Of a stretch of 62,656 bases of DNA, positions 1 through 62,656 are shown one piece after another. Each line of letters opens with the position of its first letter. Within the stretch, counting starts at the first letter, position 1. The stretch is from positions 1 through 62,656 of IMG/VR virus record IMGVR_UViG_3300025141_013570; one strand, 5' to 3'. This DNA comes from a virus. The notes under the pieces were generated by a model, which worked only from the letters and a program-made list of their open reading frames with translations, searched no databases and was not told where the DNA came from. The translations under genes and the position numbers were made by a program.

Positions 1-738
1 GAGTACGCCGTTTTGGTTCTTGTCCTGTAGGCGGACGACAAGTGTGCCCGTTACATAAAAGTCTAGTCGGACGGAGCCGGGCTTAATCTTAGAACCGTAA
101 AATATAGTCGGTACACAAACCAAGCCTACTTGAATATCTTCAAAGTTACGTCTTAATAACGACGAAGAATACGCATAATGCGGACTTAAATAAGTGTAAT
201 GATTTAAGGTATTCTTAAGCGCTCTCAAATGAGATACAGACCCAGAATACGCGACCTCGATACCGTTGCCCTCTGTTTCGCTTAAGATTGGGGTGGTATA
301 ACGAGCAGTGGTAGTGTTGTAGTATTCCTTTGTAATTCGAGATGTGTAGGGGAAACTTCCTGTAAACACCTCTCCGATCTCGCCTTTGTTAAACGCCGTC
401 GAGGTCACAGAGTTAAATGCGAGGCGAGTTGCGTCCTTCACCATAAACTGATATATAAGGCCCGTGTTTTTTACAGACTTAAGGGGCTCAATCTCGCCGG
501 TGGCATCATTTAAAAATTGAGTGATATATCCATTATCCCCAGATTTTCTATCAATATTTAATTCGAAGAGGCTGATACTTCCAGGATCAGTGCACCGGAT
601 GGAACCAGTTAAAGAGCCAGAAAGATTGGGGGTATCATTGTAGTATGCTTGACCATTTGTCATGAAGTATTTTACTTCAGGATAGGTCTTTAGAGTATTT
701 ATGTATACGTCTTTTTCACTAAACTTATAAAACGGCAT
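1..738 (-). CDS. Virion structural protein, partial (C-terminus beyond left edge)
   Basis: The first 246 codons of a gene that runs off the left edge without a stop. I translated it by hand from ATG 738; it opens MPFYKFSEKDVYINTLKTYP. A TAGGAAA Shine-Dalgarno sequence lies five bases before the ATG. The visible part is rich in Ser, Thr, Tyr and Asn and is predicted to be mostly beta strand, with no signal peptide or membrane segment, as is usual for a tail or baseplate component. It is the last visible gene of the virion operon, 51 bases after the preceding gene. I do not recognise a named family, so the structural role is inferred from composition and position. Confidence 0.75.
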   Translation of the reverse strand, partial: MPFYKFSEKDVYINTLKTYPEVKYFMTNGQAYYNDTPNLSGSLTGSIRCTDPGSISLFELNIDRKSGDNGYITQFLNDATGEIEPLKSVKNTGLIYQFMVKDATRLAFNSVTSTAFNKGEIGEVFTGSFPYTSRITKEYYNTTTARYTTPILSETEGNGIEVAYSGSVSHLRALKNTLNHYTYLSPHYAYSSSLLRRNFEDIQVGLVCVPTIFYGSKIKPGSVRLDFYVTGTLVVRLQDKNQNGVL

Positions 739-789
739 CTCAATTTCCTACTGTTATAAGTAGTTTAATATTGCTTTTGAAAGCCGTGA

Positions 790-1881
790 TTAGTAGTCCA
801 GTCTAACTCGGAGTGTAAATTCTGTTGAAGGATCTTTACGTAAGGGCTCTGAAAGCTTTGCAACGGCAAGCAATTCATTGTCGGCAGAATATAGACCAAC
901 AGCTGTTGCATAACTTACCGGCGAATCAGTCGAGTTGTTCTTGACTACCATTTTGCTGGCGCTCAAATAAGTGGGGTTTGCAGAATAATTAAAATCATTG
1001 TGGTTAACCCGGGCAAAATAAATTGTTGAGTTGAGCTCCGTAGTGTTGTTAAACTGAAGATTATGAATACGATGCCTAAAACAATCACAGAAGGTATTAA
1101 TGGTCGAGCCGGTCATTACTGCGGCGACGCCCTCAGTCGTTGGGCTTGAGCCAGCGCCGCCTCGGAAGGGGGCTGCAGTGGTAAGAATTCCGCCGGCGCT
1201 AGATGCCGCAAAAACGGAAGACGAAATAACTGCAATTCCAGCCTGATAGTAGATAAGGCCGGCCTTAATACCGCCGCCTCCGGCTAGAGCCGCAAGAGGT
1301 GTCCCCTTGGTATCTTGAGCAAAAAGAATGCCGTACTCGCCGGCGGGAGAATTAACCTTAAAGCCATTCGAACCACTTGCGTCTGTTAATTTAATTCGAG
1401 TGTTAAATGGCGCCGTATAAGAGGTTCCAGTGCCAAGCTCTAGGGTAAAGCTTCCCTTCTTAATTTCATCCTTGGAAAGGAGACGCGCGAGATTGATGAA
1501 AACACAGTCGGTACTCTTGGTACCTCCGGTTAAATCTCCGTCCTGATCAAAGGTGCGAAGGGCGCCGTCCTGATCAAACCCAGCAAGAACCTGGGCCATT
1601 TCGTTATAGATATTAATCTTTTTGGCATTTTGCGTATTTGCAGAAGCAGAAATTCGAGAAGAGTTGGCATACCCCGTTGTTAAATCTAGAATATGGTTGG
1701 CCGACGAACTCAAATAGGGGTAATCGTAAACACTCTGAAACATTCCGTGGGAGTAGGTCTTAATATTACTCGTTCCGTATGTTCCGGAAACGATGGAAGC
1801 AGTGATTGGAATCGCTTCGTGTAACAGATTTCTAGTGGATACTATATCTTTTGGATCAATTATTTTAAATGAAGATGCCAT
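790..1881 (-). CDS. Virion structural protein (363 aa)
   Basis: A 363-residue Ser/Ala/Gly/Thr-rich protein starting MASSFKIIDPKDIVSTRNLL. It has long Gly/Ala stretches in the middle, for example LAGGGGIKAG. The C-terminal section (about residues 310-363) contains VGLYSADNELLAVAKLSEPL and ends TLRVRLDY. That tail resembles the end of a beta-rich structural protein common in large marine myophages, a family I know only as structural and without a defined role. There is no signal peptide. It lies 11 bases after the 327-residue structural gene and 51 before the partial gene. Function beyond virion or tail component is not assignable. Confidence 0.75.
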   Translation of the reverse strand: MASSFKIIDPKDIVSTRNLLHEAIPITASIVSGTYGTSNIKTYSHGMFQSVYDYPYLSSSANHILDLTTGYANSSRISASANTQNAKKINIYNEMAQVLAGFDQDGALRTFDQDGDLTGGTKSTDCVFINLARLLSKDEIKKGSFTLELGTGTSYTAPFNTRIKLTDASGSNGFKVNSPAGEYGILFAQDTKGTPLAALAGGGGIKAGLIYYQAGIAVISSSVFAASSAGGILTTAAPFRGGAGSSPTTEGVAAVMTGSTINTFCDCFRHRIHNLQFNNTTELNSTIYFARVNHNDFNYSANPTYLSASKMVVKNNSTDSPVSYATAVGLYSADNELLAVAKLSEPLRKDPSTEFTLRVRLDY

Positions 1882-1892
1882 TATCTAATTCC

Positions 1893-2876
1893 TTAATTTA
1901 ATTTCACAAACCTAATCGGTATGTCTAGGCTATAACCTGTGTTAACGCCGGAAACCCGGATTGTAGAATCAATAAATTTATAAGCGTTATTAGCTGGATT
2001 TAAAGAGGAGCCCGCCGTTGCACTATTCGCAATGGTGGCTGTTCCAACAGAACCAAGCTGGGTAAACAAAAAGTCGCTGTTTCTCAATTCAAGACTGGCG
2101 CCGACTCTAAAAGAAAGACGCGTGCCGCGGGGGCCCGATATGCTAGAAGCCACGGTTGCGCCGAGATTATTAACATAGCCCCTACCTTGGCCTCCGCCCA
2201 CCAAATAATAATTAGCAACGCCATCATCATCTAAAAAGGCATACGTAGCCGGTGCTAGCTGAACGTTCGATGCAGCGTTTTTAGACTCTACTGACGATAC
2301 ATTATCTGCTGTGGGGAAAATCTGTGCCAATCGATTATCAACCTGTATGATGTACTGATTTTCAACAAGCTGATCGCTTAACGGATCTTCTTTTGCTAGC
2401 TCGTTGGTATTGAGGCCTTGGTCTAATCTAATATGAGAAGGATCATCCGATGGTCGGTATCCATTAAGAAGGCCAGCGCCGAGAGCGGCTCCAAATCCAG
2501 TTTCGACAGACTTCTTATCTACTGGTACAACAAAGGACCCATTAGCATTTTGCTCGGACCCAAGACCAGCCTGCGTGAAGAGTCTCATTACTGGAAGATA
2601 TAATAAATCATTATCATTGATCGTAAGAAGTCGAGACTTCATGCTCGACATATTGTTGGTAAACGCCTCTAATACAGGCGTCTGTAGAATACTCAAATCA
2701 TAATAGGCGGAGCCGCTGATATTATTCTTATCATACAGTCCATAATCAATTTCGTCGTCGCCCAAAGCAAATTTGTCGACTTTAAAACTGCCGTCTCCTC
2801 TCGCAAGGCGGAGACGCCCCGTGTCAGTTAGCACTGCATCAAGTATAATATCACCTGAATTATCTAGAAAACTCAT
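1893..2876 (-). CDS. Virion structural protein with LT-G/DDEI N-terminal motif (327 aa)
   Basis: The first 45 residues carry a motif with L16-T17, G20, L24, G27 and then FALGDDEIDY. The 331-residue protein at 9714-10709 has the same motif with L16, T17, G20, L24 and G27 at identical positions, followed by YAFFDDEILY. The two are therefore probably built on one N-terminal module. The rest (about 60-327) is mixed beta/loop with no recognised enzyme motif. Translation starts at ATG 2876 behind an AGAGAGAGG ribosome-binding site. A likely role is a tail or baseplate subunit placed through the shared module; this is inference from operon position. Confidence 0.75.
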   Translation of the reverse strand: MSFLDNSGDIILDAVLTDTGRLRLARGDGSFKVDKFALGDDEIDYGLYDKNNISGSAYYDLSILQTPVLEAFTNNMSSMKSRLLTINDNDLLYLPVMRLFTQAGLGSEQNANGSFVVPVDKKSVETGFGAALGAGLLNGYRPSDDPSHIRLDQGLNTNELAKEDPLSDQLVENQYIIQVDNRLAQIFPTADNVSSVESKNAASNVQLAPATYAFLDDDGVANYYLVGGGQGRGYVNNLGATVASSISGPRGTRLSFRVGASLELRNSDFLFTQLGSVGTATIANSATAGSSLNPANNAYKFIDSTIRVSGVNTGYSLDIPIRFVKLN

Positions 2877-2925
2877 ATCTTTCTAACCTCTCTCTCTATA
2901 AATAGTGAATAAATAATTATTATTC

Positions 2926-4266
2926 CTATGGAATGACAACTCCTGTATTTTTAAATGTAACATTTAGATCAATCTTCCGGCCGGTTTTTTTACTAGTTAC
3001 TCGAATTTTAAACTTTTTATCCCAGACGGCGTCTGCCATGGCACCCAATAAATTGGGCGTCGGTTCCTCGTTGATGCCTATAACGGTAGGAACATTCAGA
3101 CCACTATCATAAATGGTTTGTTCTCCTATAGGCTCGATGGCGAGAAAGCGCTTGCCAATCTTTTTATAATTATATTTAGCGGCCTTAAGATTGATGGCCC
3201 TGCTCGTAAGATACATTTGGCCTCTGTTGTCTACAATCTCTACTTCGTAAATATAAGTGGGATTAGATAAATTCTCATGAATGTCAACGGCGCGCGCGCA
3301 ATAATAATATTTTTGATTTGGAGAAATTGTGTCCACGTATGCAGCGGCCGTAGAATATTTATCTGGGCCAACCCTAGCCTCGATAATACCGCCCACAGAC
3401 GAATTTTCAAAACTACCGTAACCAGTAGGAGGAAGGTCACCGCGAATTCTAAACAACTCGTATCGACGAACTGGGTCATCACTGCGATACTGAAGTTTCT
3501 TTAAGTCTGGGGATGCAAGGGCGGACGGATCAAGAGTAATACCGTGTTGGGCCATATACTCATCTAGAATAAAGGAAACATCATTTTGCTGCAAAACAAC
3601 CGGCTTGGCGGTCATCTCCCCGGCTGTAGAATTGAACAGTAAGAGTAGCCGGTTATTCACCCCCACATATGGTACAAAAACTAAATCCGGGGGCATCGGC
3701 GGTCTATCTTGTATAATAGTTGACACCTCTGCGTAGGGAGTAAGGAGGCCGACGACATTTCGATTGTTAATAACGGTTACTTCAGCCACCGGAGGCTCCC
3801 CCCCTCCAGGGAGAGTGCCTTGGTTGCCGGCGAACCCATGAACCCCGCTGCGGAACAGCAAACTAAAACTAATGTTCTCTTCATTATATATGCGGTACTG
3901 AACTGTCAACTCTCCGCCTAGGCGGGCATTTAGGATAGTTTCGTGACCGGCGGTTGGTGTGAAACTAATTTCTGTCCCGGGGCTACTCGAAGCTAGGTCC
4001 GACGCGACTATGGGGCGCAATCTAGCGTCTATATAATAGCGCGTAGGGGTGCGCCCACTTTCATAGGCATCGTCAAGAGCTTGTTGAATTCTTTCTACTA
4101 AACCATACACCGAAATAGTTTCATTTTCGGTAAAAGAAATAGGACCAACAGAAAACTCTCCCTGCACCATGGAAACATCATCATGTTCGTTAGGAACATG
4201 CTCTGGGTCTGGTTGCTCGGTGAGGTCTGCGGATTCGCTTATATCCAAGAACCAATAGAAACTCAT
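2926..4266 (-). CDS. Tail/baseplate structural protein with FN3-like segment (446 aa)
   Basis: A 446-residue protein with an acidic N-terminus (residues 8-35, rich in Asp/Glu). A central section around 190-350 looks like one or two fibronectin-III-type beta sandwiches: it contains YELFRIRG and later YYYCARAVDIHENLSNPTYI. The C-terminal 60 residues are basic (KKFKIRVTSKKTGRKIDLNV). The ATG at 4266 overlaps the upstream stop by one base (TAATG), so translation is probably coupled to the 813-residue gene. No catalytic motif is visible. It probably belongs to the outer baseplate or fibre-attachment set together with the two large genes upstream. Confidence 0.7.
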   Translation of the reverse strand: MSFYWFLDISESADLTEQPDPEHVPNEHDDVSMVQGEFSVGPISFTENETISVYGLVERIQQALDDAYESGRTPTRYYIDARLRPIVASDLASSSPGTEISFTPTAGHETILNARLGGELTVQYRIYNEENISFSLLFRSGVHGFAGNQGTLPGGGEPPVAEVTVINNRNVVGLLTPYAEVSTIIQDRPPMPPDLVFVPYVGVNNRLLLLFNSTAGEMTAKPVVLQQNDVSFILDEYMAQHGITLDPSALASPDLKKLQYRSDDPVRRYELFRIRGDLPPTGYGSFENSSVGGIIEARVGPDKYSTAAAYVDTISPNQKYYYCARAVDIHENLSNPTYIYEVEIVDNRGQMYLTSRAINLKAAKYNYKKIGKRFLAIEPIGEQTIYDSGLNVPTVIGINEEPTPNLLGAMADAVWDKKFKIRVTSKKTGRKIDLNVTFKNTGVVIP

Positions 4267-6707
4267 TAGTTGCCCCCAAACATCTGATTTAGTAGATTAG
4301 GGGCTATGGTCGTTGAGGTGGAAGAAGGGCCGGTAGCCTGGGCTGACGCGGGCGATTGCATCTGCCCCGCTGCCATCCCCGGGCCGCCGCCGGATGGAGC
4401 ATAGGAGCCCGCTGCAAGGCCCGGGCCGGCAGATGATTTGGTATCTATGGCAACTGCGTACTGCGGAACCGGGACTGTCGGTAAAATCAAGCCCTGTCCG
4501 ACGGCACCGCCGGATTCATTTCCAGTAAAACCAAACCCTTCTTTTATGGTAAGTTTTAAATTTTGTAGCTGGGTCGCGTCATCTGAGTCATCACCGGCGC
4601 GAACAAACCCTGTGCCGCCATTAAAAATACTAGCAAAAGCGCTTTCCGGCAATGCACCAAAAGTCGGAGGCATCTTAAAAATATAATAGCCGGTCTGTAT
4701 CGATGGATTGTCAGAAGGGCCCTCAATGCCCACAGAAGAATAAGAGAGATCTTCGTCATCGGGCGTATATTGTTTAATTTGTGCGTCGACGAGGTCATCT
4801 AAAATATACTCTGGTGATGGTTCCCTATAAAATCCTAGAGCATTTCCTACCGCTCTACCATTTCCGGCAACAATAGAATAATATAACTTGAGATCTTCGT
4901 ACGAATATTTGTTTCCAAATACTAGGCGAACCTGTTTAATAGAGTAATGATACCTAACTCCATACTTTACTTGAGAATCAATATAATGTATTTCCTTGTT
5001 AAGTGGAAAAGATTTAGAAATAAAGAAAGTCTGTATGGGCTCGCTTAAGGCGCCCGAGGACGCGTCGACTACCCTCTTCTCTATAACATATAATACCGGC
5101 TCGTTGTAACATCTTTTATTATCATAAATCATTGGAAATTTACGATCAGGGTACTGAACGTCGCCGGCATCGTGCATTTCCCGAAATGCGTTAACACCGC
5201 TATTATCTATTGCCAACGGAAATTGATTGTAGTTTCGTATAAGAATAAAATTATCATCATCCTTGGTGGCATTTTCCTCAATCCTATCCACCAAGGCCTC
5301 AATGCGACTACCGGTCTCAATATCAGCCAAAAACTCTTCAAGCCCAAAATATGAAGTTTGCACCTTCGTTTGAACGTCTAGATTATAGTCCTGTGGTGAA
5401 GTCGCGCTTAATCGAGTTACCGACCGAGCCTTAAAATTAAGCTGGGCGCCCGTCCCGTAATCCATTCCAAAATTTTGAACAATATATAGTTGTAAAATAT
5501 CTATAAATTTATCTCCGGTTCCGGCGCCGTAGTTGAGATCGAGATCTTCCATGACAGTTGAAAGGAATGAGCGGCGATTTAGGTAATCGCCATTCTGGTC
5601 GTCCACCGCATCATAATCAGTTCCAATAGTAATTTTATTATAAAAAGTTAAGTTTTTTAAGCCGGATGACTCGTCATCACGAACAGCTAAATCCTCCAGC
5701 ACATTAAGATCTGAATTTAGAATTACAATATTTTTATACTTGTCATCAAAGTCCGATTGGATACTCTGGAGGCTATTGTTCGAGTTGATCTGGCTTATCC
5801 CTTTACTATAAAGCGTATAAAATTGAGTTGTTTTTGATTCGGTAAAGCTGCCCTCCTGGCCCTCGACAGACTGGAACCAAGGATCTGGCTCTTCGTCATT
5901 ATCAATATTTATATTTTGAAGCGCGCCGGCGAGTGTAATTTGATCGAAGTAATCCTGTGAATTAACTGTTGATCCGGTGTTGCGAATTTCGGATTCTAAA
6001 CAATAGAAATTAGGGAGCATAGGCTCCGACGCAGCTAGAGAGGCAACCTCGTACGGTGGTGAAGTAGCAGCATAATAATTGTAAACTGATTCTACATTCA
6101 ATGTCATGCCACTCTTATTCTTGATCGCCTTGTTTGCAGATGGCTTCGTATAATAGAAGGTATGATCGAGATAGGACTCTCCTGTATTAAAAATAGGACT
6201 AATAGGTGTGGTCCAATAGGTCGCCCCAGTTTTAAGATAGTGCTTCCATTGAGGGTCGCCCTCGTAGATGCCGGCCTCTTCGACGACCTTGCGTAAGAAG
6301 TTTTTTGTTCGCTCCCCACCGTGCATCAACTGATTCCATTTAGCGTTGTCCAACTCAATAATATATTTGCAAGAAAGGGGACCCAGCTGCTCCATTAAGG
6401 CTTCAGCAGTGGTACCAGCGGGTTCTATAACCGTAGGTACAAGAGGAATCGTCCCTACTTGATCTCGCCACCACTGGCTGGGCAGATTGGTGGAGGCATA
6501 GTTTTTAAAATTTTTACCTCGGGTGCTGTCATATTCAGTCCAATACCTTCCCATAACTCCCCGGAACCTGTCCGACGTGCCCCATGAAGAGCGTAGCGCA
6601 TAATTGTACGTCGACCCTGCTTTGCGCCGGCGCCGGTGGAGGCCAAGCTGACTAGTATTAACCAGCAGTTGAGAGTCTTTGAATCCGGGGTTTTGCGCGC
6701 CAGACAT
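4266..6707 (-). CDS. Large virion structural protein (813 aa)
   Basis: An 813-residue protein. I place the start at ATG 6707, which overlaps the upstream TGA by one base and follows AAGGGGAGC; a TTG at 6710 is the only longer option. Residues 4-10 read AQNPGFK, an exact match to an internal segment of the upstream 1001-residue protein. About 540-660 is FN3-like (KYGVRYHYSIKQVRLVFGNK). The last 75 residues are low-complexity Gly/Pro/Ala/Ser/Thr (AAGSYAPSGGGPGMAAGQ), a flexible tail. No enzyme signature was found. It is probably a tail or baseplate component working with its two neighbours. Confidence 0.7.
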   Translation of the reverse strand: MSGAQNPGFKDSQLLVNTSQLGLHRRRRKAGSTYNYALRSSWGTSDRFRGVMGRYWTEYDSTRGKNFKNYASTNLPSQWWRDQVGTIPLVPTVIEPAGTTAEALMEQLGPLSCKYIIELDNAKWNQLMHGGERTKNFLRKVVEEAGIYEGDPQWKHYLKTGATYWTTPISPIFNTGESYLDHTFYYTKPSANKAIKNKSGMTLNVESVYNYYAATSPPYEVASLAASEPMLPNFYCLESEIRNTGSTVNSQDYFDQITLAGALQNINIDNDEEPDPWFQSVEGQEGSFTESKTTQFYTLYSKGISQINSNNSLQSIQSDFDDKYKNIVILNSDLNVLEDLAVRDDESSGLKNLTFYNKITIGTDYDAVDDQNGDYLNRRSFLSTVMEDLDLNYGAGTGDKFIDILQLYIVQNFGMDYGTGAQLNFKARSVTRLSATSPQDYNLDVQTKVQTSYFGLEEFLADIETGSRIEALVDRIEENATKDDDNFILIRNYNQFPLAIDNSGVNAFREMHDAGDVQYPDRKFPMIYDNKRCYNEPVLYVIEKRVVDASSGALSEPIQTFFISKSFPLNKEIHYIDSQVKYGVRYHYSIKQVRLVFGNKYSYEDLKLYYSIVAGNGRAVGNALGFYREPSPEYILDDLVDAQIKQYTPDDEDLSYSSVGIEGPSDNPSIQTGYYIFKMPPTFGALPESAFASIFNGGTGFVRAGDDSDDATQLQNLKLTIKEGFGFTGNESGGAVGQGLILPTVPVPQYAVAIDTKSSAGPGLAAGSYAPSGGGPGMAAGQMQSPASAQATGPSSTSTTIAPNLLNQMFGGN

Positions 6708-9700
6708 CAATAGCTCCCCTTGCTTCTAGAGCGAGAAGTCTTCATACGGCGTTTGCCTCCGGGCTTTGAAGGACCGGCACTTTTTATCTTACGGCCTGCG
6801 GGGGGCGGCCCCTCAATGGAAGACCTAGTGTATGTGACGTCCACTGCGCCAACCGAGTCTTCAATATTTAGAGAAACTTGTTTCATATCTCGGGACATTT
6901 TTCTATAGAACGAATCCATTGTATCTTTATAGTTCTTTTCGGGGGCTACAGGCTTAAAACCATGTTTTGGGCTGTGTAACATAAAAAGGCTGTCATAATT
7001 ATCCACCTTATACTTATTTTCTATCTTAAGATTGTTAGTAAGGGGAACTATTCGACATAAGACTGAGCTCCCGCGTTCCTGGAATCTTTTAAATTTCTCT
7101 AGATTTAGGCGCCGCCAACGAGGCGCGCGCATATTCAAGATGTCTTGGCTTTTGACAAATCCATCGAAATATTGAACCTCCACCAAGGAGCCAAAATTTA
7201 TTGCATTTCCAAAATTACTATTAAATTCAAAATTGGCGGGAGTTGAAGCCATACACTCGGCCGCCAAGGAGCCTGCCGTTGGATCTCCCAAGGAAACAGA
7301 AGGAGGAATTTTTGCTTTCTTAACAAACCCAACAGAAGCGCCTTCTATAAGTGCAGCTGCCAAGCCAGTTGTATTAAAGGCCGAAATCTTATCTTCTTTG
7401 GCTTTCGCCCCAATTCCCGTCTCTAGTGAGCCGCTTACTCGGGCTTCGCCAATAAGATTCTCTTTAGTAAAAGAGTTCGACCCCGAAATATAGTCATCGG
7501 AGAACCTCGTGACTTCTTCGAGCGGGACTGCGCTCACTAGCAGTCTGCTTAAGGGGGTTGAGTTGGGGACCGCAGAAATCCCTGCGTATCCCATAATCTT
7601 TGTGACCTGTTCATTATAAACTTTTTTAGATTTATTAGAGGGGATATCGCTAGCGATACCTTTAAAACCGGGGTTTTGTGCGGCTTCTAATATGCCATTT
7701 CCATCCGATTGCGCAAGAGAAAGCTTTTCTGTTTCTACTGTACTTCCCTGTAATATTATTCTTCTTGGACTCATAAACCCAAACTTATTGACCCCAGGAT
7801 CGTTGGGGCGCGGGACCTTATATTTGTCCAACTCGCGATCTATGCGATACTTGTAATCATCATAAGTCATCAGGGTAATACTTCCCCCATCATTAATTTT
7901 TTGAACATCCAAATAATCAGTACCTTGTGTAAATTTTAGATTACCTTGTTCATAAACTTGTGTAAATTCATGATGGATCACATTTTTTCTGTTGGTCGAA
8001 CTCTGCGAGTTTAATTTGGAGCGAACACTGAACGACCCTGCGCTAGCAGCAGTAGTCGGAGGACTATAAGTTCGCTTAAGATTCGTGCTGAACTCTCGCA
8101 CCATCTTGGACAGGGCTCTCATCGCATTTATATCACCGTTCGCAGGATTAGCCTGCGCAATTAAATTTTTTCTCCACTCTAGAGAACTATACTCTCCAAA
8201 TGCGGAATCGCCAAATATAAATTCTACGGCAGCAACATAAGAATTAATAAGTCTTTTCCACTGCTTATATACTGCCTGTGTTCTGGTGCGGTCTCTCTTG
8301 ATGCGGGCCTTAATATTAAACCCCTTCTCCCCCATCGAATCTACTGCTGCAAGGAACTTATTATAGTCAGCTATGCGCCTATCTAGGGCCTTAACCAGCC
8401 GGGATGCGGCGGAGACGGTCTCGTCCACAACATCTATCTCGACTCTATATTGCCAAGTGCCCCCCTGTTCGTGCACAATTGATTCATCTAGGCCGGCGAA
8501 CGTTCTAATATTATCTTCAAGAGATTCAAAACTAATTGGCTTCAAATTGCCTCGCGTTGTCGATGCCACCAGTTTAGTAGACGCCTGTGGCAGTTTAGTG
8601 GATGAGCCGGCCACCGATATTTTCCCTCCCGTCAGCATCGTTGGTTTCCTATTACCCGGCATAAGTGCTTCGCGATATATACGAACATCTTCTATTCTGA
8701 AGCAACTCTGCAAGGATATGGGGTTCTGAATAAAGTGTCCAAGTTTTGTATTTTCCTGCACCAACCGAGCATAGTCCAGAGAAAAGAGAAGCTTTAGTCC
8801 CTTGGTTGATCGAGAATACGTACATTCTGAAATAGTGCTCGGGCGAGTGGTGATTTTAGCTATGGTTCTCATTTGCTTCTGAAGTCGCGGAGATGTTATA
8901 TCAGCAGATTTAGGGGAGGAACTAAATCGTAACTTCCTAACAGAATTAATAAATCTTAAATCTTGAATTTTTTGATTAGAAACGGGCTCTGTATTCAGCC
9001 GGACCCAATGGATGCCGCTCATTGCAATATGCCCTAGCTTTTTAGTATAGCGCATAGGGCCCGCATAGACATCACCGCGATCGCCAAACTGGGCCGAGTT
9101 GTCTGCCAACCTAAAAATCGTGGTTGTTAGGGGGCTCTTCCCTTTAGACAGAATGACTTCGATGCATGGGTCGCCTACCTTCATCGCTTTAAGTGATCGA
9201 CTCACTCCCGACTTTGAAACAGACTGTGGGTCCGTAGCGTATGCAGCAAAATAGGCCGATAAGTTGCCCCCATACTTGTGCAGATTCTTAAAGGAGCACC
9301 GGTGCGAGAAAACTAAAGGCTTTTTTAAGATGACGATGTCTTTCTCACTCTCTATGGGGGCATACTGGATATTATCTTTTCTCTTATCTGGCTTTAAATA
9401 TTTCTTTTTGACGGTGGGCCCAACCGGCTTGTGAGGAGTGCGGATACAAGCCTTTATACTGAGCATATTATTAAGCATCCATCTAGTTTTAACCTCCGAA
9501 TATGAAAATGCCCCAAAAATCATATAATTACCAGCGAGGAGCTTCTTGCGCGCAGTCTTTCGTGCACGAGGAGTGTTCGGACATTTTATCTGAAGAGACA
9601 AAGACACCTCTATCAATTGGTCTTCGCCTAGGCTGGGGAGGATCTTTATCTTTTCTACGAACACAGCTGGAAGACTGTTTTTTGTCATGAATGTTCCTGC

Positions 9701-9712
9701 AGCAGTTTTCAT
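6707..9712 (-). CDS. Large virion structural protein (1001 aa)
   Basis: A 1001-residue protein. The open frame extends to 9751, but ATG 9712 is preferred because it falls just after the upstream stop (9716-9714) and has GAGGAA upstream. The N-terminal 140 residues are basic, and the C-terminus is strongly basic (KRRMKTSRSRSKGSY). About residues 430-560 are helical and charged, and may form a coiled segment. Residues 678-684 are AQNPGFK, repeated at the N-terminus of the next protein. It has no known catalytic motif. The basic ends and large size suit a scaffold-like baseplate or tail protein; this is inference. Confidence 0.7.
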   Translation of the reverse strand: MKTAAGTFMTKNSLPAVFVEKIKILPSLGEDQLIEVSLSLQIKCPNTPRARKTARKKLLAGNYMIFGAFSYSEVKTRWMLNNMLSIKACIRTPHKPVGPTVKKKYLKPDKRKDNIQYAPIESEKDIVILKKPLVFSHRCSFKNLHKYGGNLSAYFAAYATDPQSVSKSGVSRSLKAMKVGDPCIEVILSKGKSPLTTTIFRLADNSAQFGDRGDVYAGPMRYTKKLGHIAMSGIHWVRLNTEPVSNQKIQDLRFINSVRKLRFSSSPKSADITSPRLQKQMRTIAKITTRPSTISECTYSRSTKGLKLLFSLDYARLVQENTKLGHFIQNPISLQSCFRIEDVRIYREALMPGNRKPTMLTGGKISVAGSSTKLPQASTKLVASTTRGNLKPISFESLEDNIRTFAGLDESIVHEQGGTWQYRVEIDVVDETVSAASRLVKALDRRIADYNKFLAAVDSMGEKGFNIKARIKRDRTRTQAVYKQWKRLINSYVAAVEFIFGDSAFGEYSSLEWRKNLIAQANPANGDINAMRALSKMVREFSTNLKRTYSPPTTAASAGSFSVRSKLNSQSSTNRKNVIHHEFTQVYEQGNLKFTQGTDYLDVQKINDGGSITLMTYDDYKYRIDRELDKYKVPRPNDPGVNKFGFMSPRRIILQGSTVETEKLSLAQSDGNGILEAAQNPGFKGIASDIPSNKSKKVYNEQVTKIMGYAGISAVPNSTPLSRLLVSAVPLEEVTRFSDDYISGSNSFTKENLIGEARVSGSLETGIGAKAKEDKISAFNTTGLAAALIEGASVGFVKKAKIPPSVSLGDPTAGSLAAECMASTPANFEFNSNFGNAINFGSLVEVQYFDGFVKSQDILNMRAPRWRRLNLEKFKRFQERGSSVLCRIVPLTNNLKIENKYKVDNYDSLFMLHSPKHGFKPVAPEKNYKDTMDSFYRKMSRDMKQVSLNIEDSVGAVDVTYTRSSIEGPPPAGRKIKSAGPSKPGGKRRMKTSRSRSKGSY

Positions 9713-9713
9713 T

Positions 9714-10709
9714 TTAACAGGGTTCCTCATTTTCTGTGACGTACAGATCACGCATGAATGTGGTTCTCTTTGCTTCGCCTCCCGGGGTCATGCCGGCTGC
9801 GCTATAAACTCTATCAGGAATGTCTCGATCTAAATACAAATTAAAATAATACTCGACCTCGCCGACATTTGTCTCGGGATTGCCAAGTGGTTTTGGGGCC
9901 GCGGCCGAGGCATCTGGATTCCGCTGGAAGGCCATTGGCACCAGAGTGCTAGGCTTTGCTTCGGGTCCAGAGCCTGTGGCCGGGGATTCAAAGAAGACCT
10001 CTACATCAAAGTTCTCTTTTTGCAAGGCCGTATTTCCCTCTAAAATATCAAGAAGTAGGAAATTTTTCTCCACCGATAAATAAATATCGGTTCCTTCGAA
10101 TTTCGCACTAACTGCATTCTCGGATAGGGATCCTTCCTGAAAGAATGTTTTATAATCTATGTCAACATTTAATTGGGGAATCCTAGTAATAACGCCATTG
10201 TTGATATCGGCAAAACTGCTAGAAGGATTCGTAATAATGTAATCCTCCTTGGAAACAATCGTGTTCTTAAGAAATGATATGTTCCAGGCAGCAGTATGGT
10301 CTTTGGTGAGATCTGCGGTTCCAATTGGGTAGGATGAAAAATTAACTTTCTCAATAAAGGCTTGCTGCTGCAGCGCTTCGGTGTTCTCGGCTGGTTCTGA
10401 ATTGGTGGCGGCCAACGAACTACTGACATTATTAATAAAGCGAGCGACTCGGGTCTCGGCACCAGTTCGTGTGGGAATAACTTTTAAATTAGGGGTTTCA
10501 TACCGGATGCGTCGATCAATATCTTTCTGTGCTTCTTTGATAAAAGTACCATCTGAGCCCGTGCCGGCATATTGTGAATTATAAAGTATCTCATCATCAA
10601 AGAACGCATAGTGCACCGGCTTAAGCTTTCCTAAAGATAACAAATACTTCCCATACTCGGTAAGCTGGACTTCCATGATCTCTTCTTTTTTGTTGAAAAA
10701 TTCGGCCAT
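9714..10709 (-). CDS. Virion structural protein with LT-G/DDEI N-terminal motif (331 aa)
   Basis: A 331-residue protein starting MAEFFNKKEEIMEVQLTEYG. Residues 16-43 show L16-T17, G20, L24, G27 and YAFFDDEILY, matching the N-terminus of the protein at 1893-2876. The remainder is acidic and includes a Pro/Ala-rich stretch near 240-270. It ends ENEEPC. The gene sits between the 3499-residue LamG protein (3-base gap) and the 1001-residue protein (1-base gap). Co-expression and the shared module suggest a baseplate or fibre-linked structural subunit. No enzymatic motif is visible. Confidence 0.75.
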   Translation of the reverse strand: MAEFFNKKEEIMEVQLTEYGKYLLSLGKLKPVHYAFFDDEILYNSQYAGTGSDGTFIKEAQKDIDRRIRYETPNLKVIPTRTGAETRVARFINNVSSSLAATNSEPAENTEALQQQAFIEKVNFSSYPIGTADLTKDHTAAWNISFLKNTIVSKEDYIITNPSSSFADINNGVITRIPQLNVDIDYKTFFQEGSLSENAVSAKFEGTDIYLSVEKNFLLLDILEGNTALQKENFDVEVFFESPATGSGPEAKPSTLVPMAFQRNPDASAAAPKPLGNPETNVGEVEYYFNLYLDRDIPDRVYSAAGMTPGGEAKRTTFMRDLYVTENEEPC

Positions 10710-10712
10710 GGC

Positions 10713-13700
10713 TTACTCCAGACCTTCAGTGAGGTCTTCAGTTGTGTATACTGCTTCCTGATCGATACTAACTAGCTCTACCAGGGAGAAGTAATCATAT
10801 GGCCAGTTGTACGTATAAGGAGTATCTAGACTCGACTGTACGATGGGGGTCCCTTCGGTAAGGCTCTTGCGCTTAAAGATATTATAATCTTTTTCTGCTT
10901 TTCGTTTAACCTTGAACACCATCCACTGAAGGTCTCGATCGCTCTCTAACAACCGGTCCACCAATCCGCGAATTTTAATCCGCGATGTTTGCTTTTGGAA
11001 TTTGGAGCTTTCGGCCAACTTGGGCGGCAAGTTCTGCCAGATACGCTGAAGGTCTTCTTGATCTAGAGTCGCCGAAAATTCGAAGGCATAGAACGCAATG
11101 GGATTCACTGTTTCATTTATAAGAAAATCGAAAGTTGGGGGGAAAATATACTTGTTCAGTAAACTCGATTGAGTCTCAAATTCTTGAGTGTCAGTATCTA
11201 TGTCAAAAAATCGGCGATCGCCGGCTGTTGTTATAAAGGGTACACATACAATGGCTTCTTCGATGAGTTTGCCTTCTTGTAAGGTACCGATTCTCTTTTC
11301 GATAGTATCAAATCCCACAATCTTTGGTAATGAGTTTATCTCAATCTCTCCGTAGTTAGTCGAGTTATAGCTGCTCCTTCCCGCGGCGCCTCCGATTTCC
11401 TCGACGCTTAGGAAGATTCCCGAACTTCCAGTGGGAATAGAACCATATTGATGCCACATTCCACGCACTGGGATCGCGCGGGTGAACTGTTTGGGAGGAT
11501 CGGTACCGCCCCAGGGGTTGGTGGTTCCTAGGGAGGGAGGGAACTGGTCCGAGACCGAGGCCGCATAAAATCCCCGGGCGCCCGGCGTGGCCGAGGACGA
11601 CACATCATAAAAATTCATAACAGGTGTTTCCCACTTCGGCTGAATCATCCATCTAGCTTTTTGTTCTGTTGTTCCGTCGGGGACTACCAATAGTTTTTCA
11701 ACTATATTGACACTCGACGTAATCTGATTAAAAATGGTAAGGCGTGACATGGGGATTGCATTTCCGCCATGATTCTCTTTAGAGGTGTTATATAAGTCTC
11801 TCCATCGCCGGTGGATTCGATTGAGCTGAACGTCTTTATCATACTCAATAACAGAATAAGCTTGTATGTCATCCAGGGACGCTTTTCCACTATAGGGAGC
11901 CTTAAAGATAATATTTGCCTCACATTGTCCATAGAAGTGTGGCGGAAGAACATGTTCCCACGTGGGCGCTAAAAGACTCGTGTAGCCCGCGCCCCAGGAT
12001 GTCGACTGCGATAGATAAGTTGCAAGGGGGGGGCCGAAAGACATTGGATTATTGTACATACCGAACTGCAAAGGGCACAGATTATTATTAGCATGCACCG
12101 GGTAGCCGGCGTTGGGGCCGGCATACTTCCATGAAGGTTGTTTCAAGACAACCTTCATTCCGTAATAGTGATCCTTTTTTACTGATAGAAAGTTATCTTC
12201 TTCCTCGGATAAGAAAGTTTTCGGTTGAGATTGGAAAAAATTATATGTTTCACATAAGAAATTGTCGATTGCAAATTTGTACAACTGGGACGCGGCGTTG
12301 CTCGAATACCTAACATAACTTCGACGGGCCGCCAACATTTGATTTTGAGTGGCATGCATGAAACTGGCTGACCCCATTCCGGTGTCAAAGATACAAGCGT
12401 TAGGAACTGACTGTTTGTTAAGATATCTTTCCGGGTCTCGTATCGCATCAAAAGGAATCTTGTGCATATAGTATCCACCCGTATAGGCCGGGTTTAAACC
12501 GCCCCCACTAAAATGATCAACCGAGCTAGAGCCATTAGCCAAATTCAAATAATTCGTACTAATATTCATAGTATTTCCGTATACCTGGAGCCAGGGGCCG
12601 CCGGCCTTTCCGGGCGTGGTATTAAGCGTACCTGCCAACATGGGAAGCATAATTGGCGCGCCGGCGATCCTAGGTGTGTATTCTTCTAGATCTGCGGAGG
12701 GGCCGGAGATACCCGTAGGGCCCGGATCTACGGCGCGGTTGACAACCACAAAGTTGCCCACCCCGATACCAGATTTAATTGAATTAAATAAAATTCCGGG
12801 TGCCATCAAGGGCTCCATTAAAATCCGTGAGAAAGCGTCAGTCAGACGCGGACCTCCGGGATTGAGGGTCGGCTGACCAGTAATGGCCATTTCCGTGTAC
12901 TGACTTAAATCATAGTCGGCCATCGATTTTTTAAACAGCCTCCCAAGCTCTACCGATCTTTCGGCGGGATAAAAACCTTTGTATGGAAGGAACTGTAATA
13001 AAGCGTCGCATTTTAAATCCAAAGAATATCTCACCAATGGTTTGCCGTCTTGGTTGGCTTTACCTTGCAACTTATCGTCGACAATCTTAAAAAACTTCAA
13101 GAAATCAGCATTGGTATAAGTTTTATAAAATTCTCCATACGAACTGTCAGGGTATGTGCTTCCAGTAAGGGTAAATAGATTATTTAATTTGTTCAAATAA
13201 TCATACCCTAATTCCTCGTATTGCTCTAGATGTTCGCTGATTCTAAACTCGGGAACAATAGACATCCCCTTTCCTAATTTTTGAAGATTATCGCTGTACA
13301 CACTATAGGGCTTGTATGGTTTAATCCCAGTTTGGGTTGCGGCGGTCCACGCCTGATTACCTAGAATATTATAGGGACCATCTTCCGCGAGGATGACGCC
13401 CTCGCCGGGGTGTTTGCCATCGGGTGCGTACTCTCGGCCTCCGCCGTATATAGGCATCACATAGGATACAGATGCACTAATTGAAAAGCCGCCGGCGGAA
13501 GCACTAGGCCAGGGTGTCCCGGTGGTGTTGGAACCAGAAACTCCCCATCTGCAATATGGATTCTGGAGAATGCCAGCGCCATAACGACGGAAAGGAGTAT
13601 CTAAAACAGACCGAGGTAAAATGTCCGATGCGAAGTTATCTCGACTGAAGCTAACAGCCCAGCCCGCAGGACCCGGGACGGTACCAGTAAAATTAACGCT

Positions 13701-16700
13701 CAAGTTGGCATCAAGAGGCCAAACACTTGAACTAATGGCCCGAGTGGCTCCATCGAGGGCATATGCGCCGGCAGGAAGGGACCGCAAATTCCGCACATCG
13801 TTCCAAACATCTAAAATACTATAGTTTTGTCGAGTTCTCACCTCAGCCGTCCCGGCATTCGTAATTGCAGGATATGCTTTCTGACCATAGCGATACATGG
13901 CACTGAGGCTTGAACTCAATCCATAATCTCTGATTGTATCAACTGCATTTTCACTGGTCAGGACATAACGATTTTGGAGACCCAGACGACTGTTAAGGCC
14001 CTCGTTGTCAAAATACTCTAGCTTGCCTTGGAATGGTACCTTGAGGACAACGTTGTTGGCTTCATCGGGGTCGGTTGTGTTGTCCTCGAAAGCCACGATC
14101 ATGGGACGGGATCGGCCGTAATCAACTGGCCCCTCCTTATAATTGATCGCCTGGTTTGACTTGAGCCCTTCAATAAAGCCATTAGCTCCCGCCACAGTTG
14201 GGGGCGGGACTAGGGCGCCTATTAGATTCTCCTGGCGCATGCGCCGCGCCACAGCACCTTCTCCTGTACGTATTTGCTTCCAGGTGGGGTACCCATAAGG
14301 GCCGTTACGAACAGTATTTAAAAAGTTAAGCGCGGCCGGGTAACGTCTCGAGTCAATTCCATATGGGTTAAGCGGGTTTAAGTAAGAGGATGTGGGACTA
14401 TTATCAAAGGATCCGGTTCCCAAAGTAAACCCAAGAGTACCGAGGTTTGCGTTGACCGGATCAATTGTGACCAGACTCATTCCGTTAAACGTAACCGCCT
14501 TGTTAATCTGTGAGCCGCTTAAAATTCCAGGTATAACCGAAGCACTGATGGCCGACGGTGCATAAAGGGAACCGATTGTCCTTCCGTTAGCTAGGGAAGA
14601 AGTAACCCAGGAATATTGCTGGGTAGATCGCGGGATTGCATGCTGAACATAATGGTTATCATATGTTGGGAGGAAGTCCCAATGATAAAAAGAGCCGCTA
14701 GCGGGGGCCAGACTGTAGGGCCCGACGGCTTTACTGTCGAGTTCTCGATCCGGCCTCTGATTTATAATTCTTGACTGGGTGTCTCCGTAGCGCTTACTGA
14801 AGCGGTACCAGGCAACTAGGTTTCTGGAAATACCGGGGGGCCATTCTACTGATGTGTTATTAAACCTCGTAGGACCATCTGTCAGCCATGCGCGCTGTTT
14901 GTCAGACCCGGGGCCGTCGGCATATAATTGTTCTACATCAAGCGCAGATAACGGACGCGTCCACACAGCGAAATTGGCGAGGTTACCTATGAGGTTGTAA
15001 CTGGTGGCGCTGTGGTATTTACCCAGGTTGAGGGGATAGCTGCTGTACCCAGTGTTGTTGTTGTTACTGCCGACGACGTAAACACCATCAACATAACATT
15101 TACACTCTATGCTGGGATGATCGTCATCATAGACGATTGTCCAGTGTTGCCATTGACCCAATTTTACCGCGCTTCCAGGGGGGGACATAGACCCGGCCCA
15201 GAGTTCAATTTTCCAGTTCGCCGAGGCCGTCGTTTTCCAGAGAGATAAATGAGAATAATTCCCTAGCGTGAACACCATGGTGCCGAAGTCGTCGTAGTCT
15301 TCGAGATACAGCCAAAAAGAAATCGAAAAGTCTTTCCCGGCGCCGATAAGCTCATTCCATCTCGTAACCGTACCTAGTTCTATCGCCCTGCCGTCGTGGG
15401 AGCCCGGGCTGAACCCAACAGTAGGCACCGGTATAAACTTGGGAGAGACATTTGTAGCGTTTCTATTGGTCTTGTGGTACGAAGGGGTGGTAACGTAGGT
15501 CAAAGCCGGCACAGAGCCGTACGCGGCGTCTGAACCGAAGGGGCCACAATGTAGGCTTGAGCGTTGGTCAAGGCCACGGTTCTTGCCGATTTGATCGACA
15601 ACGGTGATGGTCTGCGCAGCGATAGGGTCAACCGAAGCAGATCCGGAGAGACCATAATTAATCACTGCAAGATTTCGATAAGGCAGCGCGTTGTAAACTG
15701 AAAGCTCTTCGTGGGCCGGATCCATGTAGCCACGGGACATCACCTCATAACCACAGCCCGCAAATCGGTTTACAATAATGGACTGATTAGAATTGGCGCC
15801 TGTGCGTTGGGGGAGATTGTAGTCTAAATCGCCGCCCGGATTTTGAGTATACGATCCATACCCGCCAAAAGGAGGGGAGTCGTCCACAATTGTGGGACTG
15901 TTGGCCGGGTCGCCGTTCCATTTTTTGACGTTATAGGCTTGATCAGGAAGGATATCGTCACTAATATTATCGCCCGGGCCTGAACCAAGGGGCAACCATG
16001 ACAATAACTGGTCTGGGACGGTCATTGCAGGATTAACCCTAGACCCCGCTCCGTATAGACTTTTGGCCTCTGCCGCTGTTAGTTCACGGTTCCAAACGGC
16101 AGCGTCGCACAGATACCCTTTATAACTGTTGAGGGCGTTACTTCCCCCAATGAACGGGTTTCCGCTCGTTAAATCCATGGGGTCCTCGACCGGAGTCACG
16201 TAGGCATTATCGAGCGTTCCATTGATATATAAATTCTGCGCGCCGGTGTTCCCCCCCGCAAAAGTAGCCACCACATGATACCACGTTCCGGCTGTCATTC
16301 CACCTGTTGTGCTTCGGACGATGCCAATTGTTGTATCGGCATTGATCCTCCACTCCAGCCGAAAAGTGGTGAAAGAACCATCACTGTCATAAATTTGAAT
16401 GTTTCGTTGCTGATTGCTACCGAAACGTATTAGCTGTGGCCACGCGTCGCCGCCGGTGTCGGCCTTCATCCAGAATGAAAAACTTACAGGGAGAGCATCG
16501 TTGCCAGAGCCACCGATATAAGGCTCCCACTCGCTAACAGAAACGGCGCCCCAATAGACCGCCTGATTCGACCCATCAAAATAGAGCGACTTACGTGTCA
16601 AAGGAGTAAGCGGGGGACGCCCTCTAGTGGCCAAGGTCTCGGGGTTCAAAGCAAAATCAAAAGACTGATCGTTGAAGAACGGATCATTCTTCTCGCGCGC

Positions 16701-19700
16701 GTTTGACTGAACTACCTGATAGTTCTTCTGGTAGTTGCCAATACTCCCTTGCGCAAGAACGCCGGAAAGACGAGTCCCCAACGAAGAGGTGACCATCTTG
16801 ATATTCTGAATGTTTACGGGGCGCTTGGTGCCGACGTTTCTTAGGCGCTGGGCTGTGGGTATCGATGCCCGGGTGTCATTTGTCGCACCGCCTTCGTAGT
16901 TCGGCGGAACAACACCCAACATTGGAGTATCGAAGTCTGCACCAGTGGCAGAGTCGACTCCAGAGAATTCAATCTTCCATCCTTCGGCTCGATCGAGATG
17001 GTCATCGCTCCCAGCATTAATCTCGGTATGACGATACTGACGGCCACCCACAAACTTTTCTGTGAATGGGCTCTGCATTGGAATATCAGAGTTATATACC
17101 AGATCATGATGAAGGTTTGTAATCATTGTTCCGGTTGCATAGTTATTCACAACCGCAGCATTGGCACCGTCAGTTACCGAAGATGAATACAAGCTAAAGG
17201 GAAGAATTAAATTGCCATCCGCTTTTCTAGTGTTCGCGGGGGACCGATTGGCATCCGGGTCCATCTCGAATCCTAGGCGCTGCTTATAAGCGGGGTGATA
17301 AACATCGGTCGTGTTGCGTAATTGTTCCACCCCTGATCCATACCCGACCACCACATTGACTGCCGCGTTGTTGTTAGTGGGGCCAAACGGCTCGGTTGCA
17401 CGATAAACAAAATTAACTCTTTTGTTCTGATTAAACCCAACACCACCGAGTGTATAATTACCGCTTCCGCCAAACCTATAGGGAGCCTGCTGGGCTCGTT
17501 TGTTGGCGGTCTTGATAGAGGTTAGTATGGTTTGTTTGTTCTTGTTGACTTTGGCGGCCGCGGCCCTAATGGCTAAATTGTTTCGTTCAGCCCGAGTTTG
17601 CCACCAAATAGATTTTTGATTTTGAGGCTGGACCCCACCGGGGGCGGCAGGGGGAGGAGCATGGTCGAGGGCCCATCGTTTAAAATTAATCGGCTGTGAT
17701 GTGCCGAGGACACGCTTTGTATAGGCATTAGCCGAATAGAAACCAGTTCCCTGAGGATCATCTTCCGGAGAGGCCGACATTTCGGCGGACTCCTCGGAAC
17801 CGACTGCAGTACCTTCAATAGCGCTCAACTGCTGTTTGACGTTCTGGAATTTATGCTGGTACTTGCTGCGCTCCAACATGTGGCTTTCGATCACAGTTCT
17901 TACGTTTTCCGCAAAGTCTGCGGAAGCTGGCACTAGTTGCTGCAGCATCATCGTTAGTGAGGAATCAAACCACTTATAGAATTCATAAAACTTCTCGAAA
18001 TCTATCTCATTGTTCGACACGCGCGAGAAAAAGCGCTGGCGTAAAACTTTAAGTCCCTTGTACTCGGGTCGATATCGATTTACTGGTTCCCCAATAATAT
18101 TGTGGATGTCTTTCAAAGTAGCAAAGTAGTTAATCATCTCAACCGATAAGGCTTGAGCCATACTCTTTTCAAATGCATAGAAAAGCTCAATCGGCCGGGA
18201 TTCGCGAGTAAAGACTTTCTGCTCCATTAAGTTAAGAACAGTAACGGCATCGCTGCTCTGAATGTTCTCTGGCAATTGTAGTTTTGACGCAACCACGAAA
18301 TCCTTATCTGTCACCTTAATGGAAGATGCTGGGAAGCCCGTGCCTAGGGCCGGGTGTTGCTTACCGAGAATATTCCCTAACCAGTCAAACCTGGTAGCGG
18401 CTGTGACAGCGGACCCAGAAAACTCGTCACTAACGGTGAACTGCCCTGATGTGTTGGATCCAGTAACCTGCGAGAACTCCCAATTAAAAGCTAGTGTATC
18501 GGCCTGCAGGATTTCTCCTCCATAGGACCCTGATGCTTGGAAAGGGTATGCATAAGAGTGAGGCTTAAAAGACCCATAATTTCGGGTATCAAACGCGTGG
18601 CCTCGTAAGGCGCGGTCGTTTAGATAGTCCATCCAATATCTACAAGCGTTAACCTTGACGTCCGCTGATTGAAGAACCGACCCGGTGAAATTGGTGCGAT
18701 GGGCTCCGATGTACGTTCTCCTGCTTCCAGTTATAAACCCTACCGGAGGAGTAATGGTTTCGCTAACCGTAAACTCATTACGAAGAACCCCTGCCTCGAC
18801 CTGTACACCATGAAGCTCGACTGTGTATTTTAAGCCAGTTTGAGCTTGAGCGGCGAGGCCGGCCAAGGGGTAGTTTTCGGGCTTAATCCTTACTGCCAAA
18901 TTCCAATTGGAATTATTATAAGTGTCTTGATAGAGTGGAGATGTGAGCTTCGGAACGTGTCCGCCAACTGTACCCGTGAGAACAAACCGAACATTGGGAG
19001 AAGTTATTTCATCTCGTACAGCATAAACCTGGAAGTTTGTATCATCTAACGAGTGCCAGGTCGTATTCGTTTCAGAACTAACTGGCTGGTGGACTCCAAA
19101 TAGGGATGCACTAATAACGTTCGTATCAAAATAGAAGGTCGCGCTTTGATCCGGCTTTTTGGGAAATAAAATATCAGCTTCGAGTGTGTGAGCATAACCC
19201 CCGGTAAGATGATTGCTGCCGAGGACTATGCCCGTTGTGTTGGTGGTATCCAGAGGGTCTTGAAATTGAAAGACTGACGCATTCTTATTGTCTGCCGTAT
19301 TAAAATCTACAAATTTTTCAGCTACTGAAACGTTGCGCCTGTTGTTCCTGACTTCGTACTCGACTCCGCCGGCATATACATTCAGTTTAACCAATTCATC
19401 GTCGATGCCAAAACATCGCATCAAGTTGCGGAAAGACTTTTCAGTACCCTTTGATTTATAAATGTAAACTAGATTATTATAAATGTTATGATAAATCGTA
19501 TTTTTAATATCCTGCAAAGACTTTTCATACAATCGATCTTCACTGCGATCGGCTAGCTTCTCAAGAACATCTGCATCAATAAAAAGCTCCGGTGCTACGA
19601 AACCAGCTGACTGAAGTAGATGCTCTGCGAAAGGAAGAGGCTTGTGACTACTGGAAGGATAGGTAACGGTTTGTAGCTTGGACAGCGAACCAATTTGTAA

Positions 19701-21212
19701 CTGTAGGGTGTCGAAATAACTGGCTAAAATCTGTGTGAGATATTTAAGCTGCTTTTGACCTTCGATGTCCTCTTCCATAATCCACGCCGGGATTGAATTG
19801 TAAATTGACGCATTGTTGTTAACATCATAGTTTGAGCCAGAGAGCTTCAGTCGGGCGGCGAGTGCGCGCACCTTCGGGTGGAAGGAATGAATAATGGGGT
19901 CTTTAAACTCTCGGATAGCAGCGTTAGAAATTACAATAGCTGATCCTGTGTTCCTCGACGCGCTGCTATAGCCCGTCCAAGCACCGTTGGTAATCCGGCC
20001 CGAATAGTCTAAGACCACAGAATCGATGGCGCTGTTTCCCGTAATGCCCTCGTTAAACTTATAATATACTCCCAGCTGTGTATTGACCTTTTGGGGCGTT
20101 TGGACAAAGGGGGTGGGGTCAGTATTCGTACCCCCTCCAACTTGAGTAAACCAGTATCGACCAATATCTTTTCCGGTACGTTCTGTCTTCCAATAGCGGA
20201 ATTCGTCTAGGGAGCCGGATAGCTTGCCTGCGCCGGCGGGAGCGGAAGAGGCGCTTGGAGAGGCAATCAGGGCCCCAATATGTGCTCGCAAAGCTCCGGT
20301 AACTTCGTTGAGGCCCGAAGAACCAAGGAGTACTTTGTTGTTGAGGGTGCCGTCGACATAAAAACTACTGTCAATACCCGTCGATGAAGAGGCTAGTGTG
20401 AGGGCGTAGTGGTGCCACTTGTTATCGGCAACCGACGCTGTGGTAATAGCCGTAGAAGAAATATTTTGTGTGAAGATGCCCGCGGTGCCCGACATCGCAG
20501 TGAGGCGGAAGGGGGATGTGCCGTCGGGAGAGCCAGTCAACTCTAGCCTTAAACGGCCATGGCTTTGGTGAGTGTATGCTAAACCATTCCACAAATCAAA
20601 TATAACTTCTTTTTGTGTAGATCCTGTTATAAAATTGGGCTTCTTTAACCAGAATTCAACGCTAACCCCTTTATTTTTTAAATCAAACTTAAGATTGTTT
20701 TCGCGGTTCAGAGCGCTTTCATAGTAATTGGAGCCCGTAAATTGTGAGGCAATTGGAGTCATTCCACCCGGATTTGGATGAGGCCCCCCCTTAAAGTAGA
20801 TATATTCGTTGGTGGTAGGAGTACCATAGCCATCGGCCGATATTGCACTAACTGCGCCGCCATTAGCCGAAAAGATAACATAACCATTTGTACGAGGGTA
20901 TGCGTTTTCAAATAGATGCAAGTCCAAATAGGTTGCATCGTTTTCCCACTCTAGTTTCTCTTTCAGAGATCCGTCATAGGGATAATCCTCATAAATACGC
21001 TTTAAAGCTTGATCATAATATTCTTCTGCCGAGCCATATTTCGCAAAATTCTCCGGGAAGCGATAATCCACCTGCGGGATGAATCTCTCCTCCTTAATGA
21101 TATCCTGAGTATGATATCCAACCGATTCGACTTCATCAGCGATCTGGGCCGCTGATTTATTAGTTATCGATTGAACTTCTTTGGCTTTATTAAAATAGTC
21201 TTTAAAACTCAT
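10713..21212 (-). CDS. Giant tail/baseplate protein with three LamG-like domains (3499 aa)
   Basis: An uninterrupted 10.5-kb reading frame. Residues 1-160 form a helical, charged N-terminus. Three concanavalin/LamG-like sandwiches can be seen at about 165-360 (VEFWLKK ... WHHYALTLAS ... LDEFRYWKTER), 1560-1740 (FSFWMKADTGG ... WYHVVATFAGG ... AAVWNRELTAAE) and 1945-2115 (SISFWLYLEDY ... WQHWTIVYDDD ... FAVWTRPLSALDVEQLY). About 990-1130 is a long helical segment. The C-terminal 300 residues are mixed and rich in Lys/Asp/Glu, with no LamG. LamG folds commonly bind glycans, so the protein may form large fibres or a baseplate skirt contacting the host surface. It is far longer than any T4 baseplate protein. 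Its place after gp25 and gp6 corresponds to that of T4 gp7, but I saw no clear gp7 similarity. Confidence 0.8.
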   Translation of the reverse strand: MSFKDYFNKAKEVQSITNKSAAQIADEVESVGYHTQDIIKEERFIPQVDYRFPENFAKYGSAEEYYDQALKRIYEDYPYDGSLKEKLEWENDATYLDLHLFENAYPRTNGYVIFSANGGAVSAISADGYGTPTTNEYIYFKGGPHPNPGGMTPIASQFTGSNYYESALNRENNLKFDLKNKGVSVEFWLKKPNFITGSTQKEVIFDLWNGLAYTHQSHGRLRLELTGSPDGTSPFRLTAMSGTAGIFTQNISSTAITTASVADNKWHHYALTLASSSTGIDSSFYVDGTLNNKVLLGSSGLNEVTGALRAHIGALIASPSASSAPAGAGKLSGSLDEFRYWKTERTGKDIGRYWFTQVGGGTNTDPTPFVQTPQKVNTQLGVYYKFNEGITGNSAIDSVVLDYSGRITNGAWTGYSSASRNTGSAIVISNAAIREFKDPIIHSFHPKVRALAARLKLSGSNYDVNNNASIYNSIPAWIMEEDIEGQKQLKYLTQILASYFDTLQLQIGSLSKLQTVTYPSSSHKPLPFAEHLLQSAGFVAPELFIDADVLEKLADRSEDRLYEKSLQDIKNTIYHNIYNNLVYIYKSKGTEKSFRNLMRCFGIDDELVKLNVYAGGVEYEVRNNRRNVSVAEKFVDFNTADNKNASVFQFQDPLDTTNTTGIVLGSNHLTGGYAHTLEADILFPKKPDQSATFYFDTNVISASLFGVHQPVSSETNTTWHSLDDTNFQVYAVRDEITSPNVRFVLTGTVGGHVPKLTSPLYQDTYNNSNWNLAVRIKPENYPLAGLAAQAQTGLKYTVELHGVQVEAGVLRNEFTVSETITPPVGFITGSRRTYIGAHRTNFTGSVLQSADVKVNACRYWMDYLNDRALRGHAFDTRNYGSFKPHSYAYPFQASGSYGGEILQADTLAFNWEFSQVTGSNTSGQFTVSDEFSGSAVTAATRFDWLGNILGKQHPALGTGFPASSIKVTDKDFVVASKLQLPENIQSSDAVTVLNLMEQKVFTRESRPIELFYAFEKSMAQALSVEMINYFATLKDIHNIIGEPVNRYRPEYKGLKVLRQRFFSRVSNNEIDFEKFYEFYKWFDSSLTMMLQQLVPASADFAENVRTVIESHMLERSKYQHKFQNVKQQLSAIEGTAVGSEESAEMSASPEDDPQGTGFYSANAYTKRVLGTSQPINFKRWALDHAPPPAAPGGVQPQNQKSIWWQTRAERNNLAIRAAAAKVNKNKQTILTSIKTANKRAQQAPYRFGGSGNYTLGGVGFNQNKRVNFVYRATEPFGPTNNNAAVNVVVGYGSGVEQLRNTTDVYHPAYKQRLGFEMDPDANRSPANTRKADGNLILPFSLYSSSVTDGANAAVVNNYATGTMITNLHHDLVYNSDIPMQSPFTEKFVGGRQYRHTEINAGSDDHLDRAEGWKIEFSGVDSATGADFDTPMLGVVPPNYEGGATNDTRASIPTAQRLRNVGTKRPVNIQNIKMVTSSLGTRLSGVLAQGSIGNYQKNYQVVQSNAREKNDPFFNDQSFDFALNPETLATRGRPPLTPLTRKSLYFDGSNQAVYWGAVSVSEWEPYIGGSGNDALPVSFSFWMKADTGGDAWPQLIRFGSNQQRNIQIYDSDGSFTTFRLEWRINADTTIGIVRSTTGGMTAGTWYHVVATFAGGNTGAQNLYINGTLDNAYVTPVEDPMDLTSGNPFIGGSNALNSYKGYLCDAAVWNRELTAAEAKSLYGAGSRVNPAMTVPDQLLSWLPLGSGPGDNISDDILPDQAYNVKKWNGDPANSPTIVDDSPPFGGYGSYTQNPGGDLDYNLPQRTGANSNQSIIVNRFAGCGYEVMSRGYMDPAHEELSVYNALPYRNLAVINYGLSGSASVDPIAAQTITVVDQIGKNRGLDQRSSLHCGPFGSDAAYGSVPALTYVTTPSYHKTNRNATNVSPKFIPVPTVGFSPGSHDGRAIELGTVTRWNELIGAGKDFSISFWLYLEDYDDFGTMVFTLGNYSHLSLWKTTASANWKIELWAGSMSPPGSAVKLGQWQHWTIVYDDDHPSIECKCYVDGVYVVGSNNNNTGYSSYPLNLGKYHSATSYNLIGNLANFAVWTRPLSALDVEQLYADGPGSDKQRAWLTDGPTRFNNTSVEWPPGISRNLVAWYRFSKRYGDTQSRIINQRPDRELDSKAVGPYSLAPASGSFYHWDFLPTYDNHYVQHAIPRSTQQYSWVTSSLANGRTIGSLYAPSAISASVIPGILSGSQINKAVTFNGMSLVTIDPVNANLGTLGFTLGTGSFDNSPTSSYLNPLNPYGIDSRRYPAALNFLNTVRNGPYGYPTWKQIRTGEGAVARRMRQENLIGALVPPPTVAGANGFIEGLKSNQAINYKEGPVDYGRSRPMIVAFEDNTTDPDEANNVVLKVPFQGKLEYFDNEGLNSRLGLQNRYVLTSENAVDTIRDYGLSSSLSAMYRYGQKAYPAITNAGTAEVRTRQNYSILDVWNDVRNLRSLPAGAYALDGATRAISSSVWPLDANLSVNFTGTVPGPAGWAVSFSRDNFASDILPRSVLDTPFRRYGAGILQNPYCRWGVSGSNTTGTPWPSASAGGFSISASVSYVMPIYGGGREYAPDGKHPGEGVILAEDGPYNILGNQAWTAATQTGIKPYKPYSVYSDNLQKLGKGMSIVPEFRISEHLEQYEELGYDYLNKLNNLFTLTGSTYPDSSYGEFYKTYTNADFLKFFKIVDDKLQGKANQDGKPLVRYSLDLKCDALLQFLPYKGFYPAERSVELGRLFKKSMADYDLSQYTEMAITGQPTLNPGGPRLTDAFSRILMEPLMAPGILFNSIKSGIGVGNFVVVNRAVDPGPTGISGPSADLEEYTPRIAGAPIMLPMLAGTLNTTPGKAGGPWLQVYGNTMNISTNYLNLANGSSSVDHFSGGGLNPAYTGGYYMHKIPFDAIRDPERYLNKQSVPNACIFDTGMGSASFMHATQNQMLAARRSYVRYSSNAASQLYKFAIDNFLCETYNFFQSQPKTFLSEEEDNFLSVKKDHYYGMKVVLKQPSWKYAGPNAGYPVHANNNLCPLQFGMYNNPMSFGPPLATYLSQSTSWGAGYTSLLAPTWEHVLPPHFYGQCEANIIFKAPYSGKASLDDIQAYSVIEYDKDVQLNRIHRRWRDLYNTSKENHGGNAIPMSRLTIFNQITSSVNIVEKLLVVPDGTTEQKARWMIQPKWETPVMNFYDVSSSATPGARGFYAASVSDQFPPSLGTTNPWGGTDPPKQFTRAIPVRGMWHQYGSIPTGSSGIFLSVEEIGGAAGRSSYNSTNYGEIEINSLPKIVGFDTIEKRIGTLQEGKLIEEAIVCVPFITTAGDRRFFDIDTDTQEFETQSSLLNKYIFPPTFDFLINETVNPIAFYAFEFSATLDQEDLQRIWQNLPPKLAESSKFQKQTSRIKIRGLVDRLLESDRDLQWMVFKVKRKAEKDYNIFKRKSLTEGTPIVQSSLDTPYTYNWPYDYFSLVELVSIDQEAVYTTEDLTEGLE

Positions 21213-21219
21213 ACCTTAA

Positions 21220-22713
21220 TTATTTTTCAACCCTAAATTTGAACGTTTGTGGCTGCTCTTGCCAGTCTCCTATACTATCATTGTAATAAGATAATTTAAT
21301 TTGATACATATATCCGCTTTCTAATAGGGACATATCTAAATCGAAATAATTTCCTTCTTTGTCATAAGACAAAAATGTGGAGTAATTGGAGCCCGTTCCA
21401 TAAGGTATGGCGTTAAGATTGTCGGTAACTCGTCGAATACTGTATGAAGCGCTGGTTATAATGTCAGTTGGATTTACAGACGTAGCCTTCGTATAGATTG
21501 TCGGATTCCAGTTTTTGTCTCTCACAAAAAATCTAAAGCGAGCCTTGTCGCTTGGTGCATATGTTTTCTTTAAGTTCTTACAGCTAGTGATGCGATTGAA
21601 AGTCGGCGCAGACTGGAATGTTGGCAATACTTCAGGGTATATTGATCCAGTAAAATACTCGACGGCGCCACTGTGCCACACATCAAAAAGCGCAGTTAGT
21701 GGAGTCGCGGCAGCTGTAATAGCCACTTGGGCCCTGTATATTCCGGCACTAATGTGTGTGCCCGTTACGTTGAGGGCAGCATTGTGTAGGGTCATCTTAG
21801 ACGCCGTGGGTGCTGTCGACCCGGAATACAGAGACATTAGAATATTGTTTGTCCCCACCGCTGGAATATTTACCAAACGGCCACGAACATAATTATAGAG
21901 ATAGAGGTTATTAAGATTGTCAGCAGCAGGGGCGAGAGAACTAGAATAGAAGAAGTTCTCACGATCATCCTGCACGCGAGAATCCCAGCGGGCTTCTAAA
22001 ACAGGCCGCTTAAAGAAGAATTCCGTCGAGCGAGCGAAAAAACGCTTCGTATAATAAGACTGGGTTGCTCCGTTGGGGTTGTTGATTAAAACCGAGGTAT
22101 TCTGTCCTGTTGAACTAGAGAAGTAAGCTTCCTGGCTAGCTGTCAGTCGGAGGCCGACGCCGTAGTTAGTAAGAGATCCGCCGATCCACTTCTCCACCAA
22201 AGGAGTAATATTGACCTCCATGTTTTCATAACCCATCGGGAAGGAAACGTTATAGTTAGAGCCAGTTCGATAGTCCCCACCAATTGTTGTCCAGCTGGTG
22301 GTGTTGTTGGCCTTTAGCCAATTAGATGTTCCCAAGTCCTTGTATTCATCCATATCTAGACCGGTACCCTCAACCCATGATCTAGAAATGGGAGCAACCA
22401 CGATATTAAACCCCTGTGGTAGTGTGAAGGGGTGCTCGGCATTAAAGACTTTAAGGTAAAACGATACGCTTCCGCTGGCGGGAATTGTGCCTGCGGTGCG
22501 AGCAGCGGAAATGCGAGTAACAGGAAAGTTTACAAGAGCGCGTGAAAGCTCTTGTGTGAGGCCAGCAGAGCCCGTTCCTTGGCCGTAGAGCGAGAAGACT
22601 GCAAGAGAGTCAGCATAGCCCATGTTAGAGCCCGTGCCGCGCGTTGTGAGGCCTCCTTCGAAGGCGTTCGTAACCGTAGTGTCAGCACTGGCTGTGTACC
22701 GAAAAATCGCCAT
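21220..22713 (-). CDS. DNRLRE-like structural/adhesin protein (497 aa)
   Basis: Residues 1-200 follow the pattern of DNRLRE-type beta-sandwich domains: ADTTVTNAF, then RALVNFPVTRI, ISRSWVEGTGLDMDEY, a W/GGDY loop, VNITPLVEKWI and NYGVGLRL. Such domains are known from secreted surface and fibre-like proteins. The C-terminal half is beta-rich and ends in an Ig-like segment (YQIKLSYYNDSIGDWQEQPQ). There is no signal peptide, which fits a virion protein assembled in the cytoplasm. The start ATG overlaps the gp6-like stop by one base. The next gene is the LamG giant, so both may form the host-contact layer attached to the baseplate wedge. Confidence 0.75.
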   Translation of the reverse strand: MAIFRYTASADTTVTNAFEGGLTTRGTGSNMGYADSLAVFSLYGQGTGSAGLTQELSRALVNFPVTRISAARTAGTIPASGSVSFYLKVFNAEHPFTLPQGFNIVVAPISRSWVEGTGLDMDEYKDLGTSNWLKANNTTSWTTIGGDYRTGSNYNVSFPMGYENMEVNITPLVEKWIGGSLTNYGVGLRLTASQEAYFSSSTGQNTSVLINNPNGATQSYYTKRFFARSTEFFFKRPVLEARWDSRVQDDRENFFYSSSLAPAADNLNNLYLYNYVRGRLVNIPAVGTNNILMSLYSGSTAPTASKMTLHNAALNVTGTHISAGIYRAQVAITAAATPLTALFDVWHSGAVEYFTGSIYPEVLPTFQSAPTFNRITSCKNLKKTYAPSDKARFRFFVRDKNWNPTIYTKATSVNPTDIITSASYSIRRVTDNLNAIPYGTGSNYSTFLSYDKEGNYFDLDMSLLESGYMYQIKLSYYNDSIGDWQEQPQTFKFRVEK

Positions 22714-24509
22714 TAGCCGATGGTTCCTTTAATGTCCACGTTTGGAAACTTAAGTTCAAAAATTGCTGTGGAAGGCGCGCGGAGGATATTACCATCGCTA
22801 GATAAAGCAGCCTCAAAATCAAAATTACTCTGGCTATATTGTCCCGCCTGCTTGGGAACGATTTCTATATACTGAACTCCCTGAACTCCTCGTACGCCTA
22901 TTATCTCGCGCTGAATGTCGGCAATCTGAATAGATTCTCCTATGTCGAATTGATTTTCTTCATAATAAGCGTTTAAAGTGTCGTTAATTCTATTTAAAAC
23001 AGTGTATTTGCTGCTATTTGCATCAATGGTGACGCGATAACTAATCCCAAAATTTATAATTTCAGCATCTAATATGTCTATTGTATCGTTAATCATGCGG
23101 TAACCGCCGAGCCACGTGGCCACATTCCGCTTTAGCGTTCCATTGGAAGCAATCAGTTTACCACTAACGTCAGTCGACACCACATACAAATTCAAGTTTT
23201 TCTTAAACTCGGCGAAATCCTTTACAATAGTGGCGCGATGAACTGACCCAAACTTGCCGGGCATCCCATATACAATGGACTGATAGTCTTGAGCTGTAAC
23301 TGCTCGGTTCTGTGTCGCAAAATAGCTTATAACCCGTTGCTTAATTTCTTCAGAGGAGGGAAGAGCAATATCTCCCACAAAGGGCTCGTCATTCGTTACT
23401 TCCAAAGAAGATTCTACTGCCGTACGAGTAGCAGAAAGAAGTGTCGACAAGTCGCCCGAGAAGTTAAAAATTGGCGCCTGAACAGTCATAATAGAATTAA
23501 TAGAAGCGTTTACGTCTGCGGTAGTATTAATGCGGTAAGCAATACGTAAGGTAGTATCAGCGGGAGCAACGCCCAGCTTGTCATTTGAAATAAGTTTGGT
23601 GGGATCAAAATCCGGGTCTGTTATATAATTCCTTCCGTGTAAGTCTAACATTAAACTTGTAGGATCTAAAACAGAATTGTTTAACAATTCTGAATCGGAG
23701 CCATGGCCAAACTGCAAGTATGATCTAGTGGAAGTTTGTTCGAGCACAAATCTGCGAGCTACCGGCACCGCTTTGAGAATATTTGGAACTGTCGAGCGAG
23801 TGGTCGCACTGTTGCGAATTGCTTTATAGATAGTATTTTGAGAAAGATTGTCTACTTGCACATATTCATGGCCCTCGCTATCAACGACACTAATAATGTC
23901 AGCCACGCGAGCATTACTTAACGGAACTTGTAAAAAGCGTTGAAATGCTCCGATTTTCACCTCCTCCACGGCGGCTCGACCAGAAACGGCGCGACCCAGA
24001 GCACGAATAATATAAGATGTTGCCTCTCCGGCTGCAGATGCCTCAGCAGCTACCACCTGGTTGCCGGCGGCGGCAAAATTAATGCTATCTATAAGAGTAT
24101 ATGCTCCTCCCCCCGTCGAGCCAAAGGTGGATCCAGCACCCAAAACTGGGGCATACTCTAGATCTGGGCCGCCGCCGATGGTGGCAGCGGGTACCTTTAT
24201 ATAAAACGTAAGGAGGCCATAAGATGAGGGGCTCGCGGGGAGTCTAAAACCAAACTGGCGGGCGTGGCGCACTACGTTATCATATTGTACCGAGGAGTCT
24301 AGAAAGCTTTCGTTTGCTTCGTAGTCCACATAAAAGGATAAGATATCCCCAATGTATGCCACGGTGTCGAGCATCAAAGATCCAAACGAAGCCTCACTAA
24401 AATCTCCATAAGTATTGGGATAATACCTTTTCGCATAATTTTCTAAGTCATTGCGAATTGAAGAATAATCTCTATTAGTATAATTTATAGCAGGCGGTTT
24501 TTTAGGCAT
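22713..24509 (-). CDS. gp6: Baseplate wedge protein, T4 gp6-like (baseplate J family)
   Basis: A 598-residue protein, close to the 660 residues of T4 gp6. The N-terminus is diagnostic: INYTNRDYSSIRNDLENYAK, then FSEASFGSLMLDTVAYIGDI and LSFYVDYEANESFLDSS, followed by a VVRHARQFGFRLPASPSSYG block. The middle section around residue 400 (ITAQDY-type: RAVTAQDYQSIVYGMPGKFG) is the conserved signature of baseplate-J/gp6 proteins. In T4 this protein dimerises to form the ring of baseplate wedges and triggers sheath contraction. It lies 19 bases after gp25, the order seen in many myophages. This is the strongest family assignment in the virion module. Confidence 0.92.
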   Translation of the reverse strand: MPKKPPAINYTNRDYSSIRNDLENYAKRYYPNTYGDFSEASFGSLMLDTVAYIGDILSFYVDYEANESFLDSSVQYDNVVRHARQFGFRLPASPSSYGLLTFYIKVPAATIGGGPDLEYAPVLGAGSTFGSTGGGAYTLIDSINFAAAGNQVVAAEASAAGEATSYIIRALGRAVSGRAAVEEVKIGAFQRFLQVPLSNARVADIISVVDSEGHEYVQVDNLSQNTIYKAIRNSATTRSTVPNILKAVPVARRFVLEQTSTRSYLQFGHGSDSELLNNSVLDPTSLMLDLHGRNYITDPDFDPTKLISNDKLGVAPADTTLRIAYRINTTADVNASINSIMTVQAPIFNFSGDLSTLLSATRTAVESSLEVTNDEPFVGDIALPSSEEIKQRVISYFATQNRAVTAQDYQSIVYGMPGKFGSVHRATIVKDFAEFKKNLNLYVVSTDVSGKLIASNGTLKRNVATWLGGYRMINDTIDILDAEIINFGISYRVTIDANSSKYTVLNRINDTLNAYYEENQFDIGESIQIADIQREIIGVRGVQGVQYIEIVPKQAGQYSQSNFDFEAALSSDGNILRAPSTAIFELKFPNVDIKGTIG

Positions 24510-24528
24510 TGTAGGTTTCCATCATTAA

Positions 24529-24921
24529 TTAGTTGTCAAACTGTATTTCAAGCATTGTACTCGTCTGTAAAGGAAGTATTGTAAATTCTATTGCAATAGA
24601 AATATCATTTGGAAAAAGATCTGGTGAATTTTCAGGAACTGAAAAGTCTATCCTGTTGACCTGAATATACTTCAAATATCGTTTAGTTTGTTCCAATATA
24701 CGGTCGTTGATCGTCTCATATGTGGAGGGGTCATTCAACTCAAAAAGATACCTCTTCACCCCCACACCAAAATCGGGATTCATCATACGTTCGCCCGGGT
24801 TTGTCAGCAGCAGCATTTTAAAGTTCTGTCGCGCTAATGAAACATAGTCGGTTATTAAGTTATATGGCCCAAAAACACTGTCTATTGTTAAGGGTAGTTT
24901 AGGTGAGATCCCAGATGACAT
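24529..24921 (-). CDS. gp25: Baseplate wedge subunit, gp25-like
   Basis: A 130-residue protein, the usual size for the gp25/W/TssE family. It shows the typical core: ISPKLPLTIDSVFGPYNLI, NFKMLLLTNPGERMMNPDFG, VGVKRYLFEL, then the helix with NDRILEQTKRYLKYIQVNRI. The family's conserved motif around L-x-T-x-P-G-E-R-x-x-x-P-x-F-G is complete. In T4, gp25 joins the wedge to the first sheath ring and nucleates sheath assembly. It is located between the 2014-residue baseplate protein (20-base gap) and gp6, matching known myophage synteny. Confidence 0.93.
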   Translation of the reverse strand: MSSGISPKLPLTIDSVFGPYNLITDYVSLARQNFKMLLLTNPGERMMNPDFGVGVKRYLFELNDPSTYETINDRILEQTKRYLKYIQVNRIDFSVPENSPDLFPNDISIAIEFTILPLQTSTMLEIQFDN

Positions 24922-24941
24922 AAAAATAATCCTCTATATAA

Positions 24942-27900
24942 TTAACACTCACTTGCATTTTCGCCTGAAACATTATCCATTCCATCGTCCACGTCAAAGG
25001 CATCTTCAAGTTTGTCTTCAAGAAGCCCCTTTAGAAGCATCAATAGTAAGTAGACAATACCAAAGGGGCCCGGAGGCATACAAAGGAGGCCTAAAAATGT
25101 ACCCGTAAAGTCGACGCCCTCTACTGTAATTTTGGGGAAGAAGTTGTCTTTAACTTCATCCGGAACATTATTTCGAAGGTCCCGAGGATCTTCCATGCCG
25201 GCCGTATATTTAAGGCCTTCCCAGCCCTCGCCCCCGGGGATTGTAAAGGGCTCCTTGGGGGGATTCCCGATAAAGACTGCGCCGGGGATTCCCAGGAGCC
25301 CAGTGCCCAAGAAGTTCTCGGAATCAATAGCAGGTAGGCGCCCCTCCGTCTCCTGTGCGGCAGTGCCTTCTCCCAAAACAAATCCTGCTTGGGTTGCCTT
25401 CATTGCCACAGCCAGCAGACAGAAAAGTATCCTTAAAACCCCTTCCCCATCTATATTGGGAGCAACACCCGGCATCATATTCTCGGCGCCGGGGGAGTCG
25501 TCGTACTCCGGAGAGTCGGGCGGAACCGGCATCTCTTTTAAGGGATTCAGGGCGCCCGATGTATCAATGCCTCCAGCCATTGTGCCGAAAGCAAACCCCG
25601 TAACATCTCTAACAATCTTCCAAATAGCCACGTGAGGATCAAGCATTTCGCTCACGCCCCGCAAAATTTGGATAGGAGTTTCAATAAGCATTTTGAGAAT
25701 AAAATCAATAGCCGACTGTTTGAGGCCCGATAAGGGATCGTCGCTGTTTGCCATCATAGCAGCCTCTGCTTGAGGAGAAACTCTTTCCGGCTGTGTAAAC
25801 CCGTCTTCATTGAGCACGGAATCTACAAAGATTTGAATGCACCTTTGTTTCGGAGCAAGGAGGAGTTTATCATATTGAGGGAAAAAGTTTGTAGTAAGAT
25901 AGTAATTTTCCATTATGGGAACCATGGTGATGAGATCCCGATTAAACGCTTTCCCAAAATAGTCCTCAAAAACCGGGTCGGCGATAATACCTATTAATTC
26001 GCTATTGGTGGCCTCTTTACCGTAATCGCTAAGTTGAGTCTGGAGTATCGGCTCCTCTCGGGTTCCGTATTGAGTAACCCCATCAATTTCCATGAGGCCA
26101 TGGCGAAGTTCGGTTTCACCAATTGATACCTGGTTGGCCAAGGGAATCCTAAGGTCTAGCCTGGACAAAACGAACCTTGCGGGGGGATTCACAGAAGATT
26201 GGTGCATCTCGGGGCCGCGGAGATGTGGCGCGAGGCCTATGTTTTTTGATAGCCGCGGCCGATCGGCCTGCGCAACTCCTCCATACTCATTGCCACTATG
26301 ATTTCCGCAATATGGGCTATAATACACTATATCGTATTTAAGACCCACTCCCTCAAACTGGATGGGGCTCAAGGTTGTCGGGTCGCCGAAGATATCTTGG
26401 GTTACATTGCGCTCGGAGGCCCCGGCAGACTGATTGAATAGCATTTCTTTAAATAATTCTATTTCAATTCCATAGTTCTCTCCGGTTGTTGCTGTTAATA
26501 TTTCTGGTACCGTACCATTTTCAAGGTGGGCAACGTTCTCCCACACTACTTTTCGCTCTAGCACAATTTTACCATACCGCAAAAAGGAAAAACCATCTAT
26601 ATCTCCAGCTCGTGCATCCATTTGGGAGCGCAATGAGCGCTCGGCAATCGTGTTTCGGCCCAGGTTCTGAAAATGTGTTTCGTTCCCAAGCAGTCCTGGG
26701 AAAACGCCAATACCACCGCCAGCAGCTTCGTTTACTTTTAGTCTAATTCGTTTCCCGGCCAGGTCGTCATCAACGGCCCAGGACTGCTTTCCTTGGCCTC
26801 TGGGACCGCTGCCAAAATTCATGGCTTCGAAGCCCAAAATGTCTTCTACAAAGGCTCGTGTTAACTTCTTTGGAGAAAGGTTTGGCGACGACTTCGTTAC
26901 TGCATTGGCGACAGCTGTCTTAGACTTAAGAATACGCTGCCCGGCACAGAATTCCACTATAGCGGGGAAGTCTGGGGCACTAAACGTTTTGCCCGCGGGG
27001 AAAATGACATCGCCCGCCACATTGGTGAGGCCCCCTTTAGCAACTGCCGAAGAGCGCGCTGCCTTTTTAGTAAAATACTCCACCATCTTTCGACTGATGA
27101 GGGGCTGGCTTTTTACCATGTCTAAAACTTTTTCGCGAATCTGAATTGAGAGGAACTCTTTAGTAAGAGGAGACCCCAACAAATCGTCAACGTGGTAGGC
27201 TGAAAAAACAAAAATATTTTTAATGATAAATTGAGCAATATGAATTTGAATAAGTAACAGAAACATGCCATACCGGATGACGTCTCGTATCTTTCCTTCC
27301 ATGCCCTGTAGACCGGGCGGCTTATCGTGACACAGAGCGTCGGCCATCTCGTCATTAAGTTCTTTCATGAGTCCGTTAATGTCTAGCAGATCGGCTACAT
27401 CGTCCGGGAGACAATTGCGGTTATCATGGAAGAAGGTAAGAGAGTTAAGTTTTGTAATATCAAAAACTCCATTAGTTCTTATGTAGTTAAAGCTGCTTTC
27501 TACGAGCCCGGCAAAAGCGCTCGGAAACAACAGCGTATCCAAATCTCTCTCTAATAGTTTGTATGCCGTAGGAGTGCCATAAAGATCCGGGCTCTCAACC
27601 TCATACTGGGCCAGAATGGGGTCACTAAATAGGCCGATATACGGATTGACATTTCGCGCTGGTGCGAATCCCGGGGGCTCATCAATATTAAAATCTATGG
27701 CTGCCGAGGACGTCGGCAGCAGAGCCGAATTAAGGACAACCTGTACATATTGTCCGTTAGCTTCGGCCGAGGATTTCATTGGGTATGTGATACGCAAGGC
27801 ATCTATATCAGAAGTTGTGTCGGCTAACACGGGCTCAAGTTTGGGGATGCCGCTACTATAAGTCTGCCCAGAACTAACCCATTGTCGTGGGCCCACGCGC

Positions 27901-30900
27901 GTGGGGAATTTAAAGCTCAACTTCACGGGCTTATATGAGTACGGGCTACTCATGAGCGGAGCCTGAGAGGTGAATTCGCCGGCGGTCACAAGGTCGGGGC
28001 CGTCGACATCTGTTGAGGCCCGAGGATTAAATAGAACACTAGAATAATCTTCTGTTTTTAAATAATTCTGGAATTTTTGAGTAAAGCGTCGAGGGAAAGA
28101 GTAAGTGGGAGCTACAGGAACTGGATTTTCCATTGAGTCCTGCAGGCCATTGATTCTGTCTTCAATCTCCTGCAGCGCATCCGCGAACTCGCCGTTTTCC
28201 ATCAGCTTGGTCAGCACGTCGACAAGCACCTCTATTACATCTGCAACGGCGTCGGCTTCAACTCCCAGAATTTCACCCACATCACAATGTTCGTTCATTT
28301 CTTGAATGAGACTATCAATCTCTTCGAAGGCCCGGGACATACCATTCATTATGTCTTGTCCGACTCGGTTCATCTCGTCCAGTCCCTCACCCACAACGCC
28401 GGCGGCATCGAGGGTTGCGCCCATCAGTTGGCTTGATTGACTGGTCTCTATGTCGGGAACCTTTAGCGCCTGCTGGGCAGCACCGAGCGAATTAACAAAA
28501 TCCATCTCGATTACCTCTACTACAGTTTGTAAGACAGATGGAATATCGGTATTTACCAATGCATTGTCCACATAGCCGGCTTTCGCCGGGCAATCTAAAT
28601 TAATACGACCGCCAGGATTATCTAATTGTATACCGTTTTCAGCTATGTCGCGGAGAGTATCGTCGACATAGGGAGGCGCAATTTCTTCAAGTAAGCAAAT
28701 GTTATCTAGATTTTCTACGTACACATCCGTAGCCACCTGATTGCAGAACTCCGACATATCAACAAATTCCGATAGGCGCGCGAAGAAGCCAAGCAGCGCA
28801 GAATAGGTATTCAGCGTACGTCGAATATTTAAGTTCTCATACGAAAGATTAAAATCTAGGATTTTCTCTACAGTAGCATAAGGGATCTCATCGCGATTTA
28901 TAAAAAGATAACATATTTCTACAGAGCTTAACATAGGAGACAGGTCTGACAAATATTTCATCATTTCAGCGAAGGTGAGACCTTTATCTCCAAAAAGACT
29001 ATCTAGGGCTGACTGATTAGATATGTTGGGGAGGTCCAGGTCTGGCATTCCTTGGTCGACGAGGGCGCCTAAATCATTCTCTCCGAAATCTTCGGCGCGC
29101 CCAGAGGTAAAGGGGCACACCTCTTTCAACAATGCGGCAAGTTGCTTAATTATCTCAAGGACTCCCTCCATTAGGGTGTCCAACATCATGCCAAGAATTG
29201 CCTTCCACATATCACCATCGATAGTTTTAGGTTTAAACATATCAAGATCAAGAGAGGGCATTGTAACCGTGGGACGAGGAGGGGCGGGCTCAAGGTAGAG
29301 CTCTTGTCCCGTTTGCTGAATAGCACTTGCGACAGCTGATGCCAGGCGCTCAAAGGCCGGCGCAAGGCCAAACGTCAAGCAGATAATGGCCTCTTTCGCT
29401 AGTTCCTGAATTCCGATTTGGCGTATTACTACGGCTAGCTTCGAGTCCTTTTTCATCCCGGGGATTGGAAAATCACCATCCAGAACCTTTCCGATATGTT
29501 TAGTGATATCCGCGGCCGTCTTGAGAACCTTTTTCTTTTCCTCCATGCGCACTTTTTTATAAATTTCTGGATTTTCCCGTACGCGTTGGCGATATTCTCT
29601 CAATTGCTTTACTCCCAACGGCCCGGACGCGCCGAGGAAGCCCTTTTCTAAATTTTTTACATCTCCAAGATCAATAATATTTAATTTGGCGGCCTCCTTA
29701 AGAAACAAATTTTTAAAATCTCCGGGTTTGGGGAGTGTCGAGAAATCAAAGTTATCCTCAAAACCAAAAGACCCCGGGGGGCTGGACGATAGAAAATCTA
29801 CGAAAGAAAAGTCGGGCGAGCCGATGTCGCCCAGCATTTTCATTGTCTCCACCAATGTCTCATACATTTTCAACGTGTCAAGAGTAAAGGGGTCGCGCCA
29901 GCGCTTGTTCCACACTATGTTGGTCATATAGCCAGTGCGCAGGTGCTGGCGGTCGGGACCGAGTTCATTGACAGTATAGGACATTCCAGAAATTGCTGTT
30001 CCAGTTTCGTCCCACCCAAATTCGATGTAAATATTGTCAGCTTCTTGAAATTCTAATCCTGTAAGATCAACAGTACCCGACGCCATAGTAAAATCATTGC
30101 CGATGTCCTTAACAACTTCCATAACGATAATATTTAATATTTTCATCAAGGAGGATTGGATGGCCCCGAAATCAAGAGGATTCGGCAATGTGCCTTCGAA
30201 CATATTCATCTGTTCGTTAAAAGAAGCCAACCCATCGTTAACAAGATTATTGTTGGATACCATAGACCCGATCTGCAAGGTGGTAACCCCTCCGCCCCCT
30301 GAAATCTTTTCGTCCATATTAAAGGCGCCTAGTGCAGAATCCAAATTTGGAAGGTTCTTCATCTGTCGCAATAAAATCATTAAAACAGACGGGTAGGGCA
30401 CCACCAAAAATTGGGTATCGGTTGGGCCCATGTCGGAAGGCTCACTAAGGCCGTCGATTTTTTGAAACGCGGTAGCCTCGTGGGCCCCTGCCGGCGGATA
30501 CCCAACGGACCGGGCTGCTACGTCTTTAAGTGTCTCTGCCTCGGCCTTTGTTATCTCAAATGATAGAGGAAGCTCAAGGGTTGCCAGGACCAAGTGCTTA
30601 GTCTTCTTCAGCTCCGGATTATGCGGAAAATAGTATACCGCGGTAACATTGTCTTTCAGGGTTTGTCGTAGCCTCCGATATGCAGCTTCGAATACGGGAT
30701 CAAGGCTCTCTGTGTCTCCCTTGTTGCGTCGATGGGTGCGGTAATTAAGATAATATTCAGGAAAAAAATGAAGTATATATCGATCTACAGCTTTGCTTTT
30801 CACCGCTGGAAGTTGACCTTCAAAGTCTTCAACGTTCTCAAATTTATCAAACAACAGTTTAACTTTAACAGTAGTGTCACTAGGGTTCTCGCCTTTTACA

Positions 30901-30986
30901 ATGAAGGGCACATTGCGGCCTCGCGAACGATAGCCGCCGGCATTTGCTTCTGCATCATTTAAAAGATAGTTGTCAATTGTGGACAT
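24942..30986 (-). CDS. Giant tail/baseplate protein (2014 aa)
   Basis: A 2014-residue protein starting MSTIDNYLLNDAEANAGGYR. The first 450 residues are soluble alpha/beta; residues about 440-700 are Lys/Glu-rich helical; around 640-1000 there are many acidic helices (DEMNRVGQDIMNGMSRAFEE). Hydrophobic helices occur near 1280-1310 (FLLLIQIHIAQFIIKNIFVF) and close to the C-terminus (GIVYLLLMLLKGLLEDKLED), which ends acidic. Long helices plus short hydrophobic segments recall tape-measure proteins. However, the location next to gp25 and the globular N-terminus fit a baseplate hub or wedge scaffold equally well. No peptidase or lysozyme motif was found. The assignment as a tail component is firm from context; the precise role is open. 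Confidence 0.75.
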   Translation of the reverse strand: MSTIDNYLLNDAEANAGGYRSRGRNVPFIVKGENPSDTTVKVKLLFDKFENVEDFEGQLPAVKSKAVDRYILHFFPEYYLNYRTHRRNKGDTESLDPVFEAAYRRLRQTLKDNVTAVYYFPHNPELKKTKHLVLATLELPLSFEITKAEAETLKDVAARSVGYPPAGAHEATAFQKIDGLSEPSDMGPTDTQFLVVPYPSVLMILLRQMKNLPNLDSALGAFNMDEKISGGGGVTTLQIGSMVSNNNLVNDGLASFNEQMNMFEGTLPNPLDFGAIQSSLMKILNIIVMEVVKDIGNDFTMASGTVDLTGLEFQEADNIYIEFGWDETGTAISGMSYTVNELGPDRQHLRTGYMTNIVWNKRWRDPFTLDTLKMYETLVETMKMLGDIGSPDFSFVDFLSSSPPGSFGFEDNFDFSTLPKPGDFKNLFLKEAAKLNIIDLGDVKNLEKGFLGASGPLGVKQLREYRQRVRENPEIYKKVRMEEKKKVLKTAADITKHIGKVLDGDFPIPGMKKDSKLAVVIRQIGIQELAKEAIICLTFGLAPAFERLASAVASAIQQTGQELYLEPAPPRPTVTMPSLDLDMFKPKTIDGDMWKAILGMMLDTLMEGVLEIIKQLAALLKEVCPFTSGRAEDFGENDLGALVDQGMPDLDLPNISNQSALDSLFGDKGLTFAEMMKYLSDLSPMLSSVEICYLFINRDEIPYATVEKILDFNLSYENLNIRRTLNTYSALLGFFARLSEFVDMSEFCNQVATDVYVENLDNICLLEEIAPPYVDDTLRDIAENGIQLDNPGGRINLDCPAKAGYVDNALVNTDIPSVLQTVVEVIEMDFVNSLGAAQQALKVPDIETSQSSQLMGATLDAAGVVGEGLDEMNRVGQDIMNGMSRAFEEIDSLIQEMNEHCDVGEILGVEADAVADVIEVLVDVLTKLMENGEFADALQEIEDRINGLQDSMENPVPVAPTYSFPRRFTQKFQNYLKTEDYSSVLFNPRASTDVDGPDLVTAGEFTSQAPLMSSPYSYKPVKLSFKFPTRVGPRQWVSSGQTYSSGIPKLEPVLADTTSDIDALRITYPMKSSAEANGQYVQVVLNSALLPTSSAAIDFNIDEPPGFAPARNVNPYIGLFSDPILAQYEVESPDLYGTPTAYKLLERDLDTLLFPSAFAGLVESSFNYIRTNGVFDITKLNSLTFFHDNRNCLPDDVADLLDINGLMKELNDEMADALCHDKPPGLQGMEGKIRDVIRYGMFLLLIQIHIAQFIIKNIFVFSAYHVDDLLGSPLTKEFLSIQIREKVLDMVKSQPLISRKMVEYFTKKAARSSAVAKGGLTNVAGDVIFPAGKTFSAPDFPAIVEFCAGQRILKSKTAVANAVTKSSPNLSPKKLTRAFVEDILGFEAMNFGSGPRGQGKQSWAVDDDLAGKRIRLKVNEAAGGGIGVFPGLLGNETHFQNLGRNTIAERSLRSQMDARAGDIDGFSFLRYGKIVLERKVVWENVAHLENGTVPEILTATTGENYGIEIELFKEMLFNQSAGASERNVTQDIFGDPTTLSPIQFEGVGLKYDIVYYSPYCGNHSGNEYGGVAQADRPRLSKNIGLAPHLRGPEMHQSSVNPPARFVLSRLDLRIPLANQVSIGETELRHGLMEIDGVTQYGTREEPILQTQLSDYGKEATNSELIGIIADPVFEDYFGKAFNRDLITMVPIMENYYLTTNFFPQYDKLLLAPKQRCIQIFVDSVLNEDGFTQPERVSPQAEAAMMANSDDPLSGLKQSAIDFILKMLIETPIQILRGVSEMLDPHVAIWKIVRDVTGFAFGTMAGGIDTSGALNPLKEMPVPPDSPEYDDSPGAENMMPGVAPNIDGEGVLRILFCLLAVAMKATQAGFVLGEGTAAQETEGRLPAIDSENFLGTGLLGIPGAVFIGNPPKEPFTIPGGEGWEGLKYTAGMEDPRDLRNNVPDEVKDNFFPKITVEGVDFTGTFLGLLCMPPGPFGIVYLLLMLLKGLLEDKLEDAFDVDDGMDNVSGENASEC

Positions 30987-30997
30987 TCAATAAATAC

Positions 30998-32032
30998 CTA
31001 ATTATTAGAGTTATAGGGACTCAAGATATTCAAAGGGCCCCCCTTCTCGTCGACCGTCTCTGCGCCGGTGGATGATAAAAATTCCATAATTACTTGATTA
31101 AGAGCAGCGTTCAATGACATACCGCCCGTGTCAACCTTCGTAACATTGTTAATAAGGACATTGAGCCCATCCTTCATTGTCAGATCAAAGTCGGGCGCAG
31201 TCTTCATGCCATAAAAGGGAGCTATGTGCGTGTGCTTAATCAGTGCAGTATGAAGCTTGCGAGTTTCTTTAACATAGGTCATCGTCGAGGAGACAAAGTC
31301 TTGAAGTACTTTCGCCAAAACTTCAAGAAAAATCCGAAGGTTCTCGCCTTTCACCATAGGCTGTAACGCTGCCGCATCATTACACGCCACCAAGTCGATG
31401 CCGTACCCGCTTGTAAGTGCGTCTCCGAGGCGGCCGCCTTGTGAGTTCTGCTCATCAGTTCGAGTCACAAGTTTTATGTTTTCGCGAGCGATCAGGCGGA
31501 CAGTATCCGCTTTCACTGCAACGCAGGAGCGTGGCTCTTCTCTATTTGTGTTCCCCACGTGTCCAGGCTTAAGCTGAAAATATGTATCCACGTCTGCCAT
31601 CTGACTCACGTAGATTCGAGCGGCGTCCAGCTTAAAATTAGAGTCAACCCTATAGGGCTGACACTTTCCATCAATCATAGTCTTCTGCGGGGTCTCCCAC
31701 GGCCCTTTTGAGCCGCCGGCTCGGCCGGCCACAATATCGATGGCAGCGCAGTTGGTGGCATTGCTTCCGCCAAAGCCGCTGCTTTCAAGATTAGGACGAT
31801 CGAGTCCCAAAACTATCCATGCATTTCCAGGATTGGGTGCATCGCCCGAGTTATAGACGGTTTCTCGACCAGGGAGTGCGTTAAACGACGGAGAATCAAA
31901 GTTGGTTCGGGCGCGGCCGTTAAAGCCTAGATACTCGAGTTTACCGTCGTCATCGAGGGCATCATAATACTCCTTCTGATCTTTACACATGAGACTCAAA
32001 TCAATGAGTTTATTCTGTTTTCTTCTTCCCAT
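30998..32032 (-). CDS. Putative central spike-tip protein with HxH motif (344 aa)
   Basis: A 344-residue protein. The central part (about 140-235) has alternating short strands resembling a spike beta-helix: AARIYVSQMADVDTYF, VAVKADTVRLIARENIKLVT, GYGIDLVACND. It is followed by LQPMVKGENLRIFLEVLAKV and then a HTH sequence (about 270) in ALIKHTHIAPFYG. Metal-binding HxH motifs close to the tip are known in P2 gpV and phi92-type membrane-piercing spikes; similarity here is by pattern only. It lies directly downstream of the three lytic tail-tip genes, where the C-terminal beta-helix of T4 gp5 would be expected if that protein had been split. A ribosome-binding site AAGGAAGGAAAG precedes the start. 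Confidence 0.6.
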   Translation of the reverse strand: MGRRKQNKLIDLSLMCKDQKEYYDALDDDGKLEYLGFNGRARTNFDSPSFNALPGRETVYNSGDAPNPGNAWIVLGLDRPNLESSGFGGSNATNCAAIDIVAGRAGGSKGPWETPQKTMIDGKCQPYRVDSNFKLDAARIYVSQMADVDTYFQLKPGHVGNTNREEPRSCVAVKADTVRLIARENIKLVTRTDEQNSQGGRLGDALTSGYGIDLVACNDAAALQPMVKGENLRIFLEVLAKVLQDFVSSTMTYVKETRKLHTALIKHTHIAPFYGMKTAPDFDLTMKDGLNVLINNVTKVDTGGMSLNAALNQVIMEFLSSTGAETVDEKGGPLNILSPYNSNN

Positions 32033-32087
32033 TACACTAACTTTCCTTCCTTATAATTAGGTGTTCTTAAATATTTCATGCCGTTGA

Positions 32088-33386
32088 TTAGGCTGTTGCC
32101 GACCCAAAAAGCGCGATCGCTTCGGAACTTCCTTCCAAGTTTTGTCTCGTCCTCTGCAGGGCGCTGATATAGACCTCTGGTTTCTCGTGCGCAGCATTTT
32201 TTCCTACATATTTGTAGAAAGACTCGCCGCGATAAACCATTTGAATCTTATCGCCGCCTATCTCGTCAAACTGAACCGGGACCCCGGCCCATTCCATTGC
32301 AATTGACTGGGCGGCTCCGACAATATCATCGCTTTGCCCAGTCAAATACAAACCGGCGCGACCCCTTCGATAGAGAAGCAGCTCAATGCCAAGGATATCC
32401 TGGGTAACATTGTCGTAATTATAAGATGTCGCACTAATGTCCGCAACTCTGATCGCGGATTTGAGCGTCCCTGGAGTTATCTGATATCTCCCCGATGCAA
32501 ACAGTTGATCAGCGGCCATTTTGCTTTGGACCACACTAAGTTTTACATCTGCAGGGTCAGAGTCTCTAAACAATTCCTCACTCATGTTAAAAGCTCGATA
32601 GGTTCCTGGGTGGTTTCCGGCATCGTAACCCCGACGTCCGGATTCGGGCTTGGCGATCGCATCTAATATGGGCTTAAATAGTCTGTAGATTGGCTTTAGT
32701 TCGGCGTAAGTGTACTTGGGGCCCTTGTTCATCTGCCGCGGGCCTACTCCGGAGGGCTGTGGGGCTGGACCTCCTCGCTGGCCGCCTACGGTTGAGCGAC
32801 TGGAGCCACCTCCATATCCCAAGGCGCCTCCATGGCCTCCCTTAAAAGCGAGTTCGCTGCTGTTTCCCTTCATTCCTGTCCAACGTAAAGGAATAGCCCC
32901 TTCGTATTCAATAATCATCGGATCCGTTAAACTAACTCTGTCTACATACCGAACCGTAACCAGGCCGCCAATTGGAAGTTGGCCATGTTTGGCTTCGACA
33001 TCTGTTGTCACATAAACATCCGGATATGTTTGCAGTACCGGATCTGCTCCGTCCAGAGGATAAGGCCGGGATTCAAGTTCGGGGATATATACCTTATACA
33101 CGAAGTATGGAGCATCAACAAGAGTGCCTTTGGAATTAGATGTATCCAATGCGATCAGGATAGAGGCCTTCTTCTGAAACGCAGCCCGGTTCGCTTGTCT
33201 TTTTGATACAACCACCCCTATAAATCTTCCTACCTTTTTAAGAGAATCAGGAGTATAAAGATCGGACATAGCTTGTCGGAGAAACTGCAGAGAGTTATCA
33301 CGTCGTGGATCTCCCTTGTTTCCGAAGCCTTCGCCAAAGTTATTAAGGGTTCCAAATTCTAGGGTATTTAAATCAAATTTAGCCAT
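32088..33386 (-). CDS. Tail-tip protein: shared N-terminal domain plus lysozyme-like domain
   Basis: A 432-residue protein and the last of three tandem paralogues. Residues 5-185 are the shared domain (LEFGTLNNFGEGF ... DAPYFVYKVYIPELESRPYP ... GGLVTVRYVDRVSLTDPMII), which looks like an OB-type barrel and ends in the GMKGNSSELAFKGG segment also present in the 430-residue paralogue. A Gly/Pro/Arg linker (186-220) leads to a lysozyme-like domain at 225-400. There, E248 in IAKPESGRRGYDAGN is the likely catalytic acid, and LFASGRYQITPGTLK is the typical substrate-cleft strand of SLT/lysozyme folds. It should cut peptidoglycan glycan strands during DNA entry. The start follows the upstream gene by 10 bases. 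Confidence 0.8.
   Translation of the reverse strand: MAKFDLNTLEFGTLNNFGEGFGNKGDPRRDNSLQFLRQAMSDLYTPDSLKKVGRFIGVVVSKRQANRAAFQKKASILIALDTSNSKGTLVDAPYFVYKVYIPELESRPYPLDGADPVLQTYPDVYVTTDVEAKHGQLPIGGLVTVRYVDRVSLTDPMIIEYEGAIPLRWTGMKGNSSELAFKGGHGGALGYGGGSSRSTVGGQRGGPAPQPSGVGPRQMNKGPKYTYAELKPIYRLFKPILDAIAKPESGRRGYDAGNHPGTYRAFNMSEELFRDSDPADVKLSVVQSKMAADQLFASGRYQITPGTLKSAIRVADISATSYNYDNVTQDILGIELLLYRRGRAGLYLTGQSDDIVGAAQSIAMEWAGVPVQFDEIGGDKIQMVYRGESFYKYVGKNAAHEKPEVYISALQRTRQNLEGSSEAIALFGSATA
33073..33116. repeat. 44-bp direct repeat, copy 1
   Basis: This segment is identical base for base to 34325-34368. It encodes the conserved VDAPYFVYKVYIPELE region of the shared tail-tip domain in two adjacent paralogues. 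Flanking sequence diverges at once on both sides. Confidence 0.9.
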
Positions 33387-33396
33387 TGTTTTGTTG

Positions 33397-34650
33397 CTAC
33401 CAGCCCATCTCTTCTTTCACCATTTTAGCTATAATCTTATGGGCCGCATCGTTGGGGTGAAGGAGGTCGGCGTCATATTCGGGTTTGAGAATAAACTTCT
33501 CCGGATCATCTGACGTGTAGTTCACCGTTCCCACTGGCGCCCAATCAACTACATAATCAAAAGAGCCGCCCTTAATAAGTCGATTATATTCTTTGGTTCC
33601 CAGTACGATTCCGCGGCCGCTGCGGGTCAGCTTCCAGCCGCTTGGCTTCTCGGTATTGGATGGGTCTGATGTTATCCACCCTCTTTTGAGGCCCCAACCA
33701 GACCATCCCTGAATCGTTAGCGCTGCCGTTTTGATCCCGGGAAATTTACTTTTTACAGTATTGACTAACCCCATTAATTGATTATAAGGTGTCTTGCCGT
33801 TTCCATTTGCTGCAAGGGAGTTCGGACCCACAAAGAAAAACACATAATCGTAATTCTTATCGCTAAAACACTCCCCATCTTCAACAGCGGTGACGAATTG
33901 TTTTTTAATATATGCGATGGTTTTGCCGCTGGAGGCGAAGCGGTCCATTTTTAAATTGTGATCAGACGCATAGGAGCTCCACCATCGAGTATAAGATGCT
34001 CCAATGGCCAGTGCGTTGTGGGGGTTTCCTTTCTTGGAGGGTACGAACATCTCGCAGCCCTTGGGAAGCTTCTTGGTCTTCTTTTTGGAATTAGACTTAT
34101 ACGTCTTCCGCGTTAATGACGCGGCATCGGACCACTCGATAGCTACATTACCATCATAGCCAACAATCATAGGATCCAAAAGATTTTCCTTGTCGGCATA
34201 TTTAACATAGGCCAGACCTCCCATGGGCAGCTCTCCATATTTTAGCTCCACATCAACAGACACATAAACATCCGCATAGGTCTGGATAACCGGGTCTTTT
34301 CCGGACAAGGGTCGTGGGCGTGCCTCAAGTTCGGGGATATATACCTTATACACGAAGTATGGAGCATCCACCGAAACAGTATCGGATGCGCCGGAGCCGG
34401 CCCGAGATAACTGTAACAATACCGATCCCTTTTTTTGAAAAGCGGCTCGGTTCACCTCTCTTTTACCCACCACAATTCCTTGAAAAGTTTCCACTGAATT
34501 CAGGCTCTGAGGGCCATATGTTTTCTCTAGTGCTCGATTTAAAAGCCCTAGAGAGTTATCCCGGCGAGGATCTGCATCTCCCCCTACTCCTTCCTTGAAG
34601 CGGTTAAGGGTACCAAAATCTAATTCACTAAATCGAAATCCACCGGACAT
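33397..34650 (-). CDS. Tail-tip protein: shared N-terminal domain plus SGNH/GDSL esterase domain
   Basis: A 417-residue protein. Start ATG 34650 overlaps the upstream TAA (TAATG) and follows AAGGAG; a GTG at 34659 is the alternative. Residues 4-175 are the shared domain. After a Lys-rich linker, residues 205-417 form an SGNH hydrolase: nucleophile Ser219 in AIGASYT (block I), Gly242 in ASSGKT (block II), Asn277 in FVGPNS (block III), and Asp395/His398 in DLLHPNDAAH (block V). All four family positions are present, so it should be active. Tail-linked SGNH enzymes often remove O-acetyl groups from peptidoglycan or surface polysaccharide. Here it probably prepares substrate for the neighbouring lysozyme and transglycosylase domains. 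Confidence 0.83.
   Translation of the reverse strand: MSGGFRFSELDFGTLNRFKEGVGGDADPRRDNSLGLLNRALEKTYGPQSLNSVETFQGIVVGKREVNRAAFQKKGSVLLQLSRAGSGASDTVSVDAPYFVYKVYIPELEARPRPLSGKDPVIQTYADVYVSVDVELKYGELPMGGLAYVKYADKENLLDPMIVGYDGNVAIEWSDAASLTRKTYKSNSKKKTKKLPKGCEMFVPSKKGNPHNALAIGASYTRWWSSYASDHNLKMDRFASSGKTIAYIKKQFVTAVEDGECFSDKNYDYVFFFVGPNSLAANGNGKTPYNQLMGLVNTVKSKFPGIKTAALTIQGWSGWGLKRGWITSDPSNTEKPSGWKLTRSGRGIVLGTKEYNRLIKGGSFDYVVDWAPVGTVNYTSDDPEKFILKPEYDADLLHPNDAAHKIIAKMVKEEMGW
34325..34368. repeat. 44-bp direct repeat, copy 2
   Basis: Identical to 33073-33116, 1252 bases away. It lies at the same codon positions of the shared domain in the SGNH paralogue. The third paralogue (region 35590-35635) encodes nearly the same peptide with many base differences. 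Confidence 0.9.
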
Positions 34651-35942
34651 TAGCCCCACTTCTCCTTTACGCGGCGGCGAGTAATAAGGCCTTGCGGATG
34701 TTGAGGATCTGCATAGCCTGAATTGACTTCTGCTGTACGCGCAGTGCCAATTACATAACTATCATCCTTCCCGATAGCCGCAGGATAAAATACAATAAAA
34801 TACCAATCAACCTCTTCAGCCATATTCCCCCTTTTGTTCTTCTCAAAATATTTTTCTACAAAATCCAGTTGTTTATCGGGGCCCATAGTCAGCAACGATT
34901 CCACGGTGGTACCTAGGGAGCCGGCTGTTCCGGCTACCGAGAACTCAGGCATAAACTGAATCAGGCCAGTGGCGGCCGTATCATGATTTATAGCATAGGG
35001 ATCAAACGTGCCACTCTCTTTCTTGAAAATCTTTTCAAGAGTGCTAACTCGCATCCCCAGCCTAGATGCAATTGCATCAATCTTGTCTTGAAATTTCGCC
35101 TTCAGCGCTGTTTGATCCTTTGAAGAAAGAATGGCATTACTAGTCCAGCTGCTGGTGCTCTTTTTAGAAAGTGGGCCCGGGAGACCGCCGCGGGCCGTGT
35201 TATTGGTCTCTCCTGTAGATAAAAACATCTCCTTCCGGATCTCTTTAAGTCTTTTAGCCTCTTTCACCATCTTCTTTTGATGTGATGTTGATCCCCGGGG
35301 ACGGTCGCCGCCGGCACCCCCAAGCATACCAGTAAGAGCCCCTGCGCGGGCTTTGGTGCCACCTTTAAACGCTGCCTCATTCGCATTGCCTTTCATGCCA
35401 TCCCATTTTAAAGGAGAGGCTCCCTGATATTCCACTATTACGGGATCTAAAAGATTTTCTAGGTCGCCGTACTCTACGGACACGAGGCCGGCAACAGGCA
35501 TCTCTGCATATTGCATATCAACGTCGGTCGAAGCATGTACATCTGCGTAGGTTTGAAGAACTGGGTCATCCGCACTCAAGGGATAAGGCCTTGATTCAAT
35601 TTCCGGAATGTACACTTTATAAATAAAATAGGGCGCGTCCACCGAAACTGGTGACGGGGTGGAATCCGAGGAGGGGCGCCCTTGGGCATATGCCGTAATG
35701 AGGGGCCCTTTTTTCTGAAACATCGCCCGACTAACTTGACGTTTAGCAACGATAACCCCATTAAAGCGCTCGACAGTTTCGAGGGCGTCTCGGCCAAAGG
35801 CCTTTCGTAAAGCATCATCTATCAGGTTTGCACTAGATTGCCGTCGCTGGTCTGCGCCCCTGTTTGTAGTTGTGTCGCGGAAATTGTTTAATGTTCCAAA
35901 CGACAACTCATCAAGAAAAAAGCCGGCTGGTCGATCACCCAT
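34650..35942 (-). CDS. Tail-tip protein: shared N-terminal domain plus lytic transglycosylase domain
   Basis: A 430-residue protein. ATG 35942 is chosen because GAGGAG lies just upstream and it overlaps the previous stop by eight bases; an in-frame ATG at 35957 would place this site inside the gene. Residues 5-195 are the shared domain (LSFGTLNNF ... DAPYFIYKVYIPEIESRPYP ... SVEYGDLENLLDPVIVEYQG, then GMKGNANEAAFKGG). A charged linker (200-275) follows, then an SLT-type transglycosylase at about 280-400. Its catalytic Glu309 is in IFKKESGTFDPYA, and TAATGLIQFMPE matches the family's G-x-x-QFMP motif. It would cleave peptidoglycan on infection. First of the three enzyme-bearing paralogues to be transcribed. 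Confidence 0.85.
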   Translation of the reverse strand: MGDRPAGFFLDELSFGTLNNFRDTTTNRGADQRRQSSANLIDDALRKAFGRDALETVERFNGVIVAKRQVSRAMFQKKGPLITAYAQGRPSSDSTPSPVSVDAPYFIYKVYIPEIESRPYPLSADDPVLQTYADVHASTDVDMQYAEMPVAGLVSVEYGDLENLLDPVIVEYQGASPLKWDGMKGNANEAAFKGGTKARAGALTGMLGGAGGDRPRGSTSHQKKMVKEAKRLKEIRKEMFLSTGETNNTARGGLPGPLSKKSTSSWTSNAILSSKDQTALKAKFQDKIDAIASRLGMRVSTLEKIFKKESGTFDPYAINHDTAATGLIQFMPEFSVAGTAGSLGTTVESLLTMGPDKQLDFVEKYFEKNKRGNMAEEVDWYFIVFYPAAIGKDDSYVIGTARTAEVNSGYADPQHPQGLITRRRVKEKWG

Positions 35943-36243
35943 TTTCCTGCTCCTCATTCAAAAGATCAAATAATTGCTCTTTGTCGTCGGCACTTAAACC
36001 GTGCTGGTGGGCTTTTTGCTTCTGAATGAGGCCGGCGAGTTTAACCATTTGTTCGTTGGAGCGCTGAAGGTTTTCAACATACTTGGCTGCAATGGGGCCA
36101 AGCTCTTTGCGTGATGCGTCCGACACCTTCATATCATTAATGGCATCCATAAGGAGCGACTTTGCCATGGCCCGGTCCTCACGAATATTAGTGGTTGTTT
36201 CTTCTAGATAATCATCTAGACTTAAATTTCGCCGCTTTCCCAT
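35935..36243 (-). CDS. Small helical protein next to late sigma factor (102 aa)
   Basis: A 102-residue, almost wholly helical protein starting MGKRRNLSLDDYLEETTTNI and ending LLNEEQENG. It is highly charged with no Cys and no membrane segment. Its start lies 22 bases inside the gp55-like gene, so the two are tightly coupled. Its size and position next to gp55 invite comparison with the T4 co-activator gp33, but I see no sequence similarity that would prove it. A small structural chaperone for the following tail-tip genes is equally possible. Unknown function. Confidence 0.65.
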   Translation of the reverse strand: MGKRRNLSLDDYLEETTTNIREDRAMAKSLLMDAINDMKVSDASRKELGPIAAKYVENLQRSNEQMVKLAGLIQKQKAHQHGLSADDKEQLFDLLNEEQENG

Positions 36244-36920
36244 TTGTTTTTAAATACCCTATATCTTTTTCTCAATTTATTGAGATTATTTACCACCTGT
36301 TTTGTGTTCAAGCCGGTGATCTCTCTCAAGTACAAGTAAATAGCTTTTTTATTAAAAATCTCAATTGTATCTGCCGAATCCATCAAAATCCGAACTGCCA
36401 TGAGGACCTTTTTTTCGTTTTCTTTTAACATAAAAGAATCCCAGGTGTTCATTTCGTTTCCAAAAGACTTCCAAAATTCGAGTTCATTTCTTTTTTCTTC
36501 GTAAGTAGGTTCTTTAGAAATAAGATCTTCGTCAAGCTCGTTGACCATATCCTCTAAAAACACTTCGGTTCTGTTGCGTTTCTGTGTTCTTTTGACTTTA
36601 TGAATAAACCAATTTTTGGTTACTACTGAAAAATAGGAGAAGGCTTTAGATCCCTTGTTGGGATCATACTTGTTTAGTATTGTCGTCAACCACACCTTGC
36701 AATCTTCTTTAAGATAATCGATGTTCGGCAACGTTGTGAACCGATAAGTATAAATTATTTTATCCACCATTTGATCAAAGGCTGGCTGAATATATGCAAT
36801 ATACAATTCGGAGCGTAACTGTCGGTCTGTCGTATTGGCGTATTTCACAATAGCATCTTCGTGCACTTTTGTAAAATAATGATTTTTTTTAGACTTGCGA
36901 CGCTTCTTCTTGGGCTGCAT
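36222..36920 (-). CDS. gp55: Late-transcription sigma factor, T4 gp55-like
   Basis: A 232-residue protein with a very basic N-terminus (QPKKKRRKSKKNHYF). Residues about 20-125 correspond to sigma region 2: NIDYLKEDCKVWLTTILNKY, DPNKGSKAFSYFSVVTKNWF and IHKVKRTQKRN. The DP-x-KGSKAFSYF sequence is the signature of T4-type late sigma factors in marine phages. A helical C-terminal part (about 170-232) resembles a region-4-like or clamp-binding tail but is not clear. It would direct host RNA polymerase to late promoters for the structural genes just downstream. A strong AGGAGGAG site precedes the ATG, inside the previous gene. Confidence 0.87.
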   Translation of the reverse strand: MQPKKKRRKSKKNHYFTKVHEDAIVKYANTTDRQLRSELYIAYIQPAFDQMVDKIIYTYRFTTLPNIDYLKEDCKVWLTTILNKYDPNKGSKAFSYFSVVTKNWFIHKVKRTQKRNRTEVFLEDMVNELDEDLISKEPTYEEKRNELEFWKSFGNEMNTWDSFMLKENEKKVLMAVRILMDSADTIEIFNKKAIYLYLREITGLNTKQVVNNLNKLRKRYRVFKNKWESGEI

Positions 36921-37209
36921 CCAACTCCTCCTCTATCTCACTATCAATTGTATACACAAAGATCTCGCGGAATCCTTCTATTTCTTCGTTTACCTCGCGG
37001 AGACGAAATATCAATTCCTCAATCATGGGCTCGCCAGTAAAGCTGTCCATACTATAAAGAGACGACACAAAAACTCGAAATGCTTTAATGGTTAAAAATA
37101 AATCCGAGAGATTGGCAGAAACATATAATAGTTTTTTTAAAAGCGTGGCGAGATACCACCCTAAAAAAACATTCGCTACCAACGAAATTCCTAATATCAC
37201 ACTCATCAT
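36889..37209 (-). CDS. Small membrane-anchored protein (106 aa)
   Basis: A 106-residue protein. Residues 3-30 form one hydrophobic membrane helix (VILGISLVANVFLGWYLATL) followed by Lys residues, which suggests N-out anchoring. The rest is cytoplasmic, helical and increasingly acidic (EIEEELDAAQEEASQV). The ATG overlaps the zinc-ribbon gene's stop by four bases (ATGA), and its end overlaps the sigma gene by 32 bases. No family is recognised. A scaffold or regulator at the inner membrane is possible. Confidence 0.7.
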   Translation of the reverse strand: MMSVILGISLVANVFLGWYLATLLKKLLYVSANLSDLFLTIKAFRVFVSSLYSMDSFTGEPMIEELIFRLREVNEEIEGFREIFVYTIDSEIEEELDAAQEEASQV

Positions 37210-37454
37210 TCGTCGTACCTCCCTAACGTATCCTTATGGCGCTCAAGGTCTTCGCGCGCGTCCTGGATGAATTCTTCTGTCACGGTACCCACTTTCGGGG
37301 CGGCTTTAGCTTTGGGAGTTGTAAATCGAGTTAATAGTTTAATTAAGCTGTTAACTTTATTACATTTGGGACAATCGTGGCGAACTTCCTCTGATAAGTG
37401 GAAAATCGTAGATAACTCTTCGCATTCGGTGCACCGATAAACATATCGAGGCAT
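37206..37454 (-). CDS. FmdB-type zinc-ribbon protein
   Basis: An 82-residue protein. ATG 37454 is preferred to a GTG at 37457 that overlaps the upstream stop. It begins MPRYVYRCTECEE, with Cys8-Cys11 and Cys28-Cys31 (HDCPKC) forming a four-Cys zinc ribbon. This matches the FmdB regulatory family, which starts MP-x-Y-x-Y-x-C-x-x-C. The C-terminus is Lys/Ala/Pro- and charge-rich. FmdB-like proteins are small nucleic-acid- or protein-binding modules of uncertain role. Its location just upstream of the late sigma factor suggests a part in transcription control; this is inference. Confidence 0.8.
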   Translation of the reverse strand: MPRYVYRCTECEELSTIFHLSEEVRHDCPKCNKVNSLIKLLTRFTTPKAKAAPKVGTVTEEFIQDAREDLERHKDTLGRYDE

Positions 37455-37456
37455 CA

Positions 37457-37651
37457 CTATTTCTCTAAATTAATAAGTCTTTTGTGAATGTCGTTGAGAT
37501 GAGATTCTAGATTTCGGGATTGTTCGGACAGTGCTTGTCGCAACATCGTATCTATGAGTTCGCGAGCGTCTCCGGCTGTAATATATGTCGGGCCTCCAAC
37601 TATTTTTTCGGGGCTCTGGGTTGTTGTCCGTTTAGTTCTCCGTGTAACCAT
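37457..37651 (-). CDS. Small charged protein of unknown function (64 aa)
   Basis: Sixty-four residues beginning MVTRRTKRTTTQSPEKIVGG. It has a basic, Thr-rich N-terminus followed by an amphipathic helix (about 24-63, ITAGDARELIDTMLRQAL onward) suited to a coiled coil. It fits neatly between its neighbours: one base after the 77-residue gene and directly before the zinc-ribbon gene. Not recognised. Confidence 0.65.
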   Translation of the reverse strand: MVTRRTKRTTTQSPEKIVGGPTYITAGDARELIDTMLRQALSEQSRNLESHLNDIHKRLINLEK

Positions 37652-37652
37652 T

Positions 37653-37886
37653 TTAATTAATCTCCTGATTGGTAGTGTTGTCTGTTTCGGTGGCTTCGAC
37701 GCCAGTTAAAGAAACAATGGGCGGGTTAGTGACAACTAGTTCGCCCGTTTTTGTACCCCACCGCTTTACGTCGGGGGATTTCTCGAAATCCATCTCACTT
37801 AAAACAGGTACAATATCGCTCTGCTCCATAAGAGATTTCTGAAGCGCCATCATAAGAGCTCCAATTGCTTGATTTGATAATTTCAT
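37653..37886 (-). CDS. Small protein of unknown function (77 aa)
   Basis: Seventy-seven residues starting MKLSNQAIGALMMALQKSLM. It has an N-terminal helix and an acidic, Thr/Asn-rich tail (VEATETDNTTNQEIN). It lies directly after the HAD gene and one base before the next small gene. No Cys, membrane segment or known motif is present. Context (cluster of small genes near the late sigma factor) is the only hint. Confidence 0.65.
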   Translation of the reverse strand: MKLSNQAIGALMMALQKSLMEQSDIVPVLSEMDFEKSPDVKRWGTKTGELVVTNPPIVSLTGVEATETDNTTNQEIN

Positions 37887-38192
37887 TTATTTTTTCTCCT
37901 TAAAAAAGTTATCAGTATTGATGTTCTTGTCATCAATAAACAGGTCATAAATGGGCTTGCCGAACATCAAATCATGATATTTGACCCCCCACTTCTTAAA
38001 TTGTTGTTCCGTGGTTTCTCTCCAGTCTATACCGGAGCCGGTTCCGCGGGCTGTCCAATATATGATGGTATTACCTTCATCATACAGTGAATTTATTTTG
38101 GTTATTCTATCCAAATGTGGCACAGCTTCTCCATATTCGCGCGAAGGAGGAGACTCACAAATTGTCTCGTCAATGTCAACATAAATGATCAT
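37887..38192 (-). CDS. Small HAD-family phosphatase
   Basis: A 101-residue HAD hydrolase with no cap domain. Motif I is YVDIDETICES (nucleophile Asp6, Asp8), motif II is IIYWTARG (about 44-51) and motif IV is FIDDKN (about 90-95). Minimal HADs of this type occur in sugar and capsule loci and in phages. The gene overlaps the oxygenase gene by one base, and it is the downstream-most gene of the glycan island, so it probably removes phosphate from a sugar or sugar-acid intermediate. Its substrate cannot be read from sequence. Confidence 0.8.
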   Translation of the reverse strand: MIIYVDIDETICESPPSREYGEAVPHLDRITKINSLYDEGNTIIYWTARGTGSGIDWRETTEQQFKKWGVKYHDLMFGKPIYDLFIDDKNINTDNFFKEKK

Positions 38193-39139
38193 TAATAAAT
38201 TCCAAACGCTTTAGAACGGTACTGAACCGTTAGTTGTTGTCGGATTGTGCCGGGTAGTGCCTCTCCCCTTTTATGAAAGCCACGTGTATTAGCTATTATA
38301 AGAGTGTTGGCAGCCCCTGTCAGCCTAACTATATCATTATATCCTATTCTTTCTAGTTCTTGAAGCTCTTCTTCTTCTGTGGATCCTTCTAATATCCGAA
38401 AGGGGCCTGGGCGGCCACCTTTTTGCACCCGGGTGTGCCATAAATCGCTTCCCGGGGAGATCATCGAGGTCTCCTGTTCCCACTGAAGCCGGCGTCTGGT
38501 GAGATGATGTGAGCCTTTTACGAGGGTGAGTGGGCCGCTCTCTTTGTCAATATCCCCTAAATATAGCCACATCTTGCATACAGGGTGAAACGTATCCGTA
38601 TGAAAGCGGTATTGAGGGTCAGTTCCGTTGTGCTGGAGGTTCCAAAATTGAGATCGGGGTACCCCGTTGGGAGCATCGTCAGAGAGGCTTCGAATGTGGC
38701 AGCATTTTTTTATAAGCGTGTTAAACTCGGGATAACGTAAGAAAAAACGGTTATCGTTAAAGCCGATTTTCATAGCCAGGTTGTTTTGAGTCTCAGACTC
38801 AAATCGACTTCGAAGGCTACGGAACTCATCCAAGGGTAAAAAATTACTTATCTTTATATAGCCATTTCGATTATACAAATTGGCGGCGTCATCTAGGGCC
38901 GGGTTTCGTCTGTCATGTATACGTTGGGCCAATAAAACACGATAGAGGTGCAGCCCCAGGAAGTTTAACTCGGACGTTACAAATTTTTCATTGCTATACA
39001 CCTGTTCCAAAAAAGTGGAAGGCTGCTTTTTGAGTTCCCCTTTCAGTTGAGATAGAGGGTGCCCCACCACTTCCGCAAAAAGTGACCGGTCCCGATCGTC
39101 TAAAAACCTATCATCTGTTAAATTATTAATAAATTCCAT
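38192..39139 (-). CDS. Phytanoyl-CoA-dioxygenase-like Fe(II)/2-oxoglutarate oxygenase
   Basis: A 315-residue protein of the PhyH family. The iron ligands are His-x-Asp in YRFHTDTFHP (about 177-179) and a distal His in RGFHKRGEALPG (about 286). The 2-oxoglutarate-binding Arg follows in GTIRQQL. The segment MWLYLGDIDKESGPLTLVKG, with SHHLT after it, is a typical PhyH core strand and loop. The N-terminal 90 residues are helical and do not match. Such enzymes hydroxylate small molecules; in this island a sugar or lipid-linked sugar is the likely substrate. A second, unrelated-looking oxygenase lies at 46033-46833. Confidence 0.83.
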   Translation of the reverse strand: MEFINNLTDDRFLDDRDRSLFAEVVGHPLSQLKGELKKQPSTFLEQVYSNEKFVTSELNFLGLHLYRVLLAQRIHDRRNPALDDAANLYNRNGYIKISNFLPLDEFRSLRSRFESETQNNLAMKIGFNDNRFFLRYPEFNTLIKKCCHIRSLSDDAPNGVPRSQFWNLQHNGTDPQYRFHTDTFHPVCKMWLYLGDIDKESGPLTLVKGSHHLTRRRLQWEQETSMISPGSDLWHTRVQKGGRPGPFRILEGSTEEEELQELERIGYNDIVRLTGAANTLIIANTRGFHKRGEALPGTIRQQLTVQYRSKAFGIY

Positions 39140-39145
39140 ATTCTC

Positions 39146-39955
39146 TTACCTCGCTATAGCATAAGTGGATCGTTGAGTAGAAATATAACAAATCTCTATA
39201 TCATTAGCCAACATGTGACTCCGAAACTGGTGTTCGACACTGTCTCCCCATTTTTCCCAATTTGCCACGTATTTTGGGTGAGGATCATAGGGGACCTCAT
39301 GGTCCACCAAAGAACTGAATATATCCATTACCTTGGGCGTTCCAAACACGAACCCATCGCAAAAGTATTCATCCATAAAAATCATAGGAGGAGAGCAACC
39401 GAACCCACCAAACACAAATATTTTATTCTCCATGTTTTCTAGGCCGCCAACCGTCTTAACAATTGATTCCATGTTGATTCGCACTCCGAGAACAAAATCA
39501 AATCGTGAACGAATCACCAAATCGTAATCCTTGTTCGATTCTTTGCGCAACTCATTACATTTTTTTAATTTGTAGAGCTGTCGTTTCCGCATCCATTCCC
39601 ATTTTGTCATGTCTGTGTCGTGCGTGGTGTCCCCCACCACCTCTTCTTCGATAGCGCACGAAACGAGGTTCTCTCCAAAACATTGGTCAAAGAGGTTCTT
39701 TATTAAATCTTCTGTTACCTTATAAATAATTCCATAAGTTTTATAATTCTTCCTCCATCCCACCCCTGCCGGCAAGTAAGGCTGTGCTTCGGTGGCAGCC
39801 TGTAGGTTTACCGCAGCGTTGTCCTTTTGACTTACAGCGTTAGAAGTGTAGCAATATACATCACAGTTATTAGCATCCAAGAAGGTATGCCTATGATTGG
39901 CAATTGCTTTATGAAGACCACCAACTTGGCCCGAATAACATACAGCTATTTTCAT
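39146..39955 (-). CDS. Glycosyltransferase-like protein, YSG/RFD family (269 aa)
   Basis: Begins MKIAVCYSGQVGGLHKAIAN. This N-terminus, together with YDLVIRSRFDFVLG (about 147-160), pairs it with the next protein upstream, which has MKTAICFSGLVG and YDCVMLARFDLAWQ. The RFD block following a hydrophobic strand looks like the metal/nucleotide site of GT-A-type transferases. A later FCDGFVFGTPKVM motif is also typical. It is cytoplasmic with no membrane segment. The ATG overlaps the upstream stop (ATGA). The transferred sugar is unknown. Confidence 0.65.
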   Translation of the reverse strand: MKIAVCYSGQVGGLHKAIANHRHTFLDANNCDVYCYTSNAVSQKDNAAVNLQAATEAQPYLPAGVGWRKNYKTYGIIYKVTEDLIKNLFDQCFGENLVSCAIEEEVVGDTTHDTDMTKWEWMRKRQLYKLKKCNELRKESNKDYDLVIRSRFDFVLGVRINMESIVKTVGGLENMENKIFVFGGFGCSPPMIFMDEYFCDGFVFGTPKVMDIFSSLVDHEVPYDPHPKYVANWEKWGDSVEHQFRSHMLANDIEICYISTQRSTYAIAR

Positions 39956-40773
39956 CTCTCTTTAAAGTACTTTCTCCGGACGGAGGGGCAATCGTCGTGC
40001 CAGTTCTTACAAAACTTTAATTTGTCTATCATGTTCAATTGTTCGAGGTGATAGATACACTGGCGGTGGGCTGAAATTTTCCACGGCACCCCGGGGGCGC
40101 CGGGGCAGTTGCCGGGGAGACAAGACTCATCCTGTCGGTCATAGAATGTTGCAAATTTATCCATATTGTCAGAGTTCGAAAAAAACCACATGCCCATGAG
40201 CCCCTCATGGTTATGAGGATACCCTACCCATTTGGTTTCAAATTTTAAGCCAGAGTCCGACAGCTGCCAATATTCTACGTCACTTAATTCCCTGCCATTC
40301 AAATATTTTCGGGGCCAGTTTTGCGTCCAAAAATATTCTTGATCGTAATCTTTAAATATTAAATCCGTCTGCCATGCTAAATCAAACCGGGCCAGCATAA
40401 CACAATCATATTTAAAGTTATTCTCTTTCTCGTACTCGCTCTTTAATTGCATAGCCTTTTTTCTACTATACCAAAGACTGTAATGTGTTTGTTTTCTTAC
40501 TTCATCAGCACCAGGGGGACGCACGTGAGCGGGAATATCAAATATGCGCTGCTGTTCGATTATATGTTTCTTGGGTTGGTACGCCTCTAGAATTTCCTCC
40601 TGCACCCCAGTTGACCAGGAATGAACAAAAATATCAACATCATTTTTGTCGATAATATGTTCCCTATAAAGAGCAGAGCTTATCTCAAAACATTTTTTAA
40701 AGTCTCCGACTAACTCCTGACTCTTCCCTCTGGTACTTCCTACAAGTCCGCTGAAACATATCGCTGTTTTCAT
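39952..40773 (-). CDS. Glycosyltransferase-like protein, FSG/RFD family (273 aa)
   Basis: Begins MKTAICFSGLVGSTRGKSQE; ATG 40773 is chosen because GAGGA lies upstream (a TTG at 40791 is longer but has no site). A YDCVMLARFDLAWQ block (about 115-130) matches the neighbouring 269-residue protein, so the two are paralogues. The body contains many Trp and Tyr (EYFWTQNWPRKYL), common in carbohydrate-acting proteins. It ends basic (SVRRKYFKER). A role as a transferase in the island is likely, with acceptor and donor unknown. Confidence 0.65.
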   Translation of the reverse strand: MKTAICFSGLVGSTRGKSQELVGDFKKCFEISSALYREHIIDKNDVDIFVHSWSTGVQEEILEAYQPKKHIIEQQRIFDIPAHVRPPGADEVRKQTHYSLWYSRKKAMQLKSEYEKENNFKYDCVMLARFDLAWQTDLIFKDYDQEYFWTQNWPRKYLNGRELSDVEYWQLSDSGLKFETKWVGYPHNHEGLMGMWFFSNSDNMDKFATFYDRQDESCLPGNCPGAPGVPWKISAHRQCIYHLEQLNMIDKLKFCKNWHDDCPSVRRKYFKER

Positions 40774-40796
40774 ATTCTTTTCCTCTACCAATCCTT

Positions 40797-41129
40797 TTAG
40801 TTGCCCCTATAAGCAACAATCGACTCAATCTTTTTGGCCGTGTTAAATTTAATAATATCTACGACCGGGAGGGCTTCAGTATCGTCAACAACAATCAGCA
40901 ATTCAGCAATAGCTGTCAGCCCACATACATAAAGATTTTGTACCCTAACTGACAGGTCTCCAACGAATTCAAAGATATCCGTGTTCGCCTCTAGAACCGA
41001 CTCCTTGCCGTCCACGCAAATATTCCAGTCTTTCAAACTTACCGAATCATGGAACATTTCCGCGAGAGTAGCTATGTCTTTATTTTCAAACGCCGAAAAA
41101 TACGAGCGTGCAGTTTCTTCTAAATTCAT
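40797..41129 (-). CDS. SnoaL/NTF2-like protein (110 aa)
   Basis: A compact 110-residue protein with the SnoaL-like cone fold pattern. Two helices (NLEETARSYFSAFENKDIAT) precede LAEMFHDSVSLKDWNI, and four strands end FNTAKKIESIVAYRG. Members include isomerases, cyclases and inactive binding proteins in natural-product and sugar pathways. Between the radical-SAM enzyme and the glycosyltransferase-like pair, it may isomerise or dehydrate an intermediate. The exact reaction is not predictable. Confidence 0.75.
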   Translation of the reverse strand: MNLEETARSYFSAFENKDIATLAEMFHDSVSLKDWNICVDGKESVLEANTDIFEFVGDLSVRVQNLYVCGLTAIAELLIVVDDTEALPVVDIIKFNTAKKIESIVAYRGN

Positions 41130-41141
41130 GTTTATTCCTTA

Positions 41142-42758
41142 TCAACCAGCATACGTCAGCATTCTCTCTGCTTCACTGGTTCCGTATTTATCAATATAAT
41201 ACTTCTCCGACAATTTGTCAAAGATTTGATTTCCTTCTTCATCAAAGACTTCAGCCTTCTTAATATCGGGATATAAAGATTCATCCATCGTCACATACAA
41301 AGGAAACACCCTTTGCAAGCCAAGCATCTCATCCGGTTGCAGGTATGGCTCTGGCATTGTCAAAATAGATTTTTCGATAAACGATGTGGCCTGCAATGTT
41401 GGGTCTAGCCAGCCCTCGTCGATGGCATTTTGGCGCAGAACAGTACCCCGATAGGGTGCGAAAATGTTAACAGCCAAAGAGTCAAATGTCTTCACCTTTT
41501 TGGCTAGCTCGATAGTATCAAAGATTAGGGCCCGAGTTTCGTAAGGCATGCCAATAATAATATTCATTGAATAGGGTACCTTGAAGTCTCCCAATATCTG
41601 GGCCTTCTCAACGATTAGCTTGTTGCTGATGTTCCGAAAGAGCCTTTTCTTTCGAAATTCCTCGTTTCCGTGCTCAAGCCCAAAAGACATCCGGTACAGC
41701 CCCACGTCGCGGAGCCACGCTAGCTTGTCAGCATCTATATCTTCAAACCGAGTTTGACACCAAAAAGGCATCTTAAAGTCTTTGTACATCTCGGCGAATT
41801 CTTTGATCTCTTTTTTGGGGCGCGCCATAAACGCATCATCGTTGATATACAAAAAATTAGGCTCATATCGATCGACCATAGCCTCAAGCTCGCGCCTTAA
41901 GGTATCCATAGTCTTGCGTCGCGTATAAAGGCCCTGTTTCTTTTCCTTGGCCAACAACACCTGCTTGGGGGAATTACAAAAAGCACATTTATAGGGACAG
42001 CCTCTATAGGTCTCAATCGGCATAGCTTTCCAAATTTTTGCCCCCAACGGTCGTAAGAAGCGCTTCTCGTCAAACAATGAAAAATCAGGAATTATATGAT
42101 TAATGTCTATCAAGGGTCGTGGATCGTTATTACGGACAAAGCCGCGGCTGTCCTTTGCTCGGGTGCCTTTAATATTAGTGGTAGACTGACCGAGCCGGAC
42201 AGCCTCACAAAATTCAACGATTGTTTCTTCTCCCTCTCCTTCCGCTAAACACTGAATATGGGGGTCAACAATCATTTCCTCCGGGGCCATGGTGGGGAAA
42301 ACTCCGCCAATGATTGATTTGACTTCCGGATATTCAGCTAAAGTTCTTAATAAGTCTTGGGCCTGGGGCCAGGTATCCTCAACCAGTGTTGAAATAATGA
42401 CCGCATGCGGGTTATATTCTTCTACCTTGGCACGGAAATCACCCAACAAGTCAGTCTTAGGTTGGCCAAACAGTTTTATAGGATCATATTTACGACTTGC
42501 CATAAGCTTATTAGCTCGTGTTGCACTAGCTGACTCATCCATCGCATCGGCAATCTTCTCTTCTTTCTTCTGCCCTACAAACTCATATGTGGGCATATAA
42601 GGGGTACAGTCAAACAGGTCTACGTCATACTCTTGGTCTTTCAATATTGCCGTCCATAGCCCTATCGCATATGAGGGAGTAAGCATCATACTTAAGTTAG
42701 GATAAACAATTAAGACTCTGAAGTCTTTTCTTTTTGGTTTTTTATCGGGTGCTTTCAT
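41142..42758 (-). CDS. Radical-SAM enzyme with N-terminal B12-binding-like domain
   Basis: A 538-residue protein. The N-terminal 190 residues have the Rossmann-like B12-binding pattern (RVLIVYPNLSMMLTPSYAIG ... HAVIISTLVED ... IIGGVFPTMAPEEM), although the DxHxxG cobalamin-His motif is not evident. The radical-SAM core follows with ETYRGCPYKCAFCNSP (about 250-265), the Cys-x3-Cys-x2-Cys site for the 4Fe-4S cluster, then FLYINDDAFMARP and SFGLEHGNEEFRKK. Class-B enzymes of this type methylate or rearrange unactivated carbons. In this island it may methylate a sugar or lipid. It overlaps the next gene by four bases. Confidence 0.87.
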   Translation of the reverse strand: MKAPDKKPKRKDFRVLIVYPNLSMMLTPSYAIGLWTAILKDQEYDVDLFDCTPYMPTYEFVGQKKEEKIADAMDESASATRANKLMASRKYDPIKLFGQPKTDLLGDFRAKVEEYNPHAVIISTLVEDTWPQAQDLLRTLAEYPEVKSIIGGVFPTMAPEEMIVDPHIQCLAEGEGEETIVEFCEAVRLGQSTTNIKGTRAKDSRGFVRNNDPRPLIDINHIIPDFSLFDEKRFLRPLGAKIWKAMPIETYRGCPYKCAFCNSPKQVLLAKEKKQGLYTRRKTMDTLRRELEAMVDRYEPNFLYINDDAFMARPKKEIKEFAEMYKDFKMPFWCQTRFEDIDADKLAWLRDVGLYRMSFGLEHGNEEFRKKRLFRNISNKLIVEKAQILGDFKVPYSMNIIIGMPYETRALIFDTIELAKKVKTFDSLAVNIFAPYRGTVLRQNAIDEGWLDPTLQATSFIEKSILTMPEPYLQPDEMLGLQRVFPLYVTMDESLYPDIKKAEVFDEEGNQIFDKLSEKYYIDKYGTSEAERMLTYAG

Positions 42759-43756
42759 GGTTCTTCCTTGCAGTGTTGTACCACCAAAAGAATGCCTTTT
42801 AGTTTTGAAACCAAGGCAGAATGGATTTTGGAGTCAATCTCGGGGATTTCATTCTTCAAGCGAATAAAATCCGGATGCGAAAAGACATAATGGCCACTGA
42901 CGTTTATTATATCTTGTCGTGCGCTCTTTGTTAAGACGAAATCTGAAGGCATCCACTTCTTCCACCGCTTTGATTCATAGCACAAATTGAAAAAACGATC
43001 TAACTGCTCCTCTGTCTGAAGTGCTTCTAATATACATTTTGTTTCGCACCCTCCAAATTCGGGGGCTATGTTCAGGCCGTCTAGGCCGAGTGCAAAGCGT
43101 TTCTTTATTTCTCCCGGCGCGAGGAAGTCTCCGTTGTGCTCCTTGCTTTTGAGGCTATGGTTGGTGCAAACCTCAATCATTGCTGCGCATCGGCGCTCAT
43201 CGAAGACTCCAATGTTCTCGGTCCCCAGCAGGGCTGTTCCTCCTTGTATAACAGCGTATTCTATTTTTTCCCACAAGGCCGCATTAAGCTGTCCTTTAAG
43301 TATTTTTAAAAAACTATCTAACTCTGCCGTCTCATATCGTCGAATAGCCTCTTCTGTTCCCACCTCATAACGACAGCTGGGATTGTAAGAAGAAATATAT
43401 TCTATCATTTCGATGGTGTTTTTTGCCGCCTCTGGAACGGTTTTAAACTTTTTCCATGGATCAACATGAATCAAATCAAAAGAAGAAAAAGCATCATGGA
43501 GAAAAGACTCGCGCCCGTCGTCGCTAATGTCTCCCTGTTGGGCTCCTCCGTGATCTCTCTGTAGCACTACGCGGGGGGCCCGTGAGCGCACGTACTCTGC
43601 AAACTGTTGAGTTGTCCAGTTATTCACATAGCCCCCACTATATTCGATTTGGCGACGCGATGGGATAAGACCAATAGAAAGATTCTCCTCGTTGCTGACT
43701 GCGATGACCGCATCCACCACGTTTTTACTCATCGGGCCTATAAAGATGTTAGGCAT
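42755..43756 (-). CDS. TIM-barrel aldolase/isomerase-like protein of glycan island (333 aa)
   Basis: A 333-residue protein with conserved-looking blocks: LIPSRRQIEYSGGYVNNWTT, VVLQRDHGGAQQGD, FDLIHVDPWKK, and then LGLDGLNIAPEFGGCETKCI. The HGG/DHGG and DPWKK blocks at strand ends suggest a TIM barrel related to GatZ/KbaZ-type tagatose-bisphosphate aldolase subunits. That likeness is from pattern memory and is not certain. It lies between the radical-SAM gene and the nucleotidyltransferase-kinase fusion, each with a 1-4 base overlap. It probably forms or splits a sugar-phosphate carbon skeleton. Confidence 0.55.
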   Translation of the reverse strand: MPNIFIGPMSKNVVDAVIAVSNEENLSIGLIPSRRQIEYSGGYVNNWTTQQFAEYVRSRAPRVVLQRDHGGAQQGDISDDGRESFLHDAFSSFDLIHVDPWKKFKTVPEAAKNTIEMIEYISSYNPSCRYEVGTEEAIRRYETAELDSFLKILKGQLNAALWEKIEYAVIQGGTALLGTENIGVFDERRCAAMIEVCTNHSLKSKEHNGDFLAPGEIKKRFALGLDGLNIAPEFGGCETKCILEALQTEEQLDRFFNLCYESKRWKKWMPSDFVLTKSARQDIINVSGHYVFSHPDFIRLKNEIPEIDSKIHSALVSKLKGILLVVQHCKEEP

Positions 43757-45333
43757 TACCGGCCCTCTTCCTGCAATAAGGTGAACAGCTGGTATTTGCC
43801 CAGGTAAAACAAGAATTCTGAATAGGGGTAGTGGTGAAGGGCTGCAATATTTAAATATATTAGTGCTGTTAAGAGCTCTACCTTATAATAGTCATATCCG
43901 GAACTGACCACAAAGTCTTTAAATATCTTTTCACACTCGACGAGCTTCTGGTTTCGTAGGATATCAAAACTCACGATTCCGCCGTCCTGCTCGATCACAA
44001 AGTTATTTTTATCCACCATCTCATGAGGCACGATCAAGCCGTGTAAAAGTTTGGCAAGGTCATAATAGACATCCCCGTATTCTTTTATATCAGCAAAATT
44101 CTGCCTCCAATCGAGTAAATAAAAGTCTCCATTTTCAGCCACTAAAATATTTTCGAAATGCAGATCTCCATGGAATGTGGCAGCTTTCCCATCCGACAGT
44201 CGCTTCCAATCGACCTTTTCTAAAAGATCAAAGACTTTGGGTATCTTTATGGAATTAATAACATCGTCTGAATCATATCCATTAAAGCGAGTAAAATATT
44301 GAGATATGCGGGATTTCGTCTTATCATAATAAAAATTTAAACATTTCTTTTCAAAGGTGGCCCGGGCTTTATCGTTGAGAGGCGCCGGCACCCAGAAATC
44401 ATTCATCCAATTTAAGAACTTCTGAAACAGGGGCCGAGTGACCACGCGCGACATGGTTGCTCCGTTTATCAATTTGTAAGCATAGATGTTTGTTTTAGTG
44501 TCGGTTACCTCCGGAATGTAGTTTTTAATATGGGCGGCGCGGTCGACCCTATCCTTGATGAATTTTTCGTCTGCGCAGTATTTAACGGCCTTATTATTAA
44601 CAAACCAAATAGCTTCATTTGGTTTTTCTAGAATATGAGGAGAGTCCTTTTTAGCAAAAACCTGTCGGGTAATCTCTAGATTTTCAACTATTCCTGTGTC
44701 ATACCAAGAGAAGTGAACTGCACCAATAGGAAAACTCTTTTTCAAGAGTTCCCGAAAAGCGTAGGATTCCCCTATTTTAATAGAGCCGTATTTAACCCCA
44801 TCATTCATAATCTTCCAAAAAGATTTATAATCATGAATACCGGCGAGGCCGATATAAGGGTTCGTGTTTACCCCTTCGCCCTTTTCGTAGATCTTCTCAA
44901 TTAAATTATTATTTACCTGAACTGTTCTATAGTGTACCCCTGATTCAGCCTCAGAGTATCCCATCCAGTTTTTATCAGGTAAGGGAATTTTTTCTAGGAC
45001 CAGGGTGTCATTGGGTGTAAAAATAAAAGGACACTGCAAATGTTTCTCGCACTGAAGAATTGTGTACCCTAGGCCGCTAGACGGGCCGCAGTACGGGTCG
45101 ATATCGACGAAGGTAAGTTTTCGATCAAAGTGTGCGACCTTTAAATAATCCCTTAATAACGCTCCCTTATATCCCAAGGCAACAACTATTTCTACGTCGC
45201 GGGGATACCTCTCAATAACATGAGATATAACAGGCTTGTTATCAACCGAAACCATCGCTTTATTAATGTTCTTGGACAGATCGCCAAGTCGGGTTCCCAG
45301 CCCGGCAGATGGAATTAAAACCTTATATTCCAT
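43756..45333 (-). CDS. Sugar/choline-type nucleotidyltransferase fused to APH/choline-kinase-like domain
   Basis: A 525-residue two-domain enzyme. Residues 1-240 are a nucleotidyltransferase: VLIPSAGLGTRLGDLSKNIN with N-K-A-M (pyrophosphorylase P-loop and Lys), VALGYKG, and FTPNDTLVLE for the metal-binding Asp. Residues about 255-525 form an aminoglycoside/choline kinase fold with FHGDLHFENILV (Brenner motif, about 385-395) and YLLDWRQNF (DFG-like metal site). Kinase plus nucleotidyltransferase in one chain would phosphorylate a small molecule and activate it as an NDP derivative, by analogy to LicA with LicC or HddA with HddC. Its one-base overlaps link it to the cupin and aldolase-like genes. 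Confidence 0.82.
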   Translation of the reverse strand: MEYKVLIPSAGLGTRLGDLSKNINKAMVSVDNKPVISHVIERYPRDVEIVVALGYKGALLRDYLKVAHFDRKLTFVDIDPYCGPSSGLGYTILQCEKHLQCPFIFTPNDTLVLEKIPLPDKNWMGYSEAESGVHYRTVQVNNNLIEKIYEKGEGVNTNPYIGLAGIHDYKSFWKIMNDGVKYGSIKIGESYAFRELLKKSFPIGAVHFSWYDTGIVENLEITRQVFAKKDSPHILEKPNEAIWFVNNKAVKYCADEKFIKDRVDRAAHIKNYIPEVTDTKTNIYAYKLINGATMSRVVTRPLFQKFLNWMNDFWVPAPLNDKARATFEKKCLNFYYDKTKSRISQYFTRFNGYDSDDVINSIKIPKVFDLLEKVDWKRLSDGKAATFHGDLHFENILVAENGDFYLLDWRQNFADIKEYGDVYYDLAKLLHGLIVPHEMVDKNNFVIEQDGGIVSFDILRNQKLVECEKIFKDFVVSSGYDYYKVELLTALIYLNIAALHHYPYSEFLFYLGKYQLFTLLQEEGR

Positions 45334-45683
45334 CAGGGAGTCCTATTATAATCGTCCTGAAGTCTTACAATATCATCTTCACCGAAGTAGGTGCCACACT
45401 GTACTTCAATAAAGATTAAGTTTTCAGTTCCACTGTTCTGTATGCGATGCTTGGCCCCCACTGGTATGTGTATGTGGTCGCCAGGACCGAGGAAATGCTC
45501 TTTGTCATCCAGGGTCACCGTGGCTGTTCCCTTAACAACGGTCCAATGTTCGGAGCGCTTATGGTGGTATTGATAACTTGGTCGCTGACCCGGCAAGACC
45601 GTTAGCCTTTTTACCTTACAATAATCCTCATCGAGAAGATTTTCAAAATGACCCCATGGTCGGTCTTCTCTATAAAACGACAT
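45333..45683 (-). CDS. Cupin, phosphomannose-isomerase type II-like
   Basis: A 116-residue single cupin matching the C-terminal domain of ManC/type II phosphomannose isomerase: REDRPWGHFENLLDEDYCKV, QYHHKRSEHWTVVKG with the His-His...Glu metal ligands, and GDHIHIPVGAKHRIQN with the fourth His. Free-standing copies occur in sugar nucleotide loci. It probably isomerises a sugar phosphate feeding the adjacent nucleotidyltransferase-kinase. It overlaps the HAD gene by 14 bases. Confidence 0.85.
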   Translation of the reverse strand: MSFYREDRPWGHFENLLDEDYCKVKRLTVLPGQRPSYQYHHKRSEHWTVVKGTATVTLDDKEHFLGPGDHIHIPVGAKHRIQNSGTENLIFIEVQCGTYFGEDDIVRLQDDYNRTP

Positions 45684-46032
45684 CTTTTATCCCCTTGTTT
45701 CTTGGTAAATTAATTGCCATGGCAGTCGGGATTTCGGACGTGGGCTTAAGATCGTTTATTAAAATGCGAGTGCCTCCGCCGAGTCCCATGACAAGTATAT
45801 CATAGAAAATTCCCATTTCTTCGAGACATTCTTCAGTTTTTTTTCGCAAGCTTTCGCGGCGACCGGTCACCAAGATGATATTATACCCTTTAGAATCCCA
45901 TTCCACCAGCTTTTCGATAGTTCCGTCTAACAATTGAGGGCCTGATGTCGAAATTTTGGATAGATCACCTTGATGTTTGAGCAATGTCCCATCAATGTCG
46001 CAAAAAATAGTTTTAGGGCGCGCGTTATTCAT
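45670..46032 (-). CDS. HAD-family phosphatase (120 aa)
   Basis: A capless HAD enzyme of 120 residues. Motif I is TIFCDIDGTLL (Asp12, Asp14), motif II is IILVTGRRESL and motif IV is RILINDLKP. The size and ILINDL segment recall small phosphatases of sugar loci. Substrate unknown; a phosphorylated nonulosonic acid or hexose/heptose is plausible since a NeuB product carries a phosphate in the 9-phosphate route. Starts directly after the oxygenase stop. Confidence 0.8.
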   Translation of the reverse strand: MNNARPKTIFCDIDGTLLKHQGDLSKISTSGPQLLDGTIEKLVEWDSKGYNIILVTGRRESLRKKTEECLEEMGIFYDILVMGLGGGTRILINDLKPTSEIPTAMAINLPRNKGIKDVVL

Positions 46033-46833
46033 CTATTTTATAGCCCTCCATGCAACCTCGGGGTTTGGGTTCACCGAGCCGGGAACATCGAACCCAGTAG
46101 TATACGCTCGGCTTGCATAAGAGGGTGCTTTCTCTAGTGTCGGCTTTACACGAATATTTATAACATCACGATATCCTTCTACAATTGAGTTTGCGCGATG
46201 GATAGCGTCGTTAGAGAACGAGTACGTTTCTCCTATCTTTCCCGTCACCTTTTGAGGTGCGCAGCCTTGTTGGACGAGTTCTTGTAGCTGCCCCTCAGTA
46301 AGCCTGGAACCATTCGGTGCTGCTAACCACATTTTTGTACCTCTGCGCGAGGGTGGGAAGATAATGCCGCGTCCGTGGGGGTTGGTCATATATTCAAATG
46401 GGGAGTTTAATTCAGTGACGTCAGTTAAGTAAATAATATTTTTGACTATTTCTGCCGGGTTGTTATCATAGTGCCACAGATAAGAGGATTTAGGCGCCTC
46501 CAGCTTGGCAGTACGATAGATATAAATTTTGTCCACATATAAATGACATCCAAAGCGTTTTTCTTCAAGATAAGGAACCAGAGCGTCACAGATCGTATGA
46601 ATCTCGTCTGCATATTTCCATAAATTTATATGCTTGGTCATGACAGGATCGGCCGGCATTAAGTCAAAATCTTTTTTCACACCTGCAGACAAGGAGAGAA
46701 CATTCTCTATATAGGATTTGTCAAAGCTTTCTATAGGAATGCGTACTACTGGATCTTCGTATATAGTCTCTACCGGTGGGGCCGGGTGGGGCCACACATC
46801 GCGGCATAAAAGATAGTAATCAGAATAGTTCAT
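46033..46833 (-). CDS. Fe(II)/2-oxoglutarate oxygenase-like protein (266 aa)
   Basis: A 266-residue protein with jelly-roll pattern. His-x-Asp is in YLWHYDNNPAEIVK (about 119-121), the distal His is in SNDAIHRANSI (about 210) and Arg in DVINIRVKP (about 226). The core FEYMTNPHGRGIIFPPSRRG precedes the second His. It resembles PhyH-type sugar- or lipid-hydroxylating enzymes but is only distantly similar to the other oxygenase at 38192. It overlaps the methyltransferase gene by four bases. Confidence 0.75.
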   Translation of the reverse strand: MNYSDYYLLCRDVWPHPAPPVETIYEDPVVRIPIESFDKSYIENVLSLSAGVKKDFDLMPADPVMTKHINLWKYADEIHTICDALVPYLEEKRFGCHLYVDKIYIYRTAKLEAPKSSYLWHYDNNPAEIVKNIIYLTDVTELNSPFEYMTNPHGRGIIFPPSRRGTKMWLAAPNGSRLTEGQLQELVQQGCAPQKVTGKIGETYSFSNDAIHRANSIVEGYRDVINIRVKPTLEKAPSYASRAYTTGFDVPGSVNPNPEVAWRAIK

Positions 46834-48125
46834 TTAATCTTATGCGCATAGCAAACAAAATTGGCTCTATAGCCACTAGAATAGGCGTCGTAAACATTCA
46901 CAAGCCTTACTTTATTAAAGTGCTTTGAAAGTATTTTATAGATCTCTTCCAAACTAATTAGCATAGTAGGATGATTAACGGGCGTTTCAAATGCAAAATA
47001 ATTACACTTGGACGCTATATTAGACAACGTCTTATCCGCGCCCTTGAGGTCATTATAAATTTGATGTAATACCGATGCCGCAATGATTAACTCATACTTC
47101 TCTGCGGTGTTCTCTAAAAATTCTACGGCATCCTGTTCCAGAAACGTAACATTGTCATACTGCAATATTTCTTTAATATCCGCGGCAGCTTCGAGGTCTT
47201 GTTTTGTAATTTCTAGGCCCGTAACTTCCGAGGCGCCATGGATGGCTGCTTGAAAACTAAAGAACCCCTGATTTGATCCGAGATCGAGAACTTTCTTGCC
47301 TGCAACCTTGTTGAGAGGAGCAAATGGAAGCTTGCGATACGAATCATACAAATCCGTAGCTGATGCATATCCTTCAAAAACCGCTCCATTGTCAAATACG
47401 AATCCTTGATAGATTCTTCCCTTCCACTTTTGCCCTCCGACGGAATCAAGATTGTCTGCATAACGTTGAATCATGGCTTTATAAGTGTTGTTAAGGTCTT
47501 CCACGGAGCGGCCGTTTGATTTAAAAAGATACCTCTCCGGAAACTCTCGAAACCGATGAAAGTCGACGACTCTACCATTAATAATATTGCACGGCTTGTG
47601 CCATTCATCTTCGGGGAGCAATTGATAATTATTTAGATCGCGAATACATCGCTGAAGATGGAATGTGGCCGCTGGCAGCTGCTTTTCTATAAAGGCCTTG
47701 TCGCCCGGGGGAAGATACGAGTCTTGAAATCCGACTTTCCCGCTAGTTGTGGCCGTAATATTCTCGACACAAGCCATAACAAAACTTTCCTCATCCGCCT
47801 GGACCAGTTCTGCCCACTTAATCCCTGGAAACATTAAAGATTGGTGCCCAGCAATTTTGCGCACCGATACTAACGTCTCTTCTAGGCTGTGGTATTTGCT
47901 GTTGTCTTTAATAATCTTAAAGCCGTATTCCCCACAGGGCAGCCACACAGCATCATCTCCATACGTTCCGGTGCCGGAGTAAGACTCCTTATCAATCGTT
48001 ACGTCAAAATCCAATACTTTAGGGTTGTCTGCCGCGGCGAGTGAAGATATCTTGACAGATTTCCCTTCTTTCCGAATGGTGATATTAAGGCTCTTAAAGT
48101 TATCACCGTTCTCTATACTATACAT
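46830..48125 (-). CDS. Methyltransferase with extended N-terminal domain (431 aa)
   Basis: A 431-residue protein. Residues 1-255 form an unassigned N-terminal part with kinase-like hints (RYLFKSNGRSVEDLNNTYKA), and residues 265-431 are a class I SAM methyltransferase: VLDLGSNQGFFSFQA (motif I, about 278), VTGLEITKQDL (motif II), VTFLEQDAVEFL and LIIAASVLHQIYN (motif IV/post). The 282-residue methyltransferase at 51259 has a similar DxGxxxGFFSF motif I. Probable target is a sugar hydroxyl or lipid-linked glycan. The large N-terminal domain may bind the glycan acceptor. Confidence 0.78.
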   Translation of the reverse strand: MYSIENGDNFKSLNITIRKEGKSVKISSLAAADNPKVLDFDVTIDKESYSGTGTYGDDAVWLPCGEYGFKIIKDNSKYHSLEETLVSVRKIAGHQSLMFPGIKWAELVQADEESFVMACVENITATTSGKVGFQDSYLPPGDKAFIEKQLPAATFHLQRCIRDLNNYQLLPEDEWHKPCNIINGRVVDFHRFREFPERYLFKSNGRSVEDLNNTYKAMIQRYADNLDSVGGQKWKGRIYQGFVFDNGAVFEGYASATDLYDSYRKLPFAPLNKVAGKKVLDLGSNQGFFSFQAAIHGASEVTGLEITKQDLEAAADIKEILQYDNVTFLEQDAVEFLENTAEKYELIIAASVLHQIYNDLKGADKTLSNIASKCNYFAFETPVNHPTMLISLEEIYKILSKHFNKVRLVNVYDAYSSGYRANFVCYAHKIK

Positions 48126-49598
48126 CTAATTTTCTTCCTGTAGGGTTATCTTGACTTTTCTTTCTGTCAGTGGTAGGGTATTGATTCTAACGTCTTCATA
48201 AACCGAATCGCCCGGAATATGTGTCGTGGAAATCTCTTCTATTACACAACCAGAATCGCTTGCAAAACCGTGTTTAACACCGCGGTTAATAAGAATCGGA
48301 TCGCCCTTTTTCATCCTCACTGCTTTGCCGTTGAGAGTAAGAACACAGTCCCCGTGCAGCAGTTCGAACGCCTCCTCTTTTTTAATGTGGTGATGAACAG
48401 GGTGGGTTTGTCCGGGGAGTACAACAATAAGCTTTTTGCAATATTCGCGGTTTACCTTATCAATAATGAGGGCGCCCACTTTGCTGAAACTTTCCAGACC
48501 ATAGTGAGCAGATATCTCCACTGGCTCCTTCCCCGAAAGGGGAATCCGGGCGGTCCTTAAGGCCTCTAGAGTTTCCGCCACAACTCTCTGGATTATGGAC
48601 TCATCTTGTTGAGTCCGTGCAGAGGCACACAAAAGCGGCCTTCCCGCCGTGATGCTGGTGGTCGCGACCATCTCCAGCAGTTCGGGAATAGAGGATACAT
48701 TAAATTGCGCCTCTTGACAGGGCATTGCATAATAAAAGTCATCAGCTGTGAATGAGTGGCCCGGGAGAACTGTCTCTTTGAGATAGACCCCGCGTTTGAG
48801 GGCCCCTAGCGACGCCACTTCAGTTTCGGATGTGCCATACAGGGCGGCGACTGTTCGTTGTACGCTTTGAATGGCTTCTTTCATTTGGGCCGGGGTATTG
48901 GAATAAGCGTTAAGGGAAATTTCCTCTGTGGGGACTCCCACGTGCTTTTCTAAAATTGTACAACCCATCGCTACAGCCTCAGGCGCCAAGGAGCGCTCGT
49001 TAGGAGACTCATGAGTAGAGAAGCCAATTTCAATATCCGGAAATTCTTCTTTCATCAACCGAATACGATTAAGATTAGAGGCTTCCACAGGCGTGGGATA
49101 TTCTCCGACACAGTGCATAAACGCAAAATCGCGTTGATTGTGCTTGAATAATTCATAAACTTTACGAAGTGTGCCGATGCTGGCGCCCCCAGTAGAAATG
49201 ATAATCTTTTTGTTTATCTTACAAATGGCATTTAGAAGCGGCCAATCATCAATTGAGCAGCTCGCTACTTTAATAACTGCTACATCTAGGTCCTCAAGCC
49301 AAGGAAGGGACTCATTATCAAAAGGAGTAGCTATAGTAGTAAGGCCATGGCTTCGTATATGATCAAGAATCTCTCTGAATTCTTCTTTAGTCAGTCTGGT
49401 GGATCTAAATCGTTTAACAAACTTTAGGTCCGAGTCCTTAAAGTCATCATGTATAAAGGTATCCAGCTGGCGAAATTGAAGCTTGATAGCTGCATTGACC
49501 CCTGTTTCTTTTGCTACTGTAGCAAACTCTTCAATAATTCTTTTGGCATGGGGCACCGACCCTTGATGATTGTTTGCCATCTCAAATATGTAAAGCAT
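48126..49598 (-). CDS. neuB: NeuB-type nonulosonic acid synthase fused to SAF and cupin domains
   Basis: A 490-residue three-part enzyme. Residues 1-245 are the NeuB TIM barrel: FEMANNHQGSVPHAKRII (PEP site), AIKLQFRQ, TIATPFDN, VIKVASCSIDDWPLL, IISTGGAS, FMHCVGEYPTP, IGFSTHE and ILEKHVG. About 268-330 matches the SAF/antifreeze-like domain (GVYLKETVLPGHSFTADDFY). About 385-465 is a cupin (HPVHHHIKKEEAFELLHGD ... GVKHGFASDSG) with His-rich metal site. NeuB condenses PEP with an N-acetyl-hexosamine or related sugar to a nine-carbon acid (sialic, legionaminic or pseudaminic type). Its cupin fusion is unusual. It overlaps the cytidylyltransferase gene by one base. Confidence 0.87.
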   Translation of the reverse strand: MLYIFEMANNHQGSVPHAKRIIEEFATVAKETGVNAAIKLQFRQLDTFIHDDFKDSDLKFVKRFRSTRLTKEEFREILDHIRSHGLTTIATPFDNESLPWLEDLDVAVIKVASCSIDDWPLLNAICKINKKIIISTGGASIGTLRKVYELFKHNQRDFAFMHCVGEYPTPVEASNLNRIRLMKEEFPDIEIGFSTHESPNERSLAPEAVAMGCTILEKHVGVPTEEISLNAYSNTPAQMKEAIQSVQRTVAALYGTSETEVASLGALKRGVYLKETVLPGHSFTADDFYYAMPCQEAQFNVSSIPELLEMVATTSITAGRPLLCASARTQQDESIIQRVVAETLEALRTARIPLSGKEPVEISAHYGLESFSKVGALIIDKVNREYCKKLIVVLPGQTHPVHHHIKKEEAFELLHGDCVLTLNGKAVRMKKGDPILINRGVKHGFASDSGCVIEEISTTHIPGDSVYEDVRINTLPLTERKVKITLQEEN

Positions 49599-50287
49599 TA
49601 TCTAACTCCTTGTCTGTATAGGTTTTCATAGTACTCAAACTGCCACTCATAATCAATATCGAAAACTTCTCTTTCGGCCATGGGATATAGTTGAATATCT
49701 CCTGGTTTCATAAAATCACCCATCCAAGTTCCTTCGCCAATCTTGTCCAGCCTGCCGGCATAAAGACAGTGTGCGCCCTCATAAGTGGTATCCACAAATT
49801 TCGTATTCATCACAGCCTGACCTTCTGGCCACGGAGTTTGGAGCCTCATTTCAGAGTCCCAATAATAATTTTTCTTATCTATAACCCCGAAAAGACCGTC
49901 GGCACTGCTTTCTGCATAAAATTCAACAAATTTTTCAATCGTTTCCAGCTTAAGAAAAGGAGCACACGCGTTCACTAGAACACAATATTTAAAAGGGATT
50001 TTATCCCACCACTCATACATAAGAGTCATGGGGGTGCCTTCTGAATTTGCTGACTTTTCGGACCGTCGATATATTTGAACCGGATATTTTGAGCACACCT
50101 CGATCAAGTCTTTTTCGTAAACAGATGCATAAATGTTTTCTAGAGGAATTTTAGTACTTTGGGATATTTTTTCGAGATAGATATCCATTAGTGTTGTGCC
50201 GGCAAAAGGGCGTAGCATCTTCTGCGGCACACGTTGTGAGCCTAGGCGCGCCTGTACAATTACTGCAATTTCGTCTAGGTCTTTCAA
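49598..50287 (-). CDS. neuA: CMP-nonulosonic acid synthetase/SpsF-like cytidylyltransferase
   Basis: A 229-residue protein with the NeuA/KdsB/SpsF motif VQARLGSQRVPQKMLRPFAG near the N-terminus, in which the R-x-x-S-x-R-x-P-x-K nucleotide loop is recognisable. LVNACAPFL (about 107-115) corresponds to the CTP/metal strand, and VFDIDYEWQFEY close to the end to the family's D-x-D/W pattern. It would activate the NeuB product as a CMP-sugar. Position between the two genes that flank it, with 1-4 base overlaps, supports this. Confidence 0.83.
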   Translation of the reverse strand: MKDLDEIAVIVQARLGSQRVPQKMLRPFAGTTLMDIYLEKISQSTKIPLENIYASVYEKDLIEVCSKYPVQIYRRSEKSANSEGTPMTLMYEWWDKIPFKYCVLVNACAPFLKLETIEKFVEFYAESSADGLFGVIDKKNYYWDSEMRLQTPWPEGQAVMNTKFVDTTYEGAHCLYAGRLDKIGEGTWMGDFMKPGDIQLYPMAEREVFDIDYEWQFEYYENLYRQGVR

Positions 50288-51258
50288 TCGGTATATCCTC
50301 GCGTCACAAACTCTTTAAATCCCGCTAGTTGACAAACGCTCTCTGTTTCTGCAAGATTTGTAAAGGCGGTGTTTTTTAGTCTATTAGAGTTTAGCACATA
50401 GTCCCACATTATTAAACCTAAATGGTCCCACTTATGGTGTACATAATAATGTGGTTTGGATGTGCGCTTCTTCTCTTCGAATGTATGCATCTCATCCTTG
50501 CCCTCTTCAAGAGGCCACCCATCTAGTCCCATAAAGGCTACTTCTTTTGCGCCCAGAAGGCCAGCTAACACAGTTTGACGAGAAGTATAACCAAGTCGCG
50601 AGAAGTAGCGTGTCATGTATAAAAATACCTCTGTTTCATTTTCGGAGGCAAACTTATTCATGTCTGTAATTCTCCCCGGGGAGCCATGTTCGAAGCCCAC
50701 CAGGGGCCTGTGCTGCCTCACATATGACTGTAACTTGGGATCTGACAGATCGACCTCTTCGCCTAAAAAGATAAGGTCGAATTTTGTTTGAGATAACTTT
50801 TCATTAAGATAAAAATGATTGCAAGTCATCAAATAATCGTAAGTGTCTCCTCGCTTCTCAAGTTCGCTAGCGTAGATTTTGCTTGAAGTGCCCCCTCCCA
50901 CAACCAAAACACGAGAATCTTTAAACTTATGGAGACTATTATCGGTTGTATAAAGAACCTCCTCATCTAGATGGAGATCTCCATACCTTTTTTCATCTCC
51001 AAAGAGGGCCCCAAATAGTTGATGTGCGCCGCGGAGCCAGTCCTCTGCTGTTAAGTGAAAGTTATACCACCCACTCATATTAAAATTTCCCGGGTCAGGA
51101 TTCTCACGCTCTCTCTTGTTACTATATCCAAATGTTTCTTGGCGCGTGACGTCATACCACACGTGATCTACTTCGGCATGAGTTTCTACGTAATCACGGA
51201 CAGATGCACTAAAGCCATCGAGGAACTCGGCCTCGTTAATGATTTTTATATATCTCAT
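50284..51258 (-). CDS. Glycan-island protein with DUF115/MptE-like Rossmann domain (324 aa)
   Basis: A 324-residue protein. Residues about 115-260 look like a Rossmann-type nucleotide fold: SRVLVVGGGTSSKIYASELE, YDYLMTCNHFYLNEKL, FDLIFLGEEVDLSD and VAFMGLDGWPLE. The GGG-S/S strand, N-H loop and GLDG pattern resembles the DUF115/6-hydroxymethylpterin kinase-like proteins (MAF, flagellin nonulosonic acid transfer) rather than GT-A. C-terminal HHKWDHLGLIMWDY is not assigned. A role in handling the CMP-nonulosonic acid is a guess from neighbours. Confidence 0.55.
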   Translation of the reverse strand: MRYIKIINEAEFLDGFSASVRDYVETHAEVDHVWYDVTRQETFGYSNKRERENPDPGNFNMSGWYNFHLTAEDWLRGAHQLFGALFGDEKRYGDLHLDEEVLYTTDNSLHKFKDSRVLVVGGGTSSKIYASELEKRGDTYDYLMTCNHFYLNEKLSQTKFDLIFLGEEVDLSDPKLQSYVRQHRPLVGFEHGSPGRITDMNKFASENETEVFLYMTRYFSRLGYTSRQTVLAGLLGAKEVAFMGLDGWPLEEGKDEMHTFEEKKRTSKPHYYVHHKWDHLGLIMWDYVLNSNRLKNTAFTNLAETESVCQLAGFKEFVTRGYTD

Positions 51259-52107
51259 TTACCTTTTGGCTGTCATAATGAATCGAGTAGACTGATGCGT
51301 TCGTCTCATCACAAACTCCTTGAATCCTTCGGCTTCTAAAAACGCATGTATATAAGCAGGATTTGGTGCATACCACGTAGTATAATCTCCGTCGACCTCA
51401 TCTTTTGGATAATAGGTGAGCATCGGCTGACCGGTCATAAATGGATCGAGCTGAAGAGTTCCATCCTCGTTTTGCTGGTGAGGAGCGCCCATCAGTAAAG
51501 AACGATACTCCGAATTAATGGTTTCTATCACAATTGTATCACTCACCACATCACACACGTTTTTCAAAATTTGTATAGGATTAACCAGGTGATAGAAAAC
51601 TCCCAAAAAGAGGCCCACCTCCCAAGTACCTACAGTTTCTGGTGTTAAATCTTCGAGAGGTACCACGCTGTCTTCTACTTTGGACTCTAGAATTTCCCGA
51701 GCGAGATTAAATCCCTGTTGACCAGACCAACGATCGTCCAGAGTCCACCTGTAGGGGTCAACCGCTAATACTTTTTTAGCTCCCTGCTTCTCTGCATGAA
51801 ATGAAAAGAATCCATCACACGCCCCCACATCAATAACAGTTTTGCCTTCGAATAAATCATGAGGCCACTCAAATTCCCGGAGATCCTGGGCCGTGTCTTT
51901 AGTGCCCGGAGTTATCTGTCCATTGGGAAGAGGAATACAGTGGCGCCAGGAGAGTTCATTCACTCGCGGATCATGGTCTGGATGTATAAGAGATGCGCCT
52001 GCCAAACTAAACGATGAATCTTCAGAGGCTTTTCGGGTTGGGGGGGAGGCGATTCTCTCTGTGTTCAAAAAACTTTTTTCTGCCCACTCTTTTTCTCTTT
52101 TGTCCAT
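51259..52107 (-). CDS. Class I SAM methyltransferase, CmoB/DUF1698-like
   Basis: A 282-residue protein with motif I KTVIDVGACDGFFSFHAEKQ (about 88-106), motif II VLAVDPYRW, and GLFLGVFYHLVNPIQILKNV (post-motif, as in CmoB-type and sugar methyltransferases). Its layout LSWRHCIPLPNGQITPGTKD before the SAM domain resembles CmoB/DUF1698 proteins. It is more likely a sugar or glycolipid methylase here than a tRNA enzyme. The stop overlaps none of its neighbours, with gaps of zero and two bases. Confidence 0.8.
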   Translation of the reverse strand: MDKREKEWAEKSFLNTERIASPPTRKASEDSSFSLAGASLIHPDHDPRVNELSWRHCIPLPNGQITPGTKDTAQDLREFEWPHDLFEGKTVIDVGACDGFFSFHAEKQGAKKVLAVDPYRWTLDDRWSGQQGFNLAREILESKVEDSVVPLEDLTPETVGTWEVGLFLGVFYHLVNPIQILKNVCDVVSDTIVIETINSEYRSLLMGAPHQQNEDGTLQLDPFMTGQPMLTYYPKDEVDGDYTTWYAPNPAYIHAFLEAEGFKEFVMRRTHQSTRFIMTAKR

Positions 52108-52109
52108 GA

Positions 52110-52943
52110 TTAATATCCTCTCAATTTTTTACGGGAAGCTAATTCTCCCTCTGTAACTTTTTTAATGCCGTCACCATGAGCGGTCTCTAGCTCTCTGACG
52201 CCTTTTACAAGTTTAATAAGTCCCTGCGGCTCGACTGATGCCAAATGGTCGGAACCCCACATCGTACGATCTAAAGTAATGTGCCTCTCCAGAATAGTGG
52301 CCCCCAAATACACACTAGCTACGGTGGTTCCTAGACGAAACTCATGACCACTATACCCCACTTCACAATCATAGCGCTCTTTGAGCGTCTGAATGCAGGA
52401 AAGATTGAGGTCCTCTAAGGGCGCCGGGTATGCTGAATTACAATGTAGAAGAGCAAATTCTGCACCTTCCTCCCCCATCCATTGGACAGCCTGATCGGTT
52501 TCTTCCAGGGTGCTCATGCCTGCCGAGAAAATTACCTTTATTCCCATTTTGGCGCTAGCGCGCATCAACGTTTCGTTGGTAATCATAGCTGAGGGGATTT
52601 TTATAAAGGGCAATGTATACTGCCGCAGAAATTCTAAACTGTCCATATCCCAAGGGCTAGCTGACCAAGCAATACCTTTGTCGCGACAGTATTCATCAAT
52701 TTCGTCATATTCTTCTTTATTAAACTCCATACGATATTTGTATTCGATATAGGGCATCGTGCCCCACGGGGTCTCCCTAGAGAGACCTTTTTGGTGCTCC
52801 GGGACACATACGTCGGGATTTCGTTTCTGAAACTTTACTGCGTCGCAGCCGGCTACTGCTGCGATATCAATGAGTTTTTTGGCAACAGCAAGGGAGCCAT
52901 TGTGGTTTATTCCTATTTCGGCAATAATATAAGTGGGAGTCAT
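52110..52943 (-). CDS. neuB: NeuB-type nonulosonic acid synthase, short form (no SAF domain)
   Basis: A 277-residue NeuB barrel: YIIAEIGINHNGSLAVAKKL, AVKFQKRNPDVC, WSASPWDMDSLEFL, FIKIPSAMITNETLM, VIFSAGMSTLEETDQA, LLHCNSAYPAPLEDL, VGYSGHE and ILERHITLDRTMWGSDH. All expected active-site positions look present. It stops (KLRGY) just where bacterial NeuB proteins, usually near 345 residues, enter the antifreeze domain, so the SAF domain is missing rather than mutated. Short forms exist in some bacteria. It overlaps the 699-residue gene by four bases. Confidence 0.87.
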   Translation of the reverse strand: MTPTYIIAEIGINHNGSLAVAKKLIDIAAVAGCDAVKFQKRNPDVCVPEHQKGLSRETPWGTMPYIEYKYRMEFNKEEYDEIDEYCRDKGIAWSASPWDMDSLEFLRQYTLPFIKIPSAMITNETLMRASAKMGIKVIFSAGMSTLEETDQAVQWMGEEGAEFALLHCNSAYPAPLEDLNLSCIQTLKERYDCEVGYSGHEFRLGTTVASVYLGATILERHITLDRTMWGSDHLASVEPQGLIKLVKGVRELETAHGDGIKKVTEGELASRKKLRGY

Positions 52944-55039
52944 ACGATCTTCTTTCTTCTCACACTCTTATGGACGTAGGATGCGTCTGTCGCGACATAA
53001 AGATCGATATCGTTACCCGCGAGCCACTTGTCAAGGTACTGGCTTGCCTCAATTTTCTTGGCAATTTCTCCTGGGTCCATATGGTCCGACGGTCTTAAAA
53101 TTTTACTTTCGGTCTCGCTGCTGTCGCCGAGGGGAGCAACGTCCCCATCATAATAGTGATGCGAGGTTGTGGTGCCCGGGGCCTCAAAGTCCCAACCAAC
53201 TGTGTGAACCTCCGAGACTCCGAGGTGTTCGGCCATATAGAATACCGACTCATACATAATGCCCGGGCCCCATGGTCGGTTAACGCTTTTATCTAGGGTC
53301 CAATCATTAAAGTTTCTTTTGCCTGCCAGAGAGGTGTCGATCGACCGTGAATCGTTTACTACCTTTACGAAGATGTCCAATTCCTGATCATCCCATGCCT
53401 GGTCTCGCGTCCAAGGAAGAGTCTCTCCCGAACTCCCTACCGAGATAAGAGGCTTCCCATCGGCGGGTCCAAATGGAGTGAAGTTGCATGAATTGAAAAA
53501 GTGAAAATCAGCGATGTCGCGGAATTCTTCATAGGCCTGCTTTACTGTAAAAACGAGCTTATCCTTGAGCTTTTCTTTAAGCTGATCAGCTTCATATTCG
53601 CTTAAGGACGGCCCACACGTCAGAATATAACACTCCTCACCCTTGAAAGCATCCTTCAGGAGATCCAAGCGATCGCGAGGGTGGTCAAATTGAGCAAAAC
53701 TCTCTTTCAGAAAGTGCAACCTTTCATCAATACTTAAGCTAGTATCTACAGTGGTGCCGGTGATACCCTGTGGTTTTAGCGACGTAGCCTCTTCCAAAAC
53801 CGCGTCGATCATCTTCTTGCCAATAGTAATTTTATCATACCCAATTGTATTAAGATGTGCGCGGCCGGCAGTGCCCCTGTTTTTCAGAGTACCCTCTTTC
53901 CAAAGATTATAGGCCTCTCGAAATTTTTCACGTGCTGATATGGTGTGTGGCTCGTACCAATTCATATCGCATGTATACTCCGGCTTATAAATGTATGGGC
54001 TCCAATGGCCCTCTACAAAGAACGCCGCATCAGGGTGGATATAATCGATATGACCTCCGGTGTCTGGTACCAACACAGGAGTCCCATGCAGTAGTGACTC
54101 TGCTATTGGAAGACCAAATCCTTCTCCGCGGGTCAAAAGAGCGAACAGGTCGGCCCTCTCAAAAATGGCTGAAATTTCAGGATATGGGACCACATTAGGA
54201 ATTAATAATATGCTGGCCTTGGGTTTCACCCCGCCTTCTAAAAACACTGATTGCTTATACTTTACGACCTCTTGTGCAATTTGTTGAGCTTGTTCCTCTG
54301 GGGATTGAGGATAATTGAACATCAGAACTCCATAGGTCTTGATGATAAGCACCGCATCTTCTTGGTCTCCGAATTCCATACAGAATGCTTGAATTAGTTT
54401 GTCAAATCCTTTACGGTTTTGCCACTGGGACATGGCAAAAACAACAAATTTATCCTCTAAACCATCTAAAAGAGGCAGAGGCACCGGCTGGACTATCGAC
54501 TCATCAAGAGTGTGGGGAATCAGATAACAAGGCCGATCGCCGATCTGTTTAGAAAATACTTCCTGATTCCACGAACTAGGGACTATGACAGCGCTCGTAT
54601 CGTACCTTTTATAAACCTTGTCGACCCACAAATCAGGAAGCTTATCTGCTTCCCACACAGTAACGTTAATATTTTTTGCTGCGTTTTCAATAAGCAGTTT
54701 GGCGCAGGCCCACGCAGGGTCCTTCTGCGCGTATGCATCACCAAGAGTAATCATTGGCGCTGGCTGGTGCCACAATAATATATACTCCTGCTGCGATGTG
54801 GCAAAAACCTCACCTGTTGTCTTGAACTCATATTTCTCCAGGAGCGCGTCCTCTTCGTCGGTAAGACTGTTGGTATCCTCTACCACAATGGTATGAATTC
54901 TCAAATTGATGTTAACGTCGGCACTTTGAATATAACTATCCAAGGCTTTAAGATAGCCGCGGGCGGCTACAGCATAACCACTCGAATCTCTAAACTGACT
55001 TAAGTAGACTAGGTTGAGAGCATCAGAGGAGGAGGACAT
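52940..55039 (-). CDS. GT4 glycosyltransferase fused to GPSL-type C-terminal domain (699 aa)
   Basis: A 699-residue bifunctional-looking protein. Residues 1-430 are a GT-B glycosyltransferase of family 4: VVFAMSQWQNRKGFDKLIQA (donor-site start), then GEGFGLPIAESLLHGTPVLV with the E-x7-E-type motif. Residues about 465-699 start EECYILTCGPSLSEYEADQL, resembling the G-x-GPSL opening of DUF115/MAF and GT42-like transferases, and include FHFFNSCNF and VGWDFEAPGTTTSHHYYDGD. It would transfer two sugars, the second perhaps the CMP-nonulosonic acid; the latter is inference. It begins 17 bases inside the next gene upstream and ends on the short neuB start. Confidence 0.75.
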   Translation of the reverse strand: MSSSSDALNLVYLSQFRDSSGYAVAARGYLKALDSYIQSADVNINLRIHTIVVEDTNSLTDEEDALLEKYEFKTTGEVFATSQQEYILLWHQPAPMITLGDAYAQKDPAWACAKLLIENAAKNINVTVWEADKLPDLWVDKVYKRYDTSAVIVPSSWNQEVFSKQIGDRPCYLIPHTLDESIVQPVPLPLLDGLEDKFVVFAMSQWQNRKGFDKLIQAFCMEFGDQEDAVLIIKTYGVLMFNYPQSPEEQAQQIAQEVVKYKQSVFLEGGVKPKASILLIPNVVPYPEISAIFERADLFALLTRGEGFGLPIAESLLHGTPVLVPDTGGHIDYIHPDAAFFVEGHWSPYIYKPEYTCDMNWYEPHTISAREKFREAYNLWKEGTLKNRGTAGRAHLNTIGYDKITIGKKMIDAVLEEATSLKPQGITGTTVDTSLSIDERLHFLKESFAQFDHPRDRLDLLKDAFKGEECYILTCGPSLSEYEADQLKEKLKDKLVFTVKQAYEEFRDIADFHFFNSCNFTPFGPADGKPLISVGSSGETLPWTRDQAWDDQELDIFVKVVNDSRSIDTSLAGKRNFNDWTLDKSVNRPWGPGIMYESVFYMAEHLGVSEVHTVGWDFEAPGTTTSHHYYDGDVAPLGDSSETESKILRPSDHMDPGEIAKKIEASQYLDKWLAGNDIDLYVATDASYVHKSVRRKKIV

Positions 55040-56294
55040 TGCTTGCCCCCTTTATATCAGGAGTCTCCACGAAAACATCTTGAACACTTTGTACAAATTG
55101 CTCGTAGATTTTTTCTGGTGTGTGATTTTTAATAACTTGAGATTGAAGCAGTTTAGCTCTGTTTCTATAGTGTTCTTCTTTTGTGATGGCCTCTTTCAGG
55201 GCGCGTCTAAAGGACGAAGCTTTGGGAAAAGCCCATTTAGATTCGGCCGTAACGACATTGTCCCATACTGCCTCGGGCTGTACGGCTCTTAATTCATAAT
55301 CTACTTTAATTATGGAGGGTACCTCTTTGCCTTTTTTGTTCTTACGGCAAATGTAATCCATATGACCGCTCCAGGGGATTGCTATTAAGGGCAGCCCATT
55401 ATAAGCTGCCTCAAACATTGGTAAACCATACCCTTCCCCATGGCCAATATTTATCAAAGCTTTCATGCTGGGGTGTTGGTACAGCCATGCTAGCTGTCCC
55501 GGGGAGATTTCTCCATGCAAAAGATAGGTCTTGCATTGCCTATCGGGAAAATTATTCAAAAAATCCTGGAGGTATGTCGAAACCTTTTCTCTGTCTCCTA
55601 ACGAGTCACTAACGATGTTGGTTTTAAGGATAAGGCCCACATCTGGGTCATCCTTAAATGTTTCCATAAACCACTTTACGGTGTTTTCCATATTTTTGCG
55701 GGGGCCCCATTGTGAAACTACTAAAAAATTTGTATGGGTTTCAAACGGAATTTCAATCTCTTCGGCTTCGGCCTCGCGAGTGGGATAATTTACCACGTCT
55801 ATTGGTACCTCTAATACAAGTTTGTGGCGGTTACCCGTCCCGGGATCGACAGACTCATATTCTACGTCGGCAAAAGAAGTTCTCGAATGCTCTGATATCG
55901 TAATAATTTTATCCATCAGCGAATTAGTATGCTGGATCCACAGCGGGGCGACCTGTGTGGTCTCGATGCCCGCGGTGTACCCTATGTTAATAGGGGCCAT
56001 TTTTTCAAATTCGGGAGGAATAGTTATTTGCAAAGATGCATCAAACCCATAAGCGCTCTCGGGGCCGGCGGCGCCGCAATCTGACATGTGCTGTGTTGTC
56101 TTGTAGACCAACGCGTCGAGGAGTTCTCGTTCTTCGGAATTTCCCATTATCATTCCTGTATGCCCCCATGGGATGTTAATTATATAAAGGTCAAACAAAT
56201 CGGGCCGACTGGACAGTGCCCGAATCGCAAAACGAGCCTGTTCTCCATACCCGGACCTGGACAATACCGGTGCTTTTATGATTATTTTTTTCAT
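55023..56294 (-). CDS. GT4 glycosyltransferase (423 aa)
   Basis: A 423-residue GT-B protein with N-terminal KAPVLSRSGYGEQARFAIRA (a G-x-G-type acceptor-side loop), IGYTAGIETTQVAPLWIQ, and FLVVSQWGPRKNMENTVKWF at the C-terminal domain start. The donor-site block GHGEGYGLPMFEAAYNGLPL holds the E-x7-E pair. No membrane segment is seen. Together with the flanking GT4 genes it probably adds successive sugars to a common acceptor. Coupled by one base to the 416-residue transferase. Confidence 0.87.
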   Translation of the reverse strand: MKKIIIKAPVLSRSGYGEQARFAIRALSSRPDLFDLYIINIPWGHTGMIMGNSEERELLDALVYKTTQHMSDCGAAGPESAYGFDASLQITIPPEFEKMAPINIGYTAGIETTQVAPLWIQHTNSLMDKIITISEHSRTSFADVEYESVDPGTGNRHKLVLEVPIDVVNYPTREAEAEEIEIPFETHTNFLVVSQWGPRKNMENTVKWFMETFKDDPDVGLILKTNIVSDSLGDREKVSTYLQDFLNNFPDRQCKTYLLHGEISPGQLAWLYQHPSMKALINIGHGEGYGLPMFEAAYNGLPLIAIPWSGHMDYICRKNKKGKEVPSIIKVDYELRAVQPEAVWDNVVTAESKWAFPKASSFRRALKEAITKEEHYRNRAKLLQSQVIKNHTPEKIYEQFVQSVQDVFVETPDIKGASNVLLL

Positions 56295-57544
56295 TAGAAT
56301 ACCCTAACTTCGTATGAGGAGTGATTTTTACGCGTCTCCCAGGAGCCCTTTTCTTGGTAGATACCGGTGAGCAATTCATCCCACCTTTGGACGAAATCCT
56401 CAAAATTAAATCTCTTTTGCGTCCACTTTCTTCCGGCTGCACCCAATTTCTCACGTTGGTGTGGGCTCATATTATACATCTCTAGCATCGCTTCCATGAA
56501 GTCCTCTTTAGAGATGCGGTCTTCATAAATATATGGCACCTCTTGAGATCCAATGATAGCCTTGGAGGCAGGCTCAATACCAATTCCAAAGAAGTTTTTA
56601 CCATCGGTCACTTGGTCCTGGAGGCCTCCAGTCATAGTAACCAAGATGGGGGTGCCGCAAGACAGGGACTCCAATGTAGACAGGCCGAAGCCCTCTGCAT
56701 CGGAAATGCAGATGGTGAGATCCGCTACGTTATACATTAACGCTAAATCTGATGCGTTAACCTTTTCTTGTGAGAATTGAACCTCTCCGTTTGTAAGCCC
56801 CAGTTCTTTTATAATAGCTTCAAGGTCTTGCCCGTGGGGATCCCTTACGTCGGTGTGCATAATAAGCACGGCTTTATCGTGGCCTACCTGATCTAAAAAT
56901 TCTTTAAACCACCAGATGAGAGTTCCAGACTGTTTCCGCCTCGCATTTCGACTATTCCAGAAACATATGAATTTATCCTCGAATCCTCGTTGTTGGCGAA
57001 AAAGGTCAGTGATCTTCGTCTGCAGGGGCTTAAATACATCAGAGCGCACAGCATGGGGAATATAAGAAGAGTCGACCTCTGGGGCTACAGTTTGAACTAT
57101 GTCATATGTAAGCTGTGATATACATGCCACATGGTCATTCGAGGCATAGGATACCCTATTATATTTGGGATACGGATAGTTATCCCAAACGTGATAATAT
57201 ACCATAGGCACCACGGAACGAATCTCGTTTTCAATCGCCCAAAGCCATTGATAGAATCTCGGATCTGTCATAAACCAGAGAATATCGGGCTTTTGCTGAT
57301 ATATCATGGCGCGGACCATATCCGGATTACCATAACCGTCGACAGGCCAGATAACCCAGTCCGCTCCCCACTCTTTGGTAGTTTGGGGATCGTGATTGGG
57401 GTGCGAAACTGCTCCCCCAAACGAGACAAATTCATATCTTCCGGTGGCAAGCAGCGATTCAATCATATATCGCGTTTGTGTTCCAACTCCGGAAGGGGAT
57501 AGTGGATGATCACCAATGGTGAAAATCTTAATCTTATCAGACAT
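56294..57544 (-). CDS. GT4 glycosyltransferase (416 aa)
   Basis: A 416-residue GT-B enzyme and the first gene of the island in reading order. It starts IKIFTIGDHPLSPSGVGTQT, typical of GT4 (G-V-G loop), then ACISQLTYDIVQ, FICFWNSRNARRKQSGTLIW and SDAEGFGLSTLESLSCGTPI, the family donor-binding motif with E-x7-E. The section VQFSQEKVNASDLALMYNVA supports the fold. The C-terminus is basic. It lies nine bases after the nuclease gene, so the island is transcribed with the preceding genes or by an internal promoter I could not identify. Confidence 0.88.
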   Translation of the reverse strand: MSDKIKIFTIGDHPLSPSGVGTQTRYMIESLLATGRYEFVSFGGAVSHPNHDPQTTKEWGADWVIWPVDGYGNPDMVRAMIYQQKPDILWFMTDPRFYQWLWAIENEIRSVVPMVYYHVWDNYPYPKYNRVSYASNDHVACISQLTYDIVQTVAPEVDSSYIPHAVRSDVFKPLQTKITDLFRQQRGFEDKFICFWNSRNARRKQSGTLIWWFKEFLDQVGHDKAVLIMHTDVRDPHGQDLEAIIKELGLTNGEVQFSQEKVNASDLALMYNVADLTICISDAEGFGLSTLESLSCGTPILVTMTGGLQDQVTDGKNFFGIGIEPASKAIIGSQEVPYIYEDRISKEDFMEAMLEMYNMSPHQREKLGAAGRKWTQKRFNFEDFVQRWDELLTGIYQEKGSWETRKNHSSYEVRVF

Positions 57545-57553
57545 ATTAGTTCC

Positions 57554-58336
57554 TTATGGGCAATGTTCAGTATTAAGCAATTTACAAGGATAGGGTTTGT
57601 GACAGTTCAGTCTATTCTTGATAGTAAATCTTTTAGTGATATTATAAATCGCTTGGTACAAAAGTTTAAGGGCGTTTTCGGTTTTTTTTGTACCACTCGT
57701 TACCCTAAAAATTTCTACACGGCCTTTTTTAGCTGTTCTCTTTAACAATGCAAAGTGGGTTTCTACGTTTTCTGGGTCAATCTTGTGCTTTTGGCAAAAA
57801 AAATGTTTGTATAGTGTGAGCTGGTATGTGACCAGCTTTTGAGCCTTCTTGCGCGAATCCCAACCCCACGAACAAGTCTTCCAGTCAAAAAGATGATAAG
57901 TGTCCCCCACTTTCACAACCGCATCAACAAAGCCCTTAAAGTTAATGTTAAAGTTCTCGATAGGCACATAAAGCATTTCTTCCGAAGAGAATACCTCATA
58001 GTCACCAAAGTAGTCTTCAAGAGCATCTTCTACTTGAGCCAAGATTGCGGGCCCTGCTGTGCGCATCGCCTCTACGTTTGATCCATTTACCTCAATATTT
58101 TTTTCCATTAGCTCTTGGAGTTTTTTATCAAAGCCGATCTGGAATACTTCTGCTTCGTCAATATCTTCTTTCAGAAGCTTCTTTTCACACACATCGTGAA
58201 TAGCTGTTCCAAAGGCTGTATATTCGTTCCCTTCGAAAGGGGCGACCCTTTCTACCCAGGCTTTTTGGTGGTAATGGGGGCAATGCGCCCAATCTTTTAA
58301 TTCAGAATAGGATATATGTTCACGCTTCGTCGTCAT
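57554..58336 (-). CDS. PD-(D/E)XK nuclease with probable 4Fe-4S cluster (Cas4/RecB-like)
   Basis: A 260-residue nuclease. ISYSELKDWAHCPHYHQKAW at the N-terminus is the RecB-family QxxxY-side helix with Cys19. The catalytic part is FKGFVDAVVKVGDTYHLFDW followed by KTC: Asp in GFVDAV, then Asp-x-Lys of LFDWKT. The C-terminal Cys245, Cys251 and Cys259 (NCHKPYPCKLLNTEHC) with Cys19 fit the AddB/Cas4 Fe-S staple. Such enzymes are 5' exonucleases used in phage recombination and replication. It overlaps the metalloprotease-like gene by 17 bases. Not a CRISPR component: no array or other cas gene is present. Confidence 0.87.
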   Translation of the reverse strand: MTTKREHISYSELKDWAHCPHYHQKAWVERVAPFEGNEYTAFGTAIHDVCEKKLLKEDIDEAEVFQIGFDKKLQELMEKNIEVNGSNVEAMRTAGPAILAQVEDALEDYFGDYEVFSSEEMLYVPIENFNINFKGFVDAVVKVGDTYHLFDWKTCSWGWDSRKKAQKLVTYQLTLYKHFFCQKHKIDPENVETHFALLKRTAKKGRVEIFRVTSGTKKTENALKLLYQAIYNITKRFTIKNRLNCHKPYPCKLLNTEHCP

Positions 58337-58940
58337 TAATTATTTCTTCAATCTTTCTATACAGAACCGGGGAGATATCTCTCACCGTTCGTGGATTATC
58401 GAGAAAATACTTCTCAAATCCGTTTGCAAAATACTCTTGTAGAGATGTGGCTCCGTAGGGAGACACGAAAAGGCCCATCGTTAAGGTTAACAAAGTGGGA
58501 TAGCCCACTTCGTTGGCTAAAAAGTTATCAAACTCTTGATTATACTCCGTCAAAGAGTACAACAGAGGGTTGATATGATAACCGTGACTAGACAAAAGAT
58601 GATAGAGCCGGGTTCTTTTGCCTAAAAACTCATCTTTCAAATCTTTACTATACAATTTGAGACCGCGTAGCATCTCTAGTGAGTGTGCGACCTCGTGCAC
58701 AAAATTCTCAACCATATCAAAAGTGGTTGGCTCTGCGCATGTCATGTAGATTCCGCCGTTGCTGAAGGCTGCATTGCGGTCGCTTAATTCTTTAAAGCTT
58801 CCGATATACACAACCTCTACATTCGCCAGTAGTCCCGGCGTAATATAGCTTTCGACTTCCTCACAAAATGCAGGGATATCTACCATCGGACTTGGTTGAT
58901 CTACCACAAAGACCGGTATATGATAAATATAGTATTCCAT
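58320..58940 (-). CDS. HExxH zinc metalloprotease-like protein (206 aa)
   Basis: A 206-residue protein with a zinc-protease motif NFVHEVAHSLE at about residue 80 (two His and catalytic Glu) and a third, Glu-type ligand in SLQEYFANGFEKYFLDNP (about 165-180). The E-Y/F-F-A-x-x-F pattern is typical of anthrax lethal factor-like (ATLF/M34-type) metalloproteases. There is no signal peptide, so it should act in the infected cell or in particles. A prohead-maturation or host-directed protease are both possible. Its neighbours concern nucleic-acid metabolism, which does not decide. Confidence 0.7.
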   Translation of the reverse strand: MEYYIYHIPVFVVDQPSPMVDIPAFCEEVESYITPGLLANVEVVYIGSFKELSDRNAAFSNGGIYMTCAEPTTFDMVENFVHEVAHSLEMLRGLKLYSKDLKDEFLGKRTRLYHLLSSHGYHINPLLYSLTEYNQEFDNFLANEVGYPTLLTLTMGLFVSPYGATSLQEYFANGFEKYFLDNPRTVRDISPVLYRKIEEIINDDEA

Positions 58941-59200
58941 TAATCGGCTGTAGTTTCAGTGGTTGGCGCCGTCGACGTAGGGATTACGTCATCTAGAGCC
59001 TGTTGGTACCCCCGAAGAAAGTTTTCTTCGGCAATCGCCATTAGAAATTCCGGAAATTCGGCAGCAAATACTTGCACTGCCATATCCACCGTCACTTCTT
59101 CTTCCGCCAGGAGGCGGTTTCCTATATAATTAACCACAAGCTGCTTTAGGCCGGTGGTATCCTCAACGGGAGTGTTTAAATCAGAGTTCTCTGTTTCCAT
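58940..59200 (-). CDS. Small acidic protein of unknown function (86 aa)
   Basis: Starting at ATG 59200, it reads METENSDLNTPVEDTTGLKQ, is acidic and helical, and ends in a Thr-rich tail (DVIPTSTAPTTETTAD). A GTG at 59212 overlapping the phoH stop would add four residues. No motif is recognised. It overlaps the metalloprotease-like gene by one base and follows phoH by a few bases, so all three are co-expressed. Confidence 0.65.
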   Translation of the reverse strand: METENSDLNTPVEDTTGLKQLVVNYIGNRLLAEEEVTVDMAVQVFAAEFPEFLMAIAEENFLRGYQQALDDVIPTSTAPTTETTAD

Positions 59201-59208
59201 GTTAATTC

Positions 59209-60525
59209 TCACAAATTCTGTGCGGCAAAGGTCGCGACCTTAGAGCGTTCGCCCTTGTGCAAGGTCACGTGAGAAGCAAGTTCAAATTTCTTAAACTTTT
59301 CGACCGCATGGGTTAATCCATTAGATGTTGCATCAATATAAACATTATCGATTTGCTCAACGTCACCGGTTAACACAATTTTGGTACCTTCCCCCACTCT
59401 TGTTATTATAGTCTTTAATTCGTGAGTTGTCAAGTTTTGTGCCTCATCAATTATAATAAAGGCATTAGAGATTGAACGACCACGAATGTAAGTCAATGCT
59501 TCTATCTCTATTGTACCCTTTTGCATGTAAATGTCAAGGGTTACTTTGTCATTTCCCATTAAAAATTGAAGATTATCTTGAATAGGCATTAGCCATGGCG
59601 TCATTTTCTCTTCCAGGCTCCCCGGCAGGAAGCCGATGTCCTTTCCAAGGGGCTGTACGGGCCGAGAAACGATTACGCGGGAGTATTCAGCTATGGACTC
59701 GTCTATGGTCTGTGCAAGCCCTGCAGCGATGGCACAGATCGTTTTACCGCTACCTGCCTTGCCGATTATAGTAACAATCTGAATTTGGGGATCCATCAAG
59801 GCATCCATCAAAAACTGCTGTTCTTTATTGCGGGGCTTAATCCCCCAAATTTTTTGACTCTTAAGGAGCTGTTGAATTGGGGTTGCCTTGTTCTTAAACT
59901 TCCCCAGTGCTGTTTTTTTCTCGTTGGCGTTGGAAACCAGCATCACATACTGATTTGGAAACAGTCCAGCATCATCCAGGTACACACTTTGTTTTTCATA
60001 AAAGCGGTCCACGAGCTGATCGTCGACCAATACGGTAGTACATCCTTCAAAGATATTTTCACTGTGATCTACAATTTGATTATTTTGAAAGTCTTCAGAA
60101 GTAAGACCAACAGCATCAGCTATTACGCGCATATTAATATCACGAGATACTAATATGACTTTGCTCGCGGTTTCTCGTTGGGCCTTAAGCGCTGTAGCTA
60201 TTATCAAGTGATCCGGTACCCTAATATCCAGATCGCACGGAAGATCTTGAGGTTCTACCCCCGCAGCACTAATGGATTTAATTATGCCGAGACCTTTTCG
60301 AATACGAACACCCTTATCGAGTGAACCTGTCGCGCGAAGGTCGTCCCAGATGCGGATAATCTTTCTAGCTTGCGCGCCCACAGCATCTTGACGCTTCTTA
60401 TGTTTGTCAATTTCCTCAAAAACTTTTAAGGGTACGTGTATATCATTGTTTTCGAATGCATAAATACACTCCGCATTTGTAAGGTAAACGCTCGTGTCTA
60501 ACACATAAATCTTTTTTCGACTCAT
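59209..60525 (-). CDS. phoH: PIN-PhoH family ATPase/ribonuclease
   Basis: A 438-residue two-domain protein. Residues 1-150 are a PIN nuclease domain: KIYVLDTSVYLTNAE (acidic Asp), LKVFEEIDKHKKR and ILVSRDINMRVIADAVGL. Residues about 215-430 are PhoH: Walker A IIGKAGSGKTICAIA (about 255), Walker B FIIIDEAQNLT, and TKIVLTGDVEQID as sensor. PIN-PhoH (PhoH2) proteins are ATP-driven RNA-unwinding ribonucleases and are common in phages of marine bacteria. It starts at ATG 60525, 35 bases after the nucleotidyltransferase, with no visible terminator between. Confidence 0.92.
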   Translation of the reverse strand: MSRKKIYVLDTSVYLTNAECIYAFENNDIHVPLKVFEEIDKHKKRQDAVGAQARKIIRIWDDLRATGSLDKGVRIRKGLGIIKSISAAGVEPQDLPCDLDIRVPDHLIIATALKAQRETASKVILVSRDINMRVIADAVGLTSEDFQNNQIVDHSENIFEGCTTVLVDDQLVDRFYEKQSVYLDDAGLFPNQYVMLVSNANEKKTALGKFKNKATPIQQLLKSQKIWGIKPRNKEQQFLMDALMDPQIQIVTIIGKAGSGKTICAIAAGLAQTIDESIAEYSRVIVSRPVQPLGKDIGFLPGSLEEKMTPWLMPIQDNLQFLMGNDKVTLDIYMQKGTIEIEALTYIRGRSISNAFIIIDEAQNLTTHELKTIITRVGEGTKIVLTGDVEQIDNVYIDATSNGLTHAVEKFKKFELASHVTLHKGERSKVATFAAQNL

Positions 60526-60560
60526 ATAAACCTTGGGGCTTTACTAACTAGAGGCGCTTC

Positions 60561-61088
60561 TCAATAATCTCCATTCTTTGCTACGTCTCCGGCTGCAATA
60601 ATGTCCACCCGGCTTGGTGTTATATCGACACCATCTACCTCCGTCGCGGTTTCACTATAGACGCCGGAATCCGTTACAAGAGTGGAGGAGCTTTGAATCT
60701 TGCCCCCTCCGATATTCCAGAGTAGGCCAATCCCTTCTTTTTCACAAACATTCATTTCAGGAGTATTATTGTTCTTACGATCGCCCCCGTTTGCAAAATA
60801 GGTGGGCTTAATACGACGCAAAGCTTCGCAAACAGTATTATCTTTATCATCTACAGCTACTGTTTCTTTAACGCCAATAAATCCCCGAAGGATTTCACAC
60901 CTTTCTTCAAAGGGCATAAAAATATAGCCCTTTTTACGCATAAGCCAAGCGTCTGAATTTACAATTATTATTACTTCGCCGTATTCTGCAGCTTCCTGGA
61001 TCATGCGTAAATGTCCGATGTGTACTGGATCAAAACCTCCGGAGACGCAGACGGTCTCATATGGAGTTTGAGGTAGACTTTTAGTCAT
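60561..61088 (-). CDS. HIGH-motif cytidylyl/adenylyltransferase (TagD/RfaE2-like)
   Basis: A 175-residue protein of the cytidylyltransferase-like family: VSGGFDPVHIGHLRMIQEAA has the HIGH motif at 23-26, VIIIVNSDAWLMRKKGYIFM the Lys-rich loop and FMPFEERCEILRGF the downstream arginine. Then YFANGGDRKNNNTP replaces the usual GxDR segment. Relatives couple CTP or ATP to glycerol-3-phosphate, heptose-phosphate or ethanolamine-phosphate. It may supply an activated building block to the glycan genes about 3 kb downstream. It overlaps the upstream 85-residue gene by eight bases. Confidence 0.83.
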   Translation of the reverse strand: MTKSLPQTPYETVCVSGGFDPVHIGHLRMIQEAAEYGEVIIIVNSDAWLMRKKGYIFMPFEERCEILRGFIGVKETVAVDDKDNTVCEALRRIKPTYFANGGDRKNNNTPEMNVCEKEGIGLLWNIGGGKIQSSSTLVTDSGVYSETATEVDGVDITPSRVDIIAAGDVAKNGDY

Positions 61089-61338
61089 CGACAGATGGTG
61101 CTGTCTGCGGAGGAGTACGCAAGAAGTGCCTGTTCAGTGTTGAGAGTGCCTCTTCAGCCGCGGATACGCGGGTGGTTGCTGTTACTAATTCTTCCACAAT
61201 ATCAGGGTGGTCACTTACACCTACAGAGGTGTTTAAGTATAGTTGCATTGTTGCCATGGCTCGGGCCCTTTCGGCTTCGAAATGGGCGACCAGAGCATGC
61301 ATAAGATGGGTGGCCATTGGGTTAGTTGGAGTATTCAT
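61081..61338 (-). CDS. Small helical protein of unknown function (85 aa)
   Basis: Eighty-five residues, MNTPTNPMATHLMHALVAHF followed by helical, Ala/Glu/Thr-rich sequence, with no Cys and no membrane segment. A strong AAAGGA ribosome-binding site lies six bases upstream. It is the first gene after the tRNA and is probably on its transcript. No family is recognised. Confidence 0.7.
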   Translation of the reverse strand: MNTPTNPMATHLMHALVAHFEAERARAMATMQLYLNTSVGVSDHPDIVEELVTATTRVSAAEEALSTLNRHFLRTPPQTAPSVDD

Positions 61339-61362
61339 ATATATCCTTTCTTGTTAGTGGGG

Positions 61363-61437
61363 TGGCTGCGGTGGCTGGACTTGAACCAGCAGCAATCCGA
61401 TTAACAGTCGGAGGCTCTACCATTGAGCTACACCGCA
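61363..61437 (-). tRNA. tRNA-Asn (anticodon GUU), CCA encoded
   Basis: All arms can be folded by eye on the minus strand. Acceptor stem is TGCGGTG pairing with CACCGCA; D-arm GCTC-AATGGTA-GAGC; anticodon stem TCCGA/TCGGA around loop CTGTTAA, giving anticodon GTT (61405-61403). T-arm is GCTGG-TTCAAGT-CCAGC. The discriminator is G (61366) and the CCA end is encoded (61365-61363). All helices are perfect Watson-Crick. AAC and AAU codons are common in these proteins, so a phage copy could aid late translation. Confidence 0.95.
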
Positions 61438-61453
61438 CAAACTTTCCAGTTTG
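61438..61453 (-). other. Perfect hairpin in the 5' leader of tRNA-Asn
   Basis: A 16-base inverted repeat (CAAACT-GGAA-AGTTTG on the minus strand) lies between the predicted transcription start and the mature tRNA 5' end. It abuts the tRNA, so RNase P would cut at the base of this hairpin. Seen directly in sequence; function unproven. Confidence 0.6.
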
Positions 61454-61461
61454 TCTCACTA

Positions 61462-61490
61462 GTATATATCACACCAGCAATGAACTTAAT
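61462..61490 (-). promoter_or_regulatory. Promoter for tRNA-Asn and downstream genes
   Basis: Minus-strand -10 TATACT (61467-61462) and -35 TTAAGT (61490-61485) with 17-base spacing, about 18-25 bases before the tRNA 5' end. The -10 matches sigma70 consensus in five of six bases and the -35 in three of six. This would give the tRNA and the phoH-containing operon a host-type promoter. Confidence 0.6.
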
Positions 61491-61501
61491 ATTAAAACGT
61501 T

Positions 61502-61738
61502 TCAGGTCCCAAAAAAATCTTCTTCGCGGTCTCGGGGAGTGGTGGTATACACCACCAAGACGAACAATCCCTCCCAAGTGGAAGGAATCTTTTTTCTAGC
61601 AATAGACGCTAGTTCTTTTGTGTCGGCATCTACCACCAAAGTGCGGCCATGGCCACCGTTTTTAATAGTATAGATATAATCTGCTCCGAATTCTATAGCA
61701 GCTTTAAGTCTTAAAGCATCGTCACCAGCTGTACTCAA
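61502..61738 (-). CDS. Small protein of unknown function (78 aa, TTG start)
   Basis: The frame is open to ATG 61810, but the extra N-terminus (CGKSCSSRNSTKKPVERK) overlaps the upstream gene by 71 bases and looks like its shadow. The TTG at 61738, right after that gene's TAA (TAAATTG), is a better start by coupling. From there the protein reads LSTAGDDALRLKAAIEFGAD, YIYTIKNGGHGRTLVVDADT and a basic-acidic end. It is compact alpha/beta and not recognised. Confidence 0.6.
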   Translation of the reverse strand: MSTAGDDALRLKAAIEFGADYIYTIKNGGHGRTLVVDADTKELASIARKKIPSTWEGLFVLVVYTTTPRDREEDFFGT

Positions 61739-61739
61739 T

Positions 61740-61928
61740 TTAATTTTTCTTTCTACGGGTTTTTTTGTGGAGTTTCTCGAAGAGCAACTTTTTCCACAAC
61801 GTTCCTTCAACTTCTTCTTTTGACATGTTAAGAGAATAAAGGCCGGCCAGAAGCAATCGAATCTCTCGGTTAGAGAGATACACAGTTTTAAGGAAGGCGG
61901 GTAGTTTTTTTCTCGGGTCGTCAGACAT
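61740..61928 (-). CDS. Small basic protein of unknown function (62 aa)
   Basis: Sixty-two residues beginning MSDDPRKKLPAFLKTVYLSN, with a helical middle (REIRLLLAGLYSLNMSKEEV) and a very basic end (KLHKKTRRKKN). This suggests RNA or DNA binding. It lies 11 bases after the SpoU methylase and is coupled to the next small gene by TAAATTG. Not recognised. Confidence 0.65.
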   Translation of the reverse strand: MSDDPRKKLPAFLKTVYLSNREIRLLLAGLYSLNMSKEEVEGTLWKKLLFEKLHKKTRRKKN

Positions 61929-61939
61929 TTATTATACCT

Positions 61940-62494
61940 CTATACTTCTAAATAGTTCCGGGGTACCAATATAGACTGTCTTCTCCGGTATTGGGTAACC
62001 ATTTCATACAAACAGATATTAGCTGTTTGAGACGTGTTTAAACAATATCCAATGCCCGGCATCTCCACATATACTACATCAGAATTGTGGATTATTTCAG
62101 AGGGAACTCCGGATTCTTCGTTACCCACCACCAAAGCAATAGGGCGGCTAAAATCGAAACTGTAAGAAGCCAGGGGCTTTGAACCTTCCACCAGCTCCGC
62201 AGAAACGATTTGAATTCCTTCACTTTTTGCATGGTCCACGAAATCTCGTGGAGTTGAGAACGATACAATTTCCACATAATCAATAAGACTACCAGACGAT
62301 GCTTTTATACTGTGCCGGGAAGGAACGTGCCCAACCACATAAAGCCGCTCTGCACCAAAGCAAGCAGCACTCCTAACCAAATACCCAAAATTATCATCAA
62401 CGCGGAAATTGATAGCGCAGAGACTAATCGGATACTTTTTGGCAGTTTGGAGTTTATTATCATAACGTTGGCGCCGGGTTTCTTCTCGATGCAT
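61940..62494 (-). CDS. SpoU/TrmH-family RNA 2'-O-methyltransferase-like protein
   Basis: A SPOUT-fold protein of about 184 residues if started at ATG 62494. It has the family N-terminal pattern PISLCAINFRVDDNFGYLVR, motif 2 PIALVVGNEESGVP and motif 3 VYVEMPGIGYCLNTSQTANI, where the methyl donor binds in a knot. No extra RNA-binding domain is visible. Relatives modify 2'-OH of tRNA or rRNA. Two in-frame ATGs at 62512 and 62509 lie upstream of the predicted transcription start, so ATG 62494 is preferred although it lacks a ribosome-binding site. Confidence 0.82.
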   Translation of the reverse strand: MHREETRRQRYDNKLQTAKKYPISLCAINFRVDDNFGYLVRSAACFGAERLYVVGHVPSRHSIKASSGSLIDYVEIVSFSTPRDFVDHAKSEGIQIVSAELVEGSKPLASYSFDFSRPIALVVGNEESGVPSEIIHNSDVVYVEMPGIGYCLNTSQTANICLYEMVTQYRRRQSILVPRNYLEV

Positions 62495-62500
62495 AATATC

Positions 62501-62528
62501 AGTATACATCATGAAACTTAAATGTCAA
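62501..62528 (-). promoter_or_regulatory. Near-consensus sigma70 promoter, predicted leaderless
   Basis: Minus-strand TTGACA (62528-62523), 16-base spacer, TATACT (62506-62501). Counting seven bases on from the end of the -10 puts +1 at 62494, the A of an in-frame ATG. It follows the terminator at 62530-62558 directly. Confidence 0.75.
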
Positions 62529-62529
62529 T

Positions 62530-62558
62530 AAAAAAACCCCCTTCCGAAGAAGGGGGCC
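62530..62558 (-). terminator. Rho-independent terminator with UUCG tetraloop
   Basis: On the minus strand the stem is CCCCCTTC paired with GAAGGGGG around a TTCG loop closed by C-G, followed by seven T. It is the only strong terminator found in the window and ends the gene at 62584-62655. Confidence 0.92.
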
Positions 62559-62583
62559 AAAAATATATTTTTTATATTACTTA

Positions 62584-62655
62584 TTAAATGCTATCATTAA
62601 CGCTTGGAGCGCTTGGTCCGACGTACTCAAGGTACACAACAACCTTTCCTGACGT
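62584..62655 (-). CDS. Unknown protein, partial (N-terminus beyond right edge)
   Basis: The last 23 codons and the TAA of a gene that enters from the right edge, ending YVGPSAPSVNDSI. They are in an open frame, next to a strong terminator 26 bases after the stop. Too little is visible to name it. Confidence 0.55.
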   Translation of the reverse strand, partial: TSGKVVVYLEYVGPSAPSVNDSI

Positions 62656-62656
62656 T

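Follow-up and report, generated by a model that had tools for sequence, protein, structure and literature searches.

Tandem tail-tip genes with a shared docking domain and different cell-wall enzymes in a viral contig suggest a split gp5-type puncturing device

The gp5 spike is the textbook homotrimeric puncturing tip. A viral contig (IMG/VR record IMGVR_UViG_3300025141_013570; the whole stretch of 62,656 nt is called the window here) carries three tandem genes which suggest a mixed, multi-enzyme drill tip instead of the usual three identical copies. Each encodes a docking domain of one type followed by a different predicted cell-wall enzyme (Table 1). The balance of probability leans slightly towards these genes being carrier subunits of a split gp5-type puncturing device, most likely assembled as one mixed trimer. 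The three-carrier state is not peculiar to the window phage; it is one state of a modular family.

Table 1. Carrier genes, their domains and neighbouring genes in the window.
Feature	Coordinates	Strand	Description
Carrier gene 1 (P0003, 435 aa)	34650..35957	-	gp5-type OB docking domain + SLT lytic transglycosylase, predicted
Docking domain of carrier 1, residues about 1-197	35367..35957	-	
SLT cargo of carrier 1, residues 282-429	34671..35114	-	
Carrier gene 2 (P0002)	33397..34659	-	docking domain + SGNH/GDSL hydrolase, predicted
Docking domain of carrier 2, residues 5-177	34129..34647	-	
SGNH cargo of carrier 2	33397..34047	-	
Carrier gene 3 (P0001, 432 aa)	32088..33386	-	docking domain + PHROG_90-type lysozyme-like domain, predicted
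Docking domain of carrier 3, residues 1-170	32877..33386	-	segment used for fold prediction
Lysozyme-like cargo of carrier 3	32142..32699	-	
Tip/spike gene (P0004, 344 aa)	30998..32032	-	HxH; gp5C-like role inferred from position and composition
102-aa conserved gene	35935..36243	-	upstream border marker of carrier cluster across family
2014-aa protein, between tip and gp25-like gene	24942..30986	-	context
gp25-like baseplate wedge protein	24529..24921	-	context
gp6/J-like baseplate wedge protein	22713..24509	-	context; probe for finding relatives

The N-terminal region of about 180 residues is common to all three carriers, with 49-56% identity over 170-218 columns (pairwise BLASTP, E 4e-58 to 4e-64); the C-terminal parts have no BLASTP match to one another. 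This pattern of tandem paralogues had been proposed in a sequence-only reading of the DNA and is confirmed, well above chance. The same reading named the C-terminal domains as a lytic transglycosylase, an SGNH esterase and a lysozyme-like domain, and profile matches agree with it. Residues 282-429 of carrier 1 match PHROG_196 (baseplate hub; 1.5e-19), and the Pfam SLT match of this protein (0.0014) is under the curated cut-off. The Pfam GDSL/SGNH match of carrier 2 (2e-5) is also under the curated cut-off. Carrier 3 matches PHROG_90 (endolysin; 6e-14) and has no match in Pfam. The catalytic residues that had been named are present and conserved among relatives, with numbering that depends on the choice of start. 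Carrier 1 has 435 residues as a full ORF and 430 if an internal ATG is used; its catalytic Glu is Glu314 in the first case and Glu309 in the second. Carrier 2 has 420 residues from a GTG and 417 from an ATG. Its Ser222, Asn280 and His401 (219, 277 and 398 in the shorter form) lie in the blocks GAS222, GPN280 and DLLH401 (Ser, Asn, Asp-x-x-His), which have counterparts in relatives. Glu248 of carrier 3 is invariant in relatives. Judged by sequence, a peptidoglycan-cleaving domain with a conserved catalytic Glu follows the OB domain in two carriers (SLT and PHROG_90 lysozyme-like); the SGNH paralogue is not a glycosidase. The ends of the three genes overlap or nearly adjoin, and the ATG of carrier 2 overlaps the upstream stop as TGATG, the A being common to ATG and TGA.

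Sequence/profile searches of solved structures gave no match for the docking domain or for carrier 3 as a whole, and the fold of the carrier 3 docking domain was predicted with AF2. With 11 sequences, a weak OB-like model was obtained which matched mostly OB folds in the PDB (ribosomal S12, MCM10, IF-1) and also one chain of the phage P1 baseplate. With 27 sequences, the model has a five-stranded OB-like core (pLDDT about 80-88) and is moderate overall (mean pLDDT 69, pTM 0.61); its PDB matches are mainly S12, plus baculovirus LEF-3. The top matches in a viral structure library are a small group of viral proteins, most of them without names (E down to 4e-12); one is labelled M23 peptidase and comes from an uncultured marine virus. 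Gp5 OB-fold proteins, baseplate hub and tail lysozyme proteins and baseplate central spike proteins make up many of the top 50 library matches, each individually weak (E 0.004 to 0.06). By hhalign, the last strands of the docking domain match cyanophage gp5 weakly (E 0.009, probability 4.5%). Given the predicted OB fold and the many T4-type gp5 hub proteins in the viral library, the best reading is that the docking domain is likely a gp5-type OB adapter. The models thus favour the relation to the OB/gp5 hub fold that had been suggested for the shared domain. The best viral-library fold matches are A0A1B1IUR3, A0A1B1IUR4 and A0A1B1IUT8; the first two accessions are consecutive, so they are possibly tandem carriers in one deposited record.

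The gene adjoining carrier 3 is the HxH spike-tip gene that had been placed next in the operon, and its His267-x-His269 is invariant in 14 family members. The tip had no match to solved structures in a sequence/profile search. Profile comparison with other spikes gave nothing significant, so a beta-helix in the tip is presumed. The neighbouring genes are T4-like: wedge proteins of gp25-like and gp6/J-like type are encoded there, and one gene weakly matches a late sigma factor. No gp27-like hub protein was identified within the window. The 2014-residue protein is without any family match and is a possible hub; related large genes also come after the tip in the relatives that were read. The 102-residue gene is about 65-87% identical over most of the family and adjoins the weak late-sigma-factor match. 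Further away, a 3499-residue tail-region protein (10713-21212) has a LamG-like stretch near its start, by eye. By eye, the long block at 37887-58940, from the tail genes to a PhoH-like gene, holds genes of sugar-nucleotide, radical-SAM-like, glycosyltransferase-like and hydroxylase-like kinds, which would suit the modification of glycans or of a surface.

Relatives were sought in IMG/VR. Scans for close relatives with carrier 3 and with a three-row alignment found none, so the wedge protein was used as a probe; docking-domain alignments and the 102-residue upstream gene were also used. The docking domain is encoded in 88 viral contigs, the window included, and the family appears to be one of uncultured marine phages. 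Among 50,697 named phage records, the shared domain gave chance-level matches only, none significant; none was confirmed in 84,980 prokaryote species (bacteria and archaea, one genome each). Judged by the wedge protein, Microcystis phage Mel-JY01 and the Flavobacterium immuto phages come nearest among named phages, at only about 30% identity. In the regions read of Mel-JY01, immuto and an uncultured 484-kb phage, profile search revealed no docking domain and no tip.

Both borders of the carrier cluster (the 102-residue gene and the tip gene) are present in 79 anchored loci. Each has one tip gene. There is one carrier in 58 loci, two in 10, three in six and more than three in none; no carrier was recognised in the other five. 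The three-carrier contigs are the window, L125 (= L101), L126 (= L106), L178, L192 and L193. An assembly artefact was rejected as the source of the triple; the three-copy state occurs in six contigs, and loci with two copies turn up repeatedly in independent assemblies. A ceiling of three copies was considered as a mark of a trimer, but carries little weight at these small numbers. Sets of two are commoner than sets of three (10 versus 6), and a strict 1:1:1 trimer is thus not the family rule.

In nearly every complete locus, the carrier or carriers lie between the 102-residue gene and one HxH tip gene. Together with the OB-fold prediction, this position, directly upstream of the tip, fits the earlier idea of a gp5 that looks as if it were split. 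It is also possible to place the carriers at other baseplate sites, for example at the wedge or around the hub, and not as gp5-type hub subunits. The docking domain has no direct structural match to a hub complex, and its AF2 model goes beyond a minimal OB fold, with additional helices and a lengthy N-terminal region; the 2014-residue neighbour is uncharacterised. However, gp5-type hub proteins are frequent among the phage structural neighbours of the docking domain and the carrier genes abut the tip gene in complete loci, which makes such a placement improbable.

The docking domains have duplicated repeatedly; at least eight separate duplications were counted from their tree. Those of the window form their own clade (support 99/93). 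L125, L126 and L054 share three old docking paralogue types, which are 49-64% identical by position versus 34-46% across positions (58, 49 and 54% by position for L125 versus L126; 35-46% between non-corresponding positions). The enzymes that occupy the same position in these three contigs are unrelated. SGNH cargos that are 42% identical over 318 columns are joined to one docking type in L126 and to another in L054. The SLT cargo of carrier 1 shares 67-68% identity with cargos of L150 and L141, where the docking domains are only 30% identical. The lysozyme-like cargo of carrier 3 shares 41% identity over 236 aa with one cargo of L193, where the docking domains are much more distant. Docking domains thus descend with the tail, and the enzymes are swapped. 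That every docking copy is a recent, interchangeable duplicate is rejected for L125, L126 and L054 by the position-specific identity; for the window, L192 and L193 it may hold. The proposal that three gene products have replaced one homotrimer draws support from the single tip, as against one to three carriers, and from the old position-specific paralogues in one lineage. Overall, the sequence-only reading was mostly correct in its anatomy, and its mechanism is plausible.

About 15 enzyme classes are found behind the docking domain. They are SLT (two types), PHROG_90 lysozyme-like, PF11860 muramidase, GH24, GH19-like, PF18013 tail lysozyme (two types), M23, M15_3, VanY/M15_4, Amidase_2, Amidase_3, DUF2272, SGNH, phosphatase-like and alpha/beta esterase-like domains. 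The majority of loci manage with one enzyme; in some, one carrier bears fused cargo (muramidase and SGNH, or muramidase, SGNH and VanY). No enzyme class repeats within 14 distinct tandem sets, where 3.6 repeats are expected (P 0.008; 0.06 if two PF18013-like types in L192 are merged, and 0.10 on further removal of one related set). SGNH is present in 10 of the 14 tandem sets and in three fused sets, and in none of 54 single-enzyme single-copy loci (Fisher P 3e-9, uncorrected for relatedness). It is always accompanied by a glycosidase and is never the sole enzyme.

Some cargos were noted in their own right. DUF2272 is an uncharacterised bacterial domain family; its recurrence as carrier cargo (L101:2251-3540, L146:5687-6922 and the contigs of L095, L103, L118 and L153) suggests that it is a cell-wall enzyme. 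An HCxxGxxR protein-tyrosine/dual-specificity phosphatase-like domain is the cargo of a third carrier (L106:9869-11290, minus strand), and a phosphatase-like domain with HCxxGxxR also lies just upstream of the carriers at the truncated end of another contig (L054:4011-4571, minus strand). Such a domain is unexpected in a tail tip. Very long proteins (679 to 1380 aa) occupy the carrier position at L123:2339 onward, L200:9307 onward and L202:9281-12559. Alpha/beta-esterase-like regions are found in those of L200 (weak Pfam match) and L123 (by eye), and the latter has a MepA-like end, also by eye; in the L202 protein no docking domain was recognised.

Two further explanations concern how the three carriers are used. 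The first is that they are alternative tips: each virion would have a homotrimer of one carrier, and the population mixture would fit different hosts or wall states. Homotrimers must work, since most relatives have a single carrier, and the docking domains of the window are mutually closest, which could mean that they are interchangeable. However, linkage of the three genes is tight, and a general reading of the window showed no switch. One lineage has kept its docking domains position-distinct over long divergence, and a tip with SGNH only would be unlike any single-carrier phage seen. Alternative tips are therefore fairly unlikely. The second explanation is neutral duplication, in which tandem copies are transient steps in enzyme gain before loss or fusion, and their combined action is unselected. 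The many independent duplications and the single-copy relatives with one or fused enzymes are consistent with this. It is nevertheless improbable; L125, L126 and L054 have kept an old multi-copy state with open reading frames, the sets are complementary and SGNH is restricted to combinations.

For the window, a mixed trimer is judged most likely on the grounds of gene linkage, complementarity, the restriction of SGNH to combinations, the fused equivalents and the old position-specific paralogues. In the proposed device, the shared N-terminal adapter would dock between the tail hub and a trimeric spike, and the separate next gene would provide the spike tip, equivalent to gp5C. With docking domain and spike on separate polypeptides, one to three different carriers could be loaded per spike; in the window, three would sit together in a single mixed trimer. 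Cutting of the glycan strands would fall to the transglycosylase and the lysozyme-like domain. The SGNH esterase would strip substituents, most likely O-acetyl groups, which block both glycosidases; action on acetylated peptidoglycan is suggested by its constant pairing with a glycosidase. A stronger form is an obligate hetero-oligomeric tip in a family of marine myophages, in which three non-equivalent OB adapters would have fixed positions on a trimeric spike, each with a slot for a wall enzyme that is exchanged horizontally. This is a tentative proposal with somewhat less than an even chance of being right; if true, enzyme combinations could be reshuffled without rebuilding the tail. A split gp5 with swappable, combinable enzymes would show how phages fit mixtures of wall activities to host walls, and its docking domain, from uncultured marine phages, is compatible with about 15 enzyme classes. 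Two testable predictions follow: that subunits mix, and that de-acetylation aids the glycosidases.

T4 gp5 is cleaved into gp5* (OB and lysozyme) and gp5C (the trimeric spike); both parts stay associated with gp27 (PMC3004832). The window resembles it in having an OB adapter followed by a wall enzyme beside a spike; the mature T4 chains are also separate (PMC3004832). Unlike in T4, adapter-enzyme and tip are separate genes, and the carriers end after the enzyme domain, without a C-terminal triple-stranded beta-helix in the same gene. The family also differs in its range of enzyme classes, with up to three different adapter-enzyme genes together, and has no sequence-level match to gp5 in the profile search of solved structures. 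The hub of Anabaena phage A-1(L) displays lysozyme, endoglucanase and peptidase-like domains, and likewise has several wall-hydrolase domains at the baseplate hub; these are all in one hub protein (trimeric gp15), however, and not in paralogous subunits (PMC10966104). The fold of the docking domain also matches baseplate hub and tail lysozyme proteins of T4-type cyanophages, but the cyanophage protein is single and large, with adapter and spike. No tandem paralogues were seen in the stretch of one cyanophage record that was examined, and a keyword search of open-licence papers turned up no phage in which gp5-type carriers lie in tandem with a different enzyme on each.

In VgrG, hub, OB and spike form one fused protein, whereas in the window the OB adapter alone bears the enzyme and the tip is separate. 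VgrG-1, -2 and -3 of V. cholerae, which make a gp5/gp27-like trimeric spike, are like the carriers in being paralogues with different ('evolved') C-terminal domains, and a VgrG heterotrimer has been proposed for type VI secretion spikes (PMC8668125, PMC3166118). VgrG heterotrimers are a precedent for a mixed trimer, which in the window is suggested by the genetic pattern; where one species needed a mixed VgrG spike, however, effectors and not the VgrGs themselves proved to be the cause (PMC8668125). The settings also differ, with peptidoglycan enzymes on a phage virion in place of toxins. If the split version holds, the carriers would be a natural phage parallel to VgrG heterotrimers.
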